Source of the DNA: Limnobacter parvus
GTDB taxonomy: Bacteria; Pseudomonadota; Gammaproteobacteria; Burkholderiales; Burkholderiaceae_B
Direction of reading: 5' to 3'
NCBI RefSeq assembly: GCF_024623725.1
Contig: NZ_JANKHG010000014.1
Location: 452,243 to 516,242 of the forward strand
DNA: 64,000 nt
Positions 1 to 64,000 of the stretch are shown piece by piece (positions within the stretch are counted from its first letter, which is position 1; every line of letters starts with the position of its first letter). The notes below the pieces were generated by a model that was not told the DNA's origin, searched no databases, and was given only the letters and a program-made list of their open reading frames with translations. The position numbers and the translations under genes are program-made.

Positions 1-751
1 CTGAAAGCTTGGCCCAGGAATGACCGTGCAACACGGTGGCCTCTTGCACCTTAAAACCCCGGGTGAATACACGGTCTAGCCCCAGCATCGGGAAACGGCT
101 GGGAAAACTTCCCACGCGCGTTAGTCGATTGTTCTTGTCCAGTGGCATGACTTCCTGGGCGGTCAAGCCCTGCTCCAGAATCGGCCCCAAGCGGCGTTGC
201 CAGTCGTTGAAGTCGCCTGCCACTACCAAGGGCATATTTTCTGGCACATGGCTGGCCACATGTTCAATCAACTTGTTGGCCTGCCGCACACGGCTGCGGT
301 ACAGCAAACCAAAGTGCGCAACCATTGCGTGGATTGGCCCGGCTGGCGTCTTCACGCAACAGTGCAACAAGCCACGTTGTTCAAGCCGGTGATCCGATAC
401 ATCCTGATTCAGCATCCATTCAATTTCATAGCGCGACAACAGTGCATTGCCATGGTGACCATGCGAATACACCGCATTCATGCCATACGCAGTGAAATAC
501 TGCTGGCTGGCATGGCCCAACAGGTCATCAATGGCTGAAGGCTTCTGGGCAAGAAAATCGTGTTGTCCGGCTTCTGGCCAATGCTCGAATTTCCCCGCGT
601 GTTTGTCGTGGCGACCTTGTACTTCCTGCAAAAACACCAAATCGGCATCCATGGCATGAATCTGGTCGCGCAGGGCGTGAATGGTCAGGGAGGGCTTTCG
701 CAGTCCCATCACACCTTTGTGAATGTTGTATGTGGCAATTCGAAGTCGCAT
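1..751 (-). CDS. Endonuclease/exonuclease/phosphatase family protein (3' end cut by window edge)
   Basis: The reading frame is open from an ATG at 749-751 to the window edge, giving about 250 residues without a stop. The start MRLRIATYNIHKG is the usual opening of the family. QEV (about residues 42-44) carries the metal-binding Glu, HGHHGNALLSR the central His region, GDFNDW the catalytic Asp/Asn pair, and LDRVF follows near the end. These are metal-dependent phosphodiesterases acting on nucleic acids, lipids or phosphates; the exact substrate cannot be told. No signal peptide is seen, so it is probably cytoplasmic. It lies downstream of nudB on the same strand with a terminator between, so it probably has its own promoter. 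The closest named relative I can suggest is YbhP, which is not certain. Confidence 0.85.
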   Translation of the reverse strand, partial: MRLRIATYNIHKGVMGLRKPSLTIHALRDQIHAMDADLVFLQEVQGRHDKHAGKFEHWPEAGQHDFLAQKPSAIDDLLGHASQQYFTAYGMNAVYSHGHHGNALLSRYEIEWMLNQDVSDHRLEQRGLLHCCVKTPAGPIHAMVAHFGLLYRSRVRQANKLIEHVASHVPENMPLVVAGDFNDWQRRLGPILEQGLTAQEVMPLDKNNRLTRVGSFPSRFPMLGLDRVFTRGFKVQEATVLHGHSWAKLS

Positions 752-922
752 TACTTGTAATACCTAGAAAATGGCGCAGTAAATTACCGATCAAACTTCG
801 GTCGTGTCACAGACACTGGGTATTGTTACAGTCTAGGGTTACCCCTACACTCAACACATAAATATTGAAATTAGCATACGCAGTTCAAACCACTAATTCG
901 CAGCAGCTACATACCGTATATG

Positions 923-949
923 AAAAAAGGGGCCCTTGGTGGCCCCTTT
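923..949 (-). terminator. Rho-independent terminator after nudB
   Basis: The inverted repeat AAAGGGGCC / GGCCCCTTT has a 6-base loop. On the minus strand it is followed by a run of T, seen as A at 923-928. It starts 7 bases past the nudB stop and would end the fmdB-DUF502-aspS-nudB transcript. Confidence 0.85.
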
Positions 950-955
950 GTATTT

Positions 956-1465
956 TCAGTACTCAGTGGCGTCAAGCCTGTCGTCCAGCGCCAAAATGGC
1001 CTGTGCATTGTTGGGTGAAAAACAGCGTGCAGCGGCCTGTTGTGCATCCAGCCAAGCATAGCCAATGTGTTCTTTTTCAGCCAGCTTCGGTACAAAATCC
1101 GCCGGTACACACACCATGAACCAATGCTCGGTGTTCTGCGTGACACCTTGCGGGTACCGGTGGCGCCAGTGTTCAAAAATTTCATACTGCAAACTGTGTG
1201 GCCATGGCCGAAGCACGCCAGGCTGCAGCAACTCAGCCAAAGTGGCGTCTGCCACAGTGGGGGCCAGCACAGGCATCGCCTTGAATCCGGTTTCTTCATC
1301 CAGCTCGCGAACAGCCGCTTGCAAAGGCAGTTCGTCCGGAAAATCAAGGCTGCCAGTCACTGATTGCCAAAACCCGGCTTTGTCAGCCCGCTCGATCAAT
1401 AAAAAATCCCCGTGGGGGCTGACCATCACAACCAGCACCGACACGGGGATTTTATTACCGCTCAA
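956..1465 (-). CDS. nudB: Dihydroneopterin triphosphate diphosphatase NudB (Nudix hydrolase)
   Basis: This 169-residue Nudix protein has its Nudix box at about residues 38-61. The core RELDEETGF fits the REUxEExGU consensus, but the spacing from the leading Gly is one residue longer than usual. NudB removes pyrophosphate from dihydroneopterin triphosphate in folate synthesis and acts in the cytosol. Length and placement directly downstream of aspS (6-base gap) match the aspS-nudB order known in many proteobacteria, which is the main reason for NudB over a generic Nudix enzyme. It is probably cotranscribed with aspS. A terminator follows at once. Confidence 0.85.
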   Translation of the reverse strand: MSGNKIPVSVLVVMVSPHGDFLLIERADKAGFWQSVTGSLDFPDELPLQAAVRELDEETGFKAMPVLAPTVADATLAELLQPGVLRPWPHSLQYEIFEHWRHRYPQGVTQNTEHWFMVCVPADFVPKLAEKEHIGYAWLDAQQAAARCFSPNNAQAILALDDRLDATEY

Positions 1466-1471
1466 CCTGCC

Positions 1472-3277
1472 TTACCCCGCAATCTTGGGTTCAGCCTGAC
1501 GCAAGCGAATGTGCAGTTCGCGCAACTGTTTTTCGTCCACTGGGCTTGGTGCCTGGGTTAGCAGGCATTGTGCACGTTGGGTTTTCGGGAACGCGATTAC
1601 ATCGCGAATGCTTTCCGCGCCGCTCATCATGGTCACAATTCGGTCCAGGCCAAAGGCCAAACCACCATGAGGGGGCGCACCATATTGCAAAGCATCCAGC
1701 AGGAAACCAAATTTAGCGGCCGCTTCTTCTTCCGAAATATTCAAGGCACGGAACACCTTGCTTTGTACCTTTTCCTTGTGAATACGCACAGAGCCACCGC
1801 CCAGTTCCCAACCATTCAGAACCATGTCATAAGCCTTGGCAATGCACTTGCCAGGGTCGGTGGTCAAGTAATCTTCATGACCATCTTTCGGGCTGGTGAA
1901 CGGGTGGTGGCAAGCCACCCAACGACCCGCTTCCTCGTCCAGCTCGAACATCGGGAAGTCGATCACCCACAGGGGCTCCCATTTGCCCTGAACCAGGCCC
2001 ACTTTCTGACCAAATTCGCTGTGGCCAATCTTCAGACGCAAAGCGCCGATTGCATCGTTCACCACTTTGGCTTTGTCGGCACCGAAGAACAGAATGTCAC
2101 CATCAGCGGCACCGCTGCGCTTAAGCAGCTCGTTCAGGGCGGCATCGTGAATATTCTTCACGATAGGCGACTGCAAGCCATCACGACCCTTGGCCAGCTC
2201 ATTCACCTTGATCCAGGCCAGGCCCTTGGCACCATAAATGCCCACAAACTTGGTGTAGTTGTCGATTTCCGAACGTGGGATTTCGGCACCACCCGGCACT
2301 CGCAGGGCGACAACACGGCCGTTGTCCATGTTAGCCGGGCCTGAAAACACCTTGAAATCAACATCTTTCATGATGTCGGTCAGTTCGGTGAATTCCATCT
2401 TCACACGCAGGTCGGGCTTATCGGACCCAAAACGCGCCATGGCCTCACTGTAGGGCATCACCGGGAAAGGGTTCTGCAACTCAGCATCCATGGTCTGCTT
2501 GAACACTTTGCGAATCATGTCCTCGAACAAGTCACGAATTTCCTGCTCGCCCAGAAACGAGGTTTCAATGTCGACTTGGGTAAATTCAGGCTGACGATCT
2601 GCGCGTAAATCTTCGTCGCGGAAGCACTTGGTAATTTGGTAGTAGCGGTCGTAACCCGCCACCATCAACATTTGCTTGAATAGCTGCGGCGATTGCGGCA
2701 AGGCAAAAAACTCGCCTGAATGTACACGCGAAGGCACCAGGTAATCACGTGCGCCTTCAGGCGTACTTTTAGTCAACATCGGCGTTTCAATGTCAACGAA
2801 GCCCTGGGCATCCAGATGGTTTCGAATGGCCATGGCCACCTTGTAGCGCAACATCAGGTTTTTCTGCATTTGCGGGCGGCGCAAATCAAGCACACGATGC
2901 GTTAAGCGTGTGGTTTCCGACAAATTTTCGTCGTCCAGCTGGAATGGGGGGGTTACTGAGGCATTCAGAATTTCCAGCCCCTTGCACAGCACCTCTACGG
3001 CACCGCTTTTTAAGTTGCTGTTTTCCGTGCCCTCCGGGCGGGCACGCACCAAGCCTTCCACGCGAACGCAGAATTCATTGCGCAGGGTTTCCGCAGTGGC
3101 AAACACCTCGGCCAAATCAGGATCGCACACCACTTGCACCAAACCCTCGCGATCGCGCAGGTCAATAAAAATTACTCCGCCGTGATCGCGGCGACGTTGC
3201 ACCCAGCCACACAGGGCTATGGTTTGGCCCATGTAGGCCTGTGACACATTGCCACAATAATCAGTACGCATTTTCAT
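1472..3277 (-). CDS. aspS: Aspartyl-tRNA synthetase
   Basis: This is a 601-residue bacterial-type class II synthetase. It has an N-terminal OB-fold anticodon-binding domain, motif 2 in [16 protein letters not shown] (about residue 220), an inserted GAD domain, and motif 3 in GLDRIVTMM near the C-terminus. It charges tRNA-Asp. The anticodon-domain segment reads RRRDHGG, with His where discriminating enzymes such as that of E. coli have Leu. This is the pattern of non-discriminating AspRS that also charges tRNA-Asn, with GatCAB correcting the product. The start ATG overlaps the TGA of the DUF502 gene (ATGA), indicating translational coupling. An ATG two codons downstream (MRTDYCG) is an equally good start. 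Confidence 0.98.
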
Positions 3278-3954
3278 GAATTTAGGTCTTGTTTAATGGG
3301 TTGATCCAACGAGTCTGTGGCGGGCAGTACCACCCCCAAAGACACAATGTACTTCAGTGCGTCGTCCACTGACAAACCGGACGGACGCAGCAATTTTTCC
3401 GGCACCATGATCACATAACCCGAAGCCGGGCTGGGCGAGGTGGGCACATACACCGACACAATCGGGTCTTGATCCTCAAGATTATCCAACAGAATTTGAG
3501 GTGGAGTGCCAGTCACAAAACCCAAAGCCCAAACACCCGGGTGGGGATACGGCACGAGGACTGACCGCGTAAAGGCCTTACCCGAGGAACTTAACAGGGT
3601 GTCTGACACCTGTTTCACGCTGTTGTACACAATGTTGAACAGCGGAATTCGGGACAACACCCAATCACCATACTTGAACAGCCAAGCACCAAAGTAATTG
3701 GCCGCAAACACACCTGTGCCAAGCAACACTGCCAGGGTCAGGATAATACCCAATCCAGGTATGTGAAATCCAAAAAGTACCCTGGGGTGAATGGCGTCTG
3801 GCAACAACGTCAGGGTTTGATCCATTAACCCCACCACCAGGGCCAGTACCCAAAAAGTAATACCCAGCGGTATCCAGATCAACAAACCGGTGAGCAGGTA
3901 CTTCTTCAACTGTTCCGTATTCAGATTCGGTTTTGGCGGTCGCTTAAGTTGCAT
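3274..3954 (-). CDS. DUF502 family inner-membrane protein
   Basis: This 226-residue protein has two hydrophobic segments near the N-terminus ([20 protein letters not shown] and a second around [16 protein letters not shown]) and then a soluble domain with [15 protein letters not shown] and [18 protein letters not shown]. These are typical of the DUF502 family, whose role is not established. An upstream in-frame ATG at 4047 would overlap the zinc-ribbon gene by about 100 bases and add a Pro/Gln-rich tail. I chose the ATG at 3954, which overlaps that gene by only 11 bases. It is coupled to aspS by an ATGA overlap. The fmdB-DUF502-aspS order is common in Burkholderiales. Confidence 0.88.
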
Positions 3955-4243
3955 CTGTGCTGGGCGCCGGTGTGGTGGGTGCTGCGGCGGTATTGCTCGC
4001 TGCACTGGTTGTTGTGTCGGCAGTTGTTTCTTTGGGTTTGCTACCACCAGCCACGCTGTTGCCGCCCCGGAAGTCGGTCACGTACCAACCAGAACCCTTA
4101 AGCTGAAAACCAGCAGCGGTGACCTGCTTGGAAAAACTGGCCTGTCCGCAGCTGGGGCATTGAGTCAACGGCGAATCACTGAGCTTTTGCAGCACATCTT
4201 TCTCGAAACCACACGCTTCACAGCGATATGCATATATTGGCAT
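3944..4243 (-). CDS. FmdB-family zinc ribbon protein
   Basis: This is a 99-residue protein. Its first 45 residues form a small zinc ribbon with CEAC and CPSC, opening with MPIYAYRC as is typical of the FmdB/CxxC_CxxC_SSSS family. The rest is a Thr/Ala/Pro-rich low-complexity tail. The family is named after a putative regulator of formamidase expression, but its biochemical role is generally unknown. It is the first gene of a minus-strand operon running into DUF502, aspS and nudB. The low-complexity tail overlaps the start of the DUF502 gene by 11 bases. Confidence 0.9.
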   Translation of the reverse strand: MPIYAYRCEACGFEKDVLQKLSDSPLTQCPSCGQASFSKQVTAAGFQLKGSGWYVTDFRGGNSVAGGSKPKETTADTTTSAASNTAAAPTTPAPSTDAT

Positions 4244-4330
4244 TTCTGCTCCACTTGCAAATACAAACGAAAAACCCCCTATTATAAGATGGAAGGCAGA
4301 AGAACTCCAACACCCTGAATTTTAAAGACA

Positions 4331-4399
4331 AAAAAAGAGTGCTTTCCTCCCGAAAAGCACTCTTTTAGAACTACGCCGCCCTCCCCTAGCAAAGGGCGG
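4331..4399 (-). terminator. Tandem hairpin terminator after the desaturase gene
   Basis: Reading the minus strand from the desaturase stop there is first a GC stem (CCGCCCT / AGGGCGG, 4376-4399). A second perfect stem AAAAGAGTGC / GCACTCTTTT follows (4334-4366) and ends in a T run. The second stem has an A run on its left and T on its right, so it may work in both directions. Confidence 0.85.
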
Positions 4400-4417
4400 T
4401 TGTGGATCAACAGGCTC

Positions 4418-5542
4418 TTAAGCGGCCTGGTATCCTGCCTTCTTGTCGCTACCCTGTTCAGTCATGGCCCAGCGGTTGGCCCGCTTGAAGGTACCCAAAT
4501 CATTGAACCGAACACCATTGGCACGCATCACCTCGTGGGCCTTCTTGGCGGTCATTTGGCGGATGTAGAACGGGTCACGCACTACGAAGTGGTGAATGCC
4601 ATGAGTAGAGCCGAAATTGAAGCAGAACAGGTGAGGAATGAAAAACCATTTGCTGTTCAACACCTGGCATTGCTGCACGAAGTTACCATCTTCGATATCG
4701 CCGAAATAATGCATGTTCGAACTGATAAAGTTGATAGAAAACGAGCGCAGCAGGTTGGGCGCAAAAATCAGCACTGCCACTGTGTTGGCCGTCGCCACCA
4801 GTTCAGGTGTCACAAACGCGGGCCACGGAACACTGTAACCCACAGCCCAGGCGGCCGCCTCAATGGCCCAATACGCTACATAGGCGTGAAAACTCACCCA
4901 GAAAGCAGAAGCCAAGGGGAAATTACCCGCTGCGCCCTTCATCAACGCCTTCAGACGATACTTTTTCGGAATCTGAAAAATACGCAAAACCACGCTAAGC
5001 TCAAGATCAACCATCATCAACAAACGCAGTGGCGTGAAGCGCTCGCCATTGGTGATCGCGCGTTCTTCCAGGTCAGTTTCGGTGCCTGAATGCTTGTGAT
5101 GGTGCAAATGCAAGTGGCGACGCAACCAAGGGTTGATGGTGCTCGGGCGGGAAATCCAGACCAGCGCCATCATCAGGTTGTGCATGAACTTGTTTTTGCG
5201 GAAGTACATGTAGTGGATCAGGTCATGTTCCAGTTCATGCGTGAAGCTCAGGAAAATTGCAATAACAGGAATGGTCACATACCAGGCCAGCACACCCTCA
5301 AGGTAGGCCCAGCCCGTCAATGCCGCACCTGCCATCGAGAACAACAAAATCGCCATACCGATGGCGTCTTGGTGCTGCAAAATCGGATATTTGGCGCGAA
5401 TTCTGTCGCCTTCGGCCAAAATGGCCGTTTTGATTGTTGCGATTCGCTTTTGATCCTGCGCGTTGATATTGTTCTGCTTGATTCGTGAACCACCCTCGGT
5501 TTTCACTGGTTGGTTCATCAGCTTTTCACTCAAACTTGTCAT
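4418..5542 (-). CDS. Membrane fatty acid desaturase
   Basis: This 374-residue protein has the three histidine boxes of membrane di-iron desaturases: HELEH (about residues 102-106), a His-rich HLHLHHHKH (about 143-151) and HGIHH in the last quarter. Hydrophobic segments lie around residues 60-100 and 210-280. It would introduce a double bond into an acyl chain at the cytoplasmic membrane. The substrate is not evident, and an alkane or carotenoid hydroxylase-type relative is possible. The start at 5542 follows AGAGGCAAG, a good ribosome site. A start 19 codons upstream would run into the promoter region. The gene is divergent from an AraC-type regulator, a likely controller. Confidence 0.88.
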   Translation of the reverse strand: MTSLSEKLMNQPVKTEGGSRIKQNNINAQDQKRIATIKTAILAEGDRIRAKYPILQHQDAIGMAILLFSMAGAALTGWAYLEGVLAWYVTIPVIAIFLSFTHELEHDLIHYMYFRKNKFMHNLMMALVWISRPSTINPWLRRHLHLHHHKHSGTETDLEERAITNGERFTPLRLLMMVDLELSVVLRIFQIPKKYRLKALMKGAAGNFPLASAFWVSFHAYVAYWAIEAAAWAVGYSVPWPAFVTPELVATANTVAVLIFAPNLLRSFSINFISSNMHYFGDIEDGNFVQQCQVLNSKWFFIPHLFCFNFGSTHGIHHFVVRDPFYIRQMTAKKAHEVMRANGVRFNDLGTFKRANRWAMTEQGSDKKAGYQAA

Positions 5543-5585
5543 TGTCTTGCCTCTTTCGATTTTGGCTTTTCGTGATTGAAGTATG

Positions 5586-5625
5586 CTTGGTGTTACCAAG
5601 TAAAGCTTGTTCTACAACGACAAGC
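5586..5625. promoter_or_regulatory. Operator-like palindromes between desaturase and AraC genes
   Basis: CTTGGTGTTACCAAG (5586-5600) is a perfect 6-bp inverted repeat with a 3-base centre. Immediately next to it GCTTGT and ACAAGC (5605-5610 and 5620-5625) form a second inverted repeat. Both lie in the 114-base divergent intergenic region, so a regulator bound here could control both genes. Function is inferred from position and symmetry only. Confidence 0.4.
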
Positions 5626-5656
5626 CCATGACCTTCGGCGCCAAAACAAACACACA

Positions 5657-6688
5657 ATGACCAACAAAACGGCAAGTTCGACTTCAAACACCCCCACCGC
5701 TCTAGCAAGCTGGATGCGTGGGCTAGCCCGTGAACTTGAATTGCAGGGATGTAATGCACCTGAACTGTTCGCGCAGGCCGGGCTCGACTTCGCCTTACTT
5801 GACTCTCCCGAAGCCCGCTACCCCGTACCCCAAACCACATTGTTGTGGCAAAAGGCAGTGCAGGCCACTGGCGATGAAACACTGGGCATCAGGGCCATTC
5901 GCCACATCACCCCGGCCACATTTCACGCGGTAGGCCTAAGCGTAATGGCCAGCGAAACCCTTGAACAAGCATTCGGCAGGATGCGACGATTTGCTGAACT
6001 GGTGACTGATGCCAGTGAATTCATTCTGCTGACCACGCAATCCGAGTTCACGATCGAACTGAAAATAAAGGAAGGCGCGCAACCCGCCCACCAGTCTACA
6101 GATGGCTTTATGTGCCTGCTGGCCAATGCGGGCAAAGGGTTGGGTGACCCAAGCCTGGTTCCCTTGCGGATTGAGCTAAGACGCCCAGCCCCCCAAGCCG
6201 ACAACCTGGACTTTTTCGAAAAAAGCTTTGCGGCACCTTTGCGGTTTGACTGCAACACGTTTCGGATTGTTTATGAACTGGCCACTGTTCGCACACGCCT
6301 GAAGGGTGCCAACCCGCTCATTGCCGAGCACCTTGACCAAGCCAGCCAGGCCGCCATTGAACGATTGAAACCGGCAAGCAGCGTCAGCAGAATGGTGAAA
6401 ACATGGGTTGCCCAACAGCTGGCGCAAGGTGCCCCCAGCATTGAAGAGGTGGCGGCCTACATGAACATGAGCTCGCGAAACCTGCAAAGAAAGCTGGCTG
6501 AGGAAGGGACCAGCCTAGCTGCGATCGTGGACGAAATCAGACAAACCGAGGCGCAACGCCGCCTGAAACAAAGCCAGGACTCGCTGACGGCAATTGCACT
6601 GGACTTGGGGTTTTCAGACGCTTCGGCCTTCAGCCGGGCCTGCAAGCGCTGGTTTGGAAAAAGCCCCAGCGATATTCGTGGAGCTTAG
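5657..6688 (+). CDS. AraC-family transcriptional regulator
   Basis: This 343-residue protein has an N-terminal ligand-binding domain like the AraC-type arabinose-binding domain of the OruR/ArgR subgroup (about residues 15-200). A C-terminal double helix-turn-helix runs from about 245 to 340 and contains SIEEVAAYMNMSSRNLQRKL and then AIALDLGFSDASAFSRACKRWFGKSP, the classic AraC signature. It is a cytosolic DNA-binding regulator. The divergent position next to the desaturase suggests it controls that gene in response to a lipid or fatty acid. The start at 5657 was chosen because residues encoded upstream do not look conserved. Confidence 0.92.
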   Translation: MTNKTASSTSNTPTALASWMRGLARELELQGCNAPELFAQAGLDFALLDSPEARYPVPQTTLLWQKAVQATGDETLGIRAIRHITPATFHAVGLSVMASETLEQAFGRMRRFAELVTDASEFILLTTQSEFTIELKIKEGAQPAHQSTDGFMCLLANAGKGLGDPSLVPLRIELRRPAPQADNLDFFEKSFAAPLRFDCNTFRIVYELATVRTRLKGANPLIAEHLDQASQAAIERLKPASSVSRMVKTWVAQQLAQGAPSIEEVAAYMNMSSRNLQRKLAEEGTSLAAIVDEIRQTEAQRRLKQSQDSLTAIALDLGFSDASAFSRACKRWFGKSPSDIRGA

Positions 6689-6702
6689 AGTTCTGCTGCC
6701 GT

Positions 6703-7209
6703 TTAATTGACAGCGTCGTAATGCGTATAGCTGGTAAACGCACCGCCCTTTTTCACCAATAGCACATCGTATTCCGCGCGCTTCTCGGGAAAATCCGGAT
6801 GTTCCATACCGGGCGAACCCATGGGCATGGCAGGCACAGCAAGCCCCACTGCGTCAGGCTTCTCGGCTAACAGTTTCTTGATGTCGTCTGCCGGCACATG
6901 GCCCTCAACGGCGTAACCATTCACACGGGCACTGTGGCAACTGCCATATTCTTGGGGCATTCCCAGTGCGGCACGAAAGGAATCGGTGTTGTCTACGTCG
7001 TTCACCTTCACGGTGAAGCCGTTTTCCTCAAGATGACTGACCCAGGCTGAGCAACAACCACAACTGGGAGTTTTCCAGACCTCGACAAAACTATCAGCTT
7101 GCTGGGCAGCGGAGTTGCCCACACCATTCGAATCGCTGCATGCAGCAACCAAGCCGATGGACAATACGGCCAATATGTTGAAAAAACGGTTCTTGCTAAA
7201 AAATTTCAT
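6703..7209 (-). CDS. DUF411 family lipoprotein, probable metal (copper) binding
   Basis: This 168-residue protein has a lipoprotein signal (LVAAC, lipid-modified Cys24). The DUF411 core begins VEVWKTPSCGCCSAWVSHL, with Cys50, Cys52 and Cys53 in a PSCGCC motif. A second conserved block GSCHSARV and a GHVPADDIKKLL segment follow. The family is often found with copper-resistance genes and is presumed to bind metal in the periplasm; no such gene is next to it here. It is convergent with the AraC gene (14 bases apart) and appears monocistronic. Confidence 0.9.
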   Translation of the reverse strand: MKFFSKNRFFNILAVLSIGLVAACSDSNGVGNSAAQQADSFVEVWKTPSCGCCSAWVSHLEENGFTVKVNDVDNTDSFRAALGMPQEYGSCHSARVNGYAVEGHVPADDIKKLLAEKPDAVGLAVPAMPMGSPGMEHPDFPEKRAEYDVLLVKKGGAFTSYTHYDAVN

Positions 7210-7294
7210 GGCATGGTCTCGGGTAATTCGGGGGCAACAGAGTGTATTGACTCAATTCGAGCGATATTGTTGCACACCCTGCGACCTGACCGCG

Positions 7295-7954
7295 CTACTG
7301 GCCCCGCAACATGGCCAACGGTGTTTTTACCACCAGAGCCAAGTCCATTGCGAAAGAGGCTTGATCCACATACAGCTCATCGTATTTTGCGCGGCAGGCG
7401 AATGTGGTGTCATGGCGCGCATACACTTGCCACGAACCAGTTAAACCTGGTTTTACGGAAAGGTATTTCACCAAGGCTGCATTTCTGTACAAACCAATTT
7501 GCTCACGCGCGAAAGGTCTGGGACCTACAACGCTCATGGTGCCGTTCAACACATTGATGAATTGGGGCAATTCATCCACGCTGCAACGGCGCAGCCACTT
7601 ACCCACCCAGGTAATACGCGGATCTACCTTAAGCTTCTGGGTTGAATTCCATTCATGTGCAATTTTTGGATCTGTGTTGATCAGGTTTTGGAGCACCGTC
7701 TCGGCGTTCACAACCATGGTTCTGAATTTCCAGCACTTGAATGTTTGACCGTTCAGGCCGACACGCCGTTGACTGTAAAACACCGGGCCACCATCAAGGG
7801 AAACCAGAAAAATTGCGACAAGCCAGATCGGGGAGATCAGCAGCAACACCATCAATGAGAAGACAATGTCAAAAATCCGCTTGAGCGTGGACCGAAGGTA
7901 GGGAACCACCGTTGCAGCAGAAGCATGCACGGAATCGAGGTCGTTGAGTTTCAT
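7295..7954 (-). CDS. Polyprenyl-phosphate sugar-1-phosphate transferase (priming glycosyltransferase)
   Basis: This 219-residue protein is of the bacterial sugar transferase family. One membrane segment (about residues 27-52) is followed by the catalytic domain with QRRVGLNGQTFKCWKFRTM, a DELPQFINVLNGTMSVVGPRPF block and the KPGLTGSWQVYAR segment. It is the short, single-membrane-helix form without the extra N-terminal helices of WcaJ/WbaP. It would transfer a sugar phosphate to undecaprenyl phosphate as the first step of repeat-unit assembly. It marks the left end of the polysaccharide locus. The acceptor sugar cannot be told from sequence. Confidence 0.92.
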   Translation of the reverse strand: MKLNDLDSVHASAATVVPYLRSTLKRIFDIVFSLMVLLLISPIWLVAIFLVSLDGGPVFYSQRRVGLNGQTFKCWKFRTMVVNAETVLQNLINTDPKIAHEWNSTQKLKVDPRITWVGKWLRRCSVDELPQFINVLNGTMSVVGPRPFAREQIGLYRNAALVKYLSVKPGLTGSWQVYARHDTTFACRAKYDELYVDQASFAMDLALVVKTPLAMLRGQ

Positions 7955-8219
7955 ATTGCAAGCACCAAAGAGTATTCAAAAAAAGCTCACCCCTTGAATA
8001 AAGGAGTGGATAGATTTGTGTCCTCGTACCTGCCTTGACGGAACGCATCAACGCGATTTGCTTCTTGTTTTCCTCCGTTTTACCGATCAAAAGATGAGGG
8101 GGACAAACTTTATTTCCGTTCTGTCCGCAACCCTAACTCGGGTGGGTCACCCCCTCGAGTGGAATACTGTTTATCTATGGAATATGGAGTGAGGGCCGAC
8201 CCAAAAATGGCCCTGCCAC

Positions 8220-9545
8220 TCAATTGATTGAGTTTTCCAGAATGCGATGAATTCTGTTGACTGCCGGCCCAAGGTCACTGTCGCGCCCAAGATTCCAGGA
8301 ACCCTTCACAAAATACCTCGCATGCAAAAAAGCCAGAAAATTGTCTGCTGCCCTGGAGTCAACAACTGAATCCCCAAGCTTGAGCTCGTTCAAGTGGCGT
8401 TCGGTCTGGTCAACTGACTTAACCACTCTACATATCTCTTGCCTTGAATAGAAACTTTCACCAAACACAAGGGTGGGTTTGTGAAGTGCAATCGACTGCA
8501 AACCCACGGAGGAATTCACCACCATGACGAATGCACATTCATCCAGCAAAGGCTGAACCGGCTCCGATCCAATCCAGCTGACGCCATGCATGGTGGCAGC
8601 CATGTCGGCATAGCAAATCCGGTCCATATCGACGGGGTGCAACTTGACCACAATGTCATACCGCGGCCCATACACATTGCGAACGCTTTCATAGCAATGC
8701 ACCAGAAAATCCTTGGGGTTGTTGAACAGTTTGGAATTCAGCAAAATCTGTGTGTCGTCGTGAACTTGTAGAACCACCAGCGCAAATGGCTTTTTCTTGT
8801 TCAATACGCGCAATGTGGACGACAATTCGAGAGGTGTCTGAACCTGCTTTTTAACTTTCTGATCACGTAGCTCGGGATATCGATCATAAAAACCGGGTAG
8901 CAGTTTAGCGCTCAGTTTTAGCTTCATACGTTGCACAAAACTTAATGGCACCGTTGTGGTCGGTGCGATTGGCGCGTTCTTCTTTTGCACAACAGCAAGG
9001 GGTTGAGCCAATGAAGAACCGTGCAGCCATTCGCGCGCGGGTACGTTCACGATGCTCGCTTCGGCGTTCACTCCTTGGGGATCTATTTGCAAGGTGTTGG
9101 GGAAATAACCATTTTCAAGGTACACAGTTTTTAAATCGTATTTCGCTGCCAGAATTTGGCACACTTTGCCCATGCAGTCGTTGCCATTCCATAGAATCAT
9201 CATGGTGATTTTTCTCTCGATCACCGTTCGTTCCACCAATCGATAAATCGCGTTTACACGCTGACGCCAAACTGGATGTGATCCGCCGTACTTGGCTTTC
9301 ATGAAACCGTACACCGACTGATATTCTTCGTCAGCATCCAGCACATCAACTCCGTGCGAGGAGTTGCCAGCCAGTCCAATCACCAAACTCTCAACCGGAA
9401 GATTGTTCATGGCGAATGCTGCCTCGGCCGGGGTAGCCGCCAAGAAGGTGGGCTGACAGGCTTCTTGGGTTTGCAGCGCCCTTGCAAGTACAATCATGAA
9501 AGGGCACAAACCCAGGTAAGTAAGGGGGTATAAAACATTATTCAT
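8220..9545 (-). CDS. Capsule polysaccharide biosynthesis protein (KpsS/LipB-like)
   Basis: This 441-residue soluble protein resembles the capsule-synthesis family that includes KpsS/LipB. Its most telling region is the second half: DIVVKLHPVD, SEPVQPLLDECAFVMVVNSSVGLQSIALHKPTLVFGESFYS, where the HP and SSVGLQ...KP elements match the GT-B-like donor site of these Kdo-type transferases. In ABC-transporter capsule systems the family builds the lipid-anchor linker, but no capsule ABC transporter genes are visible here. It may instead add a sugar in a Wzy-type pathway. It lies on the minus strand upstream of the priming transferase, 265 bases away, and is divergent from galE. Confidence 0.72.
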   Translation of the reverse strand: MNNVLYPLTYLGLCPFMIVLARALQTQEACQPTFLAATPAEAAFAMNNLPVESLVIGLAGNSSHGVDVLDADEEYQSVYGFMKAKYGGSHPVWRQRVNAIYRLVERTVIERKITMMILWNGNDCMGKVCQILAAKYDLKTVYLENGYFPNTLQIDPQGVNAEASIVNVPAREWLHGSSLAQPLAVVQKKNAPIAPTTTVPLSFVQRMKLKLSAKLLPGFYDRYPELRDQKVKKQVQTPLELSSTLRVLNKKKPFALVVLQVHDDTQILLNSKLFNNPKDFLVHCYESVRNVYGPRYDIVVKLHPVDMDRICYADMAATMHGVSWIGSEPVQPLLDECAFVMVVNSSVGLQSIALHKPTLVFGESFYSRQEICRVVKSVDQTERHLNELKLGDSVVDSRAADNFLAFLHARYFVKGSWNLGRDSDLGPAVNRIHRILENSIN

Positions 9546-9623
9546 TTCGGTAACCTTCGAGTGGATGAGTGGTCAATCTGGGCAATCAACCTCCTATTTT
9601 CAAAATTCGGATTATTTGAAGTT

Positions 9624-10613
9624 ATGACAAATCTACAGGTATTGGTGGTCGGCGGCGCGGGCTACATCGGGTCACACATGGTGAAGCAACTTGCGTTGGC
9701 TGGTTGTCAAGTCACCACGATGGACAATTTGATCAGCGGACACCGGGATGCCGTGCTTCACGGCGATTTCGTGCAAGGTGATTTGGCAGATAAAGTATTT
9801 TTGGAACATTTGTTTGCCCAGCAGAAATTTGATGCCGTCATGCACTTTGCATCATTCATTCAAGTGGGTGAATCGGTTGGAAAACCTGCGATGTATTACG
9901 AGAATAATGTGACCAATACATTAAACCTGCTGAATGCCATGAATTCGGCCGGTGTCAAAAATTTTATTTTTTCGTCCACCGCTGCAACTTTTGGCGAGCC
10001 GCGTTACTCGCCGATTGATGAGCAACACCCCCAGGTTCCCATCAACCCATACGGGCGCAGTAAACTGATTATTGAGCAGATCCTCGGCGATTACGACCGG
10101 GCCTATGGCCTTAAATCGGTGTGCCTTCGCTACTTCAATGCCGCTGGAGCAGACCCCGACGGCCAGCTCGGTGAGCGCCATGACCCTGAAACCCACCTGA
10201 TTCCTTTGATACTTCAAGCCGCATCCGGTCGCAGGCCTTCCATTTCCGTGTTCGGCCGTGACTACAACACACCCGATGGAACATGCATACGCGACTACAT
10301 TCACATCAGCGACCTGTGTGAAGCACACTGGCTTGCACTGCTTAGCTTAGCCAATGGCGCGGAAAGCCAGCAATACAATTTGGGCAATGGGCAAGGCTTC
10401 TCGGTCCAGGAAGTCATTGACTCAGCAATTCGAGTGACCGGACGAAATATTCGGGTTGTGGATGCACCCAGGCGCGAGGGTGACCCGGCACGCCTGGTTG
10501 CAGACTCAAGGCTCGCCATGCACAAACTGGGCTGGACTCCACGCTTTGCAGAACTGGATGTCATGGTGTCCCATGCATGGCAATGGGAACAACACCAACC
10601 TCGGCAAAGTTAA
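9624..10613 (+). CDS. galE: UDP-glucose 4-epimerase
   Basis: This 329-residue short-chain dehydrogenase/reductase-type epimerase has the NAD-binding GGAGYIGS (residues 10-17), the SSTAATFG catalytic Ser/Thr region, YGRSK with the Tyr-x-x-x-Lys pair, and RYFNAAGADPDGQLGE, typical of GalE. It interconverts UDP-glucose and UDP-galactose (or the N-acetyl forms) and supplies activated sugar to the polysaccharide locus. An upstream in-frame start at 9561 would add 21 unconserved residues, so I chose 9624. It is divergent from the KpsS-like gene. Confidence 0.95.
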   Translation: MTNLQVLVVGGAGYIGSHMVKQLALAGCQVTTMDNLISGHRDAVLHGDFVQGDLADKVFLEHLFAQQKFDAVMHFASFIQVGESVGKPAMYYENNVTNTLNLLNAMNSAGVKNFIFSSTAATFGEPRYSPIDEQHPQVPINPYGRSKLIIEQILGDYDRAYGLKSVCLRYFNAAGADPDGQLGERHDPETHLIPLILQAASGRRPSISVFGRDYNTPDGTCIRDYIHISDLCEAHWLALLSLANGAESQQYNLGNGQGFSVQEVIDSAIRVTGRNIRVVDAPRREGDPARLVADSRLAMHKLGWTPRFAELDVMVSHAWQWEQHQPRQS

Positions 10614-10741
10614 TCCTACCCACTAATAGCTAACCTACCCCTGTCATTTCTCACCAGAGAGATCACGCTGCTACGCTTGCGTCGACTCTCTTTGAGGGTA
10701 AAACACTCATAGAGGTCATAAATCCAACCGGAGAGACTTCA

Positions 10742-11839
10742 ATGAACACGTATCAGCCCTCACTCAACTCCCAGTGGAAATCACTGGATGGCGCACGTGC
10801 GTTAAGCATATTGTGCGTATTGGCATGCCACCTATTACCGCTTGGCCCGAAAACATATTTTGATTTGAACATCGCGGTGGGCCAATTTGGCATGGCGATT
10901 TTCTTTTCACTTTCAGGCTTTTTAATTGCACACAAACTGATCACCGAGCGATCGCTGGTTGAGTTCGCAATCAACCGGGCTTTTCGAATCATGCCGCTGC
11001 TGCTGCTGTTGCTGGCCATTACTTTCGCGTGGCGAATGCCAAATACCAGCATGGAATCGTTCAGCACGCATTTCCTGGTAATCGTGAACAATTTTCCTGA
11101 ACATTACTTCAAGGAAACAGAGCACCTGTGGAGCGTGTGTGTAGAAATTCATTTCTATATCCTGGCAGCCCTGGGTTTTCTGGTTTTTAAAAGATCTGGC
11201 CTGAAGTTGCTCGTGATGCTGGGCGTGGTACTCAGTATTTATCGCTTTCAGGAACAAGCGTTGTTCAGCACCACCACATTGTTCAGACTTGACGAACTAT
11301 TGATTGGCTTAAGCCTGGGCTTGATCTGGCACTCTGATTCACCACTTTCGCAGTACCTCAAGAAAAATCTGGCGATGATCAACCCGCTGTACATGATGAT
11401 CGGGTTGGCAGTTGCCAGCCTGGCCCCCCCACATCCCTTGCTGTTCATCCTGCGCCCATACATTGCCGCATTGTTCATCGGTTCACTGCTGTTCAACACG
11501 CAAGCTTATGCAACTCGAACCCTGGCCAGTTCAATGTGGAGCTGGATTTCCAAACACTCCTATGCACTTTACATCATCCATCCTTTCCTGCTTCTGACCT
11601 GGCTTTCATCAGGCGACAAGTTAACCATGTATGCAAAGCGTCCTCTGTTGTTCATCGTTCTGTTTGCCGTGGCCTATGTGTCTACCCGTTATTACGAACA
11701 GTTCTTTATTCAGGTAGGGAAACAGTGGATCAAATACCGCAGAACCAGCAAAACAGGCACACCCATCACCGTCCCAACCCCAACCCATTTAGAGCCAGTA
11801 TTTTATGAGCATCGTACGAAAAACACTGTTCGAACTTGA
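10742..11839 (+). CDS. Acyltransferase-3 family membrane protein (O-acetyltransferase)
   Basis: This 365-residue multi-pass protein of the acyltransferase-3 family starts with SLDGARALSILCVLACHLLPLG, holding the conserved R and the catalytic-type His, followed by FGMAIFFSLSGFLIAHKL. About ten hydrophobic segments follow. Members transfer acyl groups, usually acetyl, to sugars of exported polysaccharides at the inner membrane. A good ribosome site (GGAGAG) precedes the start. The 3' end overlaps the next gene by 35 bases. The product is likely to decorate the exopolysaccharide. Confidence 0.9.
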   Translation: MNTYQPSLNSQWKSLDGARALSILCVLACHLLPLGPKTYFDLNIAVGQFGMAIFFSLSGFLIAHKLITERSLVEFAINRAFRIMPLLLLLLAITFAWRMPNTSMESFSTHFLVIVNNFPEHYFKETEHLWSVCVEIHFYILAALGFLVFKRSGLKLLVMLGVVLSIYRFQEQALFSTTTLFRLDELLIGLSLGLIWHSDSPLSQYLKKNLAMINPLYMMIGLAVASLAPPHPLLFILRPYIAALFIGSLLFNTQAYATRTLASSMWSWISKHSYALYIIHPFLLLTWLSSGDKLTMYAKRPLLFIVLFAVAYVSTRYYEQFFIQVGKQWIKYRRTSKTGTPITVPTPTHLEPVFYEHRTKNTVRT

Positions 11840-12581
11840 TTTTTCCGCAGTGACACAGCAACAAGCAGTACAAACAATTCTGCAATGGGCTAACGACGAT
11901 TCTGTCAGCCCAAAGCGGGTTGTCACACCCAATGTCAATTTAACGGTGCTGCAAAAACGCAACCCGGAATTTCGTCGAGTATTGAATGAGTCCAGCTTGT
12001 GCCTGGTCGATGGCAAGCCCATCTACTGGGCCTCGCATTTATTCGATGTCGGTTTGCCCGAAGTGGTCACCGGCAGTGACCTGGTACCTGCTTTGTTTGC
12101 AGCACATCAAGCAAATGCCTGCGGCGAAAAGCTTCGGGTATTTTTACTGGGTGCCGCCGAGGGAGTTGCAGACAAAGCGGCCCGCAATATCATGGAGAAA
12201 TACCCCGCCATCTACATCTGTGGGGCATACAGCCCTCCGTTTGGTTTTGAACACGACCCGGTGGAATGTGAAAAAATTTGCCAGCTGATCAAATCGTGTA
12301 ATACGTGCATCTTGATCATTGGCTTGGGAGCGCCCAAACAGGAATTCTGGGCAGACCGCCACCTCGACAAGACTGGCGCCAAAGTAGCAATTTGTGCAGG
12401 CGCCACCATCGACTTTCTGGCTGGAGAAAAATCTCGCGCGCCAGCATGGATGACAAAATCAGGGTTGGAATGGATGTTCAGAATGCTTTCAGAACCCAAG
12501 CGGCTTGCAAAGCGCTACCTGAAAGATGGCTTGGCGCTGCCCGGACTTTTTTGGGCAGAGTACTGGCGAAACAGACGTTAA
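11805..12581 (+). CDS. WecG/TagA/CpsF family glycosyltransferase
   Basis: This 258-residue protein of the GT26 family has VVTPNVNLTVLQKRNPEF near residue 40 and CLVDGKPIYWASHLF with the catalytic-type Asp. LRVFLLGAAEGVADKAA, LIIGLGAPKQEFW and CAGATIDFLAGEKSRAP follow in the C-terminal half, all typical of the family. It adds a ManNAcA, ManNAc, glucose or similar residue to a lipid-linked sugar. It overlaps the acyltransferase gene by 35 bases, so they are probably coexpressed. Its TAA stop interlocks with the TAA of the opposite-strand acetyltransferase gene in TTAA. Confidence 0.93.
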   Translation: MSIVRKTLFELDFSAVTQQQAVQTILQWANDDSVSPKRVVTPNVNLTVLQKRNPEFRRVLNESSLCLVDGKPIYWASHLFDVGLPEVVTGSDLVPALFAAHQANACGEKLRVFLLGAAEGVADKAARNIMEKYPAIYICGAYSPPFGFEHDPVECEKICQLIKSCNTCILIIGLGAPKQEFWADRHLDKTGAKVAICAGATIDFLAGEKSRAPAWMTKSGLEWMFRMLSEPKRLAKRYLKDGLALPGLFWAEYWRNRR

Positions 12582-13096
12582 ATTGTGGTCGCCCGCATCA
12601 CGATGCGGGCGGGGTTACCCACCACCGTGCTGCCGTCGGGAACGTCATTGACCACAACGGCCAGCGCTCCTACTTTCACATCGTTGCCAATACGTACAGG
12701 GCCAATCACGTGGGCTCCAGAACCAAAGTCAACATTGTTACCCACCACCGGGGCGCCGGTGCCATTGCCTTTGTCGCCCAGCGTCACGCCTTGACGAAGG
12801 GTACAGTTGTCTCCCATCACCACCTCGGGATGAACAAATATTCCCCCGAAGTGCCAAATGCGCAAACCCCCGCCAATCTTCGATGCTTTGGGCAAGCCAA
12901 TTCCAGTCAGGGTTTCAACAGCCCGGTGTAAAAACCAATACCAACGGGTCAGCATTTTTTTCCGGAATCCATCGGGTCGATGATCCACTCGCCGACCAAA
13001 TCGATAAACCCAGATGGCCCAAAGGGACTGCTCCCGGAGCAAAGCCCTGGAACCACCATCAATACGCTGCAAATCGGCCGACCAATCTTGATCCAT
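12578..13096 (-). CDS. CysE/WcaB-like serine O-acetyltransferase family, probable sugar acetyltransferase
   Basis: This protein of about 172 residues has a left-handed beta-helix of hexapeptide repeats in its C-terminal half: IWHFGGIFVHPEVVMGDNCTLRQGVTLGDKG, then VGNNVDFGSGAHVIGPVRIGNDVKVGALAVV and VPDGSTVVGNPARIV. This matches the CysE/WcaB group. The location in a polysaccharide locus favours acetylation of a sugar over cysteine synthesis. An ATG at 13180 would add 28 residues that do not look conserved; neither start has a strong ribosome site. The gene runs against its neighbours and is convergent with the WecG-type gene. Confidence 0.85.
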   Translation of the reverse strand: MDQDWSADLQRIDGGSRALLREQSLWAIWVYRFGRRVDHRPDGFRKKMLTRWYWFLHRAVETLTGIGLPKASKIGGGLRIWHFGGIFVHPEVVMGDNCTLRQGVTLGDKGNGTGAPVVGNNVDFGSGAHVIGPVRIGNDVKVGALAVVVNDVPDGSTVVGNPARIVMRATTI

Positions 13097-13224
13097 ACAC
13101 AACCAAAGTTTAAGAAAACAATTCGCTGACTCTACACGACAAGCCAATTGGTGATGCGCAGTGGGCAAGTTCTGGCGCATCGAATGGCATTCACTTTACT
13201 CAAATGCACATCATGCGACATCCA

Positions 13225-13269
13225 AGTACCTCGCAATGATTACACCTCGCTACCCAGAACGGAGGTACT
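13225..13269. promoter_or_regulatory. Inverted repeat in divergent polysaccharide promoter region
   Basis: AGTACCTC (13225-13232) and GAGGTACT (13262-13269) are perfect 8-bp complements 29 bases apart. They lie between the acetyltransferase start and the outer-membrane barrel gene. This may be a pair of half-sites for a regulator of the export operon; the spacing is wide for a simple operator, so confidence is low. Confidence 0.3.
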
Positions 13270-13340
13270 CAATGGCCTGGTGTTACCTTGTGTTTAATGT
13301 TGAACGTTGAACAGATTTCTCATTAAAAATCAGGTATCCA

Positions 13341-14618
13341 GTGGAAGTTTCAGAGCATCATCGTTTGGCCGGGGGGTCAACGGCGCATCACGCCTGCAAG
13401 CGACCGTGGAAATCAACACGCCTGCTCGCGGGTTTTTTTCTTGGTCTGGCAATCAGCCTTGAAGATACGCCGGCACTAGCATTTTCCACCGAGCCCAACA
13501 AAGGCATTACTCCGTTTGGCAACTACACCCGAACTTACGACTCCAACCTGCTGAACCAGTCTGGAGAAGGTACTACACCACGATCGGACAACGTGGATCG
13601 AGTTGAGGTTGGAACACACATTGACTTTCAAATCAGCCGCCAACGATTCACCGGGCTGTTCTCACTTAGTGACACAAAACATGAACGCTTCACTGAAAGA
13701 GACACCGATGGCAATGCACACCGCCTTCGCTGGGATTCCGAAATCGGAAAAACCCTGATCGCCTCCCTTATGGGCAGTTCCGTATCGGACCAAGCCCCCA
13801 TCCAAACCGGATTTGTAACTGCCAACAAACGAGAACAAGACAATCTGGGTGCTTCATTAACTTGGAATTTTCATCCCAATTACGCGGTCCTTAGTCAATT
13901 CGCAAACACCGAAACCCGCTTCATTGGAACGGAAGACACCAATGAAGCAGTGCTTGCAGGCTTGAATCGTGACGACAAGACCAGTTACATCGGCGTGGCC
14001 TATAAACCGGGCACTGGCAGTTCAACGGCATTGTTGTTCAAGCAAGCCACCGGTGTTTTTCCAACTCGTCAAATTGTTGCGCCAGGCCAAACCGTGTCGA
14101 ACAACTTTGAACAATCCGAAACCGAGTTGCTAACCAAGTGGAATTATTCAGAGATCACTGCACTCACCTTGTCACTTTCATCCGTGAATCGTCAGCACGA
14201 AGAAATACAAAGCCGCGACTTTGCTGGAACAAACTATCGATTAGAGGTGTTCTATCAACCCACGGTGAAAACCAATTTCAACTTGATCTGGGGAAAACAA
14301 ATTGTTGGAATCTCTGATGCCAGCAACTCAGATGCTTTGGCACGCCAACTAAGCATCGCCATGAACATGGAACTCAGCAGCAAAGTGATGTTTCAGCTGG
14401 CTTATAGCCCACAAGAACTTCAGTTCGATGGAACTGATGGCATTAATACAGCACCTAGAACGGAGAGTTTGAGAGAGGGCCGTGCGGGCCTTGAATTTCA
14501 GATTGATCCCAAAGTGACGCTTGGCGCTAACCTTCGAAAACGCAGCCGGGACAGCACGCTAGTCAACACTGATTACTCCGCCCATTCTATGAATATTTTT
14601 GTTCGCTATGAACATTAA
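13341..14618 (+). CDS. EpsL-like outer-membrane beta-barrel protein
   Basis: This 425-residue protein starts at a GTG. A signal peptide (RLLAGFFLGLAISLEDTPALA) precedes FSTEPNKGITPFGNYTRTYDSNLLNQSG, close to the opening of the EpsL family of polysaccharide-associated barrels. The rest is alternating amphipathic beta-strand sequence ending in NIFVRYEH, with aromatic residues near the end as in outer-membrane proteins. The role is probably outer-membrane passage or anchoring of the polymer with EpsE. It begins the plus-strand export operon, with the start 39 bases upstream of epsE. Confidence 0.8.
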   Translation: MEVSEHHRLAGGSTAHHACKRPWKSTRLLAGFFLGLAISLEDTPALAFSTEPNKGITPFGNYTRTYDSNLLNQSGEGTTPRSDNVDRVEVGTHIDFQISRQRFTGLFSLSDTKHERFTERDTDGNAHRLRWDSEIGKTLIASLMGSSVSDQAPIQTGFVTANKREQDNLGASLTWNFHPNYAVLSQFANTETRFIGTEDTNEAVLAGLNRDDKTSYIGVAYKPGTGSSTALLFKQATGVFPTRQIVAPGQTVSNNFEQSETELLTKWNYSEITALTLSLSSVNRQHEEIQSRDFAGTNYRLEVFYQPTVKTNFNLIWGKQIVGISDASNSDALARQLSIAMNMELSSKVMFQLAYSPQELQFDGTDGINTAPRTESLREGRAGLEFQIDPKVTLGANLRKRSRDSTLVNTDYSAHSMNIFVRYEH

Positions 14619-14657
14619 GCCAACCATTTGTTTTAAAGATTCACCAAAGGACTAATC

Positions 14658-15476
14658 ATGATCAAAGGACTTTTATCGCTACTGGCGTTTCTCAGTGCGC
14701 TCACACCTTTGCACGCAAGTGAAGAGAGCAGAGAATACCGATTGGGTGGTGGTGACTTGATCAGTGTCACCGTGTTCCAGAACCCGGACTTCACGGGCGA
14801 CCGTCGCGTGTCCGAAAACGGTGAGATCACCTTTCCATTGATTGGTGCTGTAGCTGTCGGCAACCTCACTATTCGGGAAGCGGAACAGGTTATCGCTGAA
14901 CGCTTAAGCGATGGCCAATTTGTGGTTGGGCCCCAAGTGTCCATCGTGCCCATTGAAATGCGCAGCGCACAGATTTCAGTGATTGGGTTCGTGAGCAAAC
15001 CAGGCCGCTATCCGCTTGACAGCCGTAACACTCGACTAAGCGATGCACTCAGCATGGCGGGCGGGGTGATTCAATCGGCACCCACGGTAAGCCTGAATGG
15101 CGGCGACCTTGTTGTTCTGAAAGGCACCAGAAACGGCGAACCCTATTCCAAGACCATTGATCTTCGGGAAATTTTCCTGAAAGGCAACGATGATCTGGAT
15201 GTGTTGGTGGTGGGCGGCGACACTTTGTACGTGGGCCGCGCCCCACAATATTATGTTTATGGCGAAGTACAACGCCCCGGTGTTTACAAGATTGAAACGG
15301 GCATGACAGTGCGGCAAGCACTGGCGCAAGCAGGCGGGCTGACACCGCGCGGATCGCAAAACGGAATCCAGATTTTCCGCAAAGATGCACAGGGCACAGA
15401 ATCGTTGATCAAACCTGATCTGGATCAGCCCCTACAAGACAACGACACCTTGTTTTTCAAACAAAGCTTTTTCTAA
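14658..15476 (+). CDS. epsE: Polysaccharide export protein EpsE (Wza/OPX family)
   Basis: This 272-residue protein has a signal peptide (about residues 1-20) without a lipobox Cys. A polysaccharide-export domain YRLGGGDLISVTVFQNPDFTGDRRV follows, then SLBB domains (FVSKPGRYPL near residue 112 and YVYGEVQRPGVYKIETGMTVRQAL near 200). OPX proteins form the periplasmic and outer-membrane part of the export channel. It is shorter than Wza and lacks the lipid anchor, so the upstream barrel probably supplies the outer-membrane pore. AAAGGACTAATC gives a good ribosome site. Confidence 0.92.
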   Translation: MIKGLLSLLAFLSALTPLHASEESREYRLGGGDLISVTVFQNPDFTGDRRVSENGEITFPLIGAVAVGNLTIREAEQVIAERLSDGQFVVGPQVSIVPIEMRSAQISVIGFVSKPGRYPLDSRNTRLSDALSMAGGVIQSAPTVSLNGGDLVVLKGTRNGEPYSKTIDLREIFLKGNDDLDVLVVGGDTLYVGRAPQYYVYGEVQRPGVYKIETGMTVRQALAQAGGLTPRGSQNGIQIFRKDAQGTESLIKPDLDQPLQDNDTLFFKQSFF

Positions 15477-15496
15477 TTGAGCCCAGGATCTATTCC

Positions 15497-16870
15497 ATGA
15501 CATTTAATCAACTGCAATTAATTTTCAGGGCTCACCTGCGAATCACTTTGACCACGCTTTGTGTGATCGTGATTGGTGCGGTTCTGGCGGCGGCGTTGTT
15601 GCCGAATGAATTCAAAGCCAATGCCACGCTGGTAGTCGACGTGCGCGCACCCGACACTGTGCTGGGCAATTCCGGCTTGCCTTTTACCTCGCCGGCCTAC
15701 ATGAACACACAGGCTGAACTTGCCGCCTCTGGCCGGGTGATTGAACAGACCATTTCTGCCCTGAAACTGGAAGAAAATGCGGAGTTAAAGGCAAAGTGGG
15801 AGGAAGGCGCCAGCGAGACACAAAGCTTCAAAGAATGGCTAGTTGCCTTCGTACAGGGCAATGTGGAGGTGGCGCCCGGGAAAGAAAGCAATACTTTGTA
15901 TATTGCTGTAACCAGCAACTCCCCTACATTTGCAGCTGAGCTAGCCAACGGACTGGCTCAAGCCTACATCACCACATCCATTGCTATGAATGTGGAGCCA
16001 GCCAAGAACTATGCGCAGTTTTTCGAGGAGCAGCAACAGGAAGCCAGAAATGAGTTAATTAAGGCCCAATCTCGCCTGTCCGACTTCCAACGTGAACGTG
16101 GCATTGTGATTGCAAGCGACGACCAGATTGATGTCGAGAATGCTCGCTTGAACGAACTTTCAAGTGCGTTAACCGACACGCAAACAAGACGTGCTGATCA
16201 AGTCGGGCGTGCTGCAAGCGCAGGTGAACAAGGACTTTTGCAAGATCCCATCAGCAATGTGGTTTTGAACACCTTGCGCTCACAGCTGCAGCAAAAGCAG
16301 TCTGAACTGGCTGAGGCCTCGGCGCGAATCGGCATTAATCACCCGGAATTTCGCCGCTTGAAGGCTGAGGTGGATGCCTTGCAAACCAGCGTGAATCAGG
16401 AAATCCAGCGAAGCAATGCCACGTTACTGGCAGGTGCACGCGCTTCAGGTTCGCAAGAATTCGCGCTGAAAAGTGCACTGGAAGAACAACGTCAACGAAT
16501 TCTTGAACTGACCGAAAATCGTGACTCTGCAATGACCCTGCGAAGGGATCTTGATGCAGCAGAAAAGCAGTTCGAACTGGTTTCAGCACGCACCAGCATG
16601 TCGGAAATTTCGAGCCGCCAAACCACGGCAAATGCATTTCTAGTGAGTGCTGCAAGCGTACCGACCAAGCCAAACTCCCCTGGATTGACCCTGATTGCGT
16701 TAAGCGCAGTGCTGTTCGGTCTGGTGCTGGGACTGGTCATTTCTTGTGCAGTTGAGTTTCTGGATTACAGGGTGCGCTCCACCGACGACCTTGGTCTGCT
16801 CGGGCTACCTGCGTTGGCGACGATTTCGTCAAACACGACACATCCAAAACTGAACTTTAATTCACGGTGA
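15497..16870 (+). CDS. epsF: Chain length determinant protein EpsF (Wzz family)
   Basis: This 457-residue polysaccharide co-polymerase has a transmembrane segment near residues 15-37 (TTLCVIVIGAVLAAALL). A long periplasmic region, largely helical and coiled coil from about 175 to 385, follows, then a second membrane segment (LIALSAVLFGLVLGLVISCA). A Pro-rich KPNSPG sits just before it, as in Wzz proteins. It controls chain length with the partner kinase. The stop overlaps the GTG start of the next gene (GTGA), so the two are translationally coupled. Confidence 0.93.
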   Translation: MTFNQLQLIFRAHLRITLTTLCVIVIGAVLAAALLPNEFKANATLVVDVRAPDTVLGNSGLPFTSPAYMNTQAELAASGRVIEQTISALKLEENAELKAKWEEGASETQSFKEWLVAFVQGNVEVAPGKESNTLYIAVTSNSPTFAAELANGLAQAYITTSIAMNVEPAKNYAQFFEEQQQEARNELIKAQSRLSDFQRERGIVIASDDQIDVENARLNELSSALTDTQTRRADQVGRAASAGEQGLLQDPISNVVLNTLRSQLQQKQSELAEASARIGINHPEFRRLKAEVDALQTSVNQEIQRSNATLLAGARASGSQEFALKSALEEQRQRILELTENRDSAMTLRRDLDAAEKQFELVSARTSMSEISSRQTTANAFLVSAASVPTKPNSPGLTLIALSAVLFGLVLGLVISCAVEFLDYRVRSTDDLGLLGLPALATISSNTTHPKLNFNSR

Positions 16871-17766
16871 ATAATTCCATGATAGCCAACAAAAACCCAG
16901 CAACCATGCAAGTTGCCAATGTCGAGGAGTTTGCTTCCCGATCAATCGGCCATATTTTGGTGAGCAACGGACGCCTCACGCACGAGGCAGCCGAGGAAAT
17001 ACACCGGATGCAACGCGAGAACGACGTTCTTTTCGGCGAAACGGGAATTGCCATGGGTTTAATCACCCGAGAGGACGTGGAGTTTGCGATTGCTCGCCAA
17101 TTTGAATATTCAGTGCTTCAAAAAGGTCACAGCGAAATTTCTGAAGATTTGGTGTCGGCGTATGACCCATTTGGCCCCAAATCTGAGGCATTCAGGGAAC
17201 TGCGAACCCACCTGTTGTTGCGCTGGTTTGAAACCGAAACCAAGGCCAAAACACTTTCCATAGTAAGTGCACAGCGCGGTGAAGGCCGAAGCTATGTTGC
17301 TGCAAACCTTGCAATTTCCTTTTCCCAACTGGGACACAAAACCCTGTTGATTGACACTGATTTCAGAAACTCCAAGCTGCATGATTATTTTGGAGTGTCC
17401 AATCGTCGCGGTCTTTCTTCCCTGCTTCAAGGCAAGGGAAATTCGAGCTACTTCCTGCCGGTGACAGGTATCCGCAATCTGTCCATCCTGCCAGCAGGGC
17501 CCATGCCCCCGAACCCGCAAGAGCTGCTGTCACAAAGTTATTTTCCTGAATTGTTGAATGAACTTTCGAAGCACTTTGATCTTTTGATTATGGACACGCC
17601 TGCGGCCATTCTTTACTCCGACGCAACGGCAGTGTCACTGCGCTCAAGTGCGTCCCTGGTTGTAGTCAGACAAGGGCATACCAAAGTGGAGCAACTACGG
17701 CGAGTGAACGCCAGCCTGCAAAGTATTGGTGGCAACCTATTGGGCTCGGTGCTGCTGGATTTCTAA
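16867..17766 (+). CDS. epsG: EpsG-type BY-kinase (polysaccharide chain-length tyrosine kinase)
   Basis: This 299-residue P-loop protein has an N-terminal domain (about residues 25-85, IGHILVSNGRLTHEA...EFAIARQF) that resembles the GspE/MshE N-terminal domain. The kinase domain has Walker A SAQRGEGRS (134-142), Walker A-prime LLIDTDFRN (161-168) and Walker B LLIMDTPA. The usual P-loop Lys is Arg (GEGRS), and no C-terminal Tyr cluster is present; the protein ends SVLLDF. It should regulate polymer length with EpsF at the inner membrane. The GTG start overlaps the epsF stop; an ATG at 16879 is an alternative. Confidence 0.9.
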   Translation: MNNSMIANKNPATMQVANVEEFASRSIGHILVSNGRLTHEAAEEIHRMQRENDVLFGETGIAMGLITREDVEFAIARQFEYSVLQKGHSEISEDLVSAYDPFGPKSEAFRELRTHLLLRWFETETKAKTLSIVSAQRGEGRSYVAANLAISFSQLGHKTLLIDTDFRNSKLHDYFGVSNRRGLSSLLQGKGNSSYFLPVTGIRNLSILPAGPMPPNPQELLSQSYFPELLNELSKHFDLLIMDTPAAILYSDATAVSLRSSASLVVVRQGHTKVEQLRRVNASLQSIGGNLLGSVLLDF

Positions 17767-17767
17767 G

Positions 17768-19117
17768 ATGACATTGGCAACACCCAAATTGATTGGTTTG
17801 ACTGCTCTGCTTGGCCTGGGTGCGTTGTTTGGCGTATTCGCCAATATGTTTGGCCAGCATGTCGTGCTGATGCTAGGTACACCCCTGCTGCTACCTCTGG
17901 GTTTGCTGTTGTTTGTCAATCCACGCCTGCTCTTTTTGGTGCTGATTGGCACGCGTTGCGTGCTTGATCCGATTCTAGAATCCGCGCGGTTTTCATCCAG
18001 CTTTGGACTGGGAGCATTGCTCAACTTGTTGCTGATTGCCTGCGCGGTGATCATCAGCATTCAGGCGAACAAAACGACCGTGCGTCAAAGTGTGCTGCTG
18101 TGGATCCTTCCACTGCTGGTTATGGCCTTGGGAATTACTTATTCACCTGAACCTTTGTCTGCATTCAAACGCATGATCGCGTTCGTCAGTTATTTTTCAG
18201 TTTTCACGGTGGGCATGATACTGATTGAAGAAAATCAGCTCATCAAGCTGCTTCGGGTCATTGTGTTCTCAGCGGTGTTGCCACTGCTGGTCGGCATGTA
18301 TCAGTTCGCGACGGGGTCTCTGGCAGTTGAAGGTCGCCTGGCCGCAACTTTTACCCATCCAAACATCTATGCGTTTTATTGCTTGCTTGTGTTGATTGTG
18401 CTTGTCTACCTGCAAAGGTTGCAACAAGCTGCTGGAGAAGCCACACCGTCAATCACCGAAAAAATTGTTCAGTGGATTTTGCTTGTCCTGTTGATCGTGT
18501 CCATCATTCTTACCCAAACTCGCAGTGCCTGGTTGGCATTGATACTCATCGGTTTGATGTATGGCCTTTTGTTCTCGAGAAAAACCTTAATTTGGCTGTT
18601 GCTGGGTTTGTCTCTGGCGGCGCTTAGCCCTGCCGTTCAAGACCGGGTTGTTGATCTTTTTTCTGGCAACGAAGTAATCAACTACAGCAAATTGAATTCT
18701 TTCGCCTGGCGCCAGCACATTTGGGAATCTGGCTTGAACTGGATGAGTACATCCCGTTACCTGTTGGGCTACGGCATTGGTGGGTTCATTCATCACTCGC
18801 CTGATTTCTTCCCACTTTCAGGCGGCAGCAAATTTGGCGCACACAATGTATTCGTCGAGCGGTTTTTCGATGGGGGCCTGCTGGCATTTGGCGTTTTCTC
18901 AGTGTTCTTTCTGGCCCAGATAACAAATGCATTTAAGCTGATCAAGCAAGATCAATTCTCTGCACTGGTTTACTTTGGTTTACTTTTGTCGTACCTCACC
19001 CTGAATGCGTCAGACAACGTGGTCGACTACCTTGCCTACAATTGGTATTACTGGGTTGTGGCCGGGGCCTTTTACGCTACTGCAACACGCGTCGTGTCGA
19101 GCAAAGCCAGTTCATGA
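17768..19117 (+). CDS. O-antigen ligase/polymerase-like membrane protein (Wzy)
   Basis: This 449-residue, very hydrophobic protein has about twelve membrane segments. A large periplasmic-type loop carries RLAATFTHPNIYAF and, later, GYGIGGFIHHSPDFFPLSGGSKFGAHNVFVERFFDGGLLAF, typical of the Wzy_C/O-antigen ligase family. It would polymerise flipped repeat units. The start at 17768 lies one base after the epsG stop; an earlier in-frame start inside epsG is unlikely. The stop overlaps the next start (ATGA). Confidence 0.88.
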   Translation: MTLATPKLIGLTALLGLGALFGVFANMFGQHVVLMLGTPLLLPLGLLLFVNPRLLFLVLIGTRCVLDPILESARFSSSFGLGALLNLLLIACAVIISIQANKTTVRQSVLLWILPLLVMALGITYSPEPLSAFKRMIAFVSYFSVFTVGMILIEENQLIKLLRVIVFSAVLPLLVGMYQFATGSLAVEGRLAATFTHPNIYAFYCLLVLIVLVYLQRLQQAAGEATPSITEKIVQWILLVLLIVSIILTQTRSAWLALILIGLMYGLLFSRKTLIWLLLGLSLAALSPAVQDRVVDLFSGNEVINYSKLNSFAWRQHIWESGLNWMSTSRYLLGYGIGGFIHHSPDFFPLSGGSKFGAHNVFVERFFDGGLLAFGVFSVFFLAQITNAFKLIKQDQFSALVYFGLLLSYLTLNASDNVVDYLAYNWYYWVVAGAFYATATRVVSSKASS

Positions 19118-20601
19118 ATGGTAAATCGCTTCGTGGCGCCTACCTGCTGGTAGGCGGCAAGGGTTTGTCTGCGGTAATCGGCCTGGGCAGCATGCTTATT
19201 TTGGCCCGCCTTCTTGAACCCGAAGATTATGGTTTGGTGGTGCTGGTGGAGGCCGTTGTCACGCTTCTTGCGGCGATCACCGAACTTCAAATGGCCTCGG
19301 TGCTTATTCACCTCCCCAGAGTGGATGATGCGCACTTCAGCACAGCCTGGACGCTGAATCTGATCCGCGCATTCATCCTGTGTTTGCTGGTGATATTGAT
19401 TGCACCCGCGCTTGCTGGTTTCTATGAAGACCCCCGATTACTCGGCATCGCCTATGTGTCCAGTTTGTCGCTTTTCTTAGGCGCCTTGCTGAATCCTAAA
19501 ATGGCAATCCTGATTCGGGACCTTGATTTCAAGAAAGAATTTTTACTTGGACTGAGCCAAAAAATTGCAGGCTTTGTGGTCACTGTGGTGGCAGCCTATT
19601 ACTTGCGCAATTATTGGGCCTTGGTGCTGGGCACTCTTGCAACCCAAGTGTGTGGATTGCTTGTGTCCTATTTCTGCTATCCCTTCAAACCTGCCTTTAC
19701 CCTGAGCAAATGGCGAGAACTCTGGGGCTTCTCAGTGTGGCTTTCGCTGGCCAATTTCATAAAAACCCTGAACTCCAAGCTGGATCAATTTGTGGTTGGA
19801 AAAATGTTCAGCACAGGAACGACTGGGGTGTATTCATTGGCCACCCGCTTATCAACGGTGTTGTTCACTGACACCCTGGGTGCTGCTCTGCGTGTGATTT
19901 CACCCAGTCTGCGTGCCCACACCAACAACCAGTTGGCCATGAACAAAGCATATTTGAATACGCAAAGCCTGGTCACACTGGTTTTTTTACCTGTTGCCAG
20001 TATTACCAGCGCTTTGTCCCTACCATTGATCGACCTGGCGCTGGGGTCGAAGTGGGCGGAAGTCACGGATGTATTTCGCGTGCTGGTGCTTGCCTTGTGC
20101 CTGGAAGCAATTGGCGGTGTTGGTTTGTCCGTGGTCATGGCCACACTAAACACCCGCCTCGCCTTCTTTCGCGACCTGCTGTCTATTGCGGGGCGCGCTG
20201 CCTTAATGGCGATTGGACTGTATCAAGGAGGCTTTACAGGATTGCTGTTGGGGCGGGCGGCCTCGTCGGTTTTAGACCTGCTGTTGTACTTCGCAATCGC
20301 TGGAAAAGTCACTGGCCTGTCCATTCGTGAACAACTTGTTTTGAATTGGCGCACGGCGTTGTCGTGTGTGCTGGTTTACCCGGTTCTTTATGCCCTGCAA
20401 ACACCACCCTGGTTCGAACTTGGCGAATCCAAACTCATTCAGGCTTTGTGGTTGCTGACCATGATCAGCCTGGGCTTCTTGATGCAAGTCGGCGTACAGG
20501 CCTTTTTGTGGCTTGCCAGTGGAAGACCCAACAGCATTGAAGTGGTCTTTCTTTCATACATCCGGCAGAAATTTAGCGCCAAAGGAAAAACATCGCCATG
20601 A
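19114..20601 (+). CDS. Polysaccharide flippase (Wzx, MOP superfamily)
   Basis: This 495-residue protein has about 12-14 membrane segments. It starts GAYLLVGGKGLSAVIGLGSMLILARLLEPEDYGLVVLVEAVVTLL, the standard opening of the polysaccharide biosynthesis flippase family, and later has KLDQFVVGKMFSTGTTGVYSLATRL. It would flip undecaprenyl-linked repeat units across the inner membrane. It is coupled by ATGA overlaps to the polymerase upstream and the glycosyltransferase downstream. Confidence 0.93.
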   Translation: MNGKSLRGAYLLVGGKGLSAVIGLGSMLILARLLEPEDYGLVVLVEAVVTLLAAITELQMASVLIHLPRVDDAHFSTAWTLNLIRAFILCLLVILIAPALAGFYEDPRLLGIAYVSSLSLFLGALLNPKMAILIRDLDFKKEFLLGLSQKIAGFVVTVVAAYYLRNYWALVLGTLATQVCGLLVSYFCYPFKPAFTLSKWRELWGFSVWLSLANFIKTLNSKLDQFVVGKMFSTGTTGVYSLATRLSTVLFTDTLGAALRVISPSLRAHTNNQLAMNKAYLNTQSLVTLVFLPVASITSALSLPLIDLALGSKWAEVTDVFRVLVLALCLEAIGGVGLSVVMATLNTRLAFFRDLLSIAGRAALMAIGLYQGGFTGLLLGRAASSVLDLLLYFAIAGKVTGLSIREQLVLNWRTALSCVLVYPVLYALQTPPWFELGESKLIQALWLLTMISLGFLMQVGVQAFLWLASGRPNSIEVVFLSYIRQKFSAKGKTSP

Positions 20602-21848
20602 ATACGAACCGAGTTGCTTATTTGGTGAACCAATATCCGAAGGTAAGCCACACTTTTATTCGCCGTGAAATTATCGCGCTTGAATCACTGGGGCTGCATG
20701 TCAGCAGATTGTCCGTTCGTGGCTGGGACAATGAGGTGGCCGACCTGGTTGATGAAGCTGAACGGCAAAAAACCAGCTACCTGCTACAACGCGGTGTGCT
20801 GGGTTTGTTGAAATCCGGGTTCTCAGTGTTTTTGCAACGTCCCACTTTATTTTTGAAAACCCTTCGTATTGCGTTGGGCATGGGTCTACGGGCTGACCGT
20901 GCTTGGCCGTTTCACCTTGTTTATTTGCTGGAAGCCTGCAAAGCGCTTCAATGGCTGGAACAGGAAAAAATTGAACATGTACATGCCCACTTCGGTGCAA
21001 ATTCTGCAGAAGTGGCGATGTTGATTCACTTGTTGGGAGGACCAACTTACAGTTTCACCGTGCATGGCCCCGAAGAGTTCGACAAGCCTGAATTCATTCG
21101 ACTCGGTTTGAAAGTAAAAAATTGCGCATTTGTTGTTGCCATTACGTCGTACTGCAGAAGCCAGATTTATCGCTGGATTCAACACGCCGATTGGCAGAAG
21201 GTCAAGGTGGTGCGATGTGGCATTGAAGCCGATTTTCATGACAACTTGCCAGACACATTCCCAATCGAGCCACGCCTGGTTTGCGTGGGGCGGCTGTGTG
21301 AACAAAAAGGTCAACTTATTCTGTTGGCAGCAGCAGCAAAGCTGAAAGCAAAATCAATCGACTTTCAACTTGTGTTGGCGGGTGACGGAGAAATGCGCCC
21401 AGAAATTGAACGCCAAATCGCAAGCCTTGGTTTGACCGGGAATGTACACATCACGGGGTGGATCAGCAGCAGCCAGGTGCGCGAAGAAATTTTGAAATCC
21501 CGTGCCATGGTACTGCCCAGTTTCGCGGAAGGACTGCCGGTTGTCATTATGGAAGCCATGGCGTTAAAGCGCCCCGTGATCAGCACTTATATTGCAGGAA
21601 TTCCTGAACTGGTGGAGTGCGGAAGCAACGGATTCTTGTGCCCGGCTGGCGATGTCGAAGCATTGGCTGTCCACATGGAAACTTGCCTGCGTGCCGATGA
21701 ATACACCCTGCGACGCCTTGGTGAAAACGCACAGAAAGCCGTACTGGCCCAACACCACATTACGACCGAGGCCAGCAAGCTTGCTGATTTGTTCGCCAAT
21801 GTGAAGGGCGAACCCAACACGGCATGGAGCGACAATAACCCATGTTGA
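20598..21848 (+). CDS. Glycosyltransferase family 4 (GT-B) protein
   Basis: This 416-residue GT-B glycosyltransferase has an N-terminal acceptor domain with HVHAHFGANSAEVAMLIH and FTVHGPEEFDKPEF. The C-terminal donor domain has LVCVGRLCEQKGQLILLAAAAKL, LVLAGDGEMRPEIERQI and ILKSRAMVLPSFAEGLPVVIMEAMALKRPVISTYIAGIPELVECG, the E-x7-E donor-binding region of the family. It is probably cytoplasmic and adds a sugar from a nucleotide donor to the lipid-linked repeat. It overlaps the flippase gene by 4 bases and the next gene by 7. Confidence 0.93.
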   Translation: MNTNRVAYLVNQYPKVSHTFIRREIIALESLGLHVSRLSVRGWDNEVADLVDEAERQKTSYLLQRGVLGLLKSGFSVFLQRPTLFLKTLRIALGMGLRADRAWPFHLVYLLEACKALQWLEQEKIEHVHAHFGANSAEVAMLIHLLGGPTYSFTVHGPEEFDKPEFIRLGLKVKNCAFVVAITSYCRSQIYRWIQHADWQKVKVVRCGIEADFHDNLPDTFPIEPRLVCVGRLCEQKGQLILLAAAAKLKAKSIDFQLVLAGDGEMRPEIERQIASLGLTGNVHITGWISSSQVREEILKSRAMVLPSFAEGLPVVIMEAMALKRPVISTYIAGIPELVECGSNGFLCPAGDVEALAVHMETCLRADEYTLRRLGENAQKAVLAQHHITTEASKLADLFANVKGEPNTAWSDNNPC

Positions 21849-23050
21849 TTCTTAACGGTTTGATTGCTTTTCTCGCAACGTTGCTGGCCATCCCTGTGCT
21901 GTGGTTTTGTATTCAAATAGCTGCAGCATGCTGGAGACGCAACTCCAGCCAGCCGCAAGCCACTTCATACATCAATTCGACTGATTCTTTAAGAATCGCT
22001 CTGTTGATTCCTGCGCATGATGAATCAGTGAACTTGATTCCCACCCTGCGTTCCGTTCAGCAGCAGGGCATTAAAAACCTGCGCGTGGTCGTGGTTGCAG
22101 ACAACTGCAGTGATGACACTGCCGAAGTCGCACGCAGCGAAGGCGCCGAAGTGATTGAGCGAACCAATCCCTTGCTACGTGGCAAAGGCTACGCACTTGA
22201 TTTTGGAGTTCAATACCTTGCCAAAACTCTGCCACAGGTGGTGGTGATTCTTGATGCAGATTGTGTGTTGAGTCCCAAAGTGATTGAACCCTTGAGTTTG
22301 CTTGCCTTAACAACCAAACGCCCAGTGCAAGCGCTTTACTTGATGAAAAATACAGGCGATGTGTCTGTGAAATCCAAGATTGCAGAGTTTGCATGGTTGG
22401 TGAAAAATCATGTTCGACCATTGGGTTTGCACAACATGGGCTTGCCTTGTCAGCTCACCGGATCCGGCATGGCCTTCCCATGGTCTGCGCTATCAGCAGT
22501 GCCATTGGCCACCGGCGAAATTGTGGAGGACATGAAACTGGGAATTGCACTGACCGCGCTGGGTTATCCACCCTTATTTTCCGAGCGCACTTTGGTCATC
22601 AGCCAATTTCCCACGAACCAAACCGGTGTGAAATCACAACGCATTCGTTGGGAACACGGTCACTTGGCGATGATATTCAAAGAAGGAATTCCAAAGCTGC
22701 GAACTGCTTTCGCAACGCGTGATGTGTCTCTGTTTTTCCTCGCGCTTGACCTGTGCATTCCACCGCTGGCTTTGTTGATTGCGCTTACCGTGATTTGGCA
22801 ACTGTTGGCTGGCGTTTTTTGGGCTTGGTCAGGCAACTCCCTACCTTTTTTGGCAGGTTCAATTTACCTGATCGGGATAGGCTGCGCAGTGGCGATGGCT
22901 TGGCGCAAATTTGGCAGGCATGTTATATCCGGCCGGGAACTTTTAACGGCTCCCGGCTATATTGTTTCCAAACTGTCGGTGTATGTGGGCTTCATATTTC
23001 GCCGACAGGTCAAATGGGTTCGTTCAAAACGCGACAATGAACCAAAATGA
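21842..23050 (+). CDS. Membrane-bound glycosyltransferase family 2 protein
   Basis: This 402-residue GT2 enzyme has one N-terminal membrane segment, a GT-A domain (ALLIPAHDESVNL, VVVADNCSDDTAEVA, VVILDADCVLSP, with GEIVEDMKLG as the ED block and KSQRIRWEHGH as QxxRW) and a C-terminal cluster of membrane segments (LDLCIPPLALLIALTVIW and others). Such processive-type enzymes extend polysaccharides at the inner membrane. It is the last plus-strand gene of the operon. Its stop lies 16 bases from the oppositely oriented secreted paralogue gene. Confidence 0.92.
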   Translation: MLILNGLIAFLATLLAIPVLWFCIQIAAACWRRNSSQPQATSYINSTDSLRIALLIPAHDESVNLIPTLRSVQQQGIKNLRVVVVADNCSDDTAEVARSEGAEVIERTNPLLRGKGYALDFGVQYLAKTLPQVVVILDADCVLSPKVIEPLSLLALTTKRPVQALYLMKNTGDVSVKSKIAEFAWLVKNHVRPLGLHNMGLPCQLTGSGMAFPWSALSAVPLATGEIVEDMKLGIALTALGYPPLFSERTLVISQFPTNQTGVKSQRIRWEHGHLAMIFKEGIPKLRTAFATRDVSLFFLALDLCIPPLALLIALTVIWQLLAGVFWAWSGNSLPFLAGSIYLIGIGCAVAMAWRKFGRHVISGRELLTAPGYIVSKLSVYVGFIFRRQVKWVRSKRDNEPK

Positions 23051-23066
23051 CAAACATCCCTTTTTT

Positions 23067-24557
23067 CTATCGTGACAAAGTCTTGCTCAGGGGGTTGATG
23101 ATGCCTTCATCCTTTGCATAAACAAAGGCCCTTACCCTGCTTTCCCCACCATTGTCGGATCGTTTTCGAACCGACAAAACAGCACGGCTCGACTCGCCAG
23201 GCCAGGTGAATTCGACAGAATCACCATTGCCGAGCCAATGAGAACTGAACATTGTGCGATTGCCCTTGTTGCCCAAAATCGTCAGTTGAAGTTCGCTGTC
23301 TTCAGAAGACTGAAGCTTTAAGTTATAGCGCTGCCCACCCTCCATTTTTGCCCAATTCACACCACTGAAACTTCGATTGTTTCGATGCTGAAATTCGGAA
23401 CGCGACGAAGCCCCGGTGAGGATCAAAGACTGCGACCAGGTGTCGAATTTTGCGGTACCTTTTCCTGCAGTGGCAACCCAGGGGCCGCGCATGGAAATCA
23501 TGTTCAGCTTTTCTTCTGGACTGAATTTCCTTCCATACCCGTCAAGCCAACCCTTCACACCCACCACTTGGCGCAATGCCTTTTGCATGCGTTTCAAATC
23601 CTGATCGACAGCATGATTCCACTTTGGTTTGTGCAGATTAAAATCTGCCCCATTTTCCACATAGATATAAAAAGGCGTGCCATGGTTTCGATCAACCACA
23701 TATGCACCATACACCTTCAGTGTTTCTGCCACCTTTCGCAGGTCACGGTCTTCAATCGAAGCAGTGTCGAAATCTTCGGGCAGCATCATCAACGCCCCTT
23801 CGGGAATCATGCCGGTGTTGTCCCGCCAAGTTCGGTCTGCCGATGAGGCGGGGAACACATAGCCGGTTCGACTAGACAGTCCGCTGAATGTAAGTGACAT
23901 GGCCAGCGCATGCCGGTATGTTTTTTGACCATCATTGATTTCGTGTTTGCGGATCAGGCCCGCCATGGGAGGCACAGCAGCAGCACGCGCGCCCTGAAAG
24001 TAATGGGAGGGGTCGCCCCAACCACGACCGTCTAGCCGTGTCCAGGCATACATGGAGGCCGTCCAGCGTCCATCTCTGCCTTTTTTCAGATTTAGAAATG
24101 AATGAATGACACCATCAACGGGATCAATAATATCGGCATGACCGTCGCTACCTGCAGCAGGCACTGTGCGGGTTGGCCAACGCGGAATGGTAATACTGGT
24201 AATGAACTGTTCGCCATCTAGTTCCCAAAGACCGCGTTTGCCCGGCAGCCCAAAAACCTCCACAGGCTTGTCGTATTTGCTGGCCAGGAATGCCGTGCTG
24301 GAATAAGGCCCTTCACCCACCAAAGGACTGTAGGTGGAATCTGGAATTTGAAAATATCCGAATTGAACGCCGACTGGCCTGGCGTTCCAATAGGATTTTG
24401 CAGAAAAGGGTCGCTCGAAGGTTCCGAAACCAACAGATTGTGAAGAGCTTGTTTTGGGTGGTTCGGCCTGTGTTTTACAAGAGGCCAGTGCTGTGACAAA
24501 AAAGATGAGTGCGACAGCAAGGCCTGGCCTTGATGAGGAAAAAGATAACAAATTCAA
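23067..24557 (-). CDS. Putative lipoprotein of unrecognised family, paralogue of the next gene
   Basis: This protein of about 496 residues has a lipoprotein signal (TALASC, lipid-modified Cys27 in the chosen start). I do not recognise a named family. The mature part contains SDGHADIIDPVDGVIHSF, RLDGRGWGDPSHYFQGARAA, MAGLIRKHEINDG, HALAMSLTFSGLS, VFPASSADRTW and GAYVVDRNHGTPFYIYVENG, all with close counterparts in the adjacent gene at 24653. The C-terminal third looks beta-rich. The start is a TTG at 24557 with GGAG six bases upstream. A TTG at 24596 would place the start inside a palindrome. Position after the polysaccharide operon suggests a polymer-binding or polymer-cleaving role; this is inference only. 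Confidence 0.85.
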   Translation of the reverse strand: MNLLSFSSSRPGLAVALIFFVTALASCKTQAEPPKTSSSQSVGFGTFERPFSAKSYWNARPVGVQFGYFQIPDSTYSPLVGEGPYSSTAFLASKYDKPVEVFGLPGKRGLWELDGEQFITSITIPRWPTRTVPAAGSDGHADIIDPVDGVIHSFLNLKKGRDGRWTASMYAWTRLDGRGWGDPSHYFQGARAAAVPPMAGLIRKHEINDGQKTYRHALAMSLTFSGLSSRTGYVFPASSADRTWRDNTGMIPEGALMMLPEDFDTASIEDRDLRKVAETLKVYGAYVVDRNHGTPFYIYVENGADFNLHKPKWNHAVDQDLKRMQKALRQVVGVKGWLDGYGRKFSPEEKLNMISMRGPWVATAGKGTAKFDTWSQSLILTGASSRSEFQHRNNRSFSGVNWAKMEGGQRYNLKLQSSEDSELQLTILGNKGNRTMFSSHWLGNGDSVEFTWPGESSRAVLSVRKRSDNGGESRVRAFVYAKDEGIINPLSKTLSR

Positions 24558-24569
24558 AAGACGCTCCGT

Positions 24570-24601
24570 AAACGTTGATAGGCATCTGACTATCAACGTT
24601 T
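24570..24601. promoter_or_regulatory. Perfect 12-bp inverted repeat upstream of the secreted lipoprotein gene
   Basis: AAACGTTGATAG (24570-24581) and CTATCAACGTTT (24590-24601) are perfect complements around an 8-base centre. The repeat sits just upstream of the GGAG ribosome site of the gene ending at 24557 and could be an operator or a 5' RNA hairpin. It lacks a T run and is not placed like a terminator of the upstream paralogue, although that gene ends at 24653 and a read-through stop cannot be excluded. Confidence 0.45.
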
Positions 24602-24652
24602 GGGCGTCATTAAAGTTTCGAAAATAAACGATCTACTTCCGACCACTCAGAT

Positions 24653-26176
24653 TTATTCAATTACCTCGGTGAGTGTGGTCCGGATTGAAGTTTTTTCGCC
24701 CACCCCGCTTACAACCCCAAGAATGGAGACTCCATCCGTTGAGGGCCAATGAAGCCTGAAGGTTTCCCCATCTGCCAGCGGCCTTGTGTGAAATTGCTCT
24801 ACGCCGCCACCCCAGTACCGAAGGTAGGCGCGGCCGCCGTTGGTGGCATGCACCCGGAATTCGTAGAGTTTACCTTTTTCAGGTTTCGCCCATTTAATAC
24901 GTGAAATAGATCGACCTGATCCACTTTCAGCTGCATACGCTTTGTCGGTTGGCCCAAATACTGCGCTTTGAGACAAAGAATCGTACACAGGATAAGGAGC
25001 ACCTTGAATAACAGGCTTCCACGGACCCCGCATGGTGGTTAGATTCAAGGGCGCAAGAGATTGGACAGGTTCGCCGCGATTGTTAACCCAGTCTTTGGCG
25101 TAGGTGACCTGACGCAGCGCTTCACGGATGCGATGCAGATCATTGCCCACCGGTGAATTCCACCCACCCTTGTGAAGATTGAAGTTGGTACCATTTTCCA
25201 CATAGATGTAAAACGGTGTGCCCACATTCCTGTCGATGACGTAAGCCCCGTATGTTTTCAGGGTGTTCACCACTTTTCGCAAGTCAGGGTTGCTTATCTT
25301 GGTTGAATCGAAAGTGGGGGGCAACATCAACAAAGCGCCGGTGGGAAAGCGGCCTGAGTTCTCTTTCCACGTCCTGTCACCCGATGTGGCCGGGAATACG
25401 TACTGTTCGTACTGTGACATGCCTGTGTAAGTCAGTGACATGGCCAGCGCGTGATAGTACTGGCTCGCGCCATCGTTGATCTCTTTTTTCCGGATCAGCC
25501 CCGCCATGGAAGGAACACCCGCCGCGCGGGCACCCTGGAAGTAATGCACACCATCGCCCCAACCCCGACCGTCCAAACGCGACCAAGCATACTGAACCGC
25601 CGTCCAGCGTCCGTTGGTTTTGCGCAGTTGCCAGAAGGAATGAATGATGCCGCTTTCCGCATCGACAATGTCGGCGTGACCGTCTGTGCCGCTAGCCGGA
25701 ACAGTGTCCGCAGGCCAATGGGGTATGGTGATTGAAGGCAGATTGGATTCTGAATCAGGATCCCAGACGCCGTGCGCGCCGGGAGGCGGATACACCGTCA
25801 TGGATTCATCGCTGGGCTTGGCTTCAAATGCGGTGGTGGAATATTTGCCCGTGCCAATCAATGGGAAATAAGTGGACGTAGGAATGACCGAGCTGCCAAA
25901 AATGACTTGACGCGGTCTGATGTTCCAAAGCGAATTTACATCGAACGGACGATCGTAGGTGGCGATGTCTTTGTCTGTGTAAGGGGAAGGCTCCGGAGTG
26001 GGCGTGGTGACCAGCGGTGCAGAAGGAGTATATCGGCAGAACCCGCTGAATGAACTGACTTGACAAATTGGCTCGAAACTTGATGTTTGAGACAACACTG
26101 GTTGCGTTGCAATGGTGAGGCCCACTAAAACGCCAAAACTAAAAAACAACTTCGTATTTGCTGCTTGTGTCGACAT
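24653..26176 (-). CDS. Putative secreted protein of unrecognised family, paralogue of the preceding gene
   Basis: This 507-residue protein has a Sec signal peptide (LFFSFGVLVGLTIATQPVLS, then QTSS) and a Pro/Thr-rich linker at about residues 50-70. The same long conserved body follows as in the 23067-24557 product: HADIVDAESGIIHSF, SRLDGRGWGDGVHYFQGARAA, MAGLIRKKEINDG, HALAMSLTYTG, DLRKVVNTLKTYGAYVIDRN and GTPFYIYVENG. The paralogue has a lipid anchor and this one does not, so one may be tethered and one released. The start at 26176 follows GGAATCC; a TTG at 26194 is less likely. No function is assigned. A polysaccharide lyase, hydrolase or binding protein is possible from context. Confidence 0.85.
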   Translation of the reverse strand: MSTQAANTKLFFSFGVLVGLTIATQPVLSQTSSFEPICQVSSFSGFCRYTPSAPLVTTPTPEPSPYTDKDIATYDRPFDVNSLWNIRPRQVIFGSSVIPTSTYFPLIGTGKYSTTAFEAKPSDESMTVYPPPGAHGVWDPDSESNLPSITIPHWPADTVPASGTDGHADIVDAESGIIHSFWQLRKTNGRWTAVQYAWSRLDGRGWGDGVHYFQGARAAGVPSMAGLIRKKEINDGASQYYHALAMSLTYTGMSQYEQYVFPATSGDRTWKENSGRFPTGALLMLPPTFDSTKISNPDLRKVVNTLKTYGAYVIDRNVGTPFYIYVENGTNFNLHKGGWNSPVGNDLHRIREALRQVTYAKDWVNNRGEPVQSLAPLNLTTMRGPWKPVIQGAPYPVYDSLSQSAVFGPTDKAYAAESGSGRSISRIKWAKPEKGKLYEFRVHATNGGRAYLRYWGGGVEQFHTRPLADGETFRLHWPSTDGVSILGVVSGVGEKTSIRTTLTEVIE

Positions 26177-26216
26177 GATAAGGATTCCGTTCAATGCTGA
26201 TTTGGTTTGAAATCAA

Positions 26217-26237
26217 CCTGCGAATGGACCACGCAGG
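26217..26237. repeat. Short inverted repeat upstream of the secreted paralogue gene
   Basis: CCTGCG and CGCAGG, 9 bases apart, lie about 40 bases upstream of the 26176 start in a 247-base gap. The rest of this gap shows only an AT-rich stretch at 26340-26420 and no open frame that looks real. Confidence 0.25.
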
Positions 26238-26423
26238 AAACCCGCCCTTCCAAACCGTTTGTCCGATAGGAAAACGATTGGGGGCATAAGCACTGTAGCG
26301 AGCGAACGGAACGGCAAAACATCAAGTAACTGGCGAAAGTTGCCAGACTTCATTCATTAAGCAATCTATTTTGTAAGTATAGTTACGTATCTTCTTTTCA
26401 ATCACATGAACTAATGATCATAT

Positions 26424-27095
26424 TTAATTCAATGCATTGAATACTTCGAACTCGGTGTTGATGTGTCCGGGCAACACCAAGCGAATCACGTCTTTGCTTT
26501 TTAGCGGGCCCACGCCTTCGGGTGTCCCCGTGAAAATCAGGTCGCCTTCCTGCAAAGTAAATACTTCACTCAGATAACGCACGAGATACGGAATTGGAAA
26601 CAACATTTTTCGAACATCGCCGTGCTGTTTGATTTCTCCATTCAGGTGCATTTGAAATTGAATGTTGTGTGGGTGCTCGAAATTTTCCGAAGGCACAAAC
26701 TGTGTGACACTGGCTGCACAATCGAACCCCTTGGCGACCGCCCATGGCAAGCCACCCTGCTTGGCTTTGGTTTGCAAATCGCGCGCGGTCAGGTCAAGTC
26801 CAAGCGCATAACCTGCGATGTGACCTAGCGCGTCTGCTTCGGCAATATTCTTGCCGGCTTTTCCAATCAACAAAACAAGTTCAGCCTCGTAATGCACATC
26901 GGTGGAATGCGCGGGCAAGGTGATGGGGGTGCCAGGGGTGTGCAGCGCCGATGTCGGCTTGATGAACACCACAGGGTCCTCTTCAGGCAGATTGCCCAGT
27001 TCCGCAATGTGTGCCGCGTAATTGCGGCCTATGCAAAAAATGTTGCGAACCTGAACTGCTTTGGCTTGTTGGGCCTGCAAAGTGATGTGGGGCAT
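26424..27095 (-). CDS. Fumarylacetoacetate hydrolase (FAH) family protein
   Basis: This 223-residue protein is a complete single FAH domain. It starts with NIFCIGRNYAAHIAELG, then PVVFIKPTSALHTPG and HYEAELVLLIGK (metal-binding Glu residues), GLDLTARDLQ, and near the end EGDLIFTGTPEGVGPLKSKDVI. Relatives cleave or hydrate acylpyruvates or related 2-oxo acids, or act as oxaloacetate decarboxylases. The exact substrate is not clear. ATG 27095 is preceded by AAAGGACAAGA, so it is preferred over an in-frame GTG 15 bases earlier. It stands alone, divergent from the gene at 27243. Confidence 0.92.
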   Translation of the reverse strand: MPHITLQAQQAKAVQVRNIFCIGRNYAAHIAELGNLPEEDPVVFIKPTSALHTPGTPITLPAHSTDVHYEAELVLLIGKAGKNIAEADALGHIAGYALGLDLTARDLQTKAKQGGLPWAVAKGFDCAASVTQFVPSENFEHPHNIQFQMHLNGEIKQHGDVRKMLFPIPYLVRYLSEVFTLQEGDLIFTGTPEGVGPLKSKDVIRLVLPGHINTEFEVFNALN

Positions 27096-27242
27096 TTCTT
27101 GTCCTTTCACAGAAAAAATCCGGGTGAACTTAAAAATACTATTTTTAATGAATACATTTCACGATATTTATACGATTGTATCGGTAAGCGCTACGCTCTA
27201 CTATCAATGTTCAGATGGTAAAACTCAGAGGAAATCCACACC

Positions 27243-28121
27243 ATGAACCCAGAAGAATTACAGAATTTTTTAGGCAATTCCCCGCTTCCTGGCGCTTCCG
27301 GCACCGGCCCATTGTTTGAGCAGCTTGGGGAAAGTCTTCAACCGATCACTGAATTTGACACCATCGAACCGCGTGAAATGCTGTACCACAGCGGCTCTGA
27401 CAGCATCAATAACTTGTTGGATTCTGTGCCTGCGCAATATCGAAATTTTTCTGACCCCAGCGGTTTTGTAAGCACGCAATTCGCTGAAGACAGCAGCACC
27501 AATGTGACAGAAACCAGGGTCTTCGGCAGACTGATCCGCAGCACAGAAACTGAAACCCACACGCGCGATGAAAGCTTGACCGTTGGCAACGACACACCCT
27601 TGCAAACAGTGTTTTCACACACGGTGAATGAAAGCACACAAAGCACCACCCTGCCATTGACACCCGCACTGAACAACAGCTCAACCAGCTTTGAAGAAAC
27701 ATTCAGCATCGACAACGATCTGTTGTCAGCCGGCCTGACCCACACAGACACCAGTGCAACGTTGAATGAAAGCCCGTTGCTGGACACGCACAGCACCACA
27801 TTAAACCTGAATATCGCGGATCAGGCGGAAATTTCCTTGGGCCTGAGTGATTTGAGCTTGGGTGGAGAAAGGGTATTGGAAGCAATTACACTGACCTATC
27901 CTGGGCTAGAAGGTGAACCGAGCAGCTTGGTTCTGCCCGTGTCGACCAACCTGCTAGTGCCGCTGGCACTTGGCACAGCCGAAGGTTTTGCAAACAACCC
28001 AGACCCCACTGCGCTGCTGGACCTTGTGACCGGAATTGCTGATTTGCCAGTGCCCATCGGTTCATTGACTGGCGGATCAGGAATTTCTGAAGGCCTGCCT
28101 TCACTGGAGACTTTGGGCTAG
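27243..28121 (+). CDS. Acidic, Ser/Thr-rich hypothetical protein without Lys, Cys or Trp
   Basis: I do not recognise this 292-residue protein. It has no signal peptide and no membrane segment. It is rich in Thr, Ser, Leu and Asp/Glu and contains no Lys, Cys or Trp at all. The middle (about residues 85-195) is Thr-rich with short irregular repeats (TETETHTRDES, THTDTSATLNES). The C-terminal 100 residues are Leu/Gly/Pro-rich (LSLGGERVLEAITLTYPGLEGEP). The composition resembles proteins exported by type I systems or surface adhesins, but no RTX repeats are seen. The start is supported by GAGGAAA. It is divergent from the FAH gene, with an AT-rich region between. Confidence 0.8.
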   Translation: MNPEELQNFLGNSPLPGASGTGPLFEQLGESLQPITEFDTIEPREMLYHSGSDSINNLLDSVPAQYRNFSDPSGFVSTQFAEDSSTNVTETRVFGRLIRSTETETHTRDESLTVGNDTPLQTVFSHTVNESTQSTTLPLTPALNNSSTSFEETFSIDNDLLSAGLTHTDTSATLNESPLLDTHSTTLNLNIADQAEISLGLSDLSLGGERVLEAITLTYPGLEGEPSSLVLPVSTNLLVPLALGTAEGFANNPDPTALLDLVTGIADLPVPIGSLTGGSGISEGLPSLETLG

Positions 28122-28133
28122 ATACAATTGTGG

Positions 28134-29153
28134 CTATTGCCCCGCCTGCACGTGGCGGGGTGATTCCGGTCTGATTTCCTTCTTTGCCGCTTTTCCTAAA
28201 AAAAGTACCCGGCACCAGTCGAATTTTTCAAGTATTTTTTCGAGCATGATTGGGCCAAGCACCCCAGCCACCAATGAAAGTACAAAAATAACTTCTGTTG
28301 GCAAAGACCCGACCTTGTTTAATACGATCCGGGAAAATGCAGTGAAAAATACGTGAAACAGATAAATTGAATACGAGAACACACCCATGCGGGCCAGGAT
28401 GGTTGACTTCACACCCAAGGCAAGCAGAGTGACGCACGCACCCACTCCAATCAGCAGCGTTGGCAAGGTTCGTTGCCCATACATCGGCAATATGCCCAAA
28501 CCCAATAAAACAAATACGCCAGCAAGTAAAAACAATGCGACCAAGGCGAGGTATTTTTTTGGATTTTCCATCAAGCCATAACGCTGAATACCCATGCCCG
28601 CCAGAAAAAACGGCGTGAGATAAACAAAGCCGGCAAACGAAAAGTACGGCCAGTAAATTGGCAGGGTATAAAACACCATGGAACACGCAACAACGAGGGA
28701 CCAGGTTTTGCGACCATTCAACAGGTTTTTCTTTTCCAGAAACGCAATCAGGACAAAGACCAAAAACAAGGACTCGATGAACCAGTAATGCGCCACTGGA
28801 ATGATGTGCAACAGGTACCAGTTTTCAACAGTGGCTTCGCTACCTGGCGTGAAGTGTTGGAGCAGTACGAAAATGGTTCCCACAGTGATCATGGGTATTA
28901 ACAGGCGCCGCGCTTTTTTTGTCAGAAAATCTGCAGTGTCACTTCGGCAAGGTCGATACGCATAAACAATACCCGACAAAAATGTGAACAGAGGCATTCG
29001 CACATAGGCCAGCAAGTCATTCAGATTGCGGTAAAGCCCGTCGGCGATCTTTAAGCCGTTGCTTGGATCTGACCCGATCACATGGTAAGCAACGAGCAAA
29101 ATACACGCCAATCCCCGCAAGGTATCAATTTTAAGTTGCCTGTCGTTCAACAT
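28134..29153 (-). CDS. Acyltransferase-3 family membrane protein
   Basis: This 339-residue multi-pass protein starts with RQLKIDTLRGLACILLVAYHVIGSDPSNG, carrying the conserved R-G and catalytic-type His of the family, followed by RMPLFTFLSGIVYAYRP. About ten membrane segments follow. It probably transfers an acetyl or other acyl group to a sugar or lipid at the inner membrane and may act on the same exopolysaccharide as the 10742 gene, though it lies 5 kb past the end of that operon. It is convergent with the gene at 27243. Confidence 0.9.
   Translation of the reverse strand: MLNDRQLKIDTLRGLACILLVAYHVIGSDPSNGLKIADGLYRNLNDLLAYVRMPLFTFLSGIVYAYRPCRSDTADFLTKKARRLLIPMITVGTIFVLLQHFTPGSEATVENWYLLHIIPVAHYWFIESLFLVFVLIAFLEKKNLLNGRKTWSLVVACSMVFYTLPIYWPYFSFAGFVYLTPFFLAGMGIQRYGLMENPKKYLALVALFLLAGVFVLLGLGILPMYGQRTLPTLLIGVGACVTLLALGVKSTILARMGVFSYSIYLFHVFFTAFSRIVLNKVGSLPTEVIFVLSLVAGVLGPIMLEKILEKFDWCRVLFLGKAAKKEIRPESPRHVQAGQ
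28140..28160. other. GC-rich hairpin at the 3' ends of convergent genes
   Basis: CCCCGCC and GGCGGGG flank a 7-base loop. The repeat lies inside the last codons of the minus-strand acyltransferase gene and 18 bases past the stop of the plus-strand gene. It lacks a T run in either direction, so it is at best a weak terminator or a transcript-end stabiliser. Confidence 0.35.
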
Positions 29154-29292
29154 TGGGGCGTCATTGCATCCATGGGATTTAACGCTTAATCATGGCAAGA
29201 AACATTCATTCCACCAAATAATTGATCTGGCCACTACCTGATGAGAGAAGCTTGAAAACGGGAAGGGTTAAAACTCGAGGCAGAAGTCAATT

Positions 29293-29327
29293 AAAAACCC
29301 CATGGAGTATTGAACTCGATGGGGTTT
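29293..29327 (-). terminator. Rho-independent terminator after ssb
   Basis: AAACCCCAT and ATGGGGTTT form a perfect 9-bp stem. Read on the minus strand it is followed by TTTTTAA. It lies about 35 bases past the ssb stop, as expected. Confidence 0.8.
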
Positions 29328-29361
29328 GGGTTGAGAGAACCTGGATTTTGTTTTATCTCAA

Positions 29362-29874
29362 TCAGAAGGGAATGTCATCGTCCAGATCGGCCACACTTTG
29401 TGGAGCTGAACGCTGCTGTGCAGGCGCTGAAGAACGCATACTGCTGCCACCGCCTGAACCACCACCTGAGCTGCGGCTGGGTGGCTGCGACTGGTCAAAG
29501 TCTTCGGCATTGCCCATGGATGAGCCACCGCCACCACCTTCCCGGCTGCCCAACAACTGCATTTGGTCTGCAATAATTTCAGTGGTGTATTTGTCCACGC
29601 CCGACTGGTCTTGCCACTTGCGTGTTTTCAAACGGCCTTCGATGTACACTGAGCGGCCCTTCTTGCAGTATTCGCCTGCAATTTCAGCCAAGCGACCGTA
29701 AATAACCACGCGGTGCCACTCAGTTTCTTCGCGCTTTTCGCCGGTGTTTTTGTCTTTCCAATTGCTTGAAGTGGCCAATGCCAAATTCACTACTGCGCCA
29801 CCATCGGGCAGATAACGAACATCGGGGTCTTTGCCCAAATTACCAACCAGAATTACCTTGTTTACTGAGGCCAT
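29362..29874 (-). CDS. ssb: Single-stranded DNA-binding protein
   Basis: This 170-residue SSB has an N-terminal OB fold (residues 1-110: [59 protein letters not shown]). A Gly/Ser/Gln-rich linker and the acidic tip DLDDDIPF follow; the tip recruits partner proteins. It coats single-stranded DNA in replication, repair and recombination. AAGGAG gives a good ribosome site. It follows the MFS gene on the same strand, and both lie near uvrA, an arrangement common in proteobacteria. Confidence 0.98.
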
Positions 29875-29878
29875 GGAA

Positions 29879-29936
29879 TGAAATGCTCCTTGAAATCTTG
29901 AAATAAGTTCTTGAGATGATTCTTGAAATGATTCAA
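29879..29936. repeat. Short TTGAAAT-type repeats between MFS gene and ssb
   Basis: CTTGAAAT-like units (TTGAAAT, TTGAAAT, TTGAGAT, TTGAAAT) recur four times in about 50 bases, covering the MFS stop and the leader of ssb. They may be slippage products or regulatory half-sites. On the ssb strand each unit reads TTTCAAG, resembling the CAAGG of the ribosome site. Confidence 0.4.
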
Positions 29937-31225
29937 GTGGGGCTGGTTGAATTGTCAGCCAGACTGTCGACAGGTGAAGCTGTTGCTGTGCGTGCAGGCA
30001 AGGCCTTGATGCCGAAGGCTAGAAAAAACCACAACACCACCAACAACAACACAGCTTCAAACATGCCCTGCGCGCCCAGGTGGCGGAACGCCAAACCACC
30101 CAAGGCACCACCTGCAAAAAGTCCAAGTGCTTGAAAGGTATTATATACACCCAAAGCCAAACCCCTGTGACTGAGGGGTGCCACTCGTGATACCCACGAG
30201 GGAAGAGTAGCCTCGAGCAAATTGAAGCCCACAAAATACGCCAACAGCAAAGCTACCACCACCCCACCTTGCTCGGCGAACAAAACCAAACCCAGCAGCA
30301 CCGCGCCCATCAAGCCGATTGCGCCCAATTTCACCTGCTTGGTTTTGGCTTTTTTTTCTGACCACACCATCAGCGGCACCATCAGCACGAAAGAACCCAG
30401 CACCACGGGCAAGTAAACTTTCCAGTGTTCTTCAAGGGCCAAATCAAGCCCGGTCAGCAACAAACTGGGCACCACCACGAACAAAGACATCTGGGTAAGG
30501 TGCAAAGTGAAAATACCCAAGTTCAAACGGAGCAAGTCGGGCTGGGCCAGCACTTTCCAGCCATCGGCAAAACTGCCTTTCAGCTTGGCCTCTTGGTCGA
30601 CCAAGTTGGGTGTGGGCAGCAGCCAAATAACCACCGCAATGCCCAGAATGCTGAGCACCCCTGTAATGCCAAACAAGCCACTCAAGCCGAAAAACTTGTA
30701 CAGCACCGGCGCAAACACCAGCGAAAGCGCAAAAGTAATACCAATGGACGCGCCAATCATGGCCATGCCTTTGGAGCGCACTTCATCCCGGGTTACATCG
30801 GCCAGCAAAGCTGACAGAGCCGCTGAAATGGCACCAGCGCCCTGAAGCGCGCGGGCCCACACCAATTGCTCAACAGTTTCGGCCACATAGCCCAGCCAGC
30901 AACCCGCAGCGAACAACAACAAGCCGCCAATAATGATGGGCTTTCTGCCAATTTTGTCGGAAGCCCAACCCAATGGAATTTGCATGCAGGCCTGTGCCAA
31001 ACCGTAGATGCCCATGGCAAGGCCCACCAGGCTTAAATTGTCGCCACCGGGCATGCCGGCGGCATGCAAGGAAAACACAGGGAGGATCATGAACATGCCA
31101 AACATGCGCAACGCATAGATGCTGGCCAGCCACCCGGCGGCCTTGCGCTCGGCGGGCAACATTTTGAAAGCATCGGGGGCGTCGTTACGGCTCACGGAGT
31201 TACGGCTCACGGTGTTACAGCTCAT
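29933..31225 (-). CDS. MFS transporter (YajR-like)
   Basis: This 430-residue major facilitator protein has about 12 membrane segments. Motif A appears in [16 protein letters not shown] (about residue 87), with [11 protein letters not shown] and [19 protein letters not shown] before and after it. It lacks the extra C-terminal domain of full-length YajR. It probably exports a small molecule by proton coupling; the substrate is unknown. The N-terminal 15 residues contain [10 protein letters not shown], encoded by a 15-bp tandem repeat. The true start may be the ATG at the [11 protein letters not shown] segment. It is divergent from uvrA and upstream of ssb. Confidence 0.9.
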
Positions 31226-31228
31226 GTG
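31184..31228. repeat. 15-bp tandem repeat over the MFS gene start
   Basis: Three adjacent 15-bp units (GTTACGGCTCACGGA, GTTACGGCTCACGGT, GTTACAGCTCATGTG) span the start codon of the MFS gene. The first two differ at one base. Each adds five residues (VSRNx), so the frame is kept whatever the copy number. It looks like a recent duplication. Confidence 0.75.
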
Positions 31229-31328
31229 GTATGGAAAATCAAGGGCTTGAACGCCCTCTCGCGGATGTCTTGATCCACGAAACCGTCTATAGTATCAGGT
31301 TGGCCGCTGATTCCATTTGCTGTACCGC

Positions 31329-34223
31329 ATGAACTCCATTCGCATTCGTGGCGCTAGAACCCACAACCTGAAAAACATCTCGCTAGACCTGCCCCGCGAT
31401 TCGCTCGTGGTGCTGACAGGGCTTTCCGGGTCGGGCAAATCAAGCCTGGCTTTTGACACCTTGTATGCTGAGGGGCAAAGGCGCTACGTCGAAAGTTTGT
31501 CGGCCTATGCCCGGCAGTTTTTGCAGTTGATGGAAAAGCCCGATGTGGATTTGATCGAAGGGCTTTCCCCGGCCATTTCGATTGAGCAAAAAGCCACCAG
31601 CCACAACCCGCGTTCAACCGTAGGCACCGTCACCGAAATCCACGATTACCTGCGCCTGTTGTTTGCGCGTGCCGGCACACCACGCTGCCCCGAACACGAC
31701 ATGGAGCTCAGCGTACAAACTGTTTCAGAAATGGTGGACACCGTGCTGGGCTGGCCTGAAGAGGCTCGCATCATGATTCTGGCACCGGTACTGAACCAAC
31801 GCAAAGGCGAGCATGTGGATTTGCTGAACGACCTGCGTGCACAAGGATTTGTGCGGGTGCGCTTGAAAAAAGGGCCGCACGACGGACCCGAAATTCTGGA
31901 ACTGGACCGCCTGCCCCCCCTGGACAAGCACCACAAGCACAATCTGGATGTGGTGGTAGACCGCCTGAAAGTGCGCGTGGACGCACGCCAGCGTTTGGCG
32001 GAAAGTTTCGAGACCGCATTGCGGTTAAGTGATGGCAAAGCGATTGCCGTGAATTTGGACACGGAAACTGAAACCGTGTTTTCCAGCAAATTTGCATGCC
32101 CGGTGTGTGACTACAGCCTGACTGAACTTGAACCGCGTTTGTTCTCGTTCAACAACCCGGCCGGCGCCTGCCCCGTGTGCGACGGTTTGGGTCATGAGCA
32201 GTTTTTTGACCCGCTGCGTGTGGTGGCCCACCCCGATGTGTCGCTGGCTGCCGGTGCAATCAGCGGCTGGGACCGCCGCAACGCCCTGTATTACCAAATG
32301 ATACAAAGCCTGGCCGCGCATTACGGGTTCGACCCGGAATCAGCCTGGAATGAACTGCCTGAAGACGTACAAAAAGTGGTGCTGTATGGTTCAGGAAGTG
32401 AACAAATTACATTTACGTATTTGAGCGAGCGCAGCAAGCCGGTTGCCAAAACCCATGCCTTTGAAGGCATATTGCCCAACCTGACACGCCGCCACCGCGA
32501 CACCGATTCAAATGCAGTACGCGATGAACTGGGCAAGCTGATGGCTGTACGCAGTTGCCAAGCCTGCCAGGGTTCGCGCTTGAAAACAGGTGCGCGCCAC
32601 GTATTCATTGGTGAACACGATTACCGCAAAGCACTGCACCAGGTCACCGAGCTTCCAATTCACAAAGCCCTGAGCTATTTTGAAAGCATGGAAATGCACG
32701 GCGCAAAAGGCCAGATTGCCGACAAGATTGTGGTGGAAATCAAGGCGCGTTTGCAGTTTCTGAATGATGTGGGTTTGAACTATTTAACCTTGAACCGAAG
32801 TGCTGACACCTTAAGCGGTGGTGAAAGCCAGCGCATTCGACTGGCCAGCCAAATAGGTTCGGGGCTAACCGGTGTGATGTACGTGCTGGACGAACCATCG
32901 ATTGGCTTGCACCAGCGTGATAACGACAGGCTGATTCAAACACTGTTGCGCCTGAAAAACCTGGGCAACACAGTGCTGGTGGTTGAACACGATGAAGACG
33001 CCATTCGCTGCGCCGATTATGTTGTCGACATGGGCCCCGGCGCGGGTGAACATGGCGGCCAAATTGTGGCCCAAGGCACACCGGCTGAAATTTTGGCAAG
33101 CCCGGAATCGTTGACCGGCCAATACCTGAATGGCAAGCGAAAAATTGAACGACTAAGCCCGCTGCGTAAACCCGACCCGGCACGCATGCTGACCATACAC
33201 AATGCCACCGGCAACAACCTGAAAAATGTCAGTGCCAGTATTCCAGTGGGTTTGTTCGTGTGCGTTACAGGTGTTTCCGGTTCAGGCAAATCAACACTGA
33301 TCAACGACACCTTGTTGGCTGAAGCAGCACACCAGTTAAACCGTGCGCACAAGGAAGGCGCGCCGCACAGCCACATCAGCGGACTTGAACACTTCGACAA
33401 AGTAATCGCTGTAGACCAAAGCCCGATCGGCCGCACACCGCGCAGCAACCCGGCCACCTACACTGGCTTGTTCACACCCATACGTGAATTGTTTGCTGGT
33501 GTACCCGCTTCGCGTGAGCGTGGTTATGACGTTGGACGTTTTTCATTCAATGTGAAGGGCGGTCGTTGCGAAGCCTGCCAGGGCGACGGCGTGGTGAAAG
33601 TGGAAATGCACTTTCTGCCCGACCTGTATGTGCCTTGCGATGTGTGCCACGGCAAACGCTACAACCGCGAAACGCTTGAGATTTTGTACCGCGGAAAAAA
33701 CGTTGCCGAGATTCTGGAACTGACCGTGGAGCAGGCGCTGGAAGTATTTTCTGCCGTACCCAACATTGCACGCAAGCTGCAAACTTTGGTGGATGTGGGC
33801 TTGGGTTACATTCGCTTGGGGCAATCGGCTACAACACTTTCAGGCGGTGAAGCCCAGCGCGTAAAGCTGTCGCTTGAACTCTCAAAACGCGACACAGGCA
33901 AAACACTATACATTCTTGACGAACCCACAACCGGCCTGCACTTTCACGACATCGCCATGCTGCTGAAAGTATTGAACCCACTGGTGGAACAAGGCAACAC
34001 AGTGCTGGTGATTGAGCACAATCTGGATGTAATCAAATGTGCGGACTGGGTGCTGGACATGGGCCCGGAAGGTGGAGACAACGGCGGCATGCTGATTGCA
34101 GAGGGCACGCCCATGCAAATTGCGAAAAACAAAAAAAGCCACACAGGGCACTTCCTTGCGCGCTTTTACAACGACGACTCAGAAACCACCAAACCGGGCA
34201 AGACGGTACCGATACAGGCCTAA
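31329..34223 (+). CDS. uvrA: Excinuclease ABC subunit A
   Basis: This 964-residue UvrA has the first ATP site [20 protein letters not shown] near residue 35 and a zinc module CPVCDYSL...CPVCDGLG near 255-290. ABC signature LSGGESQR is near 495 and the second P-loop [11 protein letters not shown] near 650. A second zinc module (CEACQGDG...[10 protein letters not shown]) and LSGGEAQR near 845 follow. With UvrB and UvrC it finds bulky lesions in nucleotide excision repair. The ATG at 31329 fits the family start [14 protein letters not shown] better than an in-frame TTG 12 bases earlier. I see no clear LexA box upstream. Confidence 0.99.
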
Positions 34224-34271
34224 AAAACTGGTCGTGTACAATAGGGGGCTCTTTTTAGCAGTGGGAGCAAC

Positions 34272-35165
34272 ATGAACGAACAACTTGAAACCCTATTCAA
34301 ATACATTGAACCTGCAAAGCTTTTAGACCTTGGTCTACAGGCAGCAAAATTTCTGTTGGTGATTGTAGTTGCACTTGTCGTACTGCGACTGGTGAAGACA
34401 GCGATTGACCGTGTAGGCAAGCGCATGCAAAGTCGCAGCGAAACGCTGGACGATCAAAAACGCGTAGAAACATTAACCCGCGTTTTGAAATACGTGGCCA
34501 ACATCGTAGTACTTCTGATGGGCGCTTTGATTGCACTGGGCACCATTGGTATTTCAATTGCGCCCGTGCTGGCCGCTGCGGGTGTAGTCGGTTTGGCTGT
34601 GGGTTTCGGTGCACAAAGCTTGGTCAAGGATTACTTTACGGGCATTGTGCTGCTGATCGAAAACCAGATTCGCGCTGGCGACTTCATTGAAGTGGGTGGA
34701 AAATCGGGCACGGTTGAAAATATCACCCTGCGTTACGTGCGCATGCGTGATGCACACGGCAATGTGCACTTTGTGCCCAACGGTCAAATTGATTCAGTCA
34801 CCAACTCAACAATGGACTTCGCGTACGCGGTAGTCGATATCGGCATTGCTTACAAGGAAGACGTGGACGCAGCAATTCAGGTTATGCAAAAGGTAGGCGC
34901 TGAGTTGGCAGAAGATGAAACTTGGGGACCAAAAATTACCGAATCCATGTCGACTTTTGGTGTTCAGGAATTGGCAGATTCAGCGGTGATAGTGCGGGTT
35001 CGGTTCAAAACACTGCCCGGTGAGCAATGGGGCATTCGCCGTGAGTACAACAAACGAATCAAAGCTGCGTTCGACAATGTCGGCATCGAAATACCATTCC
35101 CACACGTCACCATGTGCCCCAGTGGCGGAACAAGCGATGTGGCGTTGCCAATCAGCAATTCGTGA
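34272..35165 (+). CDS. Small-conductance mechanosensitive channel (MscS family)
   Basis: This 297-residue MscS-type channel has an N-terminal periplasmic piece, membrane segments near residues 25-45 and 75-95, and the pore helix APVLAAAGVVGLAVGFGAQSLVKDYFTGI (about 97-125) with the Gly/Ala pattern of TM3. The cytoplasmic beta domain follows (IRAGDFIEVGGKSGTVENITLRYVRMRDAHGNVHFVPNG). It releases solutes on osmotic downshock. GGGAG precedes the ATG. It follows uvrA by 48 bases with its own probable promoter (TACAAT near 34238). Confidence 0.95.
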   Translation: MNEQLETLFKYIEPAKLLDLGLQAAKFLLVIVVALVVLRLVKTAIDRVGKRMQSRSETLDDQKRVETLTRVLKYVANIVVLLMGALIALGTIGISIAPVLAAAGVVGLAVGFGAQSLVKDYFTGIVLLIENQIRAGDFIEVGGKSGTVENITLRYVRMRDAHGNVHFVPNGQIDSVTNSTMDFAYAVVDIGIAYKEDVDAAIQVMQKVGAELAEDETWGPKITESMSTFGVQELADSAVIVRVRFKTLPGEQWGIRREYNKRIKAAFDNVGIEIPFPHVTMCPSGGTSDVALPISNS

Positions 35166-35191
35166 ATTATTTCATGTCAATTTTTTGAAAC

Positions 35192-35244
35192 TTCCTGACC
35201 TGCACGGGTACCTAACTTTTTAACCAAAATTTGCAGGTCAGGAA
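35192..35244 (+). promoter_or_regulatory. 13-bp inverted repeat covering a ribosome binding site (possible RNA switch)
   Basis: TTCCTGACCTGCA (35192-35204) and TGCAGGTCAGGAA (35232-35244) are perfect complements with a 27-base loop. The right arm contains AGGA, the ribosome site of the gene starting at 35248, so pairing would block translation. It is not followed by a T run, so it is not a typical terminator of mscS. Confidence 0.6.
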
Positions 35245-35247
35245 AAA

Positions 35248-36123
35248 ATGCCGATCAATACAGGCAACGTTGGTTCAGCTCAACTCAGTAACCCAACAAA
35301 ATTCTCCAATTGGTCATTGCCCGCAACCGAGTCTGAATTGGTAGCCACAGCTGGCTCGCTGGCCGTAGACCTAATAGTTAGTTCAGAAGAACCAGGACCT
35401 CTGCCTCCACTTGGTAAACTAAGCCACAGCGCCTGCTGCTACGACCACCTGAAGTTTTTGAAGGCCAAACTGAACACGCTCAGCACCATGCATCGAATTG
35501 GCATGTGCCATGGTTCAGTCGATTCGGAGCATTTTTTTACACCCAAAAAAAATGAAAGCGCCTGCCAGTGGCGACATGCAGAAACCACCGCATTTTATCA
35601 AGACGATGAGTTTTACGACAAATACCTCAACGACATTCTTGCGGCCAGTGCGGGACATGTACCAGACGCACATGTAGAAGCCGTGCTGGAACAATCACCT
35701 GTGCGGCAGCTGCTCGAAGAATTGACACAAACGCTGAGTTCGCCTTGGGTCGACTGCCATTTAAACCTGGCTGGGCATGTTGATCAAGTGATTACCCATG
35801 CACTTACCCAACTTGAAATCGAGCAACGCCAGTTTGGTGAAAACCAGGAAGGCAGAGGCAATTCATGGATCAAAAACCTTCAGCACACATCCACCAAAGA
35901 AGGTTGCATTTACTCACACCCAACAGATCCGTTTTATCCGCACATTAAAGAATGGCGTATTGCAAACAAGGATCAAGGAAGAATCAATGAATTGACAAAC
36001 GAATTGAACACCGACTTCGAAACTAAAAAAGAAAATACCGCCATGCCCCGAGTTATTGCTTGGGTGCAATTTGAAGAGAGTGAGCAACAAGTCATTCGCG
36101 CAGCGTACGGCGCTGCAACCTGA
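35248..36123 (+). CDS. Hypothetical protein with degenerate kinase-like catalytic-loop segment
   Basis: I do not recognise this 291-residue soluble protein. Residues 75-97 (LNTLSTMHRIGMCHGSVDSEHFF) look like helix E plus the catalytic loop of protein kinases (LHxxGixHRDlKpeNil), but the HRD Asp is absent (HGS) and the metal Asn is His. No DFG or Gly-rich loop is seen. The rest is acidic and probably helical. The start is a clear ATG after CAGGAAAA, and its ribosome site lies in a 13-bp inverted repeat. It is followed 40 bases on by a gene whose product shares the same segment. It could be a pseudokinase-like or effector-like protein. Confidence 0.75.
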   Translation: MPINTGNVGSAQLSNPTKFSNWSLPATESELVATAGSLAVDLIVSSEEPGPLPPLGKLSHSACCYDHLKFLKAKLNTLSTMHRIGMCHGSVDSEHFFTPKKNESACQWRHAETTAFYQDDEFYDKYLNDILAASAGHVPDAHVEAVLEQSPVRQLLEELTQTLSSPWVDCHLNLAGHVDQVITHALTQLEIEQRQFGENQEGRGNSWIKNLQHTSTKEGCIYSHPTDPFYPHIKEWRIANKDQGRINELTNELNTDFETKKENTAMPRVIAWVQFEESEQQVIRAAYGAAT

Positions 36124-36163
36124 AAACCAATCAGCAACACCTCAATTAGAAGCAACACCCCAT

Positions 36164-36883
36164 ATGATCAAGCAGCCTATTTCCAACTGCGATACGAACG
36201 CGCCAGTAATTACCGATCAACCGCAAATCAACCAATCCGGCAGCACCTCAGTTTCAAGCACGGCAGCAAACCTTGCGAAATCACTGAACGAGGCAAGCTC
36301 TGAATTCGACAGTTCCAACACGCAAGTAACGCCTCAACTTAACAATGTTGAAAGTTGTTTGAACGCAATGATTGCCGTGTTTCATGCACTTTCGAACAGC
36401 CACGAAATCAACCTTTATCATGGCAACCCAAGCGTGGAAAACTTTGTGTTTCAAGACACGGGTGCTGCGGCTTCGGGGGCGCGTTCACTTAAGGCTTCCT
36501 TTCTCAATTCTTTGAGCGTACCTGAAGCAAAAGTAAACACGCTACGTGCCCACGACGATGTAAAAATTGCCTTGCGTGAATTCGGCGGCCCACTTCTGGT
36601 TGCTGCCGAAGTAAATGGGCACCGCAAACTGAATATTTTCAAAATGCATTTGGAGTCAGTGGTTAATTTTGCAGACCAAGACGAGCCCAACACCATGGAA
36701 AGTGCAGCAACCATGCTGGAGCACCTAAGTGCATTGGAGCAATTGGTATTGCTAAGCGCAAGAGATTATTCCGTTCTTTCTATTCAACCGTGGGGACCAT
36801 TGAAAGCAAAAGAAGTACGCCGGGTATTTCCAACCGCGTATGGTGAAACAGATCGACCACCGCTGAAAAAACCCCGGCCTTAG
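36164..36883 (+). CDS. Hypothetical protein, diverged paralogue with kinase-like loop and basic C-terminus
   Basis: I do not recognise this 239-residue protein. A Ser/Thr/Gln-rich N-terminal 60 residues is followed by a segment at about 74-96 (ALSNSHEINLYHGNPSVENFVF) that aligns with the same region of the preceding gene product. It also fits a kinase catalytic loop with H-G in place of H-R and Asn at the correct spacing but no catalytic Asp. It ends in PPLKKPRP, a short basic run resembling a nuclear localisation signal, which may be chance. The start at 36164 was chosen; a longer frame upstream would overlap the first gene. A strong terminator follows. Confidence 0.72.
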   Translation: MIKQPISNCDTNAPVITDQPQINQSGSTSVSSTAANLAKSLNEASSEFDSSNTQVTPQLNNVESCLNAMIAVFHALSNSHEINLYHGNPSVENFVFQDTGAAASGARSLKASFLNSLSVPEAKVNTLRAHDDVKIALREFGGPLLVAAEVNGHRKLNIFKMHLESVVNFADQDEPNTMESAATMLEHLSALEQLVLLSARDYSVLSIQPWGPLKAKEVRRVFPTAYGETDRPPLKKPRP

Positions 36884-36926
36884 AAGCATTGACTAGGCTA
36901 TCCAATCACCTACGAGATGCCTGAAT

Positions 36927-36967
36927 AAAAAAAGGGGTGGGGCAACAACATTGACCCACCCCTTTTT
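36927..36967. terminator. Bidirectional rho-independent terminator
   Basis: AAAAAGGGGTGGG and CCCACCCCTTTTT pair perfectly with a 13-base loop, with A on the left and T on the right. It lies between the convergent genes ending at 36883 (plus) and 36986 (minus, gltD) and can serve both. Confidence 0.9.
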
Positions 36968-36985
36968 CCACCAAGTTACTGCGAT

Positions 36986-38473
36986 TTAACGCGGCAATAC
37001 TGTGGTGCCCATCAAGAACTCGTCTACTTCACGGGCGGCCTGACGGCCTTCGCGAATGGCCCACACCACCAAGGATTGACCACGGCGCATGTCGCCTGCA
37101 GCGTACACCTTTTCCACATTGGTGCGGTAGCAGCCCTCACCGTCGGTGGTGGCTTTGGCGTTGCCGCGATTGTCTTTTTCGACACCGAACGCATCCAGAA
37201 TACTTTTCGCAGGGTTTGTGAAACCCATGGCAAACAACACCAAGTCAGCCTCGACCATGAATTCCGAACCTGCAATTTCCTGCATCTTCATTTGGCCGGT
37301 GGCTTCGTCTTTTACCCATTCAACTTTGGCGCACTTGGCTGCTTTTACATTGCCTTTGCCATCGTCAATGAATTCTTTGGTGGTGACCGCCCAGTCGCGT
37401 GCCACGCCTTCTTCATGTGAAGAGGAAGTGCGCATTTTCATGGGCCAGTAAGGCCACACCAAAGGCTTGTTTTCTTCTTCGGGTGGCTGGGGCATCAATT
37501 CAATTTGCGTAACCTGTTTGGCACCATGGCGGTTGGATGTACCCACGCAGTCGGAGCCCGTGTCGCCACCGCCAATGACCAACACACTTTTCTTCGTGGC
37601 CATGATTTGGTCTTTCAACTTGTCGCCGGCGTTCACGCGGTTTTGCAGTGGCAAAAATTCCATTGCAAAATGAACACCCTTAAGTTGGCGGCCAGGAATT
37701 GGCAGGTCGCGCGGTACTTCTGAACCACCAGTCAAAATAACAGCGTCAAATTGAGCAGTCAGTTCTTTCGGGGTAATGGTTTCGCGGGCCAGATTGGTAA
37801 TGCCACCCTCGACCAACTTTTCACCCACAAACACGCCAGTTTTGAAGGTGACGCCTTCTGCTTGCATTTGTTCAACACGGCGGTCGATGTGATGCTTTTC
37901 CATTTTGAAGTCAGGAATGCCATAGCGGAGCAATCCACCCACGCGGTCGTTTTTCTCAAACACAGTCACGTCGTGGCCTACGCGCGCCAACTGCTGCGCA
38001 GCGGCCATACCTGCGGGGCCTGAGCCCACCACAGCCACTTTCTTGCCGGTTTTCTGTACGGGTGCTTGTGGCACCACCCAGTTGTTTTCCCAGCCCTTGT
38101 CGATGATCGCGTGCTCAATGCTCTTGATGCCGACGGGCTCTTCATGAATACCCAAGGTGCATGCAGCCTCGCAAGGGGCGGGGCAAATGCGGCCTGTGAA
38201 TTCCGGGAAGTTGTTAGTGCTGTGCAGGGTGTGCAGCGCCGCCTTCCAGTCTTGTTGGTAAACAAGATCGTTGAAGTCGGGAATGATGTTATTCACCGGG
38301 CAACCGTTGTTACAAAACGGAATGCCGCAGTCCATACAACGCGCGCCCTGAATTTTGGCCTCGTCGTCGTTCAACGTAATCGTGAATTCTTTGTAGTGTT
38401 TGACACGTTTTTCAGGCGCCTCGCTGGCTTCCTTCAAACGCTCAAATTCCATAAATCCTGTGACCTTGCCCAT
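36986..38473 (-). CDS. gltD: Glutamate synthase (NADPH) small subunit
   Basis: This 495-residue protein has N-terminal Fe-S cysteines ([14 protein letters not shown] near residue 42 and [12 protein letters not shown] near 95). The FAD-binding [15 protein letters not shown] is near 150 and the NADPH-binding [13 protein letters not shown] near 297. It passes electrons from NADPH to the large subunit in glutamate formation from glutamine and 2-oxoglutarate. It lies 28 bases after gltB on the same strand, probably in one transcript, and ends at a strong bidirectional terminator. Confidence 0.98.
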
Positions 38474-38501
38474 TTTTCAAATCCTCATTAACAGGTGGTT
38501 C

Positions 38502-41500
38502 TTAAGCGGCGACTGCAGGTTTGGCCTGCGCTGCCACATACAGTTCTTTCAAGGCGCGACGGTATTCGGTTGGGAATACTTTCACGAACTTCTTGCGCTC
38601 GGTGCCCCAGTTTTCCAGAATTTCCTTGGCACGTTCGCTGCCGGTGTAACGGGCGTGGCGCTCGACCAAACTCTTCAGGATTACTTCGTCGGGCTGGCGG
38701 TCTGCACCACGTGCCGGGCTGTGCCAAATTTCACGGTTGCCCAGTGCTTCCTGTTCGGTTGCAGGGACCACGTCTTCCAGCTCAACTTGCGCCATGTTGC
38801 AACGTTTTGCGAACAAACCATCGATGTCGTACACATAAGCCATGCCACCGCTCATGCCGGCTGCAAAGTTGCGGCCGGTTTCACCCAACACCACCACGGT
38901 ACCGCCAGTCATGTATTCGCAACCGTGGTCGCCAGTGCCTTCAATCACGGCTGCCGCACCTGAATTGCGCACAGCGAAACGTTCGCCTGCCACACCGCTC
39001 AGGAATGCTTCACCGGCAATGGCACCGTACAGCACGGTGTTGCCCACAATCATGTTTTCTTCAGACAAACCGCGGAAGTCGTTGGTTGGGCGCACGATGA
39101 TTCGACCGCCACTCAAGCCCTTGCCCACGTAATCGTTGCCCTCGCCCACCAAGTCAGCGGTTACACCATGCGCCAGGAATGCGCCGAATGATTGACCGGC
39201 TGTGCCAGTGAACTGAATGTGAATGGTGTCGTCTGGCAAGCCAGCGTGGCCATATTTTTTGGCCACTTCGCCAGACAACATGGCACCCGCCGTGCGGTTC
39301 ACGTTCTTGATCGGGGTAATGAAGGAAACACGTTCGCCTTTGTCCAAAGCCGATTTGGCCAACTGGATCAATTTCTGGTCCAGCGCCTTGTCCAGGCCGT
39401 GGTCTTGGCTGCCAGTGTGCAACAGCGGCTCTGTGGTGCCTTCAGGTACCCACAACAAGCGGCTGAAGTCCAGGCCCTTGGCTTTCCAGTGGGTAATGCC
39501 TTTGCGCATGTCCAGCAGGTTCGCGCGGCCAATCAGGTCGTCGAATTTGCGGATGCCCAACTGCGCCATGATTTCGCGCACTTCGTTGGCCACGAAGAAG
39601 AAGTAATTCACTACATGCTCAGGCTTGCCGGTGAACTTCTTGCGAAGTTCCGGGTTTTGTGTGGCAACGCCTACGGGGCAGGTGTTCAAGTGGCACTTGC
39701 GCATCATGATGCAGCCTTCAACCACCAGTGGGGCAGTCGCAAAGCCGAATTCATCAGCGCCCAACATGGCACCAATCACCACGTCGCGGCCGGTTTTCAT
39801 TTGGCCATCGACCTGCACGCGAATACGTCCACGCAAACCGTTCAATACCAAGGTTTGCTGTGTTTCAGCCAAACCCAGTTCCCAGTTGGTACCCGCATGC
39901 TTGATGGATGAAACAGGCGATGCGCCTGTACCACCATCTTGACCAGCGATGACCAGGTGGTCGGCCTTGGCCTTCGAAACACCCGCAGCAATGGTACCCA
40001 CGCCCACTTCAGACACCAGCTTCACGGAAATGGAAGCCTGTGCATTCACGTTTTTCAGGTCGTGAATAAGCTGGGCCAAATCTTCAATGGAATAAATGTC
40101 GTGGTGCGGGGGCGGGGAAATCAAGCCCACGCCAGGCACGGAATAGCGCAGCTTGCCGATGTAATCGGACACCTTGCCACCGGGCAACTGACCGCCCTCA
40201 CCAGGCTTGGCACCTTGCGCCATCTTGATCTGGATTTGATCTGCGGATGTCAGGTATTCGGCGGTTACGCCGAAACGACCGGAAGCCACCTGTTTGATGC
40301 GTGAGCGCAGAGAATCGCCTTTCTTCAAGGGGAAGTCGGCAACCACCACATCGCCCAATTCGCTTTTCAGCGAGGCACCTTCGCCAATGGGGCCTGTGCC
40401 TGGACCAAATTTATCAAGGCCCGCGCGCAGTTCGGTGCTGTAGCGCTTTTCGTCTTCACCACCTTCACCGGTGTTGCTTTTGCCGCCAATTCGGTTCATG
40501 GCCACAGCCAGGGTTGCGTGGGCTTCAGTCGAAATGGAACCCAGTGACATGGCACCTGTTGCAAAGCGCTTCACGATTTCTTCGACGGCTTCCACTTCTT
40601 CAATTGGAATGGCTTTTGAAGGGTCAATCTTGAATTCGAACAGACCACGCAAGGTCATGTGGCGCTTGCTTTGATCGTTGATGATCTGCGCATATTCCTT
40701 GTAGGTGTTGTAGGTGCCTGAACGTGTGGCGTGTTGCAATTTTGCAATTGCATCGGGGGTCCACATGTGTTCCTCGCCGCGAGTGCGCCAGGCGTATTCG
40801 CCACCTGCATCCAAGGCGCCAGCCAACACAGGGTCGGGGCTGAATGCGGACTGGTGAACTCGAATGGCTTCCTCGGCCACTTCAAACACGCCAATGCCTT
40901 CTACCTTGGTGGGTGTGCCGGCAAAGTACGCATCAATGAAGGCCTGGTTCAAACCAACGGCTTCAAAAATTTGCGCGCCTGTGTAGCTCATGTAAGTGGA
41001 AATGCCCATCTTGGACATCACTTTCATCAAGCCCTTGCCCACCGCCTTAATGTAGTTGTACACCGCTTTTTCAGGGCTTAAATCGCCGGGCAAACCTTTG
41101 CTCATTTCAGCAATGGTTTCCATGGCCAGGTAGGGGTGCACGGCTTCTGCACCGTAACCCGCCAGCAAGGCAAAATGGTGGGTTTCACGGGCTGAACCGG
41201 TTTCAACCACCAAGCCAGTCGAGGTACGCAGACCCACTTTCACCAGGTGCTGGTGAATGGCAGACACTGCCAGCAACGCTGGAATGGCCACGTTGTCGCG
41301 GCTCATCATGCGGTCGGTGATGATCAGCACGTTCACGCCCTGCTTCACCGCATCGCGGGCCTCAGCACACAGTGATGCAATGCGTGCTTCAATGCCTTCC
41401 TTACCCCAAGCGACGGGATAGCAAATGTTCAGTTCATGGCTGGTGAACTTGCCGCCAGTGAAGGCTTCAATGTTGCGGATCTTCGCCATGTCTTTTGATG

Positions 41501-43226
41501 TGAGCACAGGCTGTGACACTTCGAGGCGCATGGGCGGGTTGATGTTGTTCAGATCAAGCAGGTTGGGCTTGGGGCCGATGAAGCTGTTCAGGCTCATCAC
41601 CAGGTTTTCACGAATCGGATCGATTGGTGGGTTGGTCACCTGTGCGAACAACTGCTTGAAGTAGTTGTACAGCGGCTTAAGCTTGTTGGACATCACGGCC
41701 AATGGGCTGTCGTTGCCCATAGAGCCGGTGGCTTCCTCGCCGTTTTGCAGCATGGGGGCCATCAGGAATTTCAGGTCTTCCTGCGTGTAACCAAAGGCCT
41801 GCTGGCGATCCAGCAAGGTTTCAAGCGGCTCGATGGGTTCGGGTTTGCCTTCCACTTCGTCCAGCTTCACGCGAATGGTGTCGATCCACTGCTTGTAGGG
41901 CTTGCCGGCGCTAAGCTGGTTCTTCAACTCGTCGTCGTTGATAATGCGGCCCGCTTCCATGTCGATCAGGAACATTTTGCCGGGCTGTAAGCGCCACTTT
42001 TTCACAATCTTGCTTTCAGGAATCGGCAAGGTGCCTGATTCCGAAGCCATCACCACCAAATCATCTTCAGTCACGATGTAACGCGCGGGGCGCAGGCCGT
42101 TGCGGTCAAGCGTAGCGCCAATCTGTTTGCCATCAGTAAACGCCATGGCGGCAGGGCCGTCCCAGGGTTCCATCATGGCGGCGTGGTATTCATAGAAGGC
42201 GCGGCGGTTGTCATCCATCAATGTGTGCTGTTCCCAGGCTTCGGGCACCATCATCATCATGGCTTGCGCAATTGGGTAGCCCGCCATCACCAACAGTTCC
42301 AGGCAGTTGTCGAAACAGGCTGTATCTGACTGACCTTCGAAAATCAGTGGGTACAGCTTTTGCAGGTCGTCGCCCAACACGGCACTTTTCATCACGCCTT
42401 CACGTGCGCGCATCCAGTTGAAGTTGCCCTTCACGGTGTTGATTTCGCCGTTGTGCGCCAACATGCGGTACGGGTGAGCCAACGGCCATTCAGGGAATGT
42501 GTTGGTGGAAAAACGCTGGTGAACCAGAGCCAATGCCGACACACAGCGTGGGTCTTTCAAATCAAGGTAGTACTCGCCAACCTGGTTGGCCAGCAACAAG
42601 CCCTTGTACACAATGGTACGGGCGCTCATGGAGGGGCTGAAGTATTCAGTGCCGTGCGCCAGGTTCAGGTTCTTGATGGCGTGCACGGCGCGTTTGCGGA
42701 TTACATACAGTTTGCGTTCCAGCGCGTCGGTCACCATGATGTCGCGGCCACGGCCCACGAACACTTGGCGAATCACGGGTTCTTTCAAGCGCACGGTGGG
42801 GCTCATTGGCATGTCGGCATTCACCGGCACATCACGCCAGCCCAGCAACACTTGGCCCTCAGCTTTCACAGCGCGCTCAATTTCCTGTTCGCAGGCGATG
42901 CGGGAAGCAGTCTCTTTCGGCAAAAACAACATGCCCACGCCGTATTCGCCAGCGGGCGGCAGTGTTATGCCCTGCTTGGCCATTTCTTCACGGAAAAAGG
43001 CGTCGGGAATTTGAATCAGTATGCCCGCACCGTCGCCCATCAGTGGGTCGGCACCCACGGCACCACGGTGGTCCAGATTTTCAAGAATTTTCAGGCCGCT
43101 TGCAATGATGTCATGCGTTCGCTTGCCTTTGATGTGCGCCACAAAACCAACGCCACAGGCGTCGTGTTCGTTGCTGGCGGAGTACATGCCTTTTTCTTCG
43201 GCAATCTTTCTGATGTCTTGTTGCAT
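38502..43226 (-). CDS. gltB: Glutamate synthase (NADPH) large subunit
   Basis: This 1574-residue protein has a short propeptide, then Cys24 in HDACGVGF, the N-terminal nucleophile of the glutaminase domain after processing. The central domain is followed by the FMN-binding synthase domain and the 3Fe-4S cysteines in CHLNTCPVG near residue 1200. The C-terminal beta-helix (GXGXG) domain ends the protein. It makes glutamate with gltD and is the main ammonium-assimilation enzyme when ammonium is low. A REP-like element and the dead transposase gene lie just upstream. Confidence 0.99.
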
Positions 43227-43293
43227 GGAGAAGCCCCTGATTTCGGTACGTTGGACACTTTACTGCACCGCCGCAAGATTCTCAAGGAAAATA

Positions 43294-43352
43294 AAAGGGG
43301 TCTGACCCTATTTATAAAACCCCACCAAAAACTAGGGTCATAAAATAGGGAC
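43294..43352. repeat. REP-like palindromic element
   Basis: GGGTCTGACCC (43298-43308) is a palindrome. CCCTATTTAT (43306-43315) pairs with ATAAAATAGGG (43340-43350) apart from one bulge. Sequences of the form GGGGTCAGACCCC are common near REP-associated transposases, and the adjacent gene is such a homologue. The element sits between the gltB start and the 3' end of that gene. Confidence 0.5.
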
Positions 43353-43375
43353 ATACAAAAATTTGCCGCACTTGT

Positions 43376-44077
43376 TTAGTGCTTTTGCGCTGCTTTCGCG
43401 GGCCGCCCACGTGGCCGTGGACGCACCGGCCGATTCGCAAGGTCCTGAATTTGCGTGCAAAAAGCATCGTCACTCCACAGCCAGCCTTTTTGCAGGCACT
43501 CTGAAATGTCTGCACAGTCCCTTTCACTCAAACCAGGTTCACTAAACTGCCGGTAGCGGCTTTGGCGCTCGAAGGGGGTGTTGCCGAGTTGCCAGTAGAT
43601 AGGCAAATCAAGCAACCATGCCTCATTCACCACACCGGCATGGGCAGCAAAACTGCTCCAGGGGTAGGTGGCCAGGTCAGGGGCGCCAGTGGCACGGGCA
43701 GCCAGCTGCTCGACAAAAAGGCAGGCTTTCAGGCTGCGCAAGCCGGGTTGAATCACTGTGGATTTAAAACGCGGTTCCCACAGTGCGCTTGAGTTGATCT
43801 GCTGTATCTGCCGTACTGCATGTGAAAAATGCCGGTTCAGGTTTTGCACAAAGCGCCCCACTTTTGCCGCATCGGGTGCTGTAATCATCAGCAAAGCGCC
43901 CGTGGGCACCAGGCAATAGGCATGCAGGGCAACGCCCTCTTCATTGGCGCTTTCAGGCAACTGGGCATGAAACAGGGAAAAAGCGTCTCGGGTTTTGAAC
44001 ACCTCTTGCCCTGCAATACCTTGCAATTCCAGCACCATGGGGCATTCAGGAATAAATAAGCGGGCTTGGCGGGCCAT
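43376..44077 (-). CDS. REP-associated tyrosine transposase homologue lacking catalytic residues
   Basis: This 233-residue protein resembles the RAYT/IS200-like family. It has the opening MARQARLFIPECP, HAYCLVP in the core, LWEPRFKST and the YPWSSFAAHAG block. The HUH motif (NHVHL in active members) reads TGALL at about residues 59-63, so both catalytic histidines are gone. The helix with the catalytic Tyr (RRYVRYFN in active members) reads RHFSHAVR, so that is lost too. The reading frame is intact and full length, so it may be domesticated rather than decaying. It lies between dgt and gltB on their strand, 12 bases after dgt, and is probably cotranscribed. It could bind the REP-like element nearby. 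Confidence 0.82.
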   Translation of the reverse strand: MARQARLFIPECPMVLELQGIAGQEVFKTRDAFSLFHAQLPESANEEGVALHAYCLVPTGALLMITAPDAAKVGRFVQNLNRHFSHAVRQIQQINSSALWEPRFKSTVIQPGLRSLKACLFVEQLAARATGAPDLATYPWSSFAAHAGVVNEAWLLDLPIYWQLGNTPFERQSRYRQFSEPGLSERDCADISECLQKGWLWSDDAFCTQIQDLANRPVRPRPRGRPAKAAQKH

Positions 44078-44088
44078 GCAAGATCGCC

Positions 44089-45225
44089 TTAAAACTGCAA
44101 GCCGGGCACGGTCAGGCGTTGGTGCTCTTTCATGGCGTAACGGTCGGTCATGCCTGCGATGTAATCGGCAATGGCGCGAGGTATGTTCATTTCAGAGCGG
44201 CGGTAAAACTGCGGGGGAAGCAGTCGGGGATCTTCCATAAAAATATGAAACAATTCTTGCACCACACGGCGTGCCTTCAGGGTGGCACGCAACACCTGGT
44301 AGTGCTGGTACAGTTCTTTGCGCAAAAACACCTTCAGCTCGTGGTTCAGCTCGGCCATTTCTGCGCTAAAACCGATTAGTTTGTCAGCCAACTGCACATC
44401 CGCCACGCTGGTGGGCCTGATTTGCTGAATGCGGCGGTCTGACTCATGCAGTAAATCCTGCACCAAGGCGTTAATAATGCCGCGCACAATTTCATGAATC
44501 AAGCGGCGACCATCAATGTTGGGATCCCGGGTTTTAACACGGTCCAAATGCATTTTAAACAGCGGTACCTCGGCAGTTTGTTCCAGCGTAATCAAGCCGG
44601 AACGCAGACCATCGTCAATGTCGTGGTTGTTGTAAGCAATTTCGTCGGCCAGGTTGGTAACCTGTGCTTCAAGCACAGGGCGTCGATTGCTTAAAAAGCG
44701 GTCCGCCACCTCGCCCAGCTTCTCAGCATTGGGCCGAGAGCAGTGTTTCAAAATACTTTCACGGGTTTCAAAACACAAATTCAAGCCATTGAAACTGGCG
44801 TATTTTTCTTCTAGTTCATCCACCACCCGCAGGCTTTGCAAGTTGTGCTCAAAACCACCGTGGGGCGCCATACATTCATTCAATGCGTCTTGCCCGGCGT
44901 GCCCAAAGGGTGTGTGGCCCAAGTCGTGGGCCAGTGCAACAGCTTCGGTGAGTTCTTCATTCAAACCCAAATTGCGGGAAATACTGCGCGCAATTTGTGC
45001 CACTTCCAGACTGTGGGTAAGGCGGGTGCGATACAAATCCCCCTCGGTGTTCACAAACACCTGGGTTTTGTATTCCAGTCGACGAAATGCCGCACTGTGG
45101 ATAATTCGATCGCGATCACGTTCAAATTCGGTGCGGCCTTCCGGGCTTTTTTCAGGGTGCAGCCGGCCACGCGTGTTGGCAGAACTGACAGCATAAGGGG
45201 CCAAACTGAGTTCGAAGTTGCGCAC
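44089..45225 (-). CDS. dgt: Deoxyguanosinetriphosphate triphosphohydrolase-like protein
   Basis: This 378-residue HD-domain protein has [20 protein letters not shown] near residue 37, then [15 protein letters not shown] (metal His), [18 protein letters not shown] (HD pair) and [15 protein letters not shown], the standard pattern of the Dgt-like family. Members hydrolyse dNTPs to the nucleoside and tripolyphosphate. Its size matches the short type 2 form. The start is a GTG two bases after the aroB stop, indicating tight coupling with aroB. Confidence 0.95.
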
Positions 45226-45227
45226 GG

Positions 45228-46322
45228 TTAGTCCCCTGCCCCCAATTCTTGTAAGGTTTGCCTTACCAGTGTGTCATCGGCGGGCGAGGTTGAAGCTCCG
45301 CCCAAACCGTTCAGTAACACGTATTTAATCGAACCTGAATCGGCTTTTTTATCATGCGCCATCAGCTCCATGAACCTGTCCACGCCCATCCGCGGCGGCA
45401 AGGCCGGCAGGCGAGCGTCAATCACGACTTTTGTCAGGCGTGCAGATTCTGCTGCCGTCAGGCGACCCATGCGGCGGCACAAGTCGGCCGCAATCACCAT
45501 GCCGCAACCCACCGCCTCGCCGTGGTACCACTGACCATAACCCATGCCCGCTTCAATCGCGTGGCCAAAAGTATGGCCAAAATTCAGAATGGCACGTATG
45601 CCGCCTTCACGCTCGTCCTTGCTCACCACATCCGCCTTGATCTCGCATGAACGCTTCACCACCTGCGCCAACAGCCCGGGATCGCGATTCAGCAAGCTGG
45701 GCATATTGGCTTCAACCATGTCCAGATACGCGGAGTCGGCAATCGCTCCATGCTTGATGATTTCCGCCAATCCGCAGCTCAATTCGCGATCAGGCAGGGT
45801 GTTCAACGTTGAAATATCGGTGACCACCATTTGCGGCTGGTAAAACGCGCCAATCATGTTTTTGCCCAGCGGGTGGTTAATCCCGGTTTTACCACCCACG
45901 GAACTGTCGACCTGGCTAAGCAAGGTAGTGGGCACTTGGATGAAGGGAATACCGCGCATAAACGCCGAGGCAGCAAAGCCACCCATGTCGCCAATTACCC
46001 CACCACCCAGTGCCACCAATACGGTTTTACGGTCGCAGTGGTGTTGCAGCAGGGCATCGAACACCAATTGAAGTGTTGGCCAGTCCTTGAATTCTTCACC
46101 ATCAGGCAAAATAACAGTGTGTACAACCTTGGCCCCCGCTTGGATCAAACTGCCTTTCAACTGCGCGGCATACAGCGGCCCCACCGTGGTGTTGGTACAA
46201 ATCATGACCACCATGCCAGCCACATGGGGCAGAAAAAGCTCGGCTTGCCCCAACAGGCCCGCACCAATATGAATTGGGTAGCTGCGATCGCCTAAATCAA
46301 CTTCAAGGGTGTATCGACTCAT
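45228..46322 (-). CDS. aroB: 3-Dehydroquinate synthase
   Basis: This 364-residue AroB has [60 protein letters not shown] in its middle, the NAD- and metal-binding signature. C-terminal metal His residues lie in [25 protein letters not shown]. It is the second step of the shikimate pathway, forming 3-dehydroquinate from DAHP. Its start overlaps the aroK stop in ATGA and its stop is followed at two bases by dgt, so the block is one operon. Confidence 0.98.
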
Positions 46323-46876
46323 TCTGTTCCAGTGGCCTTCTGTTCAGTGGGGGGTATTTTCTGGCCCAATTCTAAAGCAAGACTGATTTTATTCACGATT
46401 TGGTACACAGGTTGGCGCCCGGTTTCAACCACCACGTCGGCACATTCCTTGTACAAAGGCAGGCGGTTGGCAAGCAGCTCTTCAATCTTTTTACGGGGGT
46501 TTGGGCCTTGAAGCAGGGGTCTGTTTTTATCAAGCCGCGTGCGCTGATAAAGTTCTGTAGCAGATGCGCTAAGGTACACCACCGAGCCAATTTGCTTCAG
46601 CAGGGCGCGGTTTTCTTCAGCGAGTACAATTCCGCCGCCGGTGGCAATCACCTGGCGCTCTTTGCCAACGAAGCTGGCCAGTGCCGTCGACTCGCGTCGA
46701 CGAAAACCGGCCTCGCCTTCGATTTCGAAAATAACAGGAATGCTGACACCCGTTTGATGCTCGATCAGGTGATCGGTGTCAGTGAATTCCCAGGACAGAT
46801 GCTTGGCCAAGGCCTTGCCGACTGTGCTTTTGCCGGCTCCCATCATGCCCACCAGCACAATGCATTGATTGGACAC
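46319..46876 (-). CDS. aroK: Shikimate kinase
   Basis: This 185-residue P-loop kinase has [18 protein letters not shown] (residues 10-27), [11 protein letters not shown] with the conserved Asp pair, FRRRES and ATGGGIVL as the shikimate-binding part, and RPLLQG in the lid. It phosphorylates shikimate in the aromatic amino acid pathway. The order aroK-aroB downstream of pilQ is a classic proteobacterial arrangement. It overlaps aroB by four bases. The gap to pilQ is 49 bases. Confidence 0.98.
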
Positions 46877-46925
46877 TTCGTTAAATCTTCGTGAACGATC
46901 AAATCATTGTACGGTAAAGCTTGTG

Positions 46926-49004
46926 TTATTGGTCTGCGAGCACAACCGGCGTTAGAAAGATTAGCAGTTCTGCCCGTCGCTTGGTGTCGGTTTTGCCCTT
47001 GAATAAAGCCCCAAGCCCGGGAATGTCGCCCAGAAATGGCACCTTTTCATTCAATACATTGTCGTCTTCTTCAAAAATACCGCCCAACACAACCGTGCCG
47101 CCGTCGGCCACCAGAACTTTGGTTTTCACCCGGCGGGTGTCAATTGCAGGGCCGTTGGCCGTGGTAATCCCGATAGAGTCTTTGGCGATGTCTACATCCA
47201 GCAGCACAGTGCCATCCGGGGCAATTTGTGGCGTCACGGCCAGTTTTAAATTGGCTTCTTTGAATTCAGTTGCGGTTGCACCGCTGCTGGTGGCGATTTG
47301 ATAAGGGATTTCTGTACCCTGCTCAATCAAGGCAGGCTCTTTGTTTGAGGTAATAACCCGCGGATTCGATACAGTGCGAATTTTGTTGTCGGTTTCAAGG
47401 GCACGCAACTGCAAATTGATTAGCCGCGTGGAACTGGCGTTGAACAAGGTGTAGGCCAAAGTGGTGGATGCCAACGGACCGGTGTCAACAAAACCTTTGC
47501 TGCCAAACTGGTCGCCAACTTCAGTAAACGCATCGGCCCTTGCCGAAGCCGATTGAATGCGCACACCCAAATCTTTCGACACAGAGGTATCGGCCAGCAC
47601 CACCCTTGCTTCAATCATGACCTGTTTCACCGGCTTGTCCAGGCCCGTGATAATCATGTTGATGCGCTCCAGCCGCGTGGGTGTATCCTGCACAAAAATT
47701 TGGCTGGTGCGCTCGTCTGAAATCAGGGTTCCACGGTCCGAAAGCAGCTTGGAATCTTCCGACTTAATCAAGGTGACCAAATCTGCAGTTTTTTGGTAGC
47801 TGACTTGAAAGACTTGCGAAACCAAGGGCTCCATGTCGTCTTGTGCACGTCGATTGGCGGTTTGAAACTGATCGTTGCTTACATCAGCTGGCGTGGAAAC
47901 CAACAACACATTGCCAGACTGACTTGACACCAACCCCTTTGAGCGCATGACAATGTCCAGCGCCTGGTCCCAGGGCACATCTTTCAAAAACACGGTGACC
48001 GTGCCTTGCACAGAATCACTTAACACCAGGTTCATTTTTGTGAAATCCGCGAATACTTGCATGACGGTGCGAATGTCTGCATCTTTAAAATCAAGGGTAA
48101 TCGGCCGCCCGTTGTAGCGGGCCACTGCACTTTGATTTTTTGCAGCCGGGGTAATACTTACGCTGTTGGTTTTTGGTGCTGCCAACTGTATCGGTGTCAC
48201 TTCCACTTCGACCACTGAACCGCTTTGCCTAAGCAAGTGTGTGGCTTTGTTCAAATTCATTTGAACCACCAAAGCTTGGTCACCCGGGAACAATTCTACT
48301 TGCGCTATGGGTGCCCCGGCCGCAGTTTGCAATTGCTTCACCACATCAGGCTGAATTCGCGCGTTGGCAAATCGAATTCGCAGCCGTTCATTCGTTAAAA
48401 CAGCATCTGCCAGAATATCGCTTCGATCAAACACCATCCGCAGTACTTGCCTGCCGTTTTGCTCGGTTACGCGCCAGTCGTTCAGCACTGCGCCATCTTG
48501 CATCACTGCAGGCTTTCCCAGCACCTCTGCCACCGTTTTTTTCAACATGCTTCCTTGTGGCAAAACAGCAGCTTGTGTATTGCCAGGCACAAATGGCTTG
48601 GGCCCGGAGAAAACGATTTGAATGGACTGCTCGGATTGCGTCGCCTGCACCTCATAGCTTTGCGCCAATTCGAACACCAAACGACTTTTGCCACCTGCAG
48701 CAATCAGTTGTGAGCGCTTGATTCGACTGTCATTTGCAAACTCGACTGGCAAGGTTTTGTTGCTCAGCTCACTTGAAAAATCGAGCACTTGGCGCGCCGG
48801 GTTGGCCATTCTAAACAAACCGAGTTTTTGATTCATGGGCTGATCAAGCTGCAAGGTCAGTACTGTTTGATCATCCAGCTCCTGAAGTTTGGCATCCACA
48901 ATCGACAAAGCTTGAGCATTGCCCATGAATGCCACCACCAGGATCGTGACCAACACGAAACTGAAGCGCGCCCGATTGTGTTTATTCACCATTTGCATTT
49001 TCAT
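46926..49004 (-). CDS. pilQ: Type IV pilus secretin PilQ
   Basis: This protein of about 692 residues has a signal peptide (FSFVLVTILVVAFMGNAQA) and N-terminal AMIN domains. STN/secretin N-domains (ITLDFKDADIRTVMQVFADFTKMNLVLSD) come next, and a C-terminal secretin domain ends in LGDIPGLGALFKGKTD and ELLIFLTPVVL. It forms the outer-membrane pore for pilus fibres and DNA uptake. GGGGGA precedes the ATG at 49004, which overlaps the pilP stop (TGATG). It is the last gene of pilMNOPQ, upstream of aroK. Confidence 0.97.
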   Translation of the reverse strand: MKMQMVNKHNRARFSFVLVTILVVAFMGNAQALSIVDAKLQELDDQTVLTLQLDQPMNQKLGLFRMANPARQVLDFSSELSNKTLPVEFANDSRIKRSQLIAAGGKSRLVFELAQSYEVQATQSEQSIQIVFSGPKPFVPGNTQAAVLPQGSMLKKTVAEVLGKPAVMQDGAVLNDWRVTEQNGRQVLRMVFDRSDILADAVLTNERLRIRFANARIQPDVVKQLQTAAGAPIAQVELFPGDQALVVQMNLNKATHLLRQSGSVVEVEVTPIQLAAPKTNSVSITPAAKNQSAVARYNGRPITLDFKDADIRTVMQVFADFTKMNLVLSDSVQGTVTVFLKDVPWDQALDIVMRSKGLVSSQSGNVLLVSTPADVSNDQFQTANRRAQDDMEPLVSQVFQVSYQKTADLVTLIKSEDSKLLSDRGTLISDERTSQIFVQDTPTRLERINMIITGLDKPVKQVMIEARVVLADTSVSKDLGVRIQSASARADAFTEVGDQFGSKGFVDTGPLASTTLAYTLFNASSTRLINLQLRALETDNKIRTVSNPRVITSNKEPALIEQGTEIPYQIATSSGATATEFKEANLKLAVTPQIAPDGTVLLDVDIAKDSIGITTANGPAIDTRRVKTKVLVADGGTVVLGGIFEEDDNVLNEKVPFLGDIPGLGALFKGKTDTKRRAELLIFLTPVVLADQ

Positions 49005-49513
49005 CAAAGTCCCCCAGGCGTTACGCCAGGCATCAGTTTCAGTTCAAGCGGCTTGCCTCTTGCGCGTCCATCCACAGGCAACAACACTACATTTCCAGCA
49101 CCCAGAGAATTCACGCGATAGGCGTTCAGCACATAACTGCCGACTCCCACCACGTAATCACGCTGGCCGTCATTCAAAATGGCCACACGTTGACCAGATG
49201 ACTCGATTATTCCCGTAAGCCGCATGGACCCGACAGCTCGACCCAAGTCGTCTATACGTGCTTGTTCGCTGACCAACAAATTGCTGCTCCACTCGAACAA
49301 CCGACCAGTGATCGCGGGCAAAGATTCTGTGTTGCTTGCCAAAGTCAGCTCATCATCGCCAGGCGCTTTGGCTTCAGACACTCTCACAGACGAATTTCTG
49401 CCTTGATTTAATCGTTGCTCCAGCGCCATAAGCGACTCGGCGTGCCCTATGTCGGGGTTCTCCAGAGCAGGCAACAGTGGTACCAACAACATCGAAAACA
49501 GATATTCAATCAT
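49004..49513 (-). CDS. pilP: Type IV pilus assembly protein PilP (without a lipobox)
   Basis: This protein of about 169 residues has an N-terminal hydrophobic segment and a C-terminal beta domain (MRLTGIIESSGQRVAILNDGQRDYVVGVGSYVL, VVLLPVDG) typical of PilP. Most PilP proteins are lipoproteins, but no Cys is present in the N-terminal segment here. It would link the inner-membrane PilMNO complex to PilQ. ATG 49513 is preceded by GAGGAAAG and overlaps the pilO stop by 8 bases. A longer upstream frame would lie inside pilO. Confidence 0.9.
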   Translation of the reverse strand: MIEYLFSMLLVPLLPALENPDIGHAESLMALEQRLNQGRNSSVRVSEAKAPGDDELTLASNTESLPAITGRLFEWSSNLLVSEQARIDDLGRAVGSMRLTGIIESSGQRVAILNDGQRDYVVGVGSYVLNAYRVNSLGAGNVVLLPVDGRARGKPLELKLMPGVTPGGL

Positions 49514-50138
49514 TGCGACTTTCCTCTTCAGGGACTGGTGAAGCCGTGCCGACTTGATTCGTAGGCAGTTGCGCATATGCGTTCAGTTCGCCCACCATTT
49601 GCCAGTCCCCGGACTCTGGCTGCACCTGCATTTCGAACTCCTTCAAACTGACCTGTCTGCTCAGGCTGGCGATGTGATTCGGCAAACGGGAAATGGCATC
49701 GCCCTGCCCGCGAACGCTGACCTTGACAGGCACTATGCGCATCACTTCTTTGTTGATAGAGGGCTGGGGCGTGAACTCGGACAATTTCAGTTGCTTGTCC
49801 AAAATCATTTCATTGATTCGCCCCAAAAGTGAGGCAAGCTCTCGGTCAGAAGGCAATGCCATCTTCAGCACAGGCAACTGGGCTTCAAGGGCTGCCAGCT
49901 CCGCTTCAATGGCAGTAGCCTCCAATAGCAGAATAGATTGTGACTCCAGCCGACTTAATGACTGCTGAATGTCAGTCTCGAGTTGCTGATTCATGCCCAG
50001 GCTGCTGCTCCAGAACAAAAAGAAGCTGAGAATTCCCAACAGGAACCAGGTGAACAAAATTAATGCGATGCGCATCGGCGCACCCAACAAGGGCAACTCT
50101 TCCCGCAAAGAGTCAAGGCTGAGTTCATCTAGACGCAT
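49506..50138 (-). CDS. pilO: Type IV pilus assembly protein PilO
   Basis: This protein of about 210 residues has one membrane segment (MRIALILFTWFLLGILSFFLFW). A coiled-coil stretch (QLETDIQQSLSRLESQSILLLEATAIEAELAALEAQL) and a ferredoxin-like C-terminal part follow, as in PilO. It is an inner-membrane partner of PilN in the alignment complex. The ATG at 50138 overlaps the pilN stop and follows GGAGGG. A longer frame upstream lies inside pilN and is not conserved. Confidence 0.92.
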   Translation of the reverse strand: MRLDELSLDSLREELPLLGAPMRIALILFTWFLLGILSFFLFWSSSLGMNQQLETDIQQSLSRLESQSILLLEATAIEAELAALEAQLPVLKMALPSDRELASLLGRINEMILDKQLKLSEFTPQPSINKEVMRIVPVKVSVRGQGDAISRLPNHIASLSRQVSLKEFEMQVQPESGDWQMVGELNAYAQLPTNQVGTASPVPEEESRND

Positions 50139-50736
50139 TCTGCCCTCCGCGCAACATAGCCTTGATCTCGAATTGATGCACTTCCTGGCCTGCTGGGCTG
50201 TTGGCTGTGGGGCTTGCAGGCGGACCGGAACTGGTTGCAGGCTGTGCCCCAACCAGCGTCACCAAATCCACCGACTGAAACAGGGCATTGCCTGACTCCA
50301 TTTGATCCACCCAGGCAGCCAGTTCAGACACAGAACTTGTAAACCCACCAATGAACATCGCGTCCATTTTTGTGGACAAACGAGTCAAAGAAACGCCACG
50401 TGGTACGGTTTTATCCAGGAACGACAACCATTGACTGGCCAACAACGATTCCTTTTCCACCGCTTCCAAAGCCCCAACCTGTCGGCCAAGTTCTGCCACA
50501 CGGTCTTTTTTACGTTGAACCTCAGCAGCCTGCGTTGCCATCTCGGCTTCCATGGCAGACAAATTACTGAGAAAGTTTTCTTTGTTGGCGACCCTTTGTG
50601 AAAACTCGCTGCCTACGGCGTAGCAAATAAACAGGCCGACCAGCAAACCTGCAGACAATTCGGCGATCACACGCCGCCTTCGTTTGCTTTCCCGGTGATT
50701 GCGGTACGGGTACAGGTTAAAAAGAATTACTCGCAT
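50125..50736 (-). CDS. pilN: Type IV pilus assembly protein PilN
   Basis: This 203-residue protein starts MRVILFNLYPYRNHRESKRR, the NLYPxR motif by which PilN binds PilM. One membrane segment (LSAGLLVGLFICYAVG) and a coiled coil (about residues 55-95) follow, then a ferredoxin-like domain (WLSFLDKTVPRGVSLTRLSTKMDAMFIGGFTSSVSELAAWVDQM). It is part of the inner-membrane alignment complex. It overlaps pilM by 10 bases and pilO by 14. Confidence 0.94.
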   Translation of the reverse strand: MRVILFNLYPYRNHRESKRRRRVIAELSAGLLVGLFICYAVGSEFSQRVANKENFLSNLSAMEAEMATQAAEVQRKKDRVAELGRQVGALEAVEKESLLASQWLSFLDKTVPRGVSLTRLSTKMDAMFIGGFTSSVSELAAWVDQMESGNALFQSVDLVTLVGAQPATSSGPPASPTANSPAGQEVHQFEIKAMLRGGQNASR

Positions 50737-51695
50737 GGCATGGCCTCCAGCGCACCGAAAGGCACCACGTCATCGTGCCAATGCGTGGCCAATTCACGGC
50801 GTGGTGTAATATCCAGCAAACGCGGTGAAAGAATTTGACTTCGCTTGGCGGTTGATTCGCAGCCTTTGGCATACATCAGCTCGCCACCCAGTATCAGTCG
50901 AACTGAAGCCACTTCTTCGGGCGCGCCGTCGCGAGTCCAGGTCGACACCAAGCGCTCAAGCGCAGAGATGGCCTGCACCACAGAAAACCCGTCTTCACTG
51001 TGCTCCCAACTTTCGTTGAACAACACGCCTTGCGAGAACACGGCCAAACGCACACGGTGTCGAGACAATTCGCCATGCAACAAAAACTGTATGTCCGCAG
51101 CCCGCAGTGTTTCCGAGGCCATTTGCAAATAGCCATTCATGGCAGCCACGGAATCCAGCGTTATGCCCAAACAACCCAGGTTGAATTGTTGGCAGGCCTC
51201 CAAAATTTCATCCACCTGTCGCTGGTCAATACCGGCCACTGCAAGGTTCACACTACCGTCCGACAACTCGGCCTTCACTTGCCAGTCAAATGCAGCCTCT
51301 CGCTCCGACTCACCTGCAGCCGCCTCCATCAGTTCTTGGATCTGATATCGAATCAAGTTTTCACGCTCGTTTTTTTCAACACTGATTTCACCAAGGTAAG
51401 CGTGTTTGGATGGCACCGACATCACCACAAACTGAGGCCGCACTGTATGGGTTGAAAGTTGCCCCAAAGCCCCGGCAATCGCTTGTTTGAGGGACTCGCC
51501 CGACACAAAAGCATCATCTGATGCAGTGACCCCCAATGCCCCACCACCAGACCCAAGGATGGACCTGAATGACAAGCAACCCCGACTATCAATTTCGCCA
51601 TACACCCAGCGATAGCGCCGCGCGCTGAATGAGAACGACAGCGCATGAGCAGAGCCTCTGGACAAACCCGCCAACCATGTTCGAATTGATTTCAT
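50727..51695 (-). CDS. pilM: Type IV pilus assembly protein PilM
   Basis: This 322-residue cytoplasmic, actin-like protein is diverged from the usual PilM. The family features seen are QFVVMSVPSKHAYLGEISV with RENLIRYQIQELM, LAVAGIDQRQVDEILEACQQFNLGCLGITLDSVAAMNGYL and LILGGELMYAKG near the end. It is shorter than many PilM proteins (about 350). It binds the PilN N-terminus. It is the first gene of the pil operon and divergent from the PBP1A gene, with promoters in 51696-51843. Confidence 0.88.
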   Translation of the reverse strand: MKSIRTWLAGLSRGSAHALSFSFSARRYRWVYGEIDSRGCLSFRSILGSGGGALGVTASDDAFVSGESLKQAIAGALGQLSTHTVRPQFVVMSVPSKHAYLGEISVEKNERENLIRYQIQELMEAAAGESEREAAFDWQVKAELSDGSVNLAVAGIDQRQVDEILEACQQFNLGCLGITLDSVAAMNGYLQMASETLRAADIQFLLHGELSRHRVRLAVFSQGVLFNESWEHSEDGFSVVQAISALERLVSTWTRDGAPEEVASVRLILGGELMYAKGCESTAKRSQILSPRLLDITPRRELATHWHDDVVPFGALEAMPCE

Positions 51696-51843
51696 GAATA
51701 CACCCTGTGCAAGGTAGACCTTCAGGGTAGAGAATTCAGGCTGAGCGGCTAACCCTCATTGGAGGGGTATAACCACTAGGGGGAGTTCCCTGATTTCATC
51801 AGTAGAGTCAACGATCTGAAATTACCGCGCGTTGGCAGCTACA

Positions 51844-54351
51844 ATGTGGTCAATTCCACCCAACCAACACCGAACTGTGAATTCAAACAAATTGCGCTCA
51901 AACCAACGCTCCAAAGGTTTTATTGCCACCGCGCTTATCCTCCTGATTGGCTTGGTCATTTCGGGCGCATTGCTGGTGGGTGTGGCCTTGGCATTGATTT
52001 TTCCAAAACTGCCCGACCTGGACACCCTGACCGATTACAGACCCAAAGTGCCTTTGCGCGTGATGACCACTGACGGCGTGTTGATTGGTGAGTTCGGCGA
52101 GGAACGACGACGCCCCGTTGAAATTACCGAAGTACCCCTGATCATGCAGCAGGCCATCCTGGCTGCAGAGGATGACCGGTTTTACGAGCATGGCGGCATT
52201 GACTTCATGGGCGTAGCGCGTGCCATGATTACCAACGTCACGTCGGGTGGGCGAACGCAAGGCGCAAGCACCATCACGATGCAGGTTGCCCGCAATTTTT
52301 TCCTGACACGCGACAAAACCTGGACACGCAAACTGTATGAAGTGCTGCTGGCCTACAAAATTGAAGACAGCTTGAGCAAAGACGAAATTTTTGAGTTGTA
52401 CATCAACCAGATTTATCTCGGTCAGCGCGCCTATGGCTTCCAGTCTGCATCACAAGTGTATTTCGCCAAACCCCTTCGCGACATCAACGCCGCCGAAGCG
52501 GCCATGCTGGCAGGTTTGCCAAAGGCACCGTCTGCCTACAATCCGATTGTGAACCCCAGCCGCGCACGCGTTCGTCAGGAATATGTGCTGCGCCGCATGA
52601 ACGAACTTGATTACATCGACGACACTCAATTCGAAGAGGCCCTGAAAACCGAATTGGTCTACCGCAACCGCAAGGCCAATGGTGACGACATTGAGGCCAC
52701 AACGGGCCTCACAATCAATGCCGACTATGCGGCTGAAATGGCCCGCCAGGCTGTGATGGAAATGTACGGAGAGGAAGCCTACACATCGGGCATCACAGTG
52801 ACCACCACCTTGATAGCCAAGGAACAACGTGCCGCCCAGCGCGCCCTTCGAAACACGGTGATGGATTATGAATTACGCCAGTTTTTTCGTGGCCCCGAGG
52901 GTTACATTGAACTGCCGAACGATCCCAAGGAAGCTGAAGAAGTGATCGGTGACAACATCAGCGACTACACCGACTACGGCTTTTTACAAAGCGCAGTGGT
53001 ACTTTCAGCCAGCCCCAAAGAAGTGGTTTTGTCTCAAGGTGCAGGCGAACCCTTGGTGCTGACGGGTGCCAGCCTGAAACCTGCGGAAAGCTGGCTTAAT
53101 GAACGCGCCCCCGCCAACAAACGCCTGAAACGGGGCGCAGTGGTCCGCGTGTTGAAGCGCAAAGACCAACCCACCATGCTGACCCAGTTGCCTGAAGTGG
53201 AAGCCGCATTTATTGCGATCAACCCCAGGGATGGCGCTATTCGCGCTTTGTCGGGTGGGTTTGAATTTTCGCGCAACAAATTCAACCACGTTACACAGGC
53301 GACTCGCCAACCAGGTTCGGCCTTCAAACCTTTCGTGTATTCGGCAGCGCTGGAAAAAGGGATCACCGCAACCACACTGGTGGCAGACGAACCCATTTTT
53401 GTGCCCGCCGACACCCCGGGTGGAAAAGACTGGAGTCCAAAAAACTACGATGGCAAATACGATGGCCCCATGGTACTTAAAGAAGGCCTTGCCAAATCAA
53501 AAAACATGGTTTCAATCCGAGTGTTGCAAGAAATTACGCCGCAATATGGCCAGCGCTGGGCGACACAATTTGGATTTCCGGCAGCGAATGTACCGCCCTA
53601 CCTAACCATGGCGTTGGGTGCAGTCACCACCAACCCATTACAGATGGCCAGCGCCTTCGCCGTATTTGCCAATTCCGGTTACCGCGTAAAGCCCTACTTG
53701 ATTGAAAAAATCACCGATGGAAGCGGACGCATCGTGGCCCGGGCACGCCCTGCAGTGGCCGGCGAAGAAGCCAACCGGGTGATCGATTCACGCAACGCCT
53801 TTGTAACCACACGCCTGCTTCGCGAAGTGGTCGATCGCGGCACAGCCACTCGCGCCAAAGTGTTGAACCGTGGTGACATTGTCGGCAAAACAGGCACCAC
53901 CAATGACAGTCACGACGCTTGGTTTGCTGGCTACAACAGCGACATTTCGGCTGTGGCCTGGGTGGGTTACGACCAACCCCGCAACTTGGGTGCCCGTGAA
54001 ACCGGGGGTGGACTGGCCCTGCCGATCTGGATCGATTACATGCGCATTGCCTTGGCTGATCTGCCAGAGAAGCCACAGGTCGTTCCACCGGGTATTGAAT
54101 ATATTGATGGCAACTATTTCTATTCGGAATACACACCGGGCAACGGCATTTCGCGAATTGATGTGAGCGGCGGCGGAGATGACATTCCCAGCCTGTTTAA
54201 CTTTTTGAAAGGCTTGGGCGGCATGATGGACAACAATTCCAACAAACGCTACGAGGGACCAACCAGCTCCGGAGACGGTACAACTCACCTGGAACCAGAG
54301 CGTCCTCGTGAACAACCTCGCGATGAAATTGAGCGTTTGTTTGGAAATTAA
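51844..54351 (+). CDS. mrcA: Penicillin-binding protein 1A
   Basis: This bifunctional enzyme of about 835 residues has one N-terminal membrane anchor and the GT51 transglycosylase domain with EDDRFYEHGGIDFMGVARA and GASTITMQVARNFFL. An OB-like insert follows, then the transpeptidase domain with SxxK in GSAFKPFVY, SKN in KSKNMVSIRVL and KTGT in VGKTGTTND. It builds peptidoglycan. The ATG at 51844 was chosen; a GTG at 51877 (MNSNKLRS) would also give a proper short cytoplasmic tail. Divergence from pilM is the usual arrangement in beta- and gammaproteobacteria. Confidence 0.96.
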   Translation: MWSIPPNQHRTVNSNKLRSNQRSKGFIATALILLIGLVISGALLVGVALALIFPKLPDLDTLTDYRPKVPLRVMTTDGVLIGEFGEERRRPVEITEVPLIMQQAILAAEDDRFYEHGGIDFMGVARAMITNVTSGGRTQGASTITMQVARNFFLTRDKTWTRKLYEVLLAYKIEDSLSKDEIFELYINQIYLGQRAYGFQSASQVYFAKPLRDINAAEAAMLAGLPKAPSAYNPIVNPSRARVRQEYVLRRMNELDYIDDTQFEEALKTELVYRNRKANGDDIEATTGLTINADYAAEMARQAVMEMYGEEAYTSGITVTTTLIAKEQRAAQRALRNTVMDYELRQFFRGPEGYIELPNDPKEAEEVIGDNISDYTDYGFLQSAVVLSASPKEVVLSQGAGEPLVLTGASLKPAESWLNERAPANKRLKRGAVVRVLKRKDQPTMLTQLPEVEAAFIAINPRDGAIRALSGGFEFSRNKFNHVTQATRQPGSAFKPFVYSAALEKGITATTLVADEPIFVPADTPGGKDWSPKNYDGKYDGPMVLKEGLAKSKNMVSIRVLQEITPQYGQRWATQFGFPAANVPPYLTMALGAVTTNPLQMASAFAVFANSGYRVKPYLIEKITDGSGRIVARARPAVAGEEANRVIDSRNAFVTTRLLREVVDRGTATRAKVLNRGDIVGKTGTTNDSHDAWFAGYNSDISAVAWVGYDQPRNLGARETGGGLALPIWIDYMRIALADLPEKPQVVPPGIEYIDGNYFYSEYTPGNGISRIDVSGGGDDIPSLFNFLKGLGGMMDNNSNKRYEGPTSSGDGTTHLEPERPREQPRDEIERLFGN

Positions 54352-54368
54352 GCAAGGTTAAAATTCGT

Positions 54369-54695
54369 TCACATGGCGGGGCAGGTTTGACCAATCTGCT
54401 CACTTAACAACGCCACAAAGTGGGCCTTAAAGGGAGTTTTGCTGCGCGTGTCACGCCATTGCCCGTCCACATACTGATAATGAAAACCGCCTGATTTTGC
54501 AGCCAGCCACAATTCGTGGTTGGCCACCTGGCTGTTCAAAATCATCTTGCCTTTGTCTTCAAAATCAAGGGTTAATACATTGCCTGAGCGCATTGAATCT
54601 GCATCCAGGTCGAGCGTGTCGACCAAGGATTCAATATACTCTTCTACTTGAACCAAGGTGGAATCCACCACCGCCTGGAATTCTGTGTCTGTCAT
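54369..54695 (-). CDS. cyaY: Iron-sulfur cluster assembly protein CyaY (frataxin)
   Basis: This 108-residue frataxin homologue has an acidic first helix (MTDTEFQAVVDSTLVQVEEYIESL) and the beta-sheet with VLTLDFEDKGKMILNSQ, HELWLAAKSGGFHYQY and WRDTRSKTPF. It regulates Fe-S cluster assembly with IscS. The start at 54695 matches the MNDSEF-type family start and has AAAGGTGAG upstream. Its start codon interlocks with that of lptM on the other strand in CATG. It is convergent with the PBP1A gene, 17 bases away. Confidence 0.95.
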   Translation of the reverse strand: MTDTEFQAVVDSTLVQVEEYIESLVDTLDLDADSMRSGNVLTLDFEDKGKMILNSQVANHELWLAAKSGGFHYQYVDGQWRDTRSKTPFKAHFVALLSEQIGQTCPAM

Positions 54696-54852
54696 GAAAA
54701 ACTCACCTTTAAGAACATTGGCCATTGTCACCTTGTTTGCGCTGGGCCTGAACGCCTGCGGCCAACGCGGCCCGCTTTATTTGCCCGAACCGCCACCGCC
54801 CATTGCAAAACCGGCGGGCTACGACAAACCTGAACAACAGCAAAACCGCTAA
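54694..54852 (+). CDS. lptM: LptM-type small lipoprotein (formerly YifL)
   Basis: This 52-residue lipoprotein has the signal MKNSPLRTLAIVTLFALGLNAC, then CGQRGPLYLPEPPPP, the conserved CGxxGPLYxP block of LptM. Family members help assemble the LptDE lipopolysaccharide translocon in the outer membrane. The start is the ATG at 54694, which shares two bases with the cyaY start on the other strand. lysA follows 27 bases later, the known order. Confidence 0.92.
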   Translation: MKNSPLRTLAIVTLFALGLNACGQRGPLYLPEPPPPIAKPAGYDKPEQQQNR

Positions 54853-54879
54853 ACCCAACATTTCCCGGCAGATTTTACC

Positions 54880-56187
54880 GTGCAAAACAATTCAGTGAAC
54901 CCCAGCGACCTTAACCCACACCTGCAATTCGATGCTGCAACGGGCGAGCTTCTATTCGAACAAGCTGAACTCACCGGTTTGGCGCAGGAGTTTGGCACGC
55001 CCTTGTATGTTTATTCGGCCAGCTCCATCAAACAGGCCTATCGCGATTACGCCAATGCCTGCCAGGGCTTGGCGCATGTCACCATTTGTTATGCGGTCAA
55101 AGCCAACTCAAATATTCACATTCTGAAAACACTGGCGCAAGAAGGAGCCGGGTTCGATATTGTGTCTGCCGGTGAACTGGCCCGTGTTATTGCCGCAGGC
55201 GGTGACCCCAAAAAGGCGGTGTTCGCCGGAGTAGGCAAATCGGCCCAGGAAATTGAATATGCATTGGGGCAAGGCGTGGGTTGCTTCAATGTGGAGTCGG
55301 AAGCAGAAATGGCACGTGTGGCGCAAGTGGCCGAGAAATTACAACGCATCGCCAATGTGTCACTGCGCGTGAACCCCGATGTGGATGCCAAAACACACCC
55401 CTACATTTCTACAGGGTTAAAAGAGAATAAGTTTGGCGTGTCAATGAACGCAGCCCCGCGCGTGTACCAGTTTGCGCACGCACACCCATGGCTGAATGTG
55501 CACGGAATTGATTGCCACATCGGTTCGCAACTGACCGACGCAAGCCCCTACTTCGATGCGCTCGACCGCGTGCTGGCGCTGCTCGACCAGCTAGCCCTGG
55601 AAGGCATTGAAATCAATCACCTTGACCTGGGTGGCGGCATTGGCATTCGCTACCTGGATGAAACACCACCCACCCCGGCTGAAGTACTGCCCAAATTGAT
55701 CGCCAAGGTGAAAGATTGGGCAAGTGCCAAGGGCCGCGGCATGCCCAGTTTGTCGTTCGAACCAGGTCGGTCTATCGTTGGCAATGCCGGTGTGTTGCTC
55801 ACTCAGGTTGAATTTCTGAAAGAAAATGAAGGCAAACATTTCGCCATCGTAGACGCAGCCATGAACGACCTGATGCGCCCTGCCATGTACAAGGCCTTTC
55901 ACGCCGTGGTGGCTTTACAGAAGAACCCCCATTCCAAGCCGCAAGAATACGACGTGGTGGGCCCCGTTTGCGAATCTGGCGACTGGCTGGCCAAAAACCG
56001 GGTGCTTTCTATCGAGCAGGGCGATTACCTGGCCATTTTGTCGGCGGGTGCGTACGGGCAAACCATGGCCTCGAACTACAACAGCCGCGGCCGCGCTGCT
56101 GAAGTGCTGGTAGAAAACGGCAAAGCCACACTGATTCGCAGGCGCGAAACCATTGAAGACCAGCTACGGCCTGAACTGGATGTGTAA
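54880..56187 (+). CDS. lysA: Diaminopimelate decarboxylase
   Basis: This 435-residue PLP enzyme has the Lys in CYAVKANSN (about residue 72), HGIDCHIGSQLTD, the Gly-rich LDLGGGIGIRY, EPGRSIVGNAGVLLT and PVCESGDWLAKNR with the substrate-contact Cys. It makes lysine from meso-diaminopimelate. The start is a GTG at 54880. It is the last gene of the lptM-lysA unit. A 255-base gap to ccsB follows, in which I see only weak short repeats. Confidence 0.98.
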   Translation: MQNNSVNPSDLNPHLQFDAATGELLFEQAELTGLAQEFGTPLYVYSASSIKQAYRDYANACQGLAHVTICYAVKANSNIHILKTLAQEGAGFDIVSAGELARVIAAGGDPKKAVFAGVGKSAQEIEYALGQGVGCFNVESEAEMARVAQVAEKLQRIANVSLRVNPDVDAKTHPYISTGLKENKFGVSMNAAPRVYQFAHAHPWLNVHGIDCHIGSQLTDASPYFDALDRVLALLDQLALEGIEINHLDLGGGIGIRYLDETPPTPAEVLPKLIAKVKDWASAKGRGMPSLSFEPGRSIVGNAGVLLTQVEFLKENEGKHFAIVDAAMNDLMRPAMYKAFHAVVALQKNPHSKPQEYDVVGPVCESGDWLAKNRVLSIEQGDYLAILSAGAYGQTMASNYNSRGRAAEVLVENGKATLIRRRETIEDQLRPELDV

Positions 56188-56442
56188 AGGCCTAATTTGA
56201 ATGGTGAGCGCTGTTGATAAGCTGCGCATCGTTGGAATTGCTTGTTTCGCACTTCAAGAAAACCGCCCCCGTTTGAATTCATTCGCAGCGTTCGGCCAAG
56301 GGCCGCCATCGAGACTCGGCCATCTTTTTTGCCGAGCTCGGTGAGCAAGAATCAATTCAAAAAGGGATCAAGCGGTTTTCAGTGCGGAACTGGCAATCCA
56401 CGATGAGGTGGCAAAACCAATCAGCTCAAAATCTGGTAATAC

Positions 56443-57783
56443 TTACAACTCTCCGTAAGAATGCAAGCCGGACAAGAACATATTCACACCCAAGAAAGCA
56501 AAGCCGGTCACCAGCAAGCCCACCAACGCCCAATAAGACGCCACCACACCGCGCAAACCCTTCACCAAACGCATGTGCAACCACGCCGCATAGTTCAGCC
56601 ACACCACCAGAGCCCAAGTCTCCTTGGGGTCCCACTGCCAATAGGCTCCCCACGCTTCGGCGGCCCACAGCGCACCCAAAATGGTAGCAACTGTGAAGAA
56701 CGCGAAACCCACGGCAATCGACTTGTACATCACATCATCAAGCACCTCAAGCGGGGGCAATGCATCGGCAATCCGTTTGCGAGCCAACAAGATGGCACCC
56801 ACCACCGCACAACCAATACCCAGGTACAGGGCCCAGTACAGCGACACTTCACCGGTGCGGAACACCAAAGGCTCCAGAAACATCAACACACCCAAAACCC
56901 CAGTCGGAATCAATGCCTTGATACTCGGCGCATGCGCATACACCTTCAGCAAGTAGGCAAATGCAACCATGGCAGCAATCGAAAAGGTGCCGTAACCAAT
57001 GAAGTTGGCAGGCACGTGAATTTTCATCCACCAGCTTTGCAAGGCGGGCACCAGGGGCTGAATGGCATAGGCTTGTCGCTCAATGCCGTACCACGCCAGG
57101 AAGCCCACTGCCGCAACCACCACCAACATCACGAAAGCGCCGAGTTGCCGGGTTTTGTACACCTGTTCGTAATAAAGGTAATAAATGGCCGTAACCAGAG
57201 CAAACAGTACAAAAACCTCATACAAGTTCGACACCGGGATGTGACCGACATCCGGGCCAATCAAATAACTTTCATACCAGCGAATAAACAGGCCAGCAAA
57301 ACCCATCAACACAGCGCCCCAGGTCAGGGCTGTACCCACAAAGCTGGATGTGGGTGAACGCCCCACCAATCCAATCCAGTACGACACAGTGGCCACGACA
57401 AACATCACACCCATCCACAAAATCGCAGACTGGCTTGAAAGCAGGTACTTCAAGAAAAACTTTTGCTCTGCCGCAGCCAGATCACCGCCATAACTGGCGA
57501 TGGCCAACAGGCTAAGACCCGCCACACTTATGATCAACCATTTCAAGGAGCCCCACCGGTACGCCATGTAAGCCGTCACCGGGACACAACTCCACAAAAT
57601 ACTGATTTCATAAATGTCCATGAAACTGTGATATTGCATGGATGCGTATCCGGCGGCAGCCAACAGCAATGCCGCAAACGCGAAGTCAGTCCAGTGAAAA
57701 GACTTAGAAAACCAACCCGCCTTTTTGGTTGGAAGGCTCGGCTTTTCCCCGCTTGGCGTTCGATTCACCCAGGTTGAACTCAT
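56443..57783 (-). CDS. ccsB: Cytochrome c biogenesis protein CcsB (ResC, system II)
   Basis: This 446-residue multi-pass protein carries the tryptophan-rich haem-handling motif in WGAYWQWDPKETWAL near residue 375, and conserved His residues in membrane helices (HVPANFIGYG; WLHMRL). It is a system II cytochrome c synthase component that ligates haem on the periplasmic side with ResB. The first 35 residues are a hydrophilic N-terminal extension. It overlaps resB by four bases. Confidence 0.95.
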   Translation of the reverse strand: MSSTWVNRTPSGEKPSLPTKKAGWFSKSFHWTDFAFAALLLAAAGYASMQYHSFMDIYEISILWSCVPVTAYMAYRWGSLKWLIISVAGLSLLAIASYGGDLAAAEQKFFLKYLLSSQSAILWMGVMFVVATVSYWIGLVGRSPTSSFVGTALTWGAVLMGFAGLFIRWYESYLIGPDVGHIPVSNLYEVFVLFALVTAIYYLYYEQVYKTRQLGAFVMLVVVAAVGFLAWYGIERQAYAIQPLVPALQSWWMKIHVPANFIGYGTFSIAAMVAFAYLLKVYAHAPSIKALIPTGVLGVLMFLEPLVFRTGEVSLYWALYLGIGCAVVGAILLARKRIADALPPLEVLDDVMYKSIAVGFAFFTVATILGALWAAEAWGAYWQWDPKETWALVVWLNYAAWLHMRLVKGLRGVVASYWALVGLLVTGFAFLGVNMFLSGLHSYGEL

Positions 57784-59957
57784 ACTGCATCTCCTGCCGG
57801 GGCGGCTTTCGTGGACGCCCTACTGTTTAATTCATCAACAAACTGCTCGTATTCTTTTTCAAAATCCATGGTTTTGCGGGTGGTCGACATGCCCATCATC
57901 ACCTTCGAACCACTTTCTGAATCGGTTACCCAGAAAAATGCACGGCGCTCGCGAATATAGAACATCGAAAATACCCCGATACACAAAAACAAACAACCCA
58001 AGTACACAATCCACTGCCCCGGCGCCTTCGCCAGCTGAAATACACTGGCCTTTACCTCATCAAACTGGTCAAGCTGGAACATCACGGGTGCGCCATACAA
58101 CGACAAGTCTGAAAGGGCAATTTGCGCATCTTGCACAAACTGGCCATGCACATCGTCGGGCACGGCCGGCGCCAAACTGGCCGTGGTGCGCGAAAGTTGG
58201 TACACCTCCCACATCGCACCTTGCAACAAGCGAATAATCACATCGCTGGCCTTTTCTCGCTCGCCGTCAGGCACTGTGTTTTCAATGAATTGTGCGATCG
58301 CAGGCAAACCGGCAAGCTCACCCCCGACACCTGCGAACTTTTCCAGAGCGCGCTGGGCACTGTCGGCCACGCTGGTCACCAGTTGAGCTGAATCCGGGCG
58401 GTCGCCAAATGCCTGTTGTGCAAATCGCTGCGAAGCCACCCGGCGAATTTCACCATCTTGCAACGACGCGCGGAAGCGCATAAAACCGTCCAACTGCCCA
58501 TTCTCATCCACCGGAATTCGCAGGTATTTAAAGCTGTCCATGGGGGTGTCTCGCACGCCCGCCAGATAATAACGACCGCCATCCAAATTAATTGGCAGCA
58601 TGTAGTTGTGAAATTCACGAGCTTGTCCAGCCTGGTCGCGCAACTTGTAGGTAATACTGGGGCCGATGTTGGTGAATTTGGTTTTTGCATCTTCCTTCAC
58701 ACCGGGGCCCAACACGCTGGCCAAATTCGTTTCGAACGGCGACAAAGTATCCGCGTTGCCCAAAGCCAAATCATCCACACTCACCTGGTCTGAATTCTCA
58801 ACCGGCAAGGCCTCTACGTTGATCGACTTGAACGCCGTGAACTCAATTTTCATTTCCTGATTCATGTCGCCCTGCAATTGGCTTAAATCCCGGCCACCGC
58901 CCACCACACCATCCAGGTCAAAGCGGTAGTCACGCGCGCCGTTCAGCGGAATGCCTTTGAGCTGAACCTTCGTACCACCATCGTCGAAACTGGATTGGAA
59001 CACAGTGACGCCTTTGTAAATCAGGGGCTTGTTCACTTCAATGGTCGCATCAAAGCGTTCCTGTGTTTCGGGGTCAAACACCTGAACGTCGCTGGCAAAC
59101 AACTTGGGCATGCCCGTGCTGTAAAAGTCGATCCGGAATTCTTTCAGCGTCAACTCGAACGGCAAGTCTTGAATCAGCAAACCATCGTCGGTATTCAAAA
59201 CAGCCACTCGGCTGGTCTCACCCTCTGGCAGCAGCAAGTTGGCTCGGTAACTGGGGTTGGCACTTCCTAGGCGTGCTTTCTCGGGAATGCCTTCGGTAAT
59301 TTCAGCGCCGGTTACTGGGGTTTTACCCGTGGCCCACACCGCCACTTGCAAAGGTACTCCGCTGTCTAACAAACCACCGACACAAATTACAATGATGGAC
59401 AAATGCGCTGCAATGTAACCAAACCGGTTTGCACTACCTGCTTTGGCGGCCACCATCGTGCCATTGGACCGAACCGACAATTTCACCTTGAAACCCTTGT
59501 GTTCCAACCACTCGGTAATAATGCCAGGCAAGGCATCAGGCTTTTCATTGAACTGGCCTTCCCATCGGTGCGCAAAGGCCTTTAGGCTGTTCTCGCGTAT
59601 ATTCTCGCGATACACCCGCATTTCTTTGATCATTTTTGGCGTATTTCGGTACACACACAGCGAGGTCGACACCACCAAAAACGCCATCACCGCTATGAAC
59701 CACGGTGCGTTATAAATACGGAACAGTCCCATGGGTTCAAAAAAAGAAGCCCAAAACGGTCCAAATTGGTTTACATAGTTGACCCAAGGATCAGACTGCC
59801 CAACCACCGTACCAATCGCCGATGCGATACATATTAGGGTTAGCAAGCTGATCGCAAAGCGCATCGAGCCCAACAATTCCAACAAACTGACCCACGCTGA
59901 CTGCCCACCTATTTTTCGCGGGTGCATGTTGTTTGCTACGTCTCCTGAACTACTCAC
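57780..59957 (-). CDS. resB: Cytochrome c biogenesis protein ResB (system II)
   Basis: This 725-residue protein has membrane segments near residues 30-55, 85-110 and 175-200. A large periplasmic domain follows (about 200-650), then a final membrane segment (IVYLGCLFLCIGVFSMFYI). SLLELLGSMRFAISLLTLICIASAIGTVVGQSDP at the start is the ResB signature. With CcsB it delivers and attaches haem to apocytochromes c. It follows the cytochrome c4 gene, a natural client, but is separated from it by a terminator. Confidence 0.95.
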   Translation of the reverse strand: MSSSGDVANNMHPRKIGGQSAWVSLLELLGSMRFAISLLTLICIASAIGTVVGQSDPWVNYVNQFGPFWASFFEPMGLFRIYNAPWFIAVMAFLVVSTSLCVYRNTPKMIKEMRVYRENIRENSLKAFAHRWEGQFNEKPDALPGIITEWLEHKGFKVKLSVRSNGTMVAAKAGSANRFGYIAAHLSIIVICVGGLLDSGVPLQVAVWATGKTPVTGAEITEGIPEKARLGSANPSYRANLLLPEGETSRVAVLNTDDGLLIQDLPFELTLKEFRIDFYSTGMPKLFASDVQVFDPETQERFDATIEVNKPLIYKGVTVFQSSFDDGGTKVQLKGIPLNGARDYRFDLDGVVGGGRDLSQLQGDMNQEMKIEFTAFKSINVEALPVENSDQVSVDDLALGNADTLSPFETNLASVLGPGVKEDAKTKFTNIGPSITYKLRDQAGQAREFHNYMLPINLDGGRYYLAGVRDTPMDSFKYLRIPVDENGQLDGFMRFRASLQDGEIRRVASQRFAQQAFGDRPDSAQLVTSVADSAQRALEKFAGVGGELAGLPAIAQFIENTVPDGEREKASDVIIRLLQGAMWEVYQLSRTTASLAPAVPDDVHGQFVQDAQIALSDLSLYGAPVMFQLDQFDEVKASVFQLAKAPGQWIVYLGCLFLCIGVFSMFYIRERRAFFWVTDSESGSKVMMGMSTTRKTMDFEKEYEQFVDELNSRASTKAAPAGDAV

Positions 59958-60023
59958 GCGTTTGTCCCCGTTATTTCCCGGTTGTTTAATCCCTGCACTG
60001 CCCTGAACTTTTTATCGTCATCG

Positions 60024-60055
60024 AAAAAAAAGGGGCTATTGACTAGCCCCTTTTT
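60024..60055 (-). terminator. Rho-independent terminator after the cytochrome c4 gene
   Basis: AAAAAGGGGCTA and TAGCCCCTTTTT form a perfect 12-bp stem with a 5-base loop. It lies 23 bases past the cytochrome stop. The A run on the left makes a T run on the minus strand. Confidence 0.9.
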
Positions 60056-60077
60056 GACCAGACTTTGCGTCAAATGT

Positions 60078-60734
60078 TCAACGCAAACCTGCGATGTAAT
60101 CGGAAACAGCTTTCATTTCCTTGTCAGACATTTTGGCTGCAATCACGCTCATCTGTTCGCTGTTATTGCGAACACCATCCCGAAACGCCACCAACTGGCC
60201 TTCGGTGTATTCTGCATGCTGGCCACCCAAGCGAGGGTATTGGGCTGGAATGCCTGCACCATTGGGGCTGTGACAGCCTGCACAAGCTGGAATCTTCTTG
60301 TCAGCAATGCCGCCACGGTAGATCTTTTCTCCCAAAGCCAAGGTGTCTTTGTTGGTGGCTGAGCCCAGGGTTTGTTTTTGCGCTTCCAGATAAGCCGACA
60401 CGTTTTTCATGTCTTCATCTGACAAGGCTGCAGCGAAGCCCGCCATAATCGCGTTGTCGCGCAGGGGTTTTTCGCCATCTTTGCCCGGCTTGAAATTCAC
60501 CAGTTGCTTGTACAGGTATTCGGCGTGCTGACCAGCAATTTTTGGATAAATCGGTGCGGATGCATTGCCATCTGCTCCATGGCAGGCCAAACACTGCTGC
60601 ATGATTTCTTTGCCCTTGGCCAGATCGGGTTTAAACACCTCTGCAGCGGGGCCGGCAGCGTAGACCACTGATGTTGAAAACATCAAAGCGGCAAACAGTG
60701 AACTCAGTTTTAGCGTGGTCAGCTTGTTCAACAT
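60078..60734 (-). CDS. Diheme cytochrome c4
   Basis: This protein of about 218 residues has a signal peptide ending SVVYA and two cytochrome c domains, each with CxxCH (CLACH near residue 55 and CAGCH near 155). Distal Met residues follow (IMAGFAAAL; EQMSVIAAKM). Length and tandem arrangement match cytochrome c4, a periplasmic electron carrier to terminal oxidases. The ATG at 60734 gives a normal signal; an ATG at 60758 would add eight residues. It is upstream of the resB-ccsB assembly genes, with a terminator between. Confidence 0.93.
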   Translation of the reverse strand: MLNKLTTLKLSSLFAALMFSTSVVYAAGPAAEVFKPDLAKGKEIMQQCLACHGADGNASAPIYPKIAGQHAEYLYKQLVNFKPGKDGEKPLRDNAIMAGFAAALSDEDMKNVSAYLEAQKQTLGSATNKDTLALGEKIYRGGIADKKIPACAGCHSPNGAGIPAQYPRLGGQHAEYTEGQLVAFRDGVRNNSEQMSVIAAKMSDKEMKAVSDYIAGLR

Positions 60735-60930
60735 GGTCAAACCCATCAAAAAGTGCATCGATCAATAATGTGGCGATGTAAAAACCTGGCTTGGCTGCTT
60801 TTTTCGAGCGATCTCCGGCCCCAGTCTGGCGTTATTACCTGGGCTTCGGAAGGCGTGCGGCCGCATCAAAGTTTTCACAAACCCTAGATTATAACCACTC
60901 AAGCGCCTGTCTTGCATCTAAAATGTGCGC

Positions 60931-62576
<1,646 letters not shown>

Positions 62577-62581
62577 ACAGC

Positions 62582-63625
62582 ATGGGAATCTGGACGCATC
62601 TGGGTCAACATGACATTCAAAGGCTGGACGATGCACCAACCCAACTGCCCGAACAAGGCTTTTTGTGGCTAGATACGCTACTGGATGACGACCTGGTGTG
62701 GATTCCCACGGTGGAGGCCCTGCTGGGTTTTAAACTCGACGAACTTCATCTCGAGGATTTGGCCAACACCTTTCACCCCAGCCACTTCGACATTGGCGAT
62801 GGCTACAACATTCTGATTATTCGTTCACTGTCCAGCAAACCCCTGTTCGATGATAGCAATCGGCTCAGCATCAAAACCCGCCCGGTTTTCTTTGTCATCG
62901 CCCCCAAGCTTTTGGTCACATTCCGCCCCAAAGACAGCCGTACCTTCGCCATGGCCCGCAAGTTTCTGGAGCTGGCCAACACCCGCAATCTGGACGAAAT
63001 TGAACACTTTTTGAAGTTCAAGCGCGCCCCAGCCGACCCCAATGAACTGATGATTCAACTGGTCAGCAACCTGGTTGATCGTTTTCTGGAAACCCGCATT
63101 GAAATTTCAGAACAACTGGACCGCTGGCAGCGCGATTTATTAAATCCGCGCAAACGTTTTCAGGACTGGAATGCCTTGCTGGCTGCGCGCAATGAAATGA
63201 ACCGGCTTGAATCAGTTGCCCAAGACCAGCGCGATGCGCTGACCGATTGGCAAGACGATCAGGAACGGGAAGGCAAAATGGCGGCATCCCTTCAGGTCAA
63301 TGCCCGCGACGCTCTGGAGCACCTTGAACGCGTAGTCAGCCTGACGCGGCGGCTAGGCGCAAACACAGAAACTGCGGTGCAGCTTCATTTCTCAGCCACA
63401 GCGCACAAAACCAATGAAATCGTGACGGTGCTCACCATGTTGACCGCCTTGTTTATGCCACTGACCTTAATCAGCGGTATTTTCGGCATGAATTTCGGGA
63501 ACATGCCCTTGCTGGAAAATCCAAACGGGTTTTGGATCAGCTTGGGGCTCATGGGCCTGTCCAGTGCCATTTCAGTCGCCTTGATTGTCTGGATCAAAGG
63601 CCGTCACACCTTGGGCAAGCCCTAA
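62582..63625 (+). CDS. corA: CorA family divalent cation transporter
   Basis: This 347-residue protein has a large cytoplasmic domain and two C-terminal membrane segments (VTVLTMLTALFMPLTLISGIFGMNF and FWISLGLMGLSSAISVALIVW). The GMN signature lies between them, so it is a CorA/ZntB-type Mg, Ni or Co channel. Helical arms fill residues 150-280. It is six bases after hemB and probably cotranscribed. It is convergent with the dsbD-type gene. Confidence 0.95.
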   Translation: MGIWTHLGQHDIQRLDDAPTQLPEQGFLWLDTLLDDDLVWIPTVEALLGFKLDELHLEDLANTFHPSHFDIGDGYNILIIRSLSSKPLFDDSNRLSIKTRPVFFVIAPKLLVTFRPKDSRTFAMARKFLELANTRNLDEIEHFLKFKRAPADPNELMIQLVSNLVDRFLETRIEISEQLDRWQRDLLNPRKRFQDWNALLAARNEMNRLESVAQDQRDALTDWQDDQEREGKMAASLQVNARDALEHLERVVSLTRRLGANTETAVQLHFSATAHKTNEIVTVLTMLTALFMPLTLISGIFGMNFGNMPLLENPNGFWISLGLMGLSSAISVALIVWIKGRHTLGKP

Positions 63626-63643
63626 GCGGGCAAACTTTCAAGC

Positions 63644-64000
63644 CTAAAGTGCCAGATTGGGCCTGATTTGAGTCAGTGTTTGGTCAAACCGTTTGGCGTT
63701 TTGAAAACCGATTACATTGTGAATTGACTCGGTTTGCCCAGCCGGGAAAAACAGAATTGCTGGCGGCCCAAACAAACTAAATCGCTTCAACAACGTTTGG
63801 TCTGCGTCTGTGTTGTCAGTCACATCCACTTGCACCAAACGAATGCCTTTCAACTTTTCTTTCACTGACGTATCGGTCAGCGTGAACAGCTCGAATTCTT
63901 TGCAGGTTACACACCAGTCTGCGTAAAAATCCAGCATCACTGGCTGCTGACTCGCCGCGATCAGGTCCATTACATTTTCACTGGCCACCTTTTCGAACTC
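63644..64000 (-). CDS. dsbD: Thiol:disulfide interchange protein DsbD, C-terminal part (cut by window edge)
   Basis: The frame is open to the window edge, leaving about 118 residues. It shows a thioredoxin-like domain with VMLDFYADWCVTCKEFE (WCxxC redox pair), then VQVDVTDNTDADQTLLKRFSLFGPPAILFF with the cis-Pro, as in the C-terminal domain of DsbD. This domain passes reducing power to periplasmic partners such as DsbC and the cytochrome maturation system. The membrane and N-terminal domains lie outside the window. Confidence 0.9.
   Translation of the reverse strand, partial: EFEKVASENVMDLIAASQQPVMLDFYADWCVTCKEFELFTLTDTSVKEKLKGIRLVQVDVTDNTDADQTLLKRFSLFGPPAILFFPAGQTESIHNVIGFQNAKRFDQTLTQIRPNLAL

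Follow-up and report, generated by a model that had tools for sequence, protein, structure and literature searches.

Exopolysaccharide (EPS) gene clusters commonly include an enzyme for trimming the polymer or setting it free. In a 64,000-nucleotide stretch of the Limnobacter parvus genome, referred to here as the window, two adjacent genes coding for exported paralogous proteins, A and B, lie directly beside the genes of an EPS pathway, and the question arises whether these proteins act on the polymer. Judging from sequence, the analysis described here indicates that A and B are probably enzymes that act on sugar polymers and belong to a kind not yet described. A glycan-directed role of some kind is considered quite likely, and the narrower proposal that they cut the EPS of their own locus is evenly balanced. 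The family has no Pfam or NCBIfam model, tracks EPS pathways across many Betaproteobacteria, contains a domain that is predicted with confidence yet has no match, and turns up again in phage tails. It offers a testable candidate for the polymer trimming or release role, with three residues to mutate, and a possible new tool against biofilm matrix or actinobacterial surface glycan.

Organization of the Locus

The pair converges with the eps operon, the GT2 gene ending at 23050 (+) and B at 23067 (-), and thus lies beside the operon and is not its tail (Table 1). A preliminary description had placed it at the end of an EPS operon; the adjacency stands, while operon membership is contradicted by the opposite, convergent strand. 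The two neighboring paralogous reading frames that it reported are both present with the quoted blocks (HADI.D...G.IHSF, RLDGRGWGD..HYFQGARAA, MAGLIRK.EINDG, and YGAYV.DRN.GTPFYIYVENG) and share 49% identity over 431 residues (E 6e-147). The longest frame of A spans 24653-26194, with 513 codons from TTG 26194, from which the residues of A are numbered, and that of B spans 23067-24596, with 509 codons and a first TTG at 24596. As read by eye, ATG 26176 is the more likely start of A, and TTG 24557, preceded by a GGAG box at 24564-24567, is the likely start of B. A promoter and terminator scan gave counts not above those of shuffles. Farther along, a Ser/Thr-rich frame of 292 residues (27243-28121) adjoins a frame at 28134-29153 that is acyltransferase-like by look.

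Table 1. Positions of the A/B pair, its features, and the neighboring EPS genes in the window
Feature	Positions	Strand	Basis or remark
Acyltransferase (+), WecG/EpsA-like glycosyltransferase (GT) (+), hexapeptide serine-acetyltransferase-like protein (-)	10742..13180		Pfam/NCBIfam
EpsL-like outer membrane protein	13341..14618	(+)	NCBIfam EpsL 1.1e-58, below cut-off
epsE (OPX), epsF (PCP), epsG (tyrosine kinase)	14658..17766	(+)	NCBIfam: EpsE above cut-off, EpsF and EpsG below
Wzy-type polymerase/O-antigen ligase and Wzx-type flippase	17768..20601	(+)	Pfam Wzy_C, Polysacc_synt_3
GT4 (like M. xanthus EPS EpsE) and GT2 (like EpsU)	20598..23050	(+)	Below NCBIfam cut-offs
Protein B, paralogue of A, lipoprotein-like signal	23067..24596	(-)	ORF list, alignment to A
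Cys codon of the LASC lipobox of B	24477..24479	(-)	Regular expression
Hairpin between A and B	24570..24601	(-)	Just upstream of the likely ribosome-binding site of B
Protein A, secreted (Sec-type signal), first gene of the pair	24653..26176	(-)	Likelier start ATG 26176
C-terminal jelly-roll domain of A, residues about 381-513	24656..25054	(-)	CBM16-like fold
N-terminal domain of A, residues 73-379	25058..25978	(-)	AlphaFold; carries Glu238, His248, Asp321
Codon of Asp321 of A (B: Asp302)	25232..25234	(-)	Kept 88/88
Codon of His248 of A (B: His229)	25451..25453	(-)	Kept 88/88
Codon of Glu238 of A (B: Glu219)	25481..25483	(-)	Kept 88/88

The WecG-type GT, GT4, and GT2 match the NCBIfam Myxococcus xanthus EPS models EpsA, EpsE, and EpsU, respectively, all below cut-offs; the M. 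xanthus origin of these models is taken from their names and from parts of PMC7484181. The hexapeptide protein matches Hexapep alone, and its serine-acetyltransferase-like name is borrowed from a Mitsuaria homologue.

Regular-expression calls class the signal of A as plain Sec-type and find in B a hydrophobic stretch in which LAS is followed by Cys (a LASC lipobox), which agrees with the one plain Sec and one lipoprotein signal of the preliminary description. In the B-clade proteins of the family tree the Cys is kept in 3/3, with a consensus lipobox only in B from this window. The same calls over 86 entries (L074 entered twice, some entries incomplete) yielded 59 Sec, 9 lipoprotein, and 4 Tat-like signals, with 14 uncalled. 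B is probably lipid-anchored on a membrane, and a tethered B and a released A would fit the signal motifs of both. The mature chain of A-type proteins (A, L002, L004, L005, L021) opens with a two-cysteine motif, P[IV]C[QE]V...SG[FY]C, at residues about 44-60 of A, just past the signal; B is without it.

The arms of the hairpin between A and B are 93% complementary over 15 bases, and the 3' arm abuts the likely ribosome-binding site of B. The intergenic RNA folds at -35.9 vs -20.6 kcal/mol in shuffles (z -4.48), a second small hairpin being included in the fold. The two other examined loci with adjacent A and B, L021 (11663-11698) and L010 (2907-2942), which are identical to each other in this region, have a 13-base perfect inverted repeat in the same place with a common core and different arm ends; L035, with B alone, has no comparable hairpin. 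The hairpin may set the A:B ratio.

Domain Architecture and Family Searches

The N-domain of A is predicted by AlphaFold with a pLDDT of 91.6 and a pTM of 0.91 and has no convincing fold match in the PDB; missing VIA matches were not counted as absence of fold. The C-domain matches the jelly-roll fold of CBM16 at 13% identity, with no Pfam CBM profile match, and the modeled fold supports a glycan-binding-like domain.

The preliminary description could not place the proteins in a named enzyme family, and this is borne out: A and B match no Pfam or NCBIfam model, including any of the glycoside hydrolase (GH) and polysaccharide lyase families therein (0), and no PDB sequence, also by profile search of the PDB. 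These searches likewise produced no confident match to a family of unrelated known function, and the lyase or hydrolase fold that had been anticipated was not obtained for the N-domain. A TrbI match of A (E 0.16) was treated as chance. In distant members, Pfam and NCBIfam matches are confined to fused parts, except for a weak GH127 match in L094 (E 0.061, below cut-off, outside the N-domain). The sole family matched in a PHROG search was PHROG 17388, minor tail protein (B 61-315, E 8.6e-14; A 142-323, E 2.1e-10). A description of the family was not met in the literature searches made, which does not prove its absence.

Relatives and Duplication

The family is present in 7 of 100 related genomes, five of them in the same genus. 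A scan of a genome collection with two short motifs, and thus biased to relatives that keep these motifs, yielded 71 loci, 14 of them shorter than 18 kb; related genomes among them are not independent. By record title most are betaproteobacterial, the outliers being Methylobacter, Labilithrix, and Actinomycetospora. Plasmids carry members of the family in Mitsuaria sp. 7, Rhizobium rhododendri, and Indioceanicola. Profile searches gave the following genome counts, which are minimum values wherever scoring was limited to a subset of the candidates in a genome: at least 6/274 genomes class-wide (profile A1, E 1e-5, own genome included), at least 3/398 phylum-wide (profile A4, E 1e-8, missing the own genome though A4 scores A at 3.6e-9 there), and, in Myxococcota, 12/77 genomes with A1 and 6/77 with an EpsA-like protein (E 1e-35).

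Distant members keep the N-domain alone (L092, L093, L095, and L006, with no further Pfam domain) or with other parts, namely FN3 (L096), RTX repeats (L019), or a ricin-type lectin and GH18 (L007). In L007 (958-3498), one protein combines the family N-domain with the ricin-type lectin and a GH18 chitinase-type domain. Profile comparison relates the distant bacterial group to the family at 97.9% (E 3e-13) and the phage group at 99.6%, and a profile from three distant proteins alone retrieves A in its own genome (E 3.6e-9), B being unlisted there. Family members are carried by 69 Gordonia phage records; a viral scan gave no match with protein A alone as query, and 11, 1, and 2 loci with profiles A3, A4, and A1, respectively. 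In the Gordonia phages MrWormie (L016 4356-6584) and LuckyLeo (L017 3144-5021), the family-domain tail gene directly follows the portal gene, which is not so in KidneyBean (L018).

The family tree, built from 71 rows, places A and B in sister clades within a single group of 7 rows (support 100/99), which means that the two genes are products of a duplication in this lineage. Within the stretches examined, 60/71 loci have a single copy and 11/71 have two or three; the multi-copy members of Massilia, Methylophilus, Roseateles, and Duganella are placed in other clades than A and B. In one congeneric genome (G003, 91% complete), A is present and B was not detected.

Conserved Residues and Proposed Mechanism

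Conservation was read from 88 sequences in seven groups (69 of the EPS clade including A and B, 2 Actinomycetospora, 7 phage, 1 Rhizobium, 3 of the alphaproteobacterial type, 3 distant, and 3 others), several of which, among phages and genus mates, are near-identical and hence not independent. The Glu, His, and Asp of Table 1, with B equivalents taken from the A-B alignment, are invariant, as are Pro268, Gly286, and Gly316. Arg235, absent from 2/88, Asn91, and Asp171 are widely kept.

In the proposed mechanism, A and B would be exported by Sec and act as two-domain putative enzymes on the EPS of the neighboring Wzx/Wzy (EpsA/C/E/U-like) pathway. The C-domain would hold the polymer, and the N-domain would most likely cleave it via Glu238, His248, and Asp321 with Arg235, Asn91, and Asp171, the candidate activity being that of an endo-acting hydrolase, lyase, or transglycosylase. 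Cleavage could set the chain length or free the polymer from the export machinery, a task that may belong to the unrelated EpsB in Myxococcus; A would be released past the inner membrane, and B would probably be held on a membrane by its lipid. We infer cutting because of the three invariant acidic and His residues, the chitinase-type fusion, the use in phage tails, and the EpsB and DUF4185/GH183 analogies; against it count the loci that have no EPS genes and the fact that no lyase or hydrolase was matched, either by sequence or convincingly by fold. A further step, put forward tentatively, is that the N-domain would have a catalytic fold not seen before, with a Glu/His/Asp center, and would found a new family of carbohydrate-active enzymes, by which bacteria would process their own Wzx/Wzy EPS and actinophage tails would cut host surface glycan, A and B being a released and a lipid-held pair duplicated within one genus.

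A and B could instead be non-catalytic glycan-binding adaptors, with B anchoring EPS at the cell surface, A in the matrix, and the N-domain in a binding or structural role. The CBM-like C-domain, the N-domain without an enzyme fold match, the pairing of a lipoprotein with a released form, and the fact that phage minor tail proteins can be pure binders all suit such adaptors; however, Glu, His, and Asp in 88/88 sequences from seven groups with different partners are more than binding normally needs, and both paralogues retain all three, which makes this reading unlikely. As a special case of the cutting-enzyme reading, the N-domain might be a distant double-psi-barrel glycan enzyme, as MltA (GH102) or expansins are, which we regard as quite unlikely. 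That A and B modify the exported chain as an esterase, transferase, or epimerase would be compatible with His/Asp/Glu chemistry and with neighbors that are often acyltransferase or serine-acetyltransferase-like, a homologue of the latter being the commonest nearest EPS gene (25/60 loci), but no Ser is among the residues kept in at least 5/7 groups and the phage tail relatives suit cutting or binding better, so that modification is very unlikely.

Association with Exopolysaccharide Genes

With the window's EPS proteins as queries, at least 3 of 11 EPS genes lie within 10 kb at 52/71 loci and at 47/57 of those of at least 18 kb, compared with 0/15 control stretches, a small control of 20-kb stretches from two genomes of the same genus. 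Loci with at least three carry 16 genus names in their record titles (some of them MAG labels) and several arrangements. EPS genes are present at 60 loci, and at 44 of these the closest one lies on the same strand. Whether the pair always sits with epsE/F/G had been raised in the preliminary description; this does not hold: most loci are single-copy, and any of the three genes occurs within 10 kb at 38/71. None of the 11 genes is found at 7/57 long loci (L065, L072, L077, L081, L083, L084, L089), and L070 has one. The Massilia family genes of L081, L083, L084, and L085, away from EPS genes, have neighbors that we take to resemble glutamyl-Q tRNA(Asp) synthetase and citrate synthase.

Outside the main clade, Rhizobium L015 has 5 of the 11 genes, and Indioceanicola L019 has 0 of 11 by similarity, yet contains Bac_transf, Wzy_C, Wzz, and glycosyltransferase genes. 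Two nearby family members (4575-6419 and 7740-8927) lie in this L019 cluster; the RTX repeats of one suggest type I secretion in place of Sec. Four Myxococcota stretches that contain distant members were inspected; an epsG-like gene is the only one of the 11 in one of them, and the other three lack all 11.

Within the genus, the five family-bearing genomes are the same five that have GT2 (E 1e-60), and 11, re-tested with a profile, have neither, two of these being only 85% and 65% complete. The chance of this 5/16 coincidence is 1 in 4368 if the 16 genomes are independent; the family and GT2 genes are adjacent, so the co-occurrence may reflect the gain or loss of a single island. Outside the genus, G069 has the family and GT2, G090 has only the lectin/GH18 fusion, and G041, G072, and G095 have GT2 without a family match, so the family is not required by every such pathway.

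That the pair is unrelated to EPS and hitch-hikes on a mobile EPS island would accord with members elsewhere (Massilia L081, L083, L084; Actinomycetospora L089) and with linkage in the own genus, but is very unlikely given the 16 genus names and several arrangements, the renewed occurrence in Rhizobium and Indioceanicola polysaccharide clusters, and the Methylobacter genome, whose isolated family gene is accompanied by an EpsA homologue elsewhere, beyond the 10-kb flanks. The link of the family to EPS is well supported. Of the polymer-active tethered and released pair that had been suggested at the outset, the polymer connection is favored by this survey and by the glycan-binding-like C-domain; a convincing match to an enzyme fold was not obtained.

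Comparison with Known Systems

The MltA lytic transglycosylase (GH102) was rejected as a relative by sequence, with no PF03562 match and profile comparisons of 0.2-0.7% (24/30 MltA loci passed the motif filter of the comparison set; the combined superfamily alignment used there included two out-of-frame rows, L093 and L006, and the separate profiles A3, A4, and A5 were sound); it differs from the family in having no sequence similarity, and no peptidoglycan context was seen around the family. With CBM16 modules, the C-domain of A shares the jelly-roll fold and differs in its 13% identity and lack of a Pfam CBM match. The Gordonia phage minor tail proteins (PHROG 17388) have a homologous N-domain with Glu, His, and Asp kept, whereas they are virion proteins with other N- and C-terminal parts.

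According to PMC7484181, M. xanthus makes its EPS by a Wzx/Wzy-dependent pathway, to which the serine acetyltransferase EpsC and a predicted, biochemically uncharacterized glycosyl hydrolase, EpsB, belong. The likeness is that EpsB is a predicted glycan enzyme in an EpsA, EpsC, EpsE, and EpsU pathway, and that A and B adjoin the genes of an EpsA/C/E/U-like Wzx/Wzy pathway; one EpsB example (L185) has a lipoprotein-like start, by eye. EpsB differs in having no sequence relation to A or B, homology being rejected on the lack of an NCBIfam match and on family profiles unrelated to L185/L186. A search for EpsB (NF041873) gave no match in the window's genome and a match in 1/38 other genomes tried (Myxococcota G786, below the curated cut-off). 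By analogy, the part played by EpsB could fall here to A and B, as unrelated proteins, an idea weakened by the absence of EpsB also from G041, G072, G095, and 5/6 Myxococcota genomes tried.

The DUF4185 profile has no match in A, B, or two phage relatives scanned. As described in PMC10115798, this domain (GH183), which a Gordonia phage has in common with bacteria, turned out to be an endo-D-arabinanase, a precedent for an initially unknown domain of bacterium and phage being a polysaccharide hydrolase.
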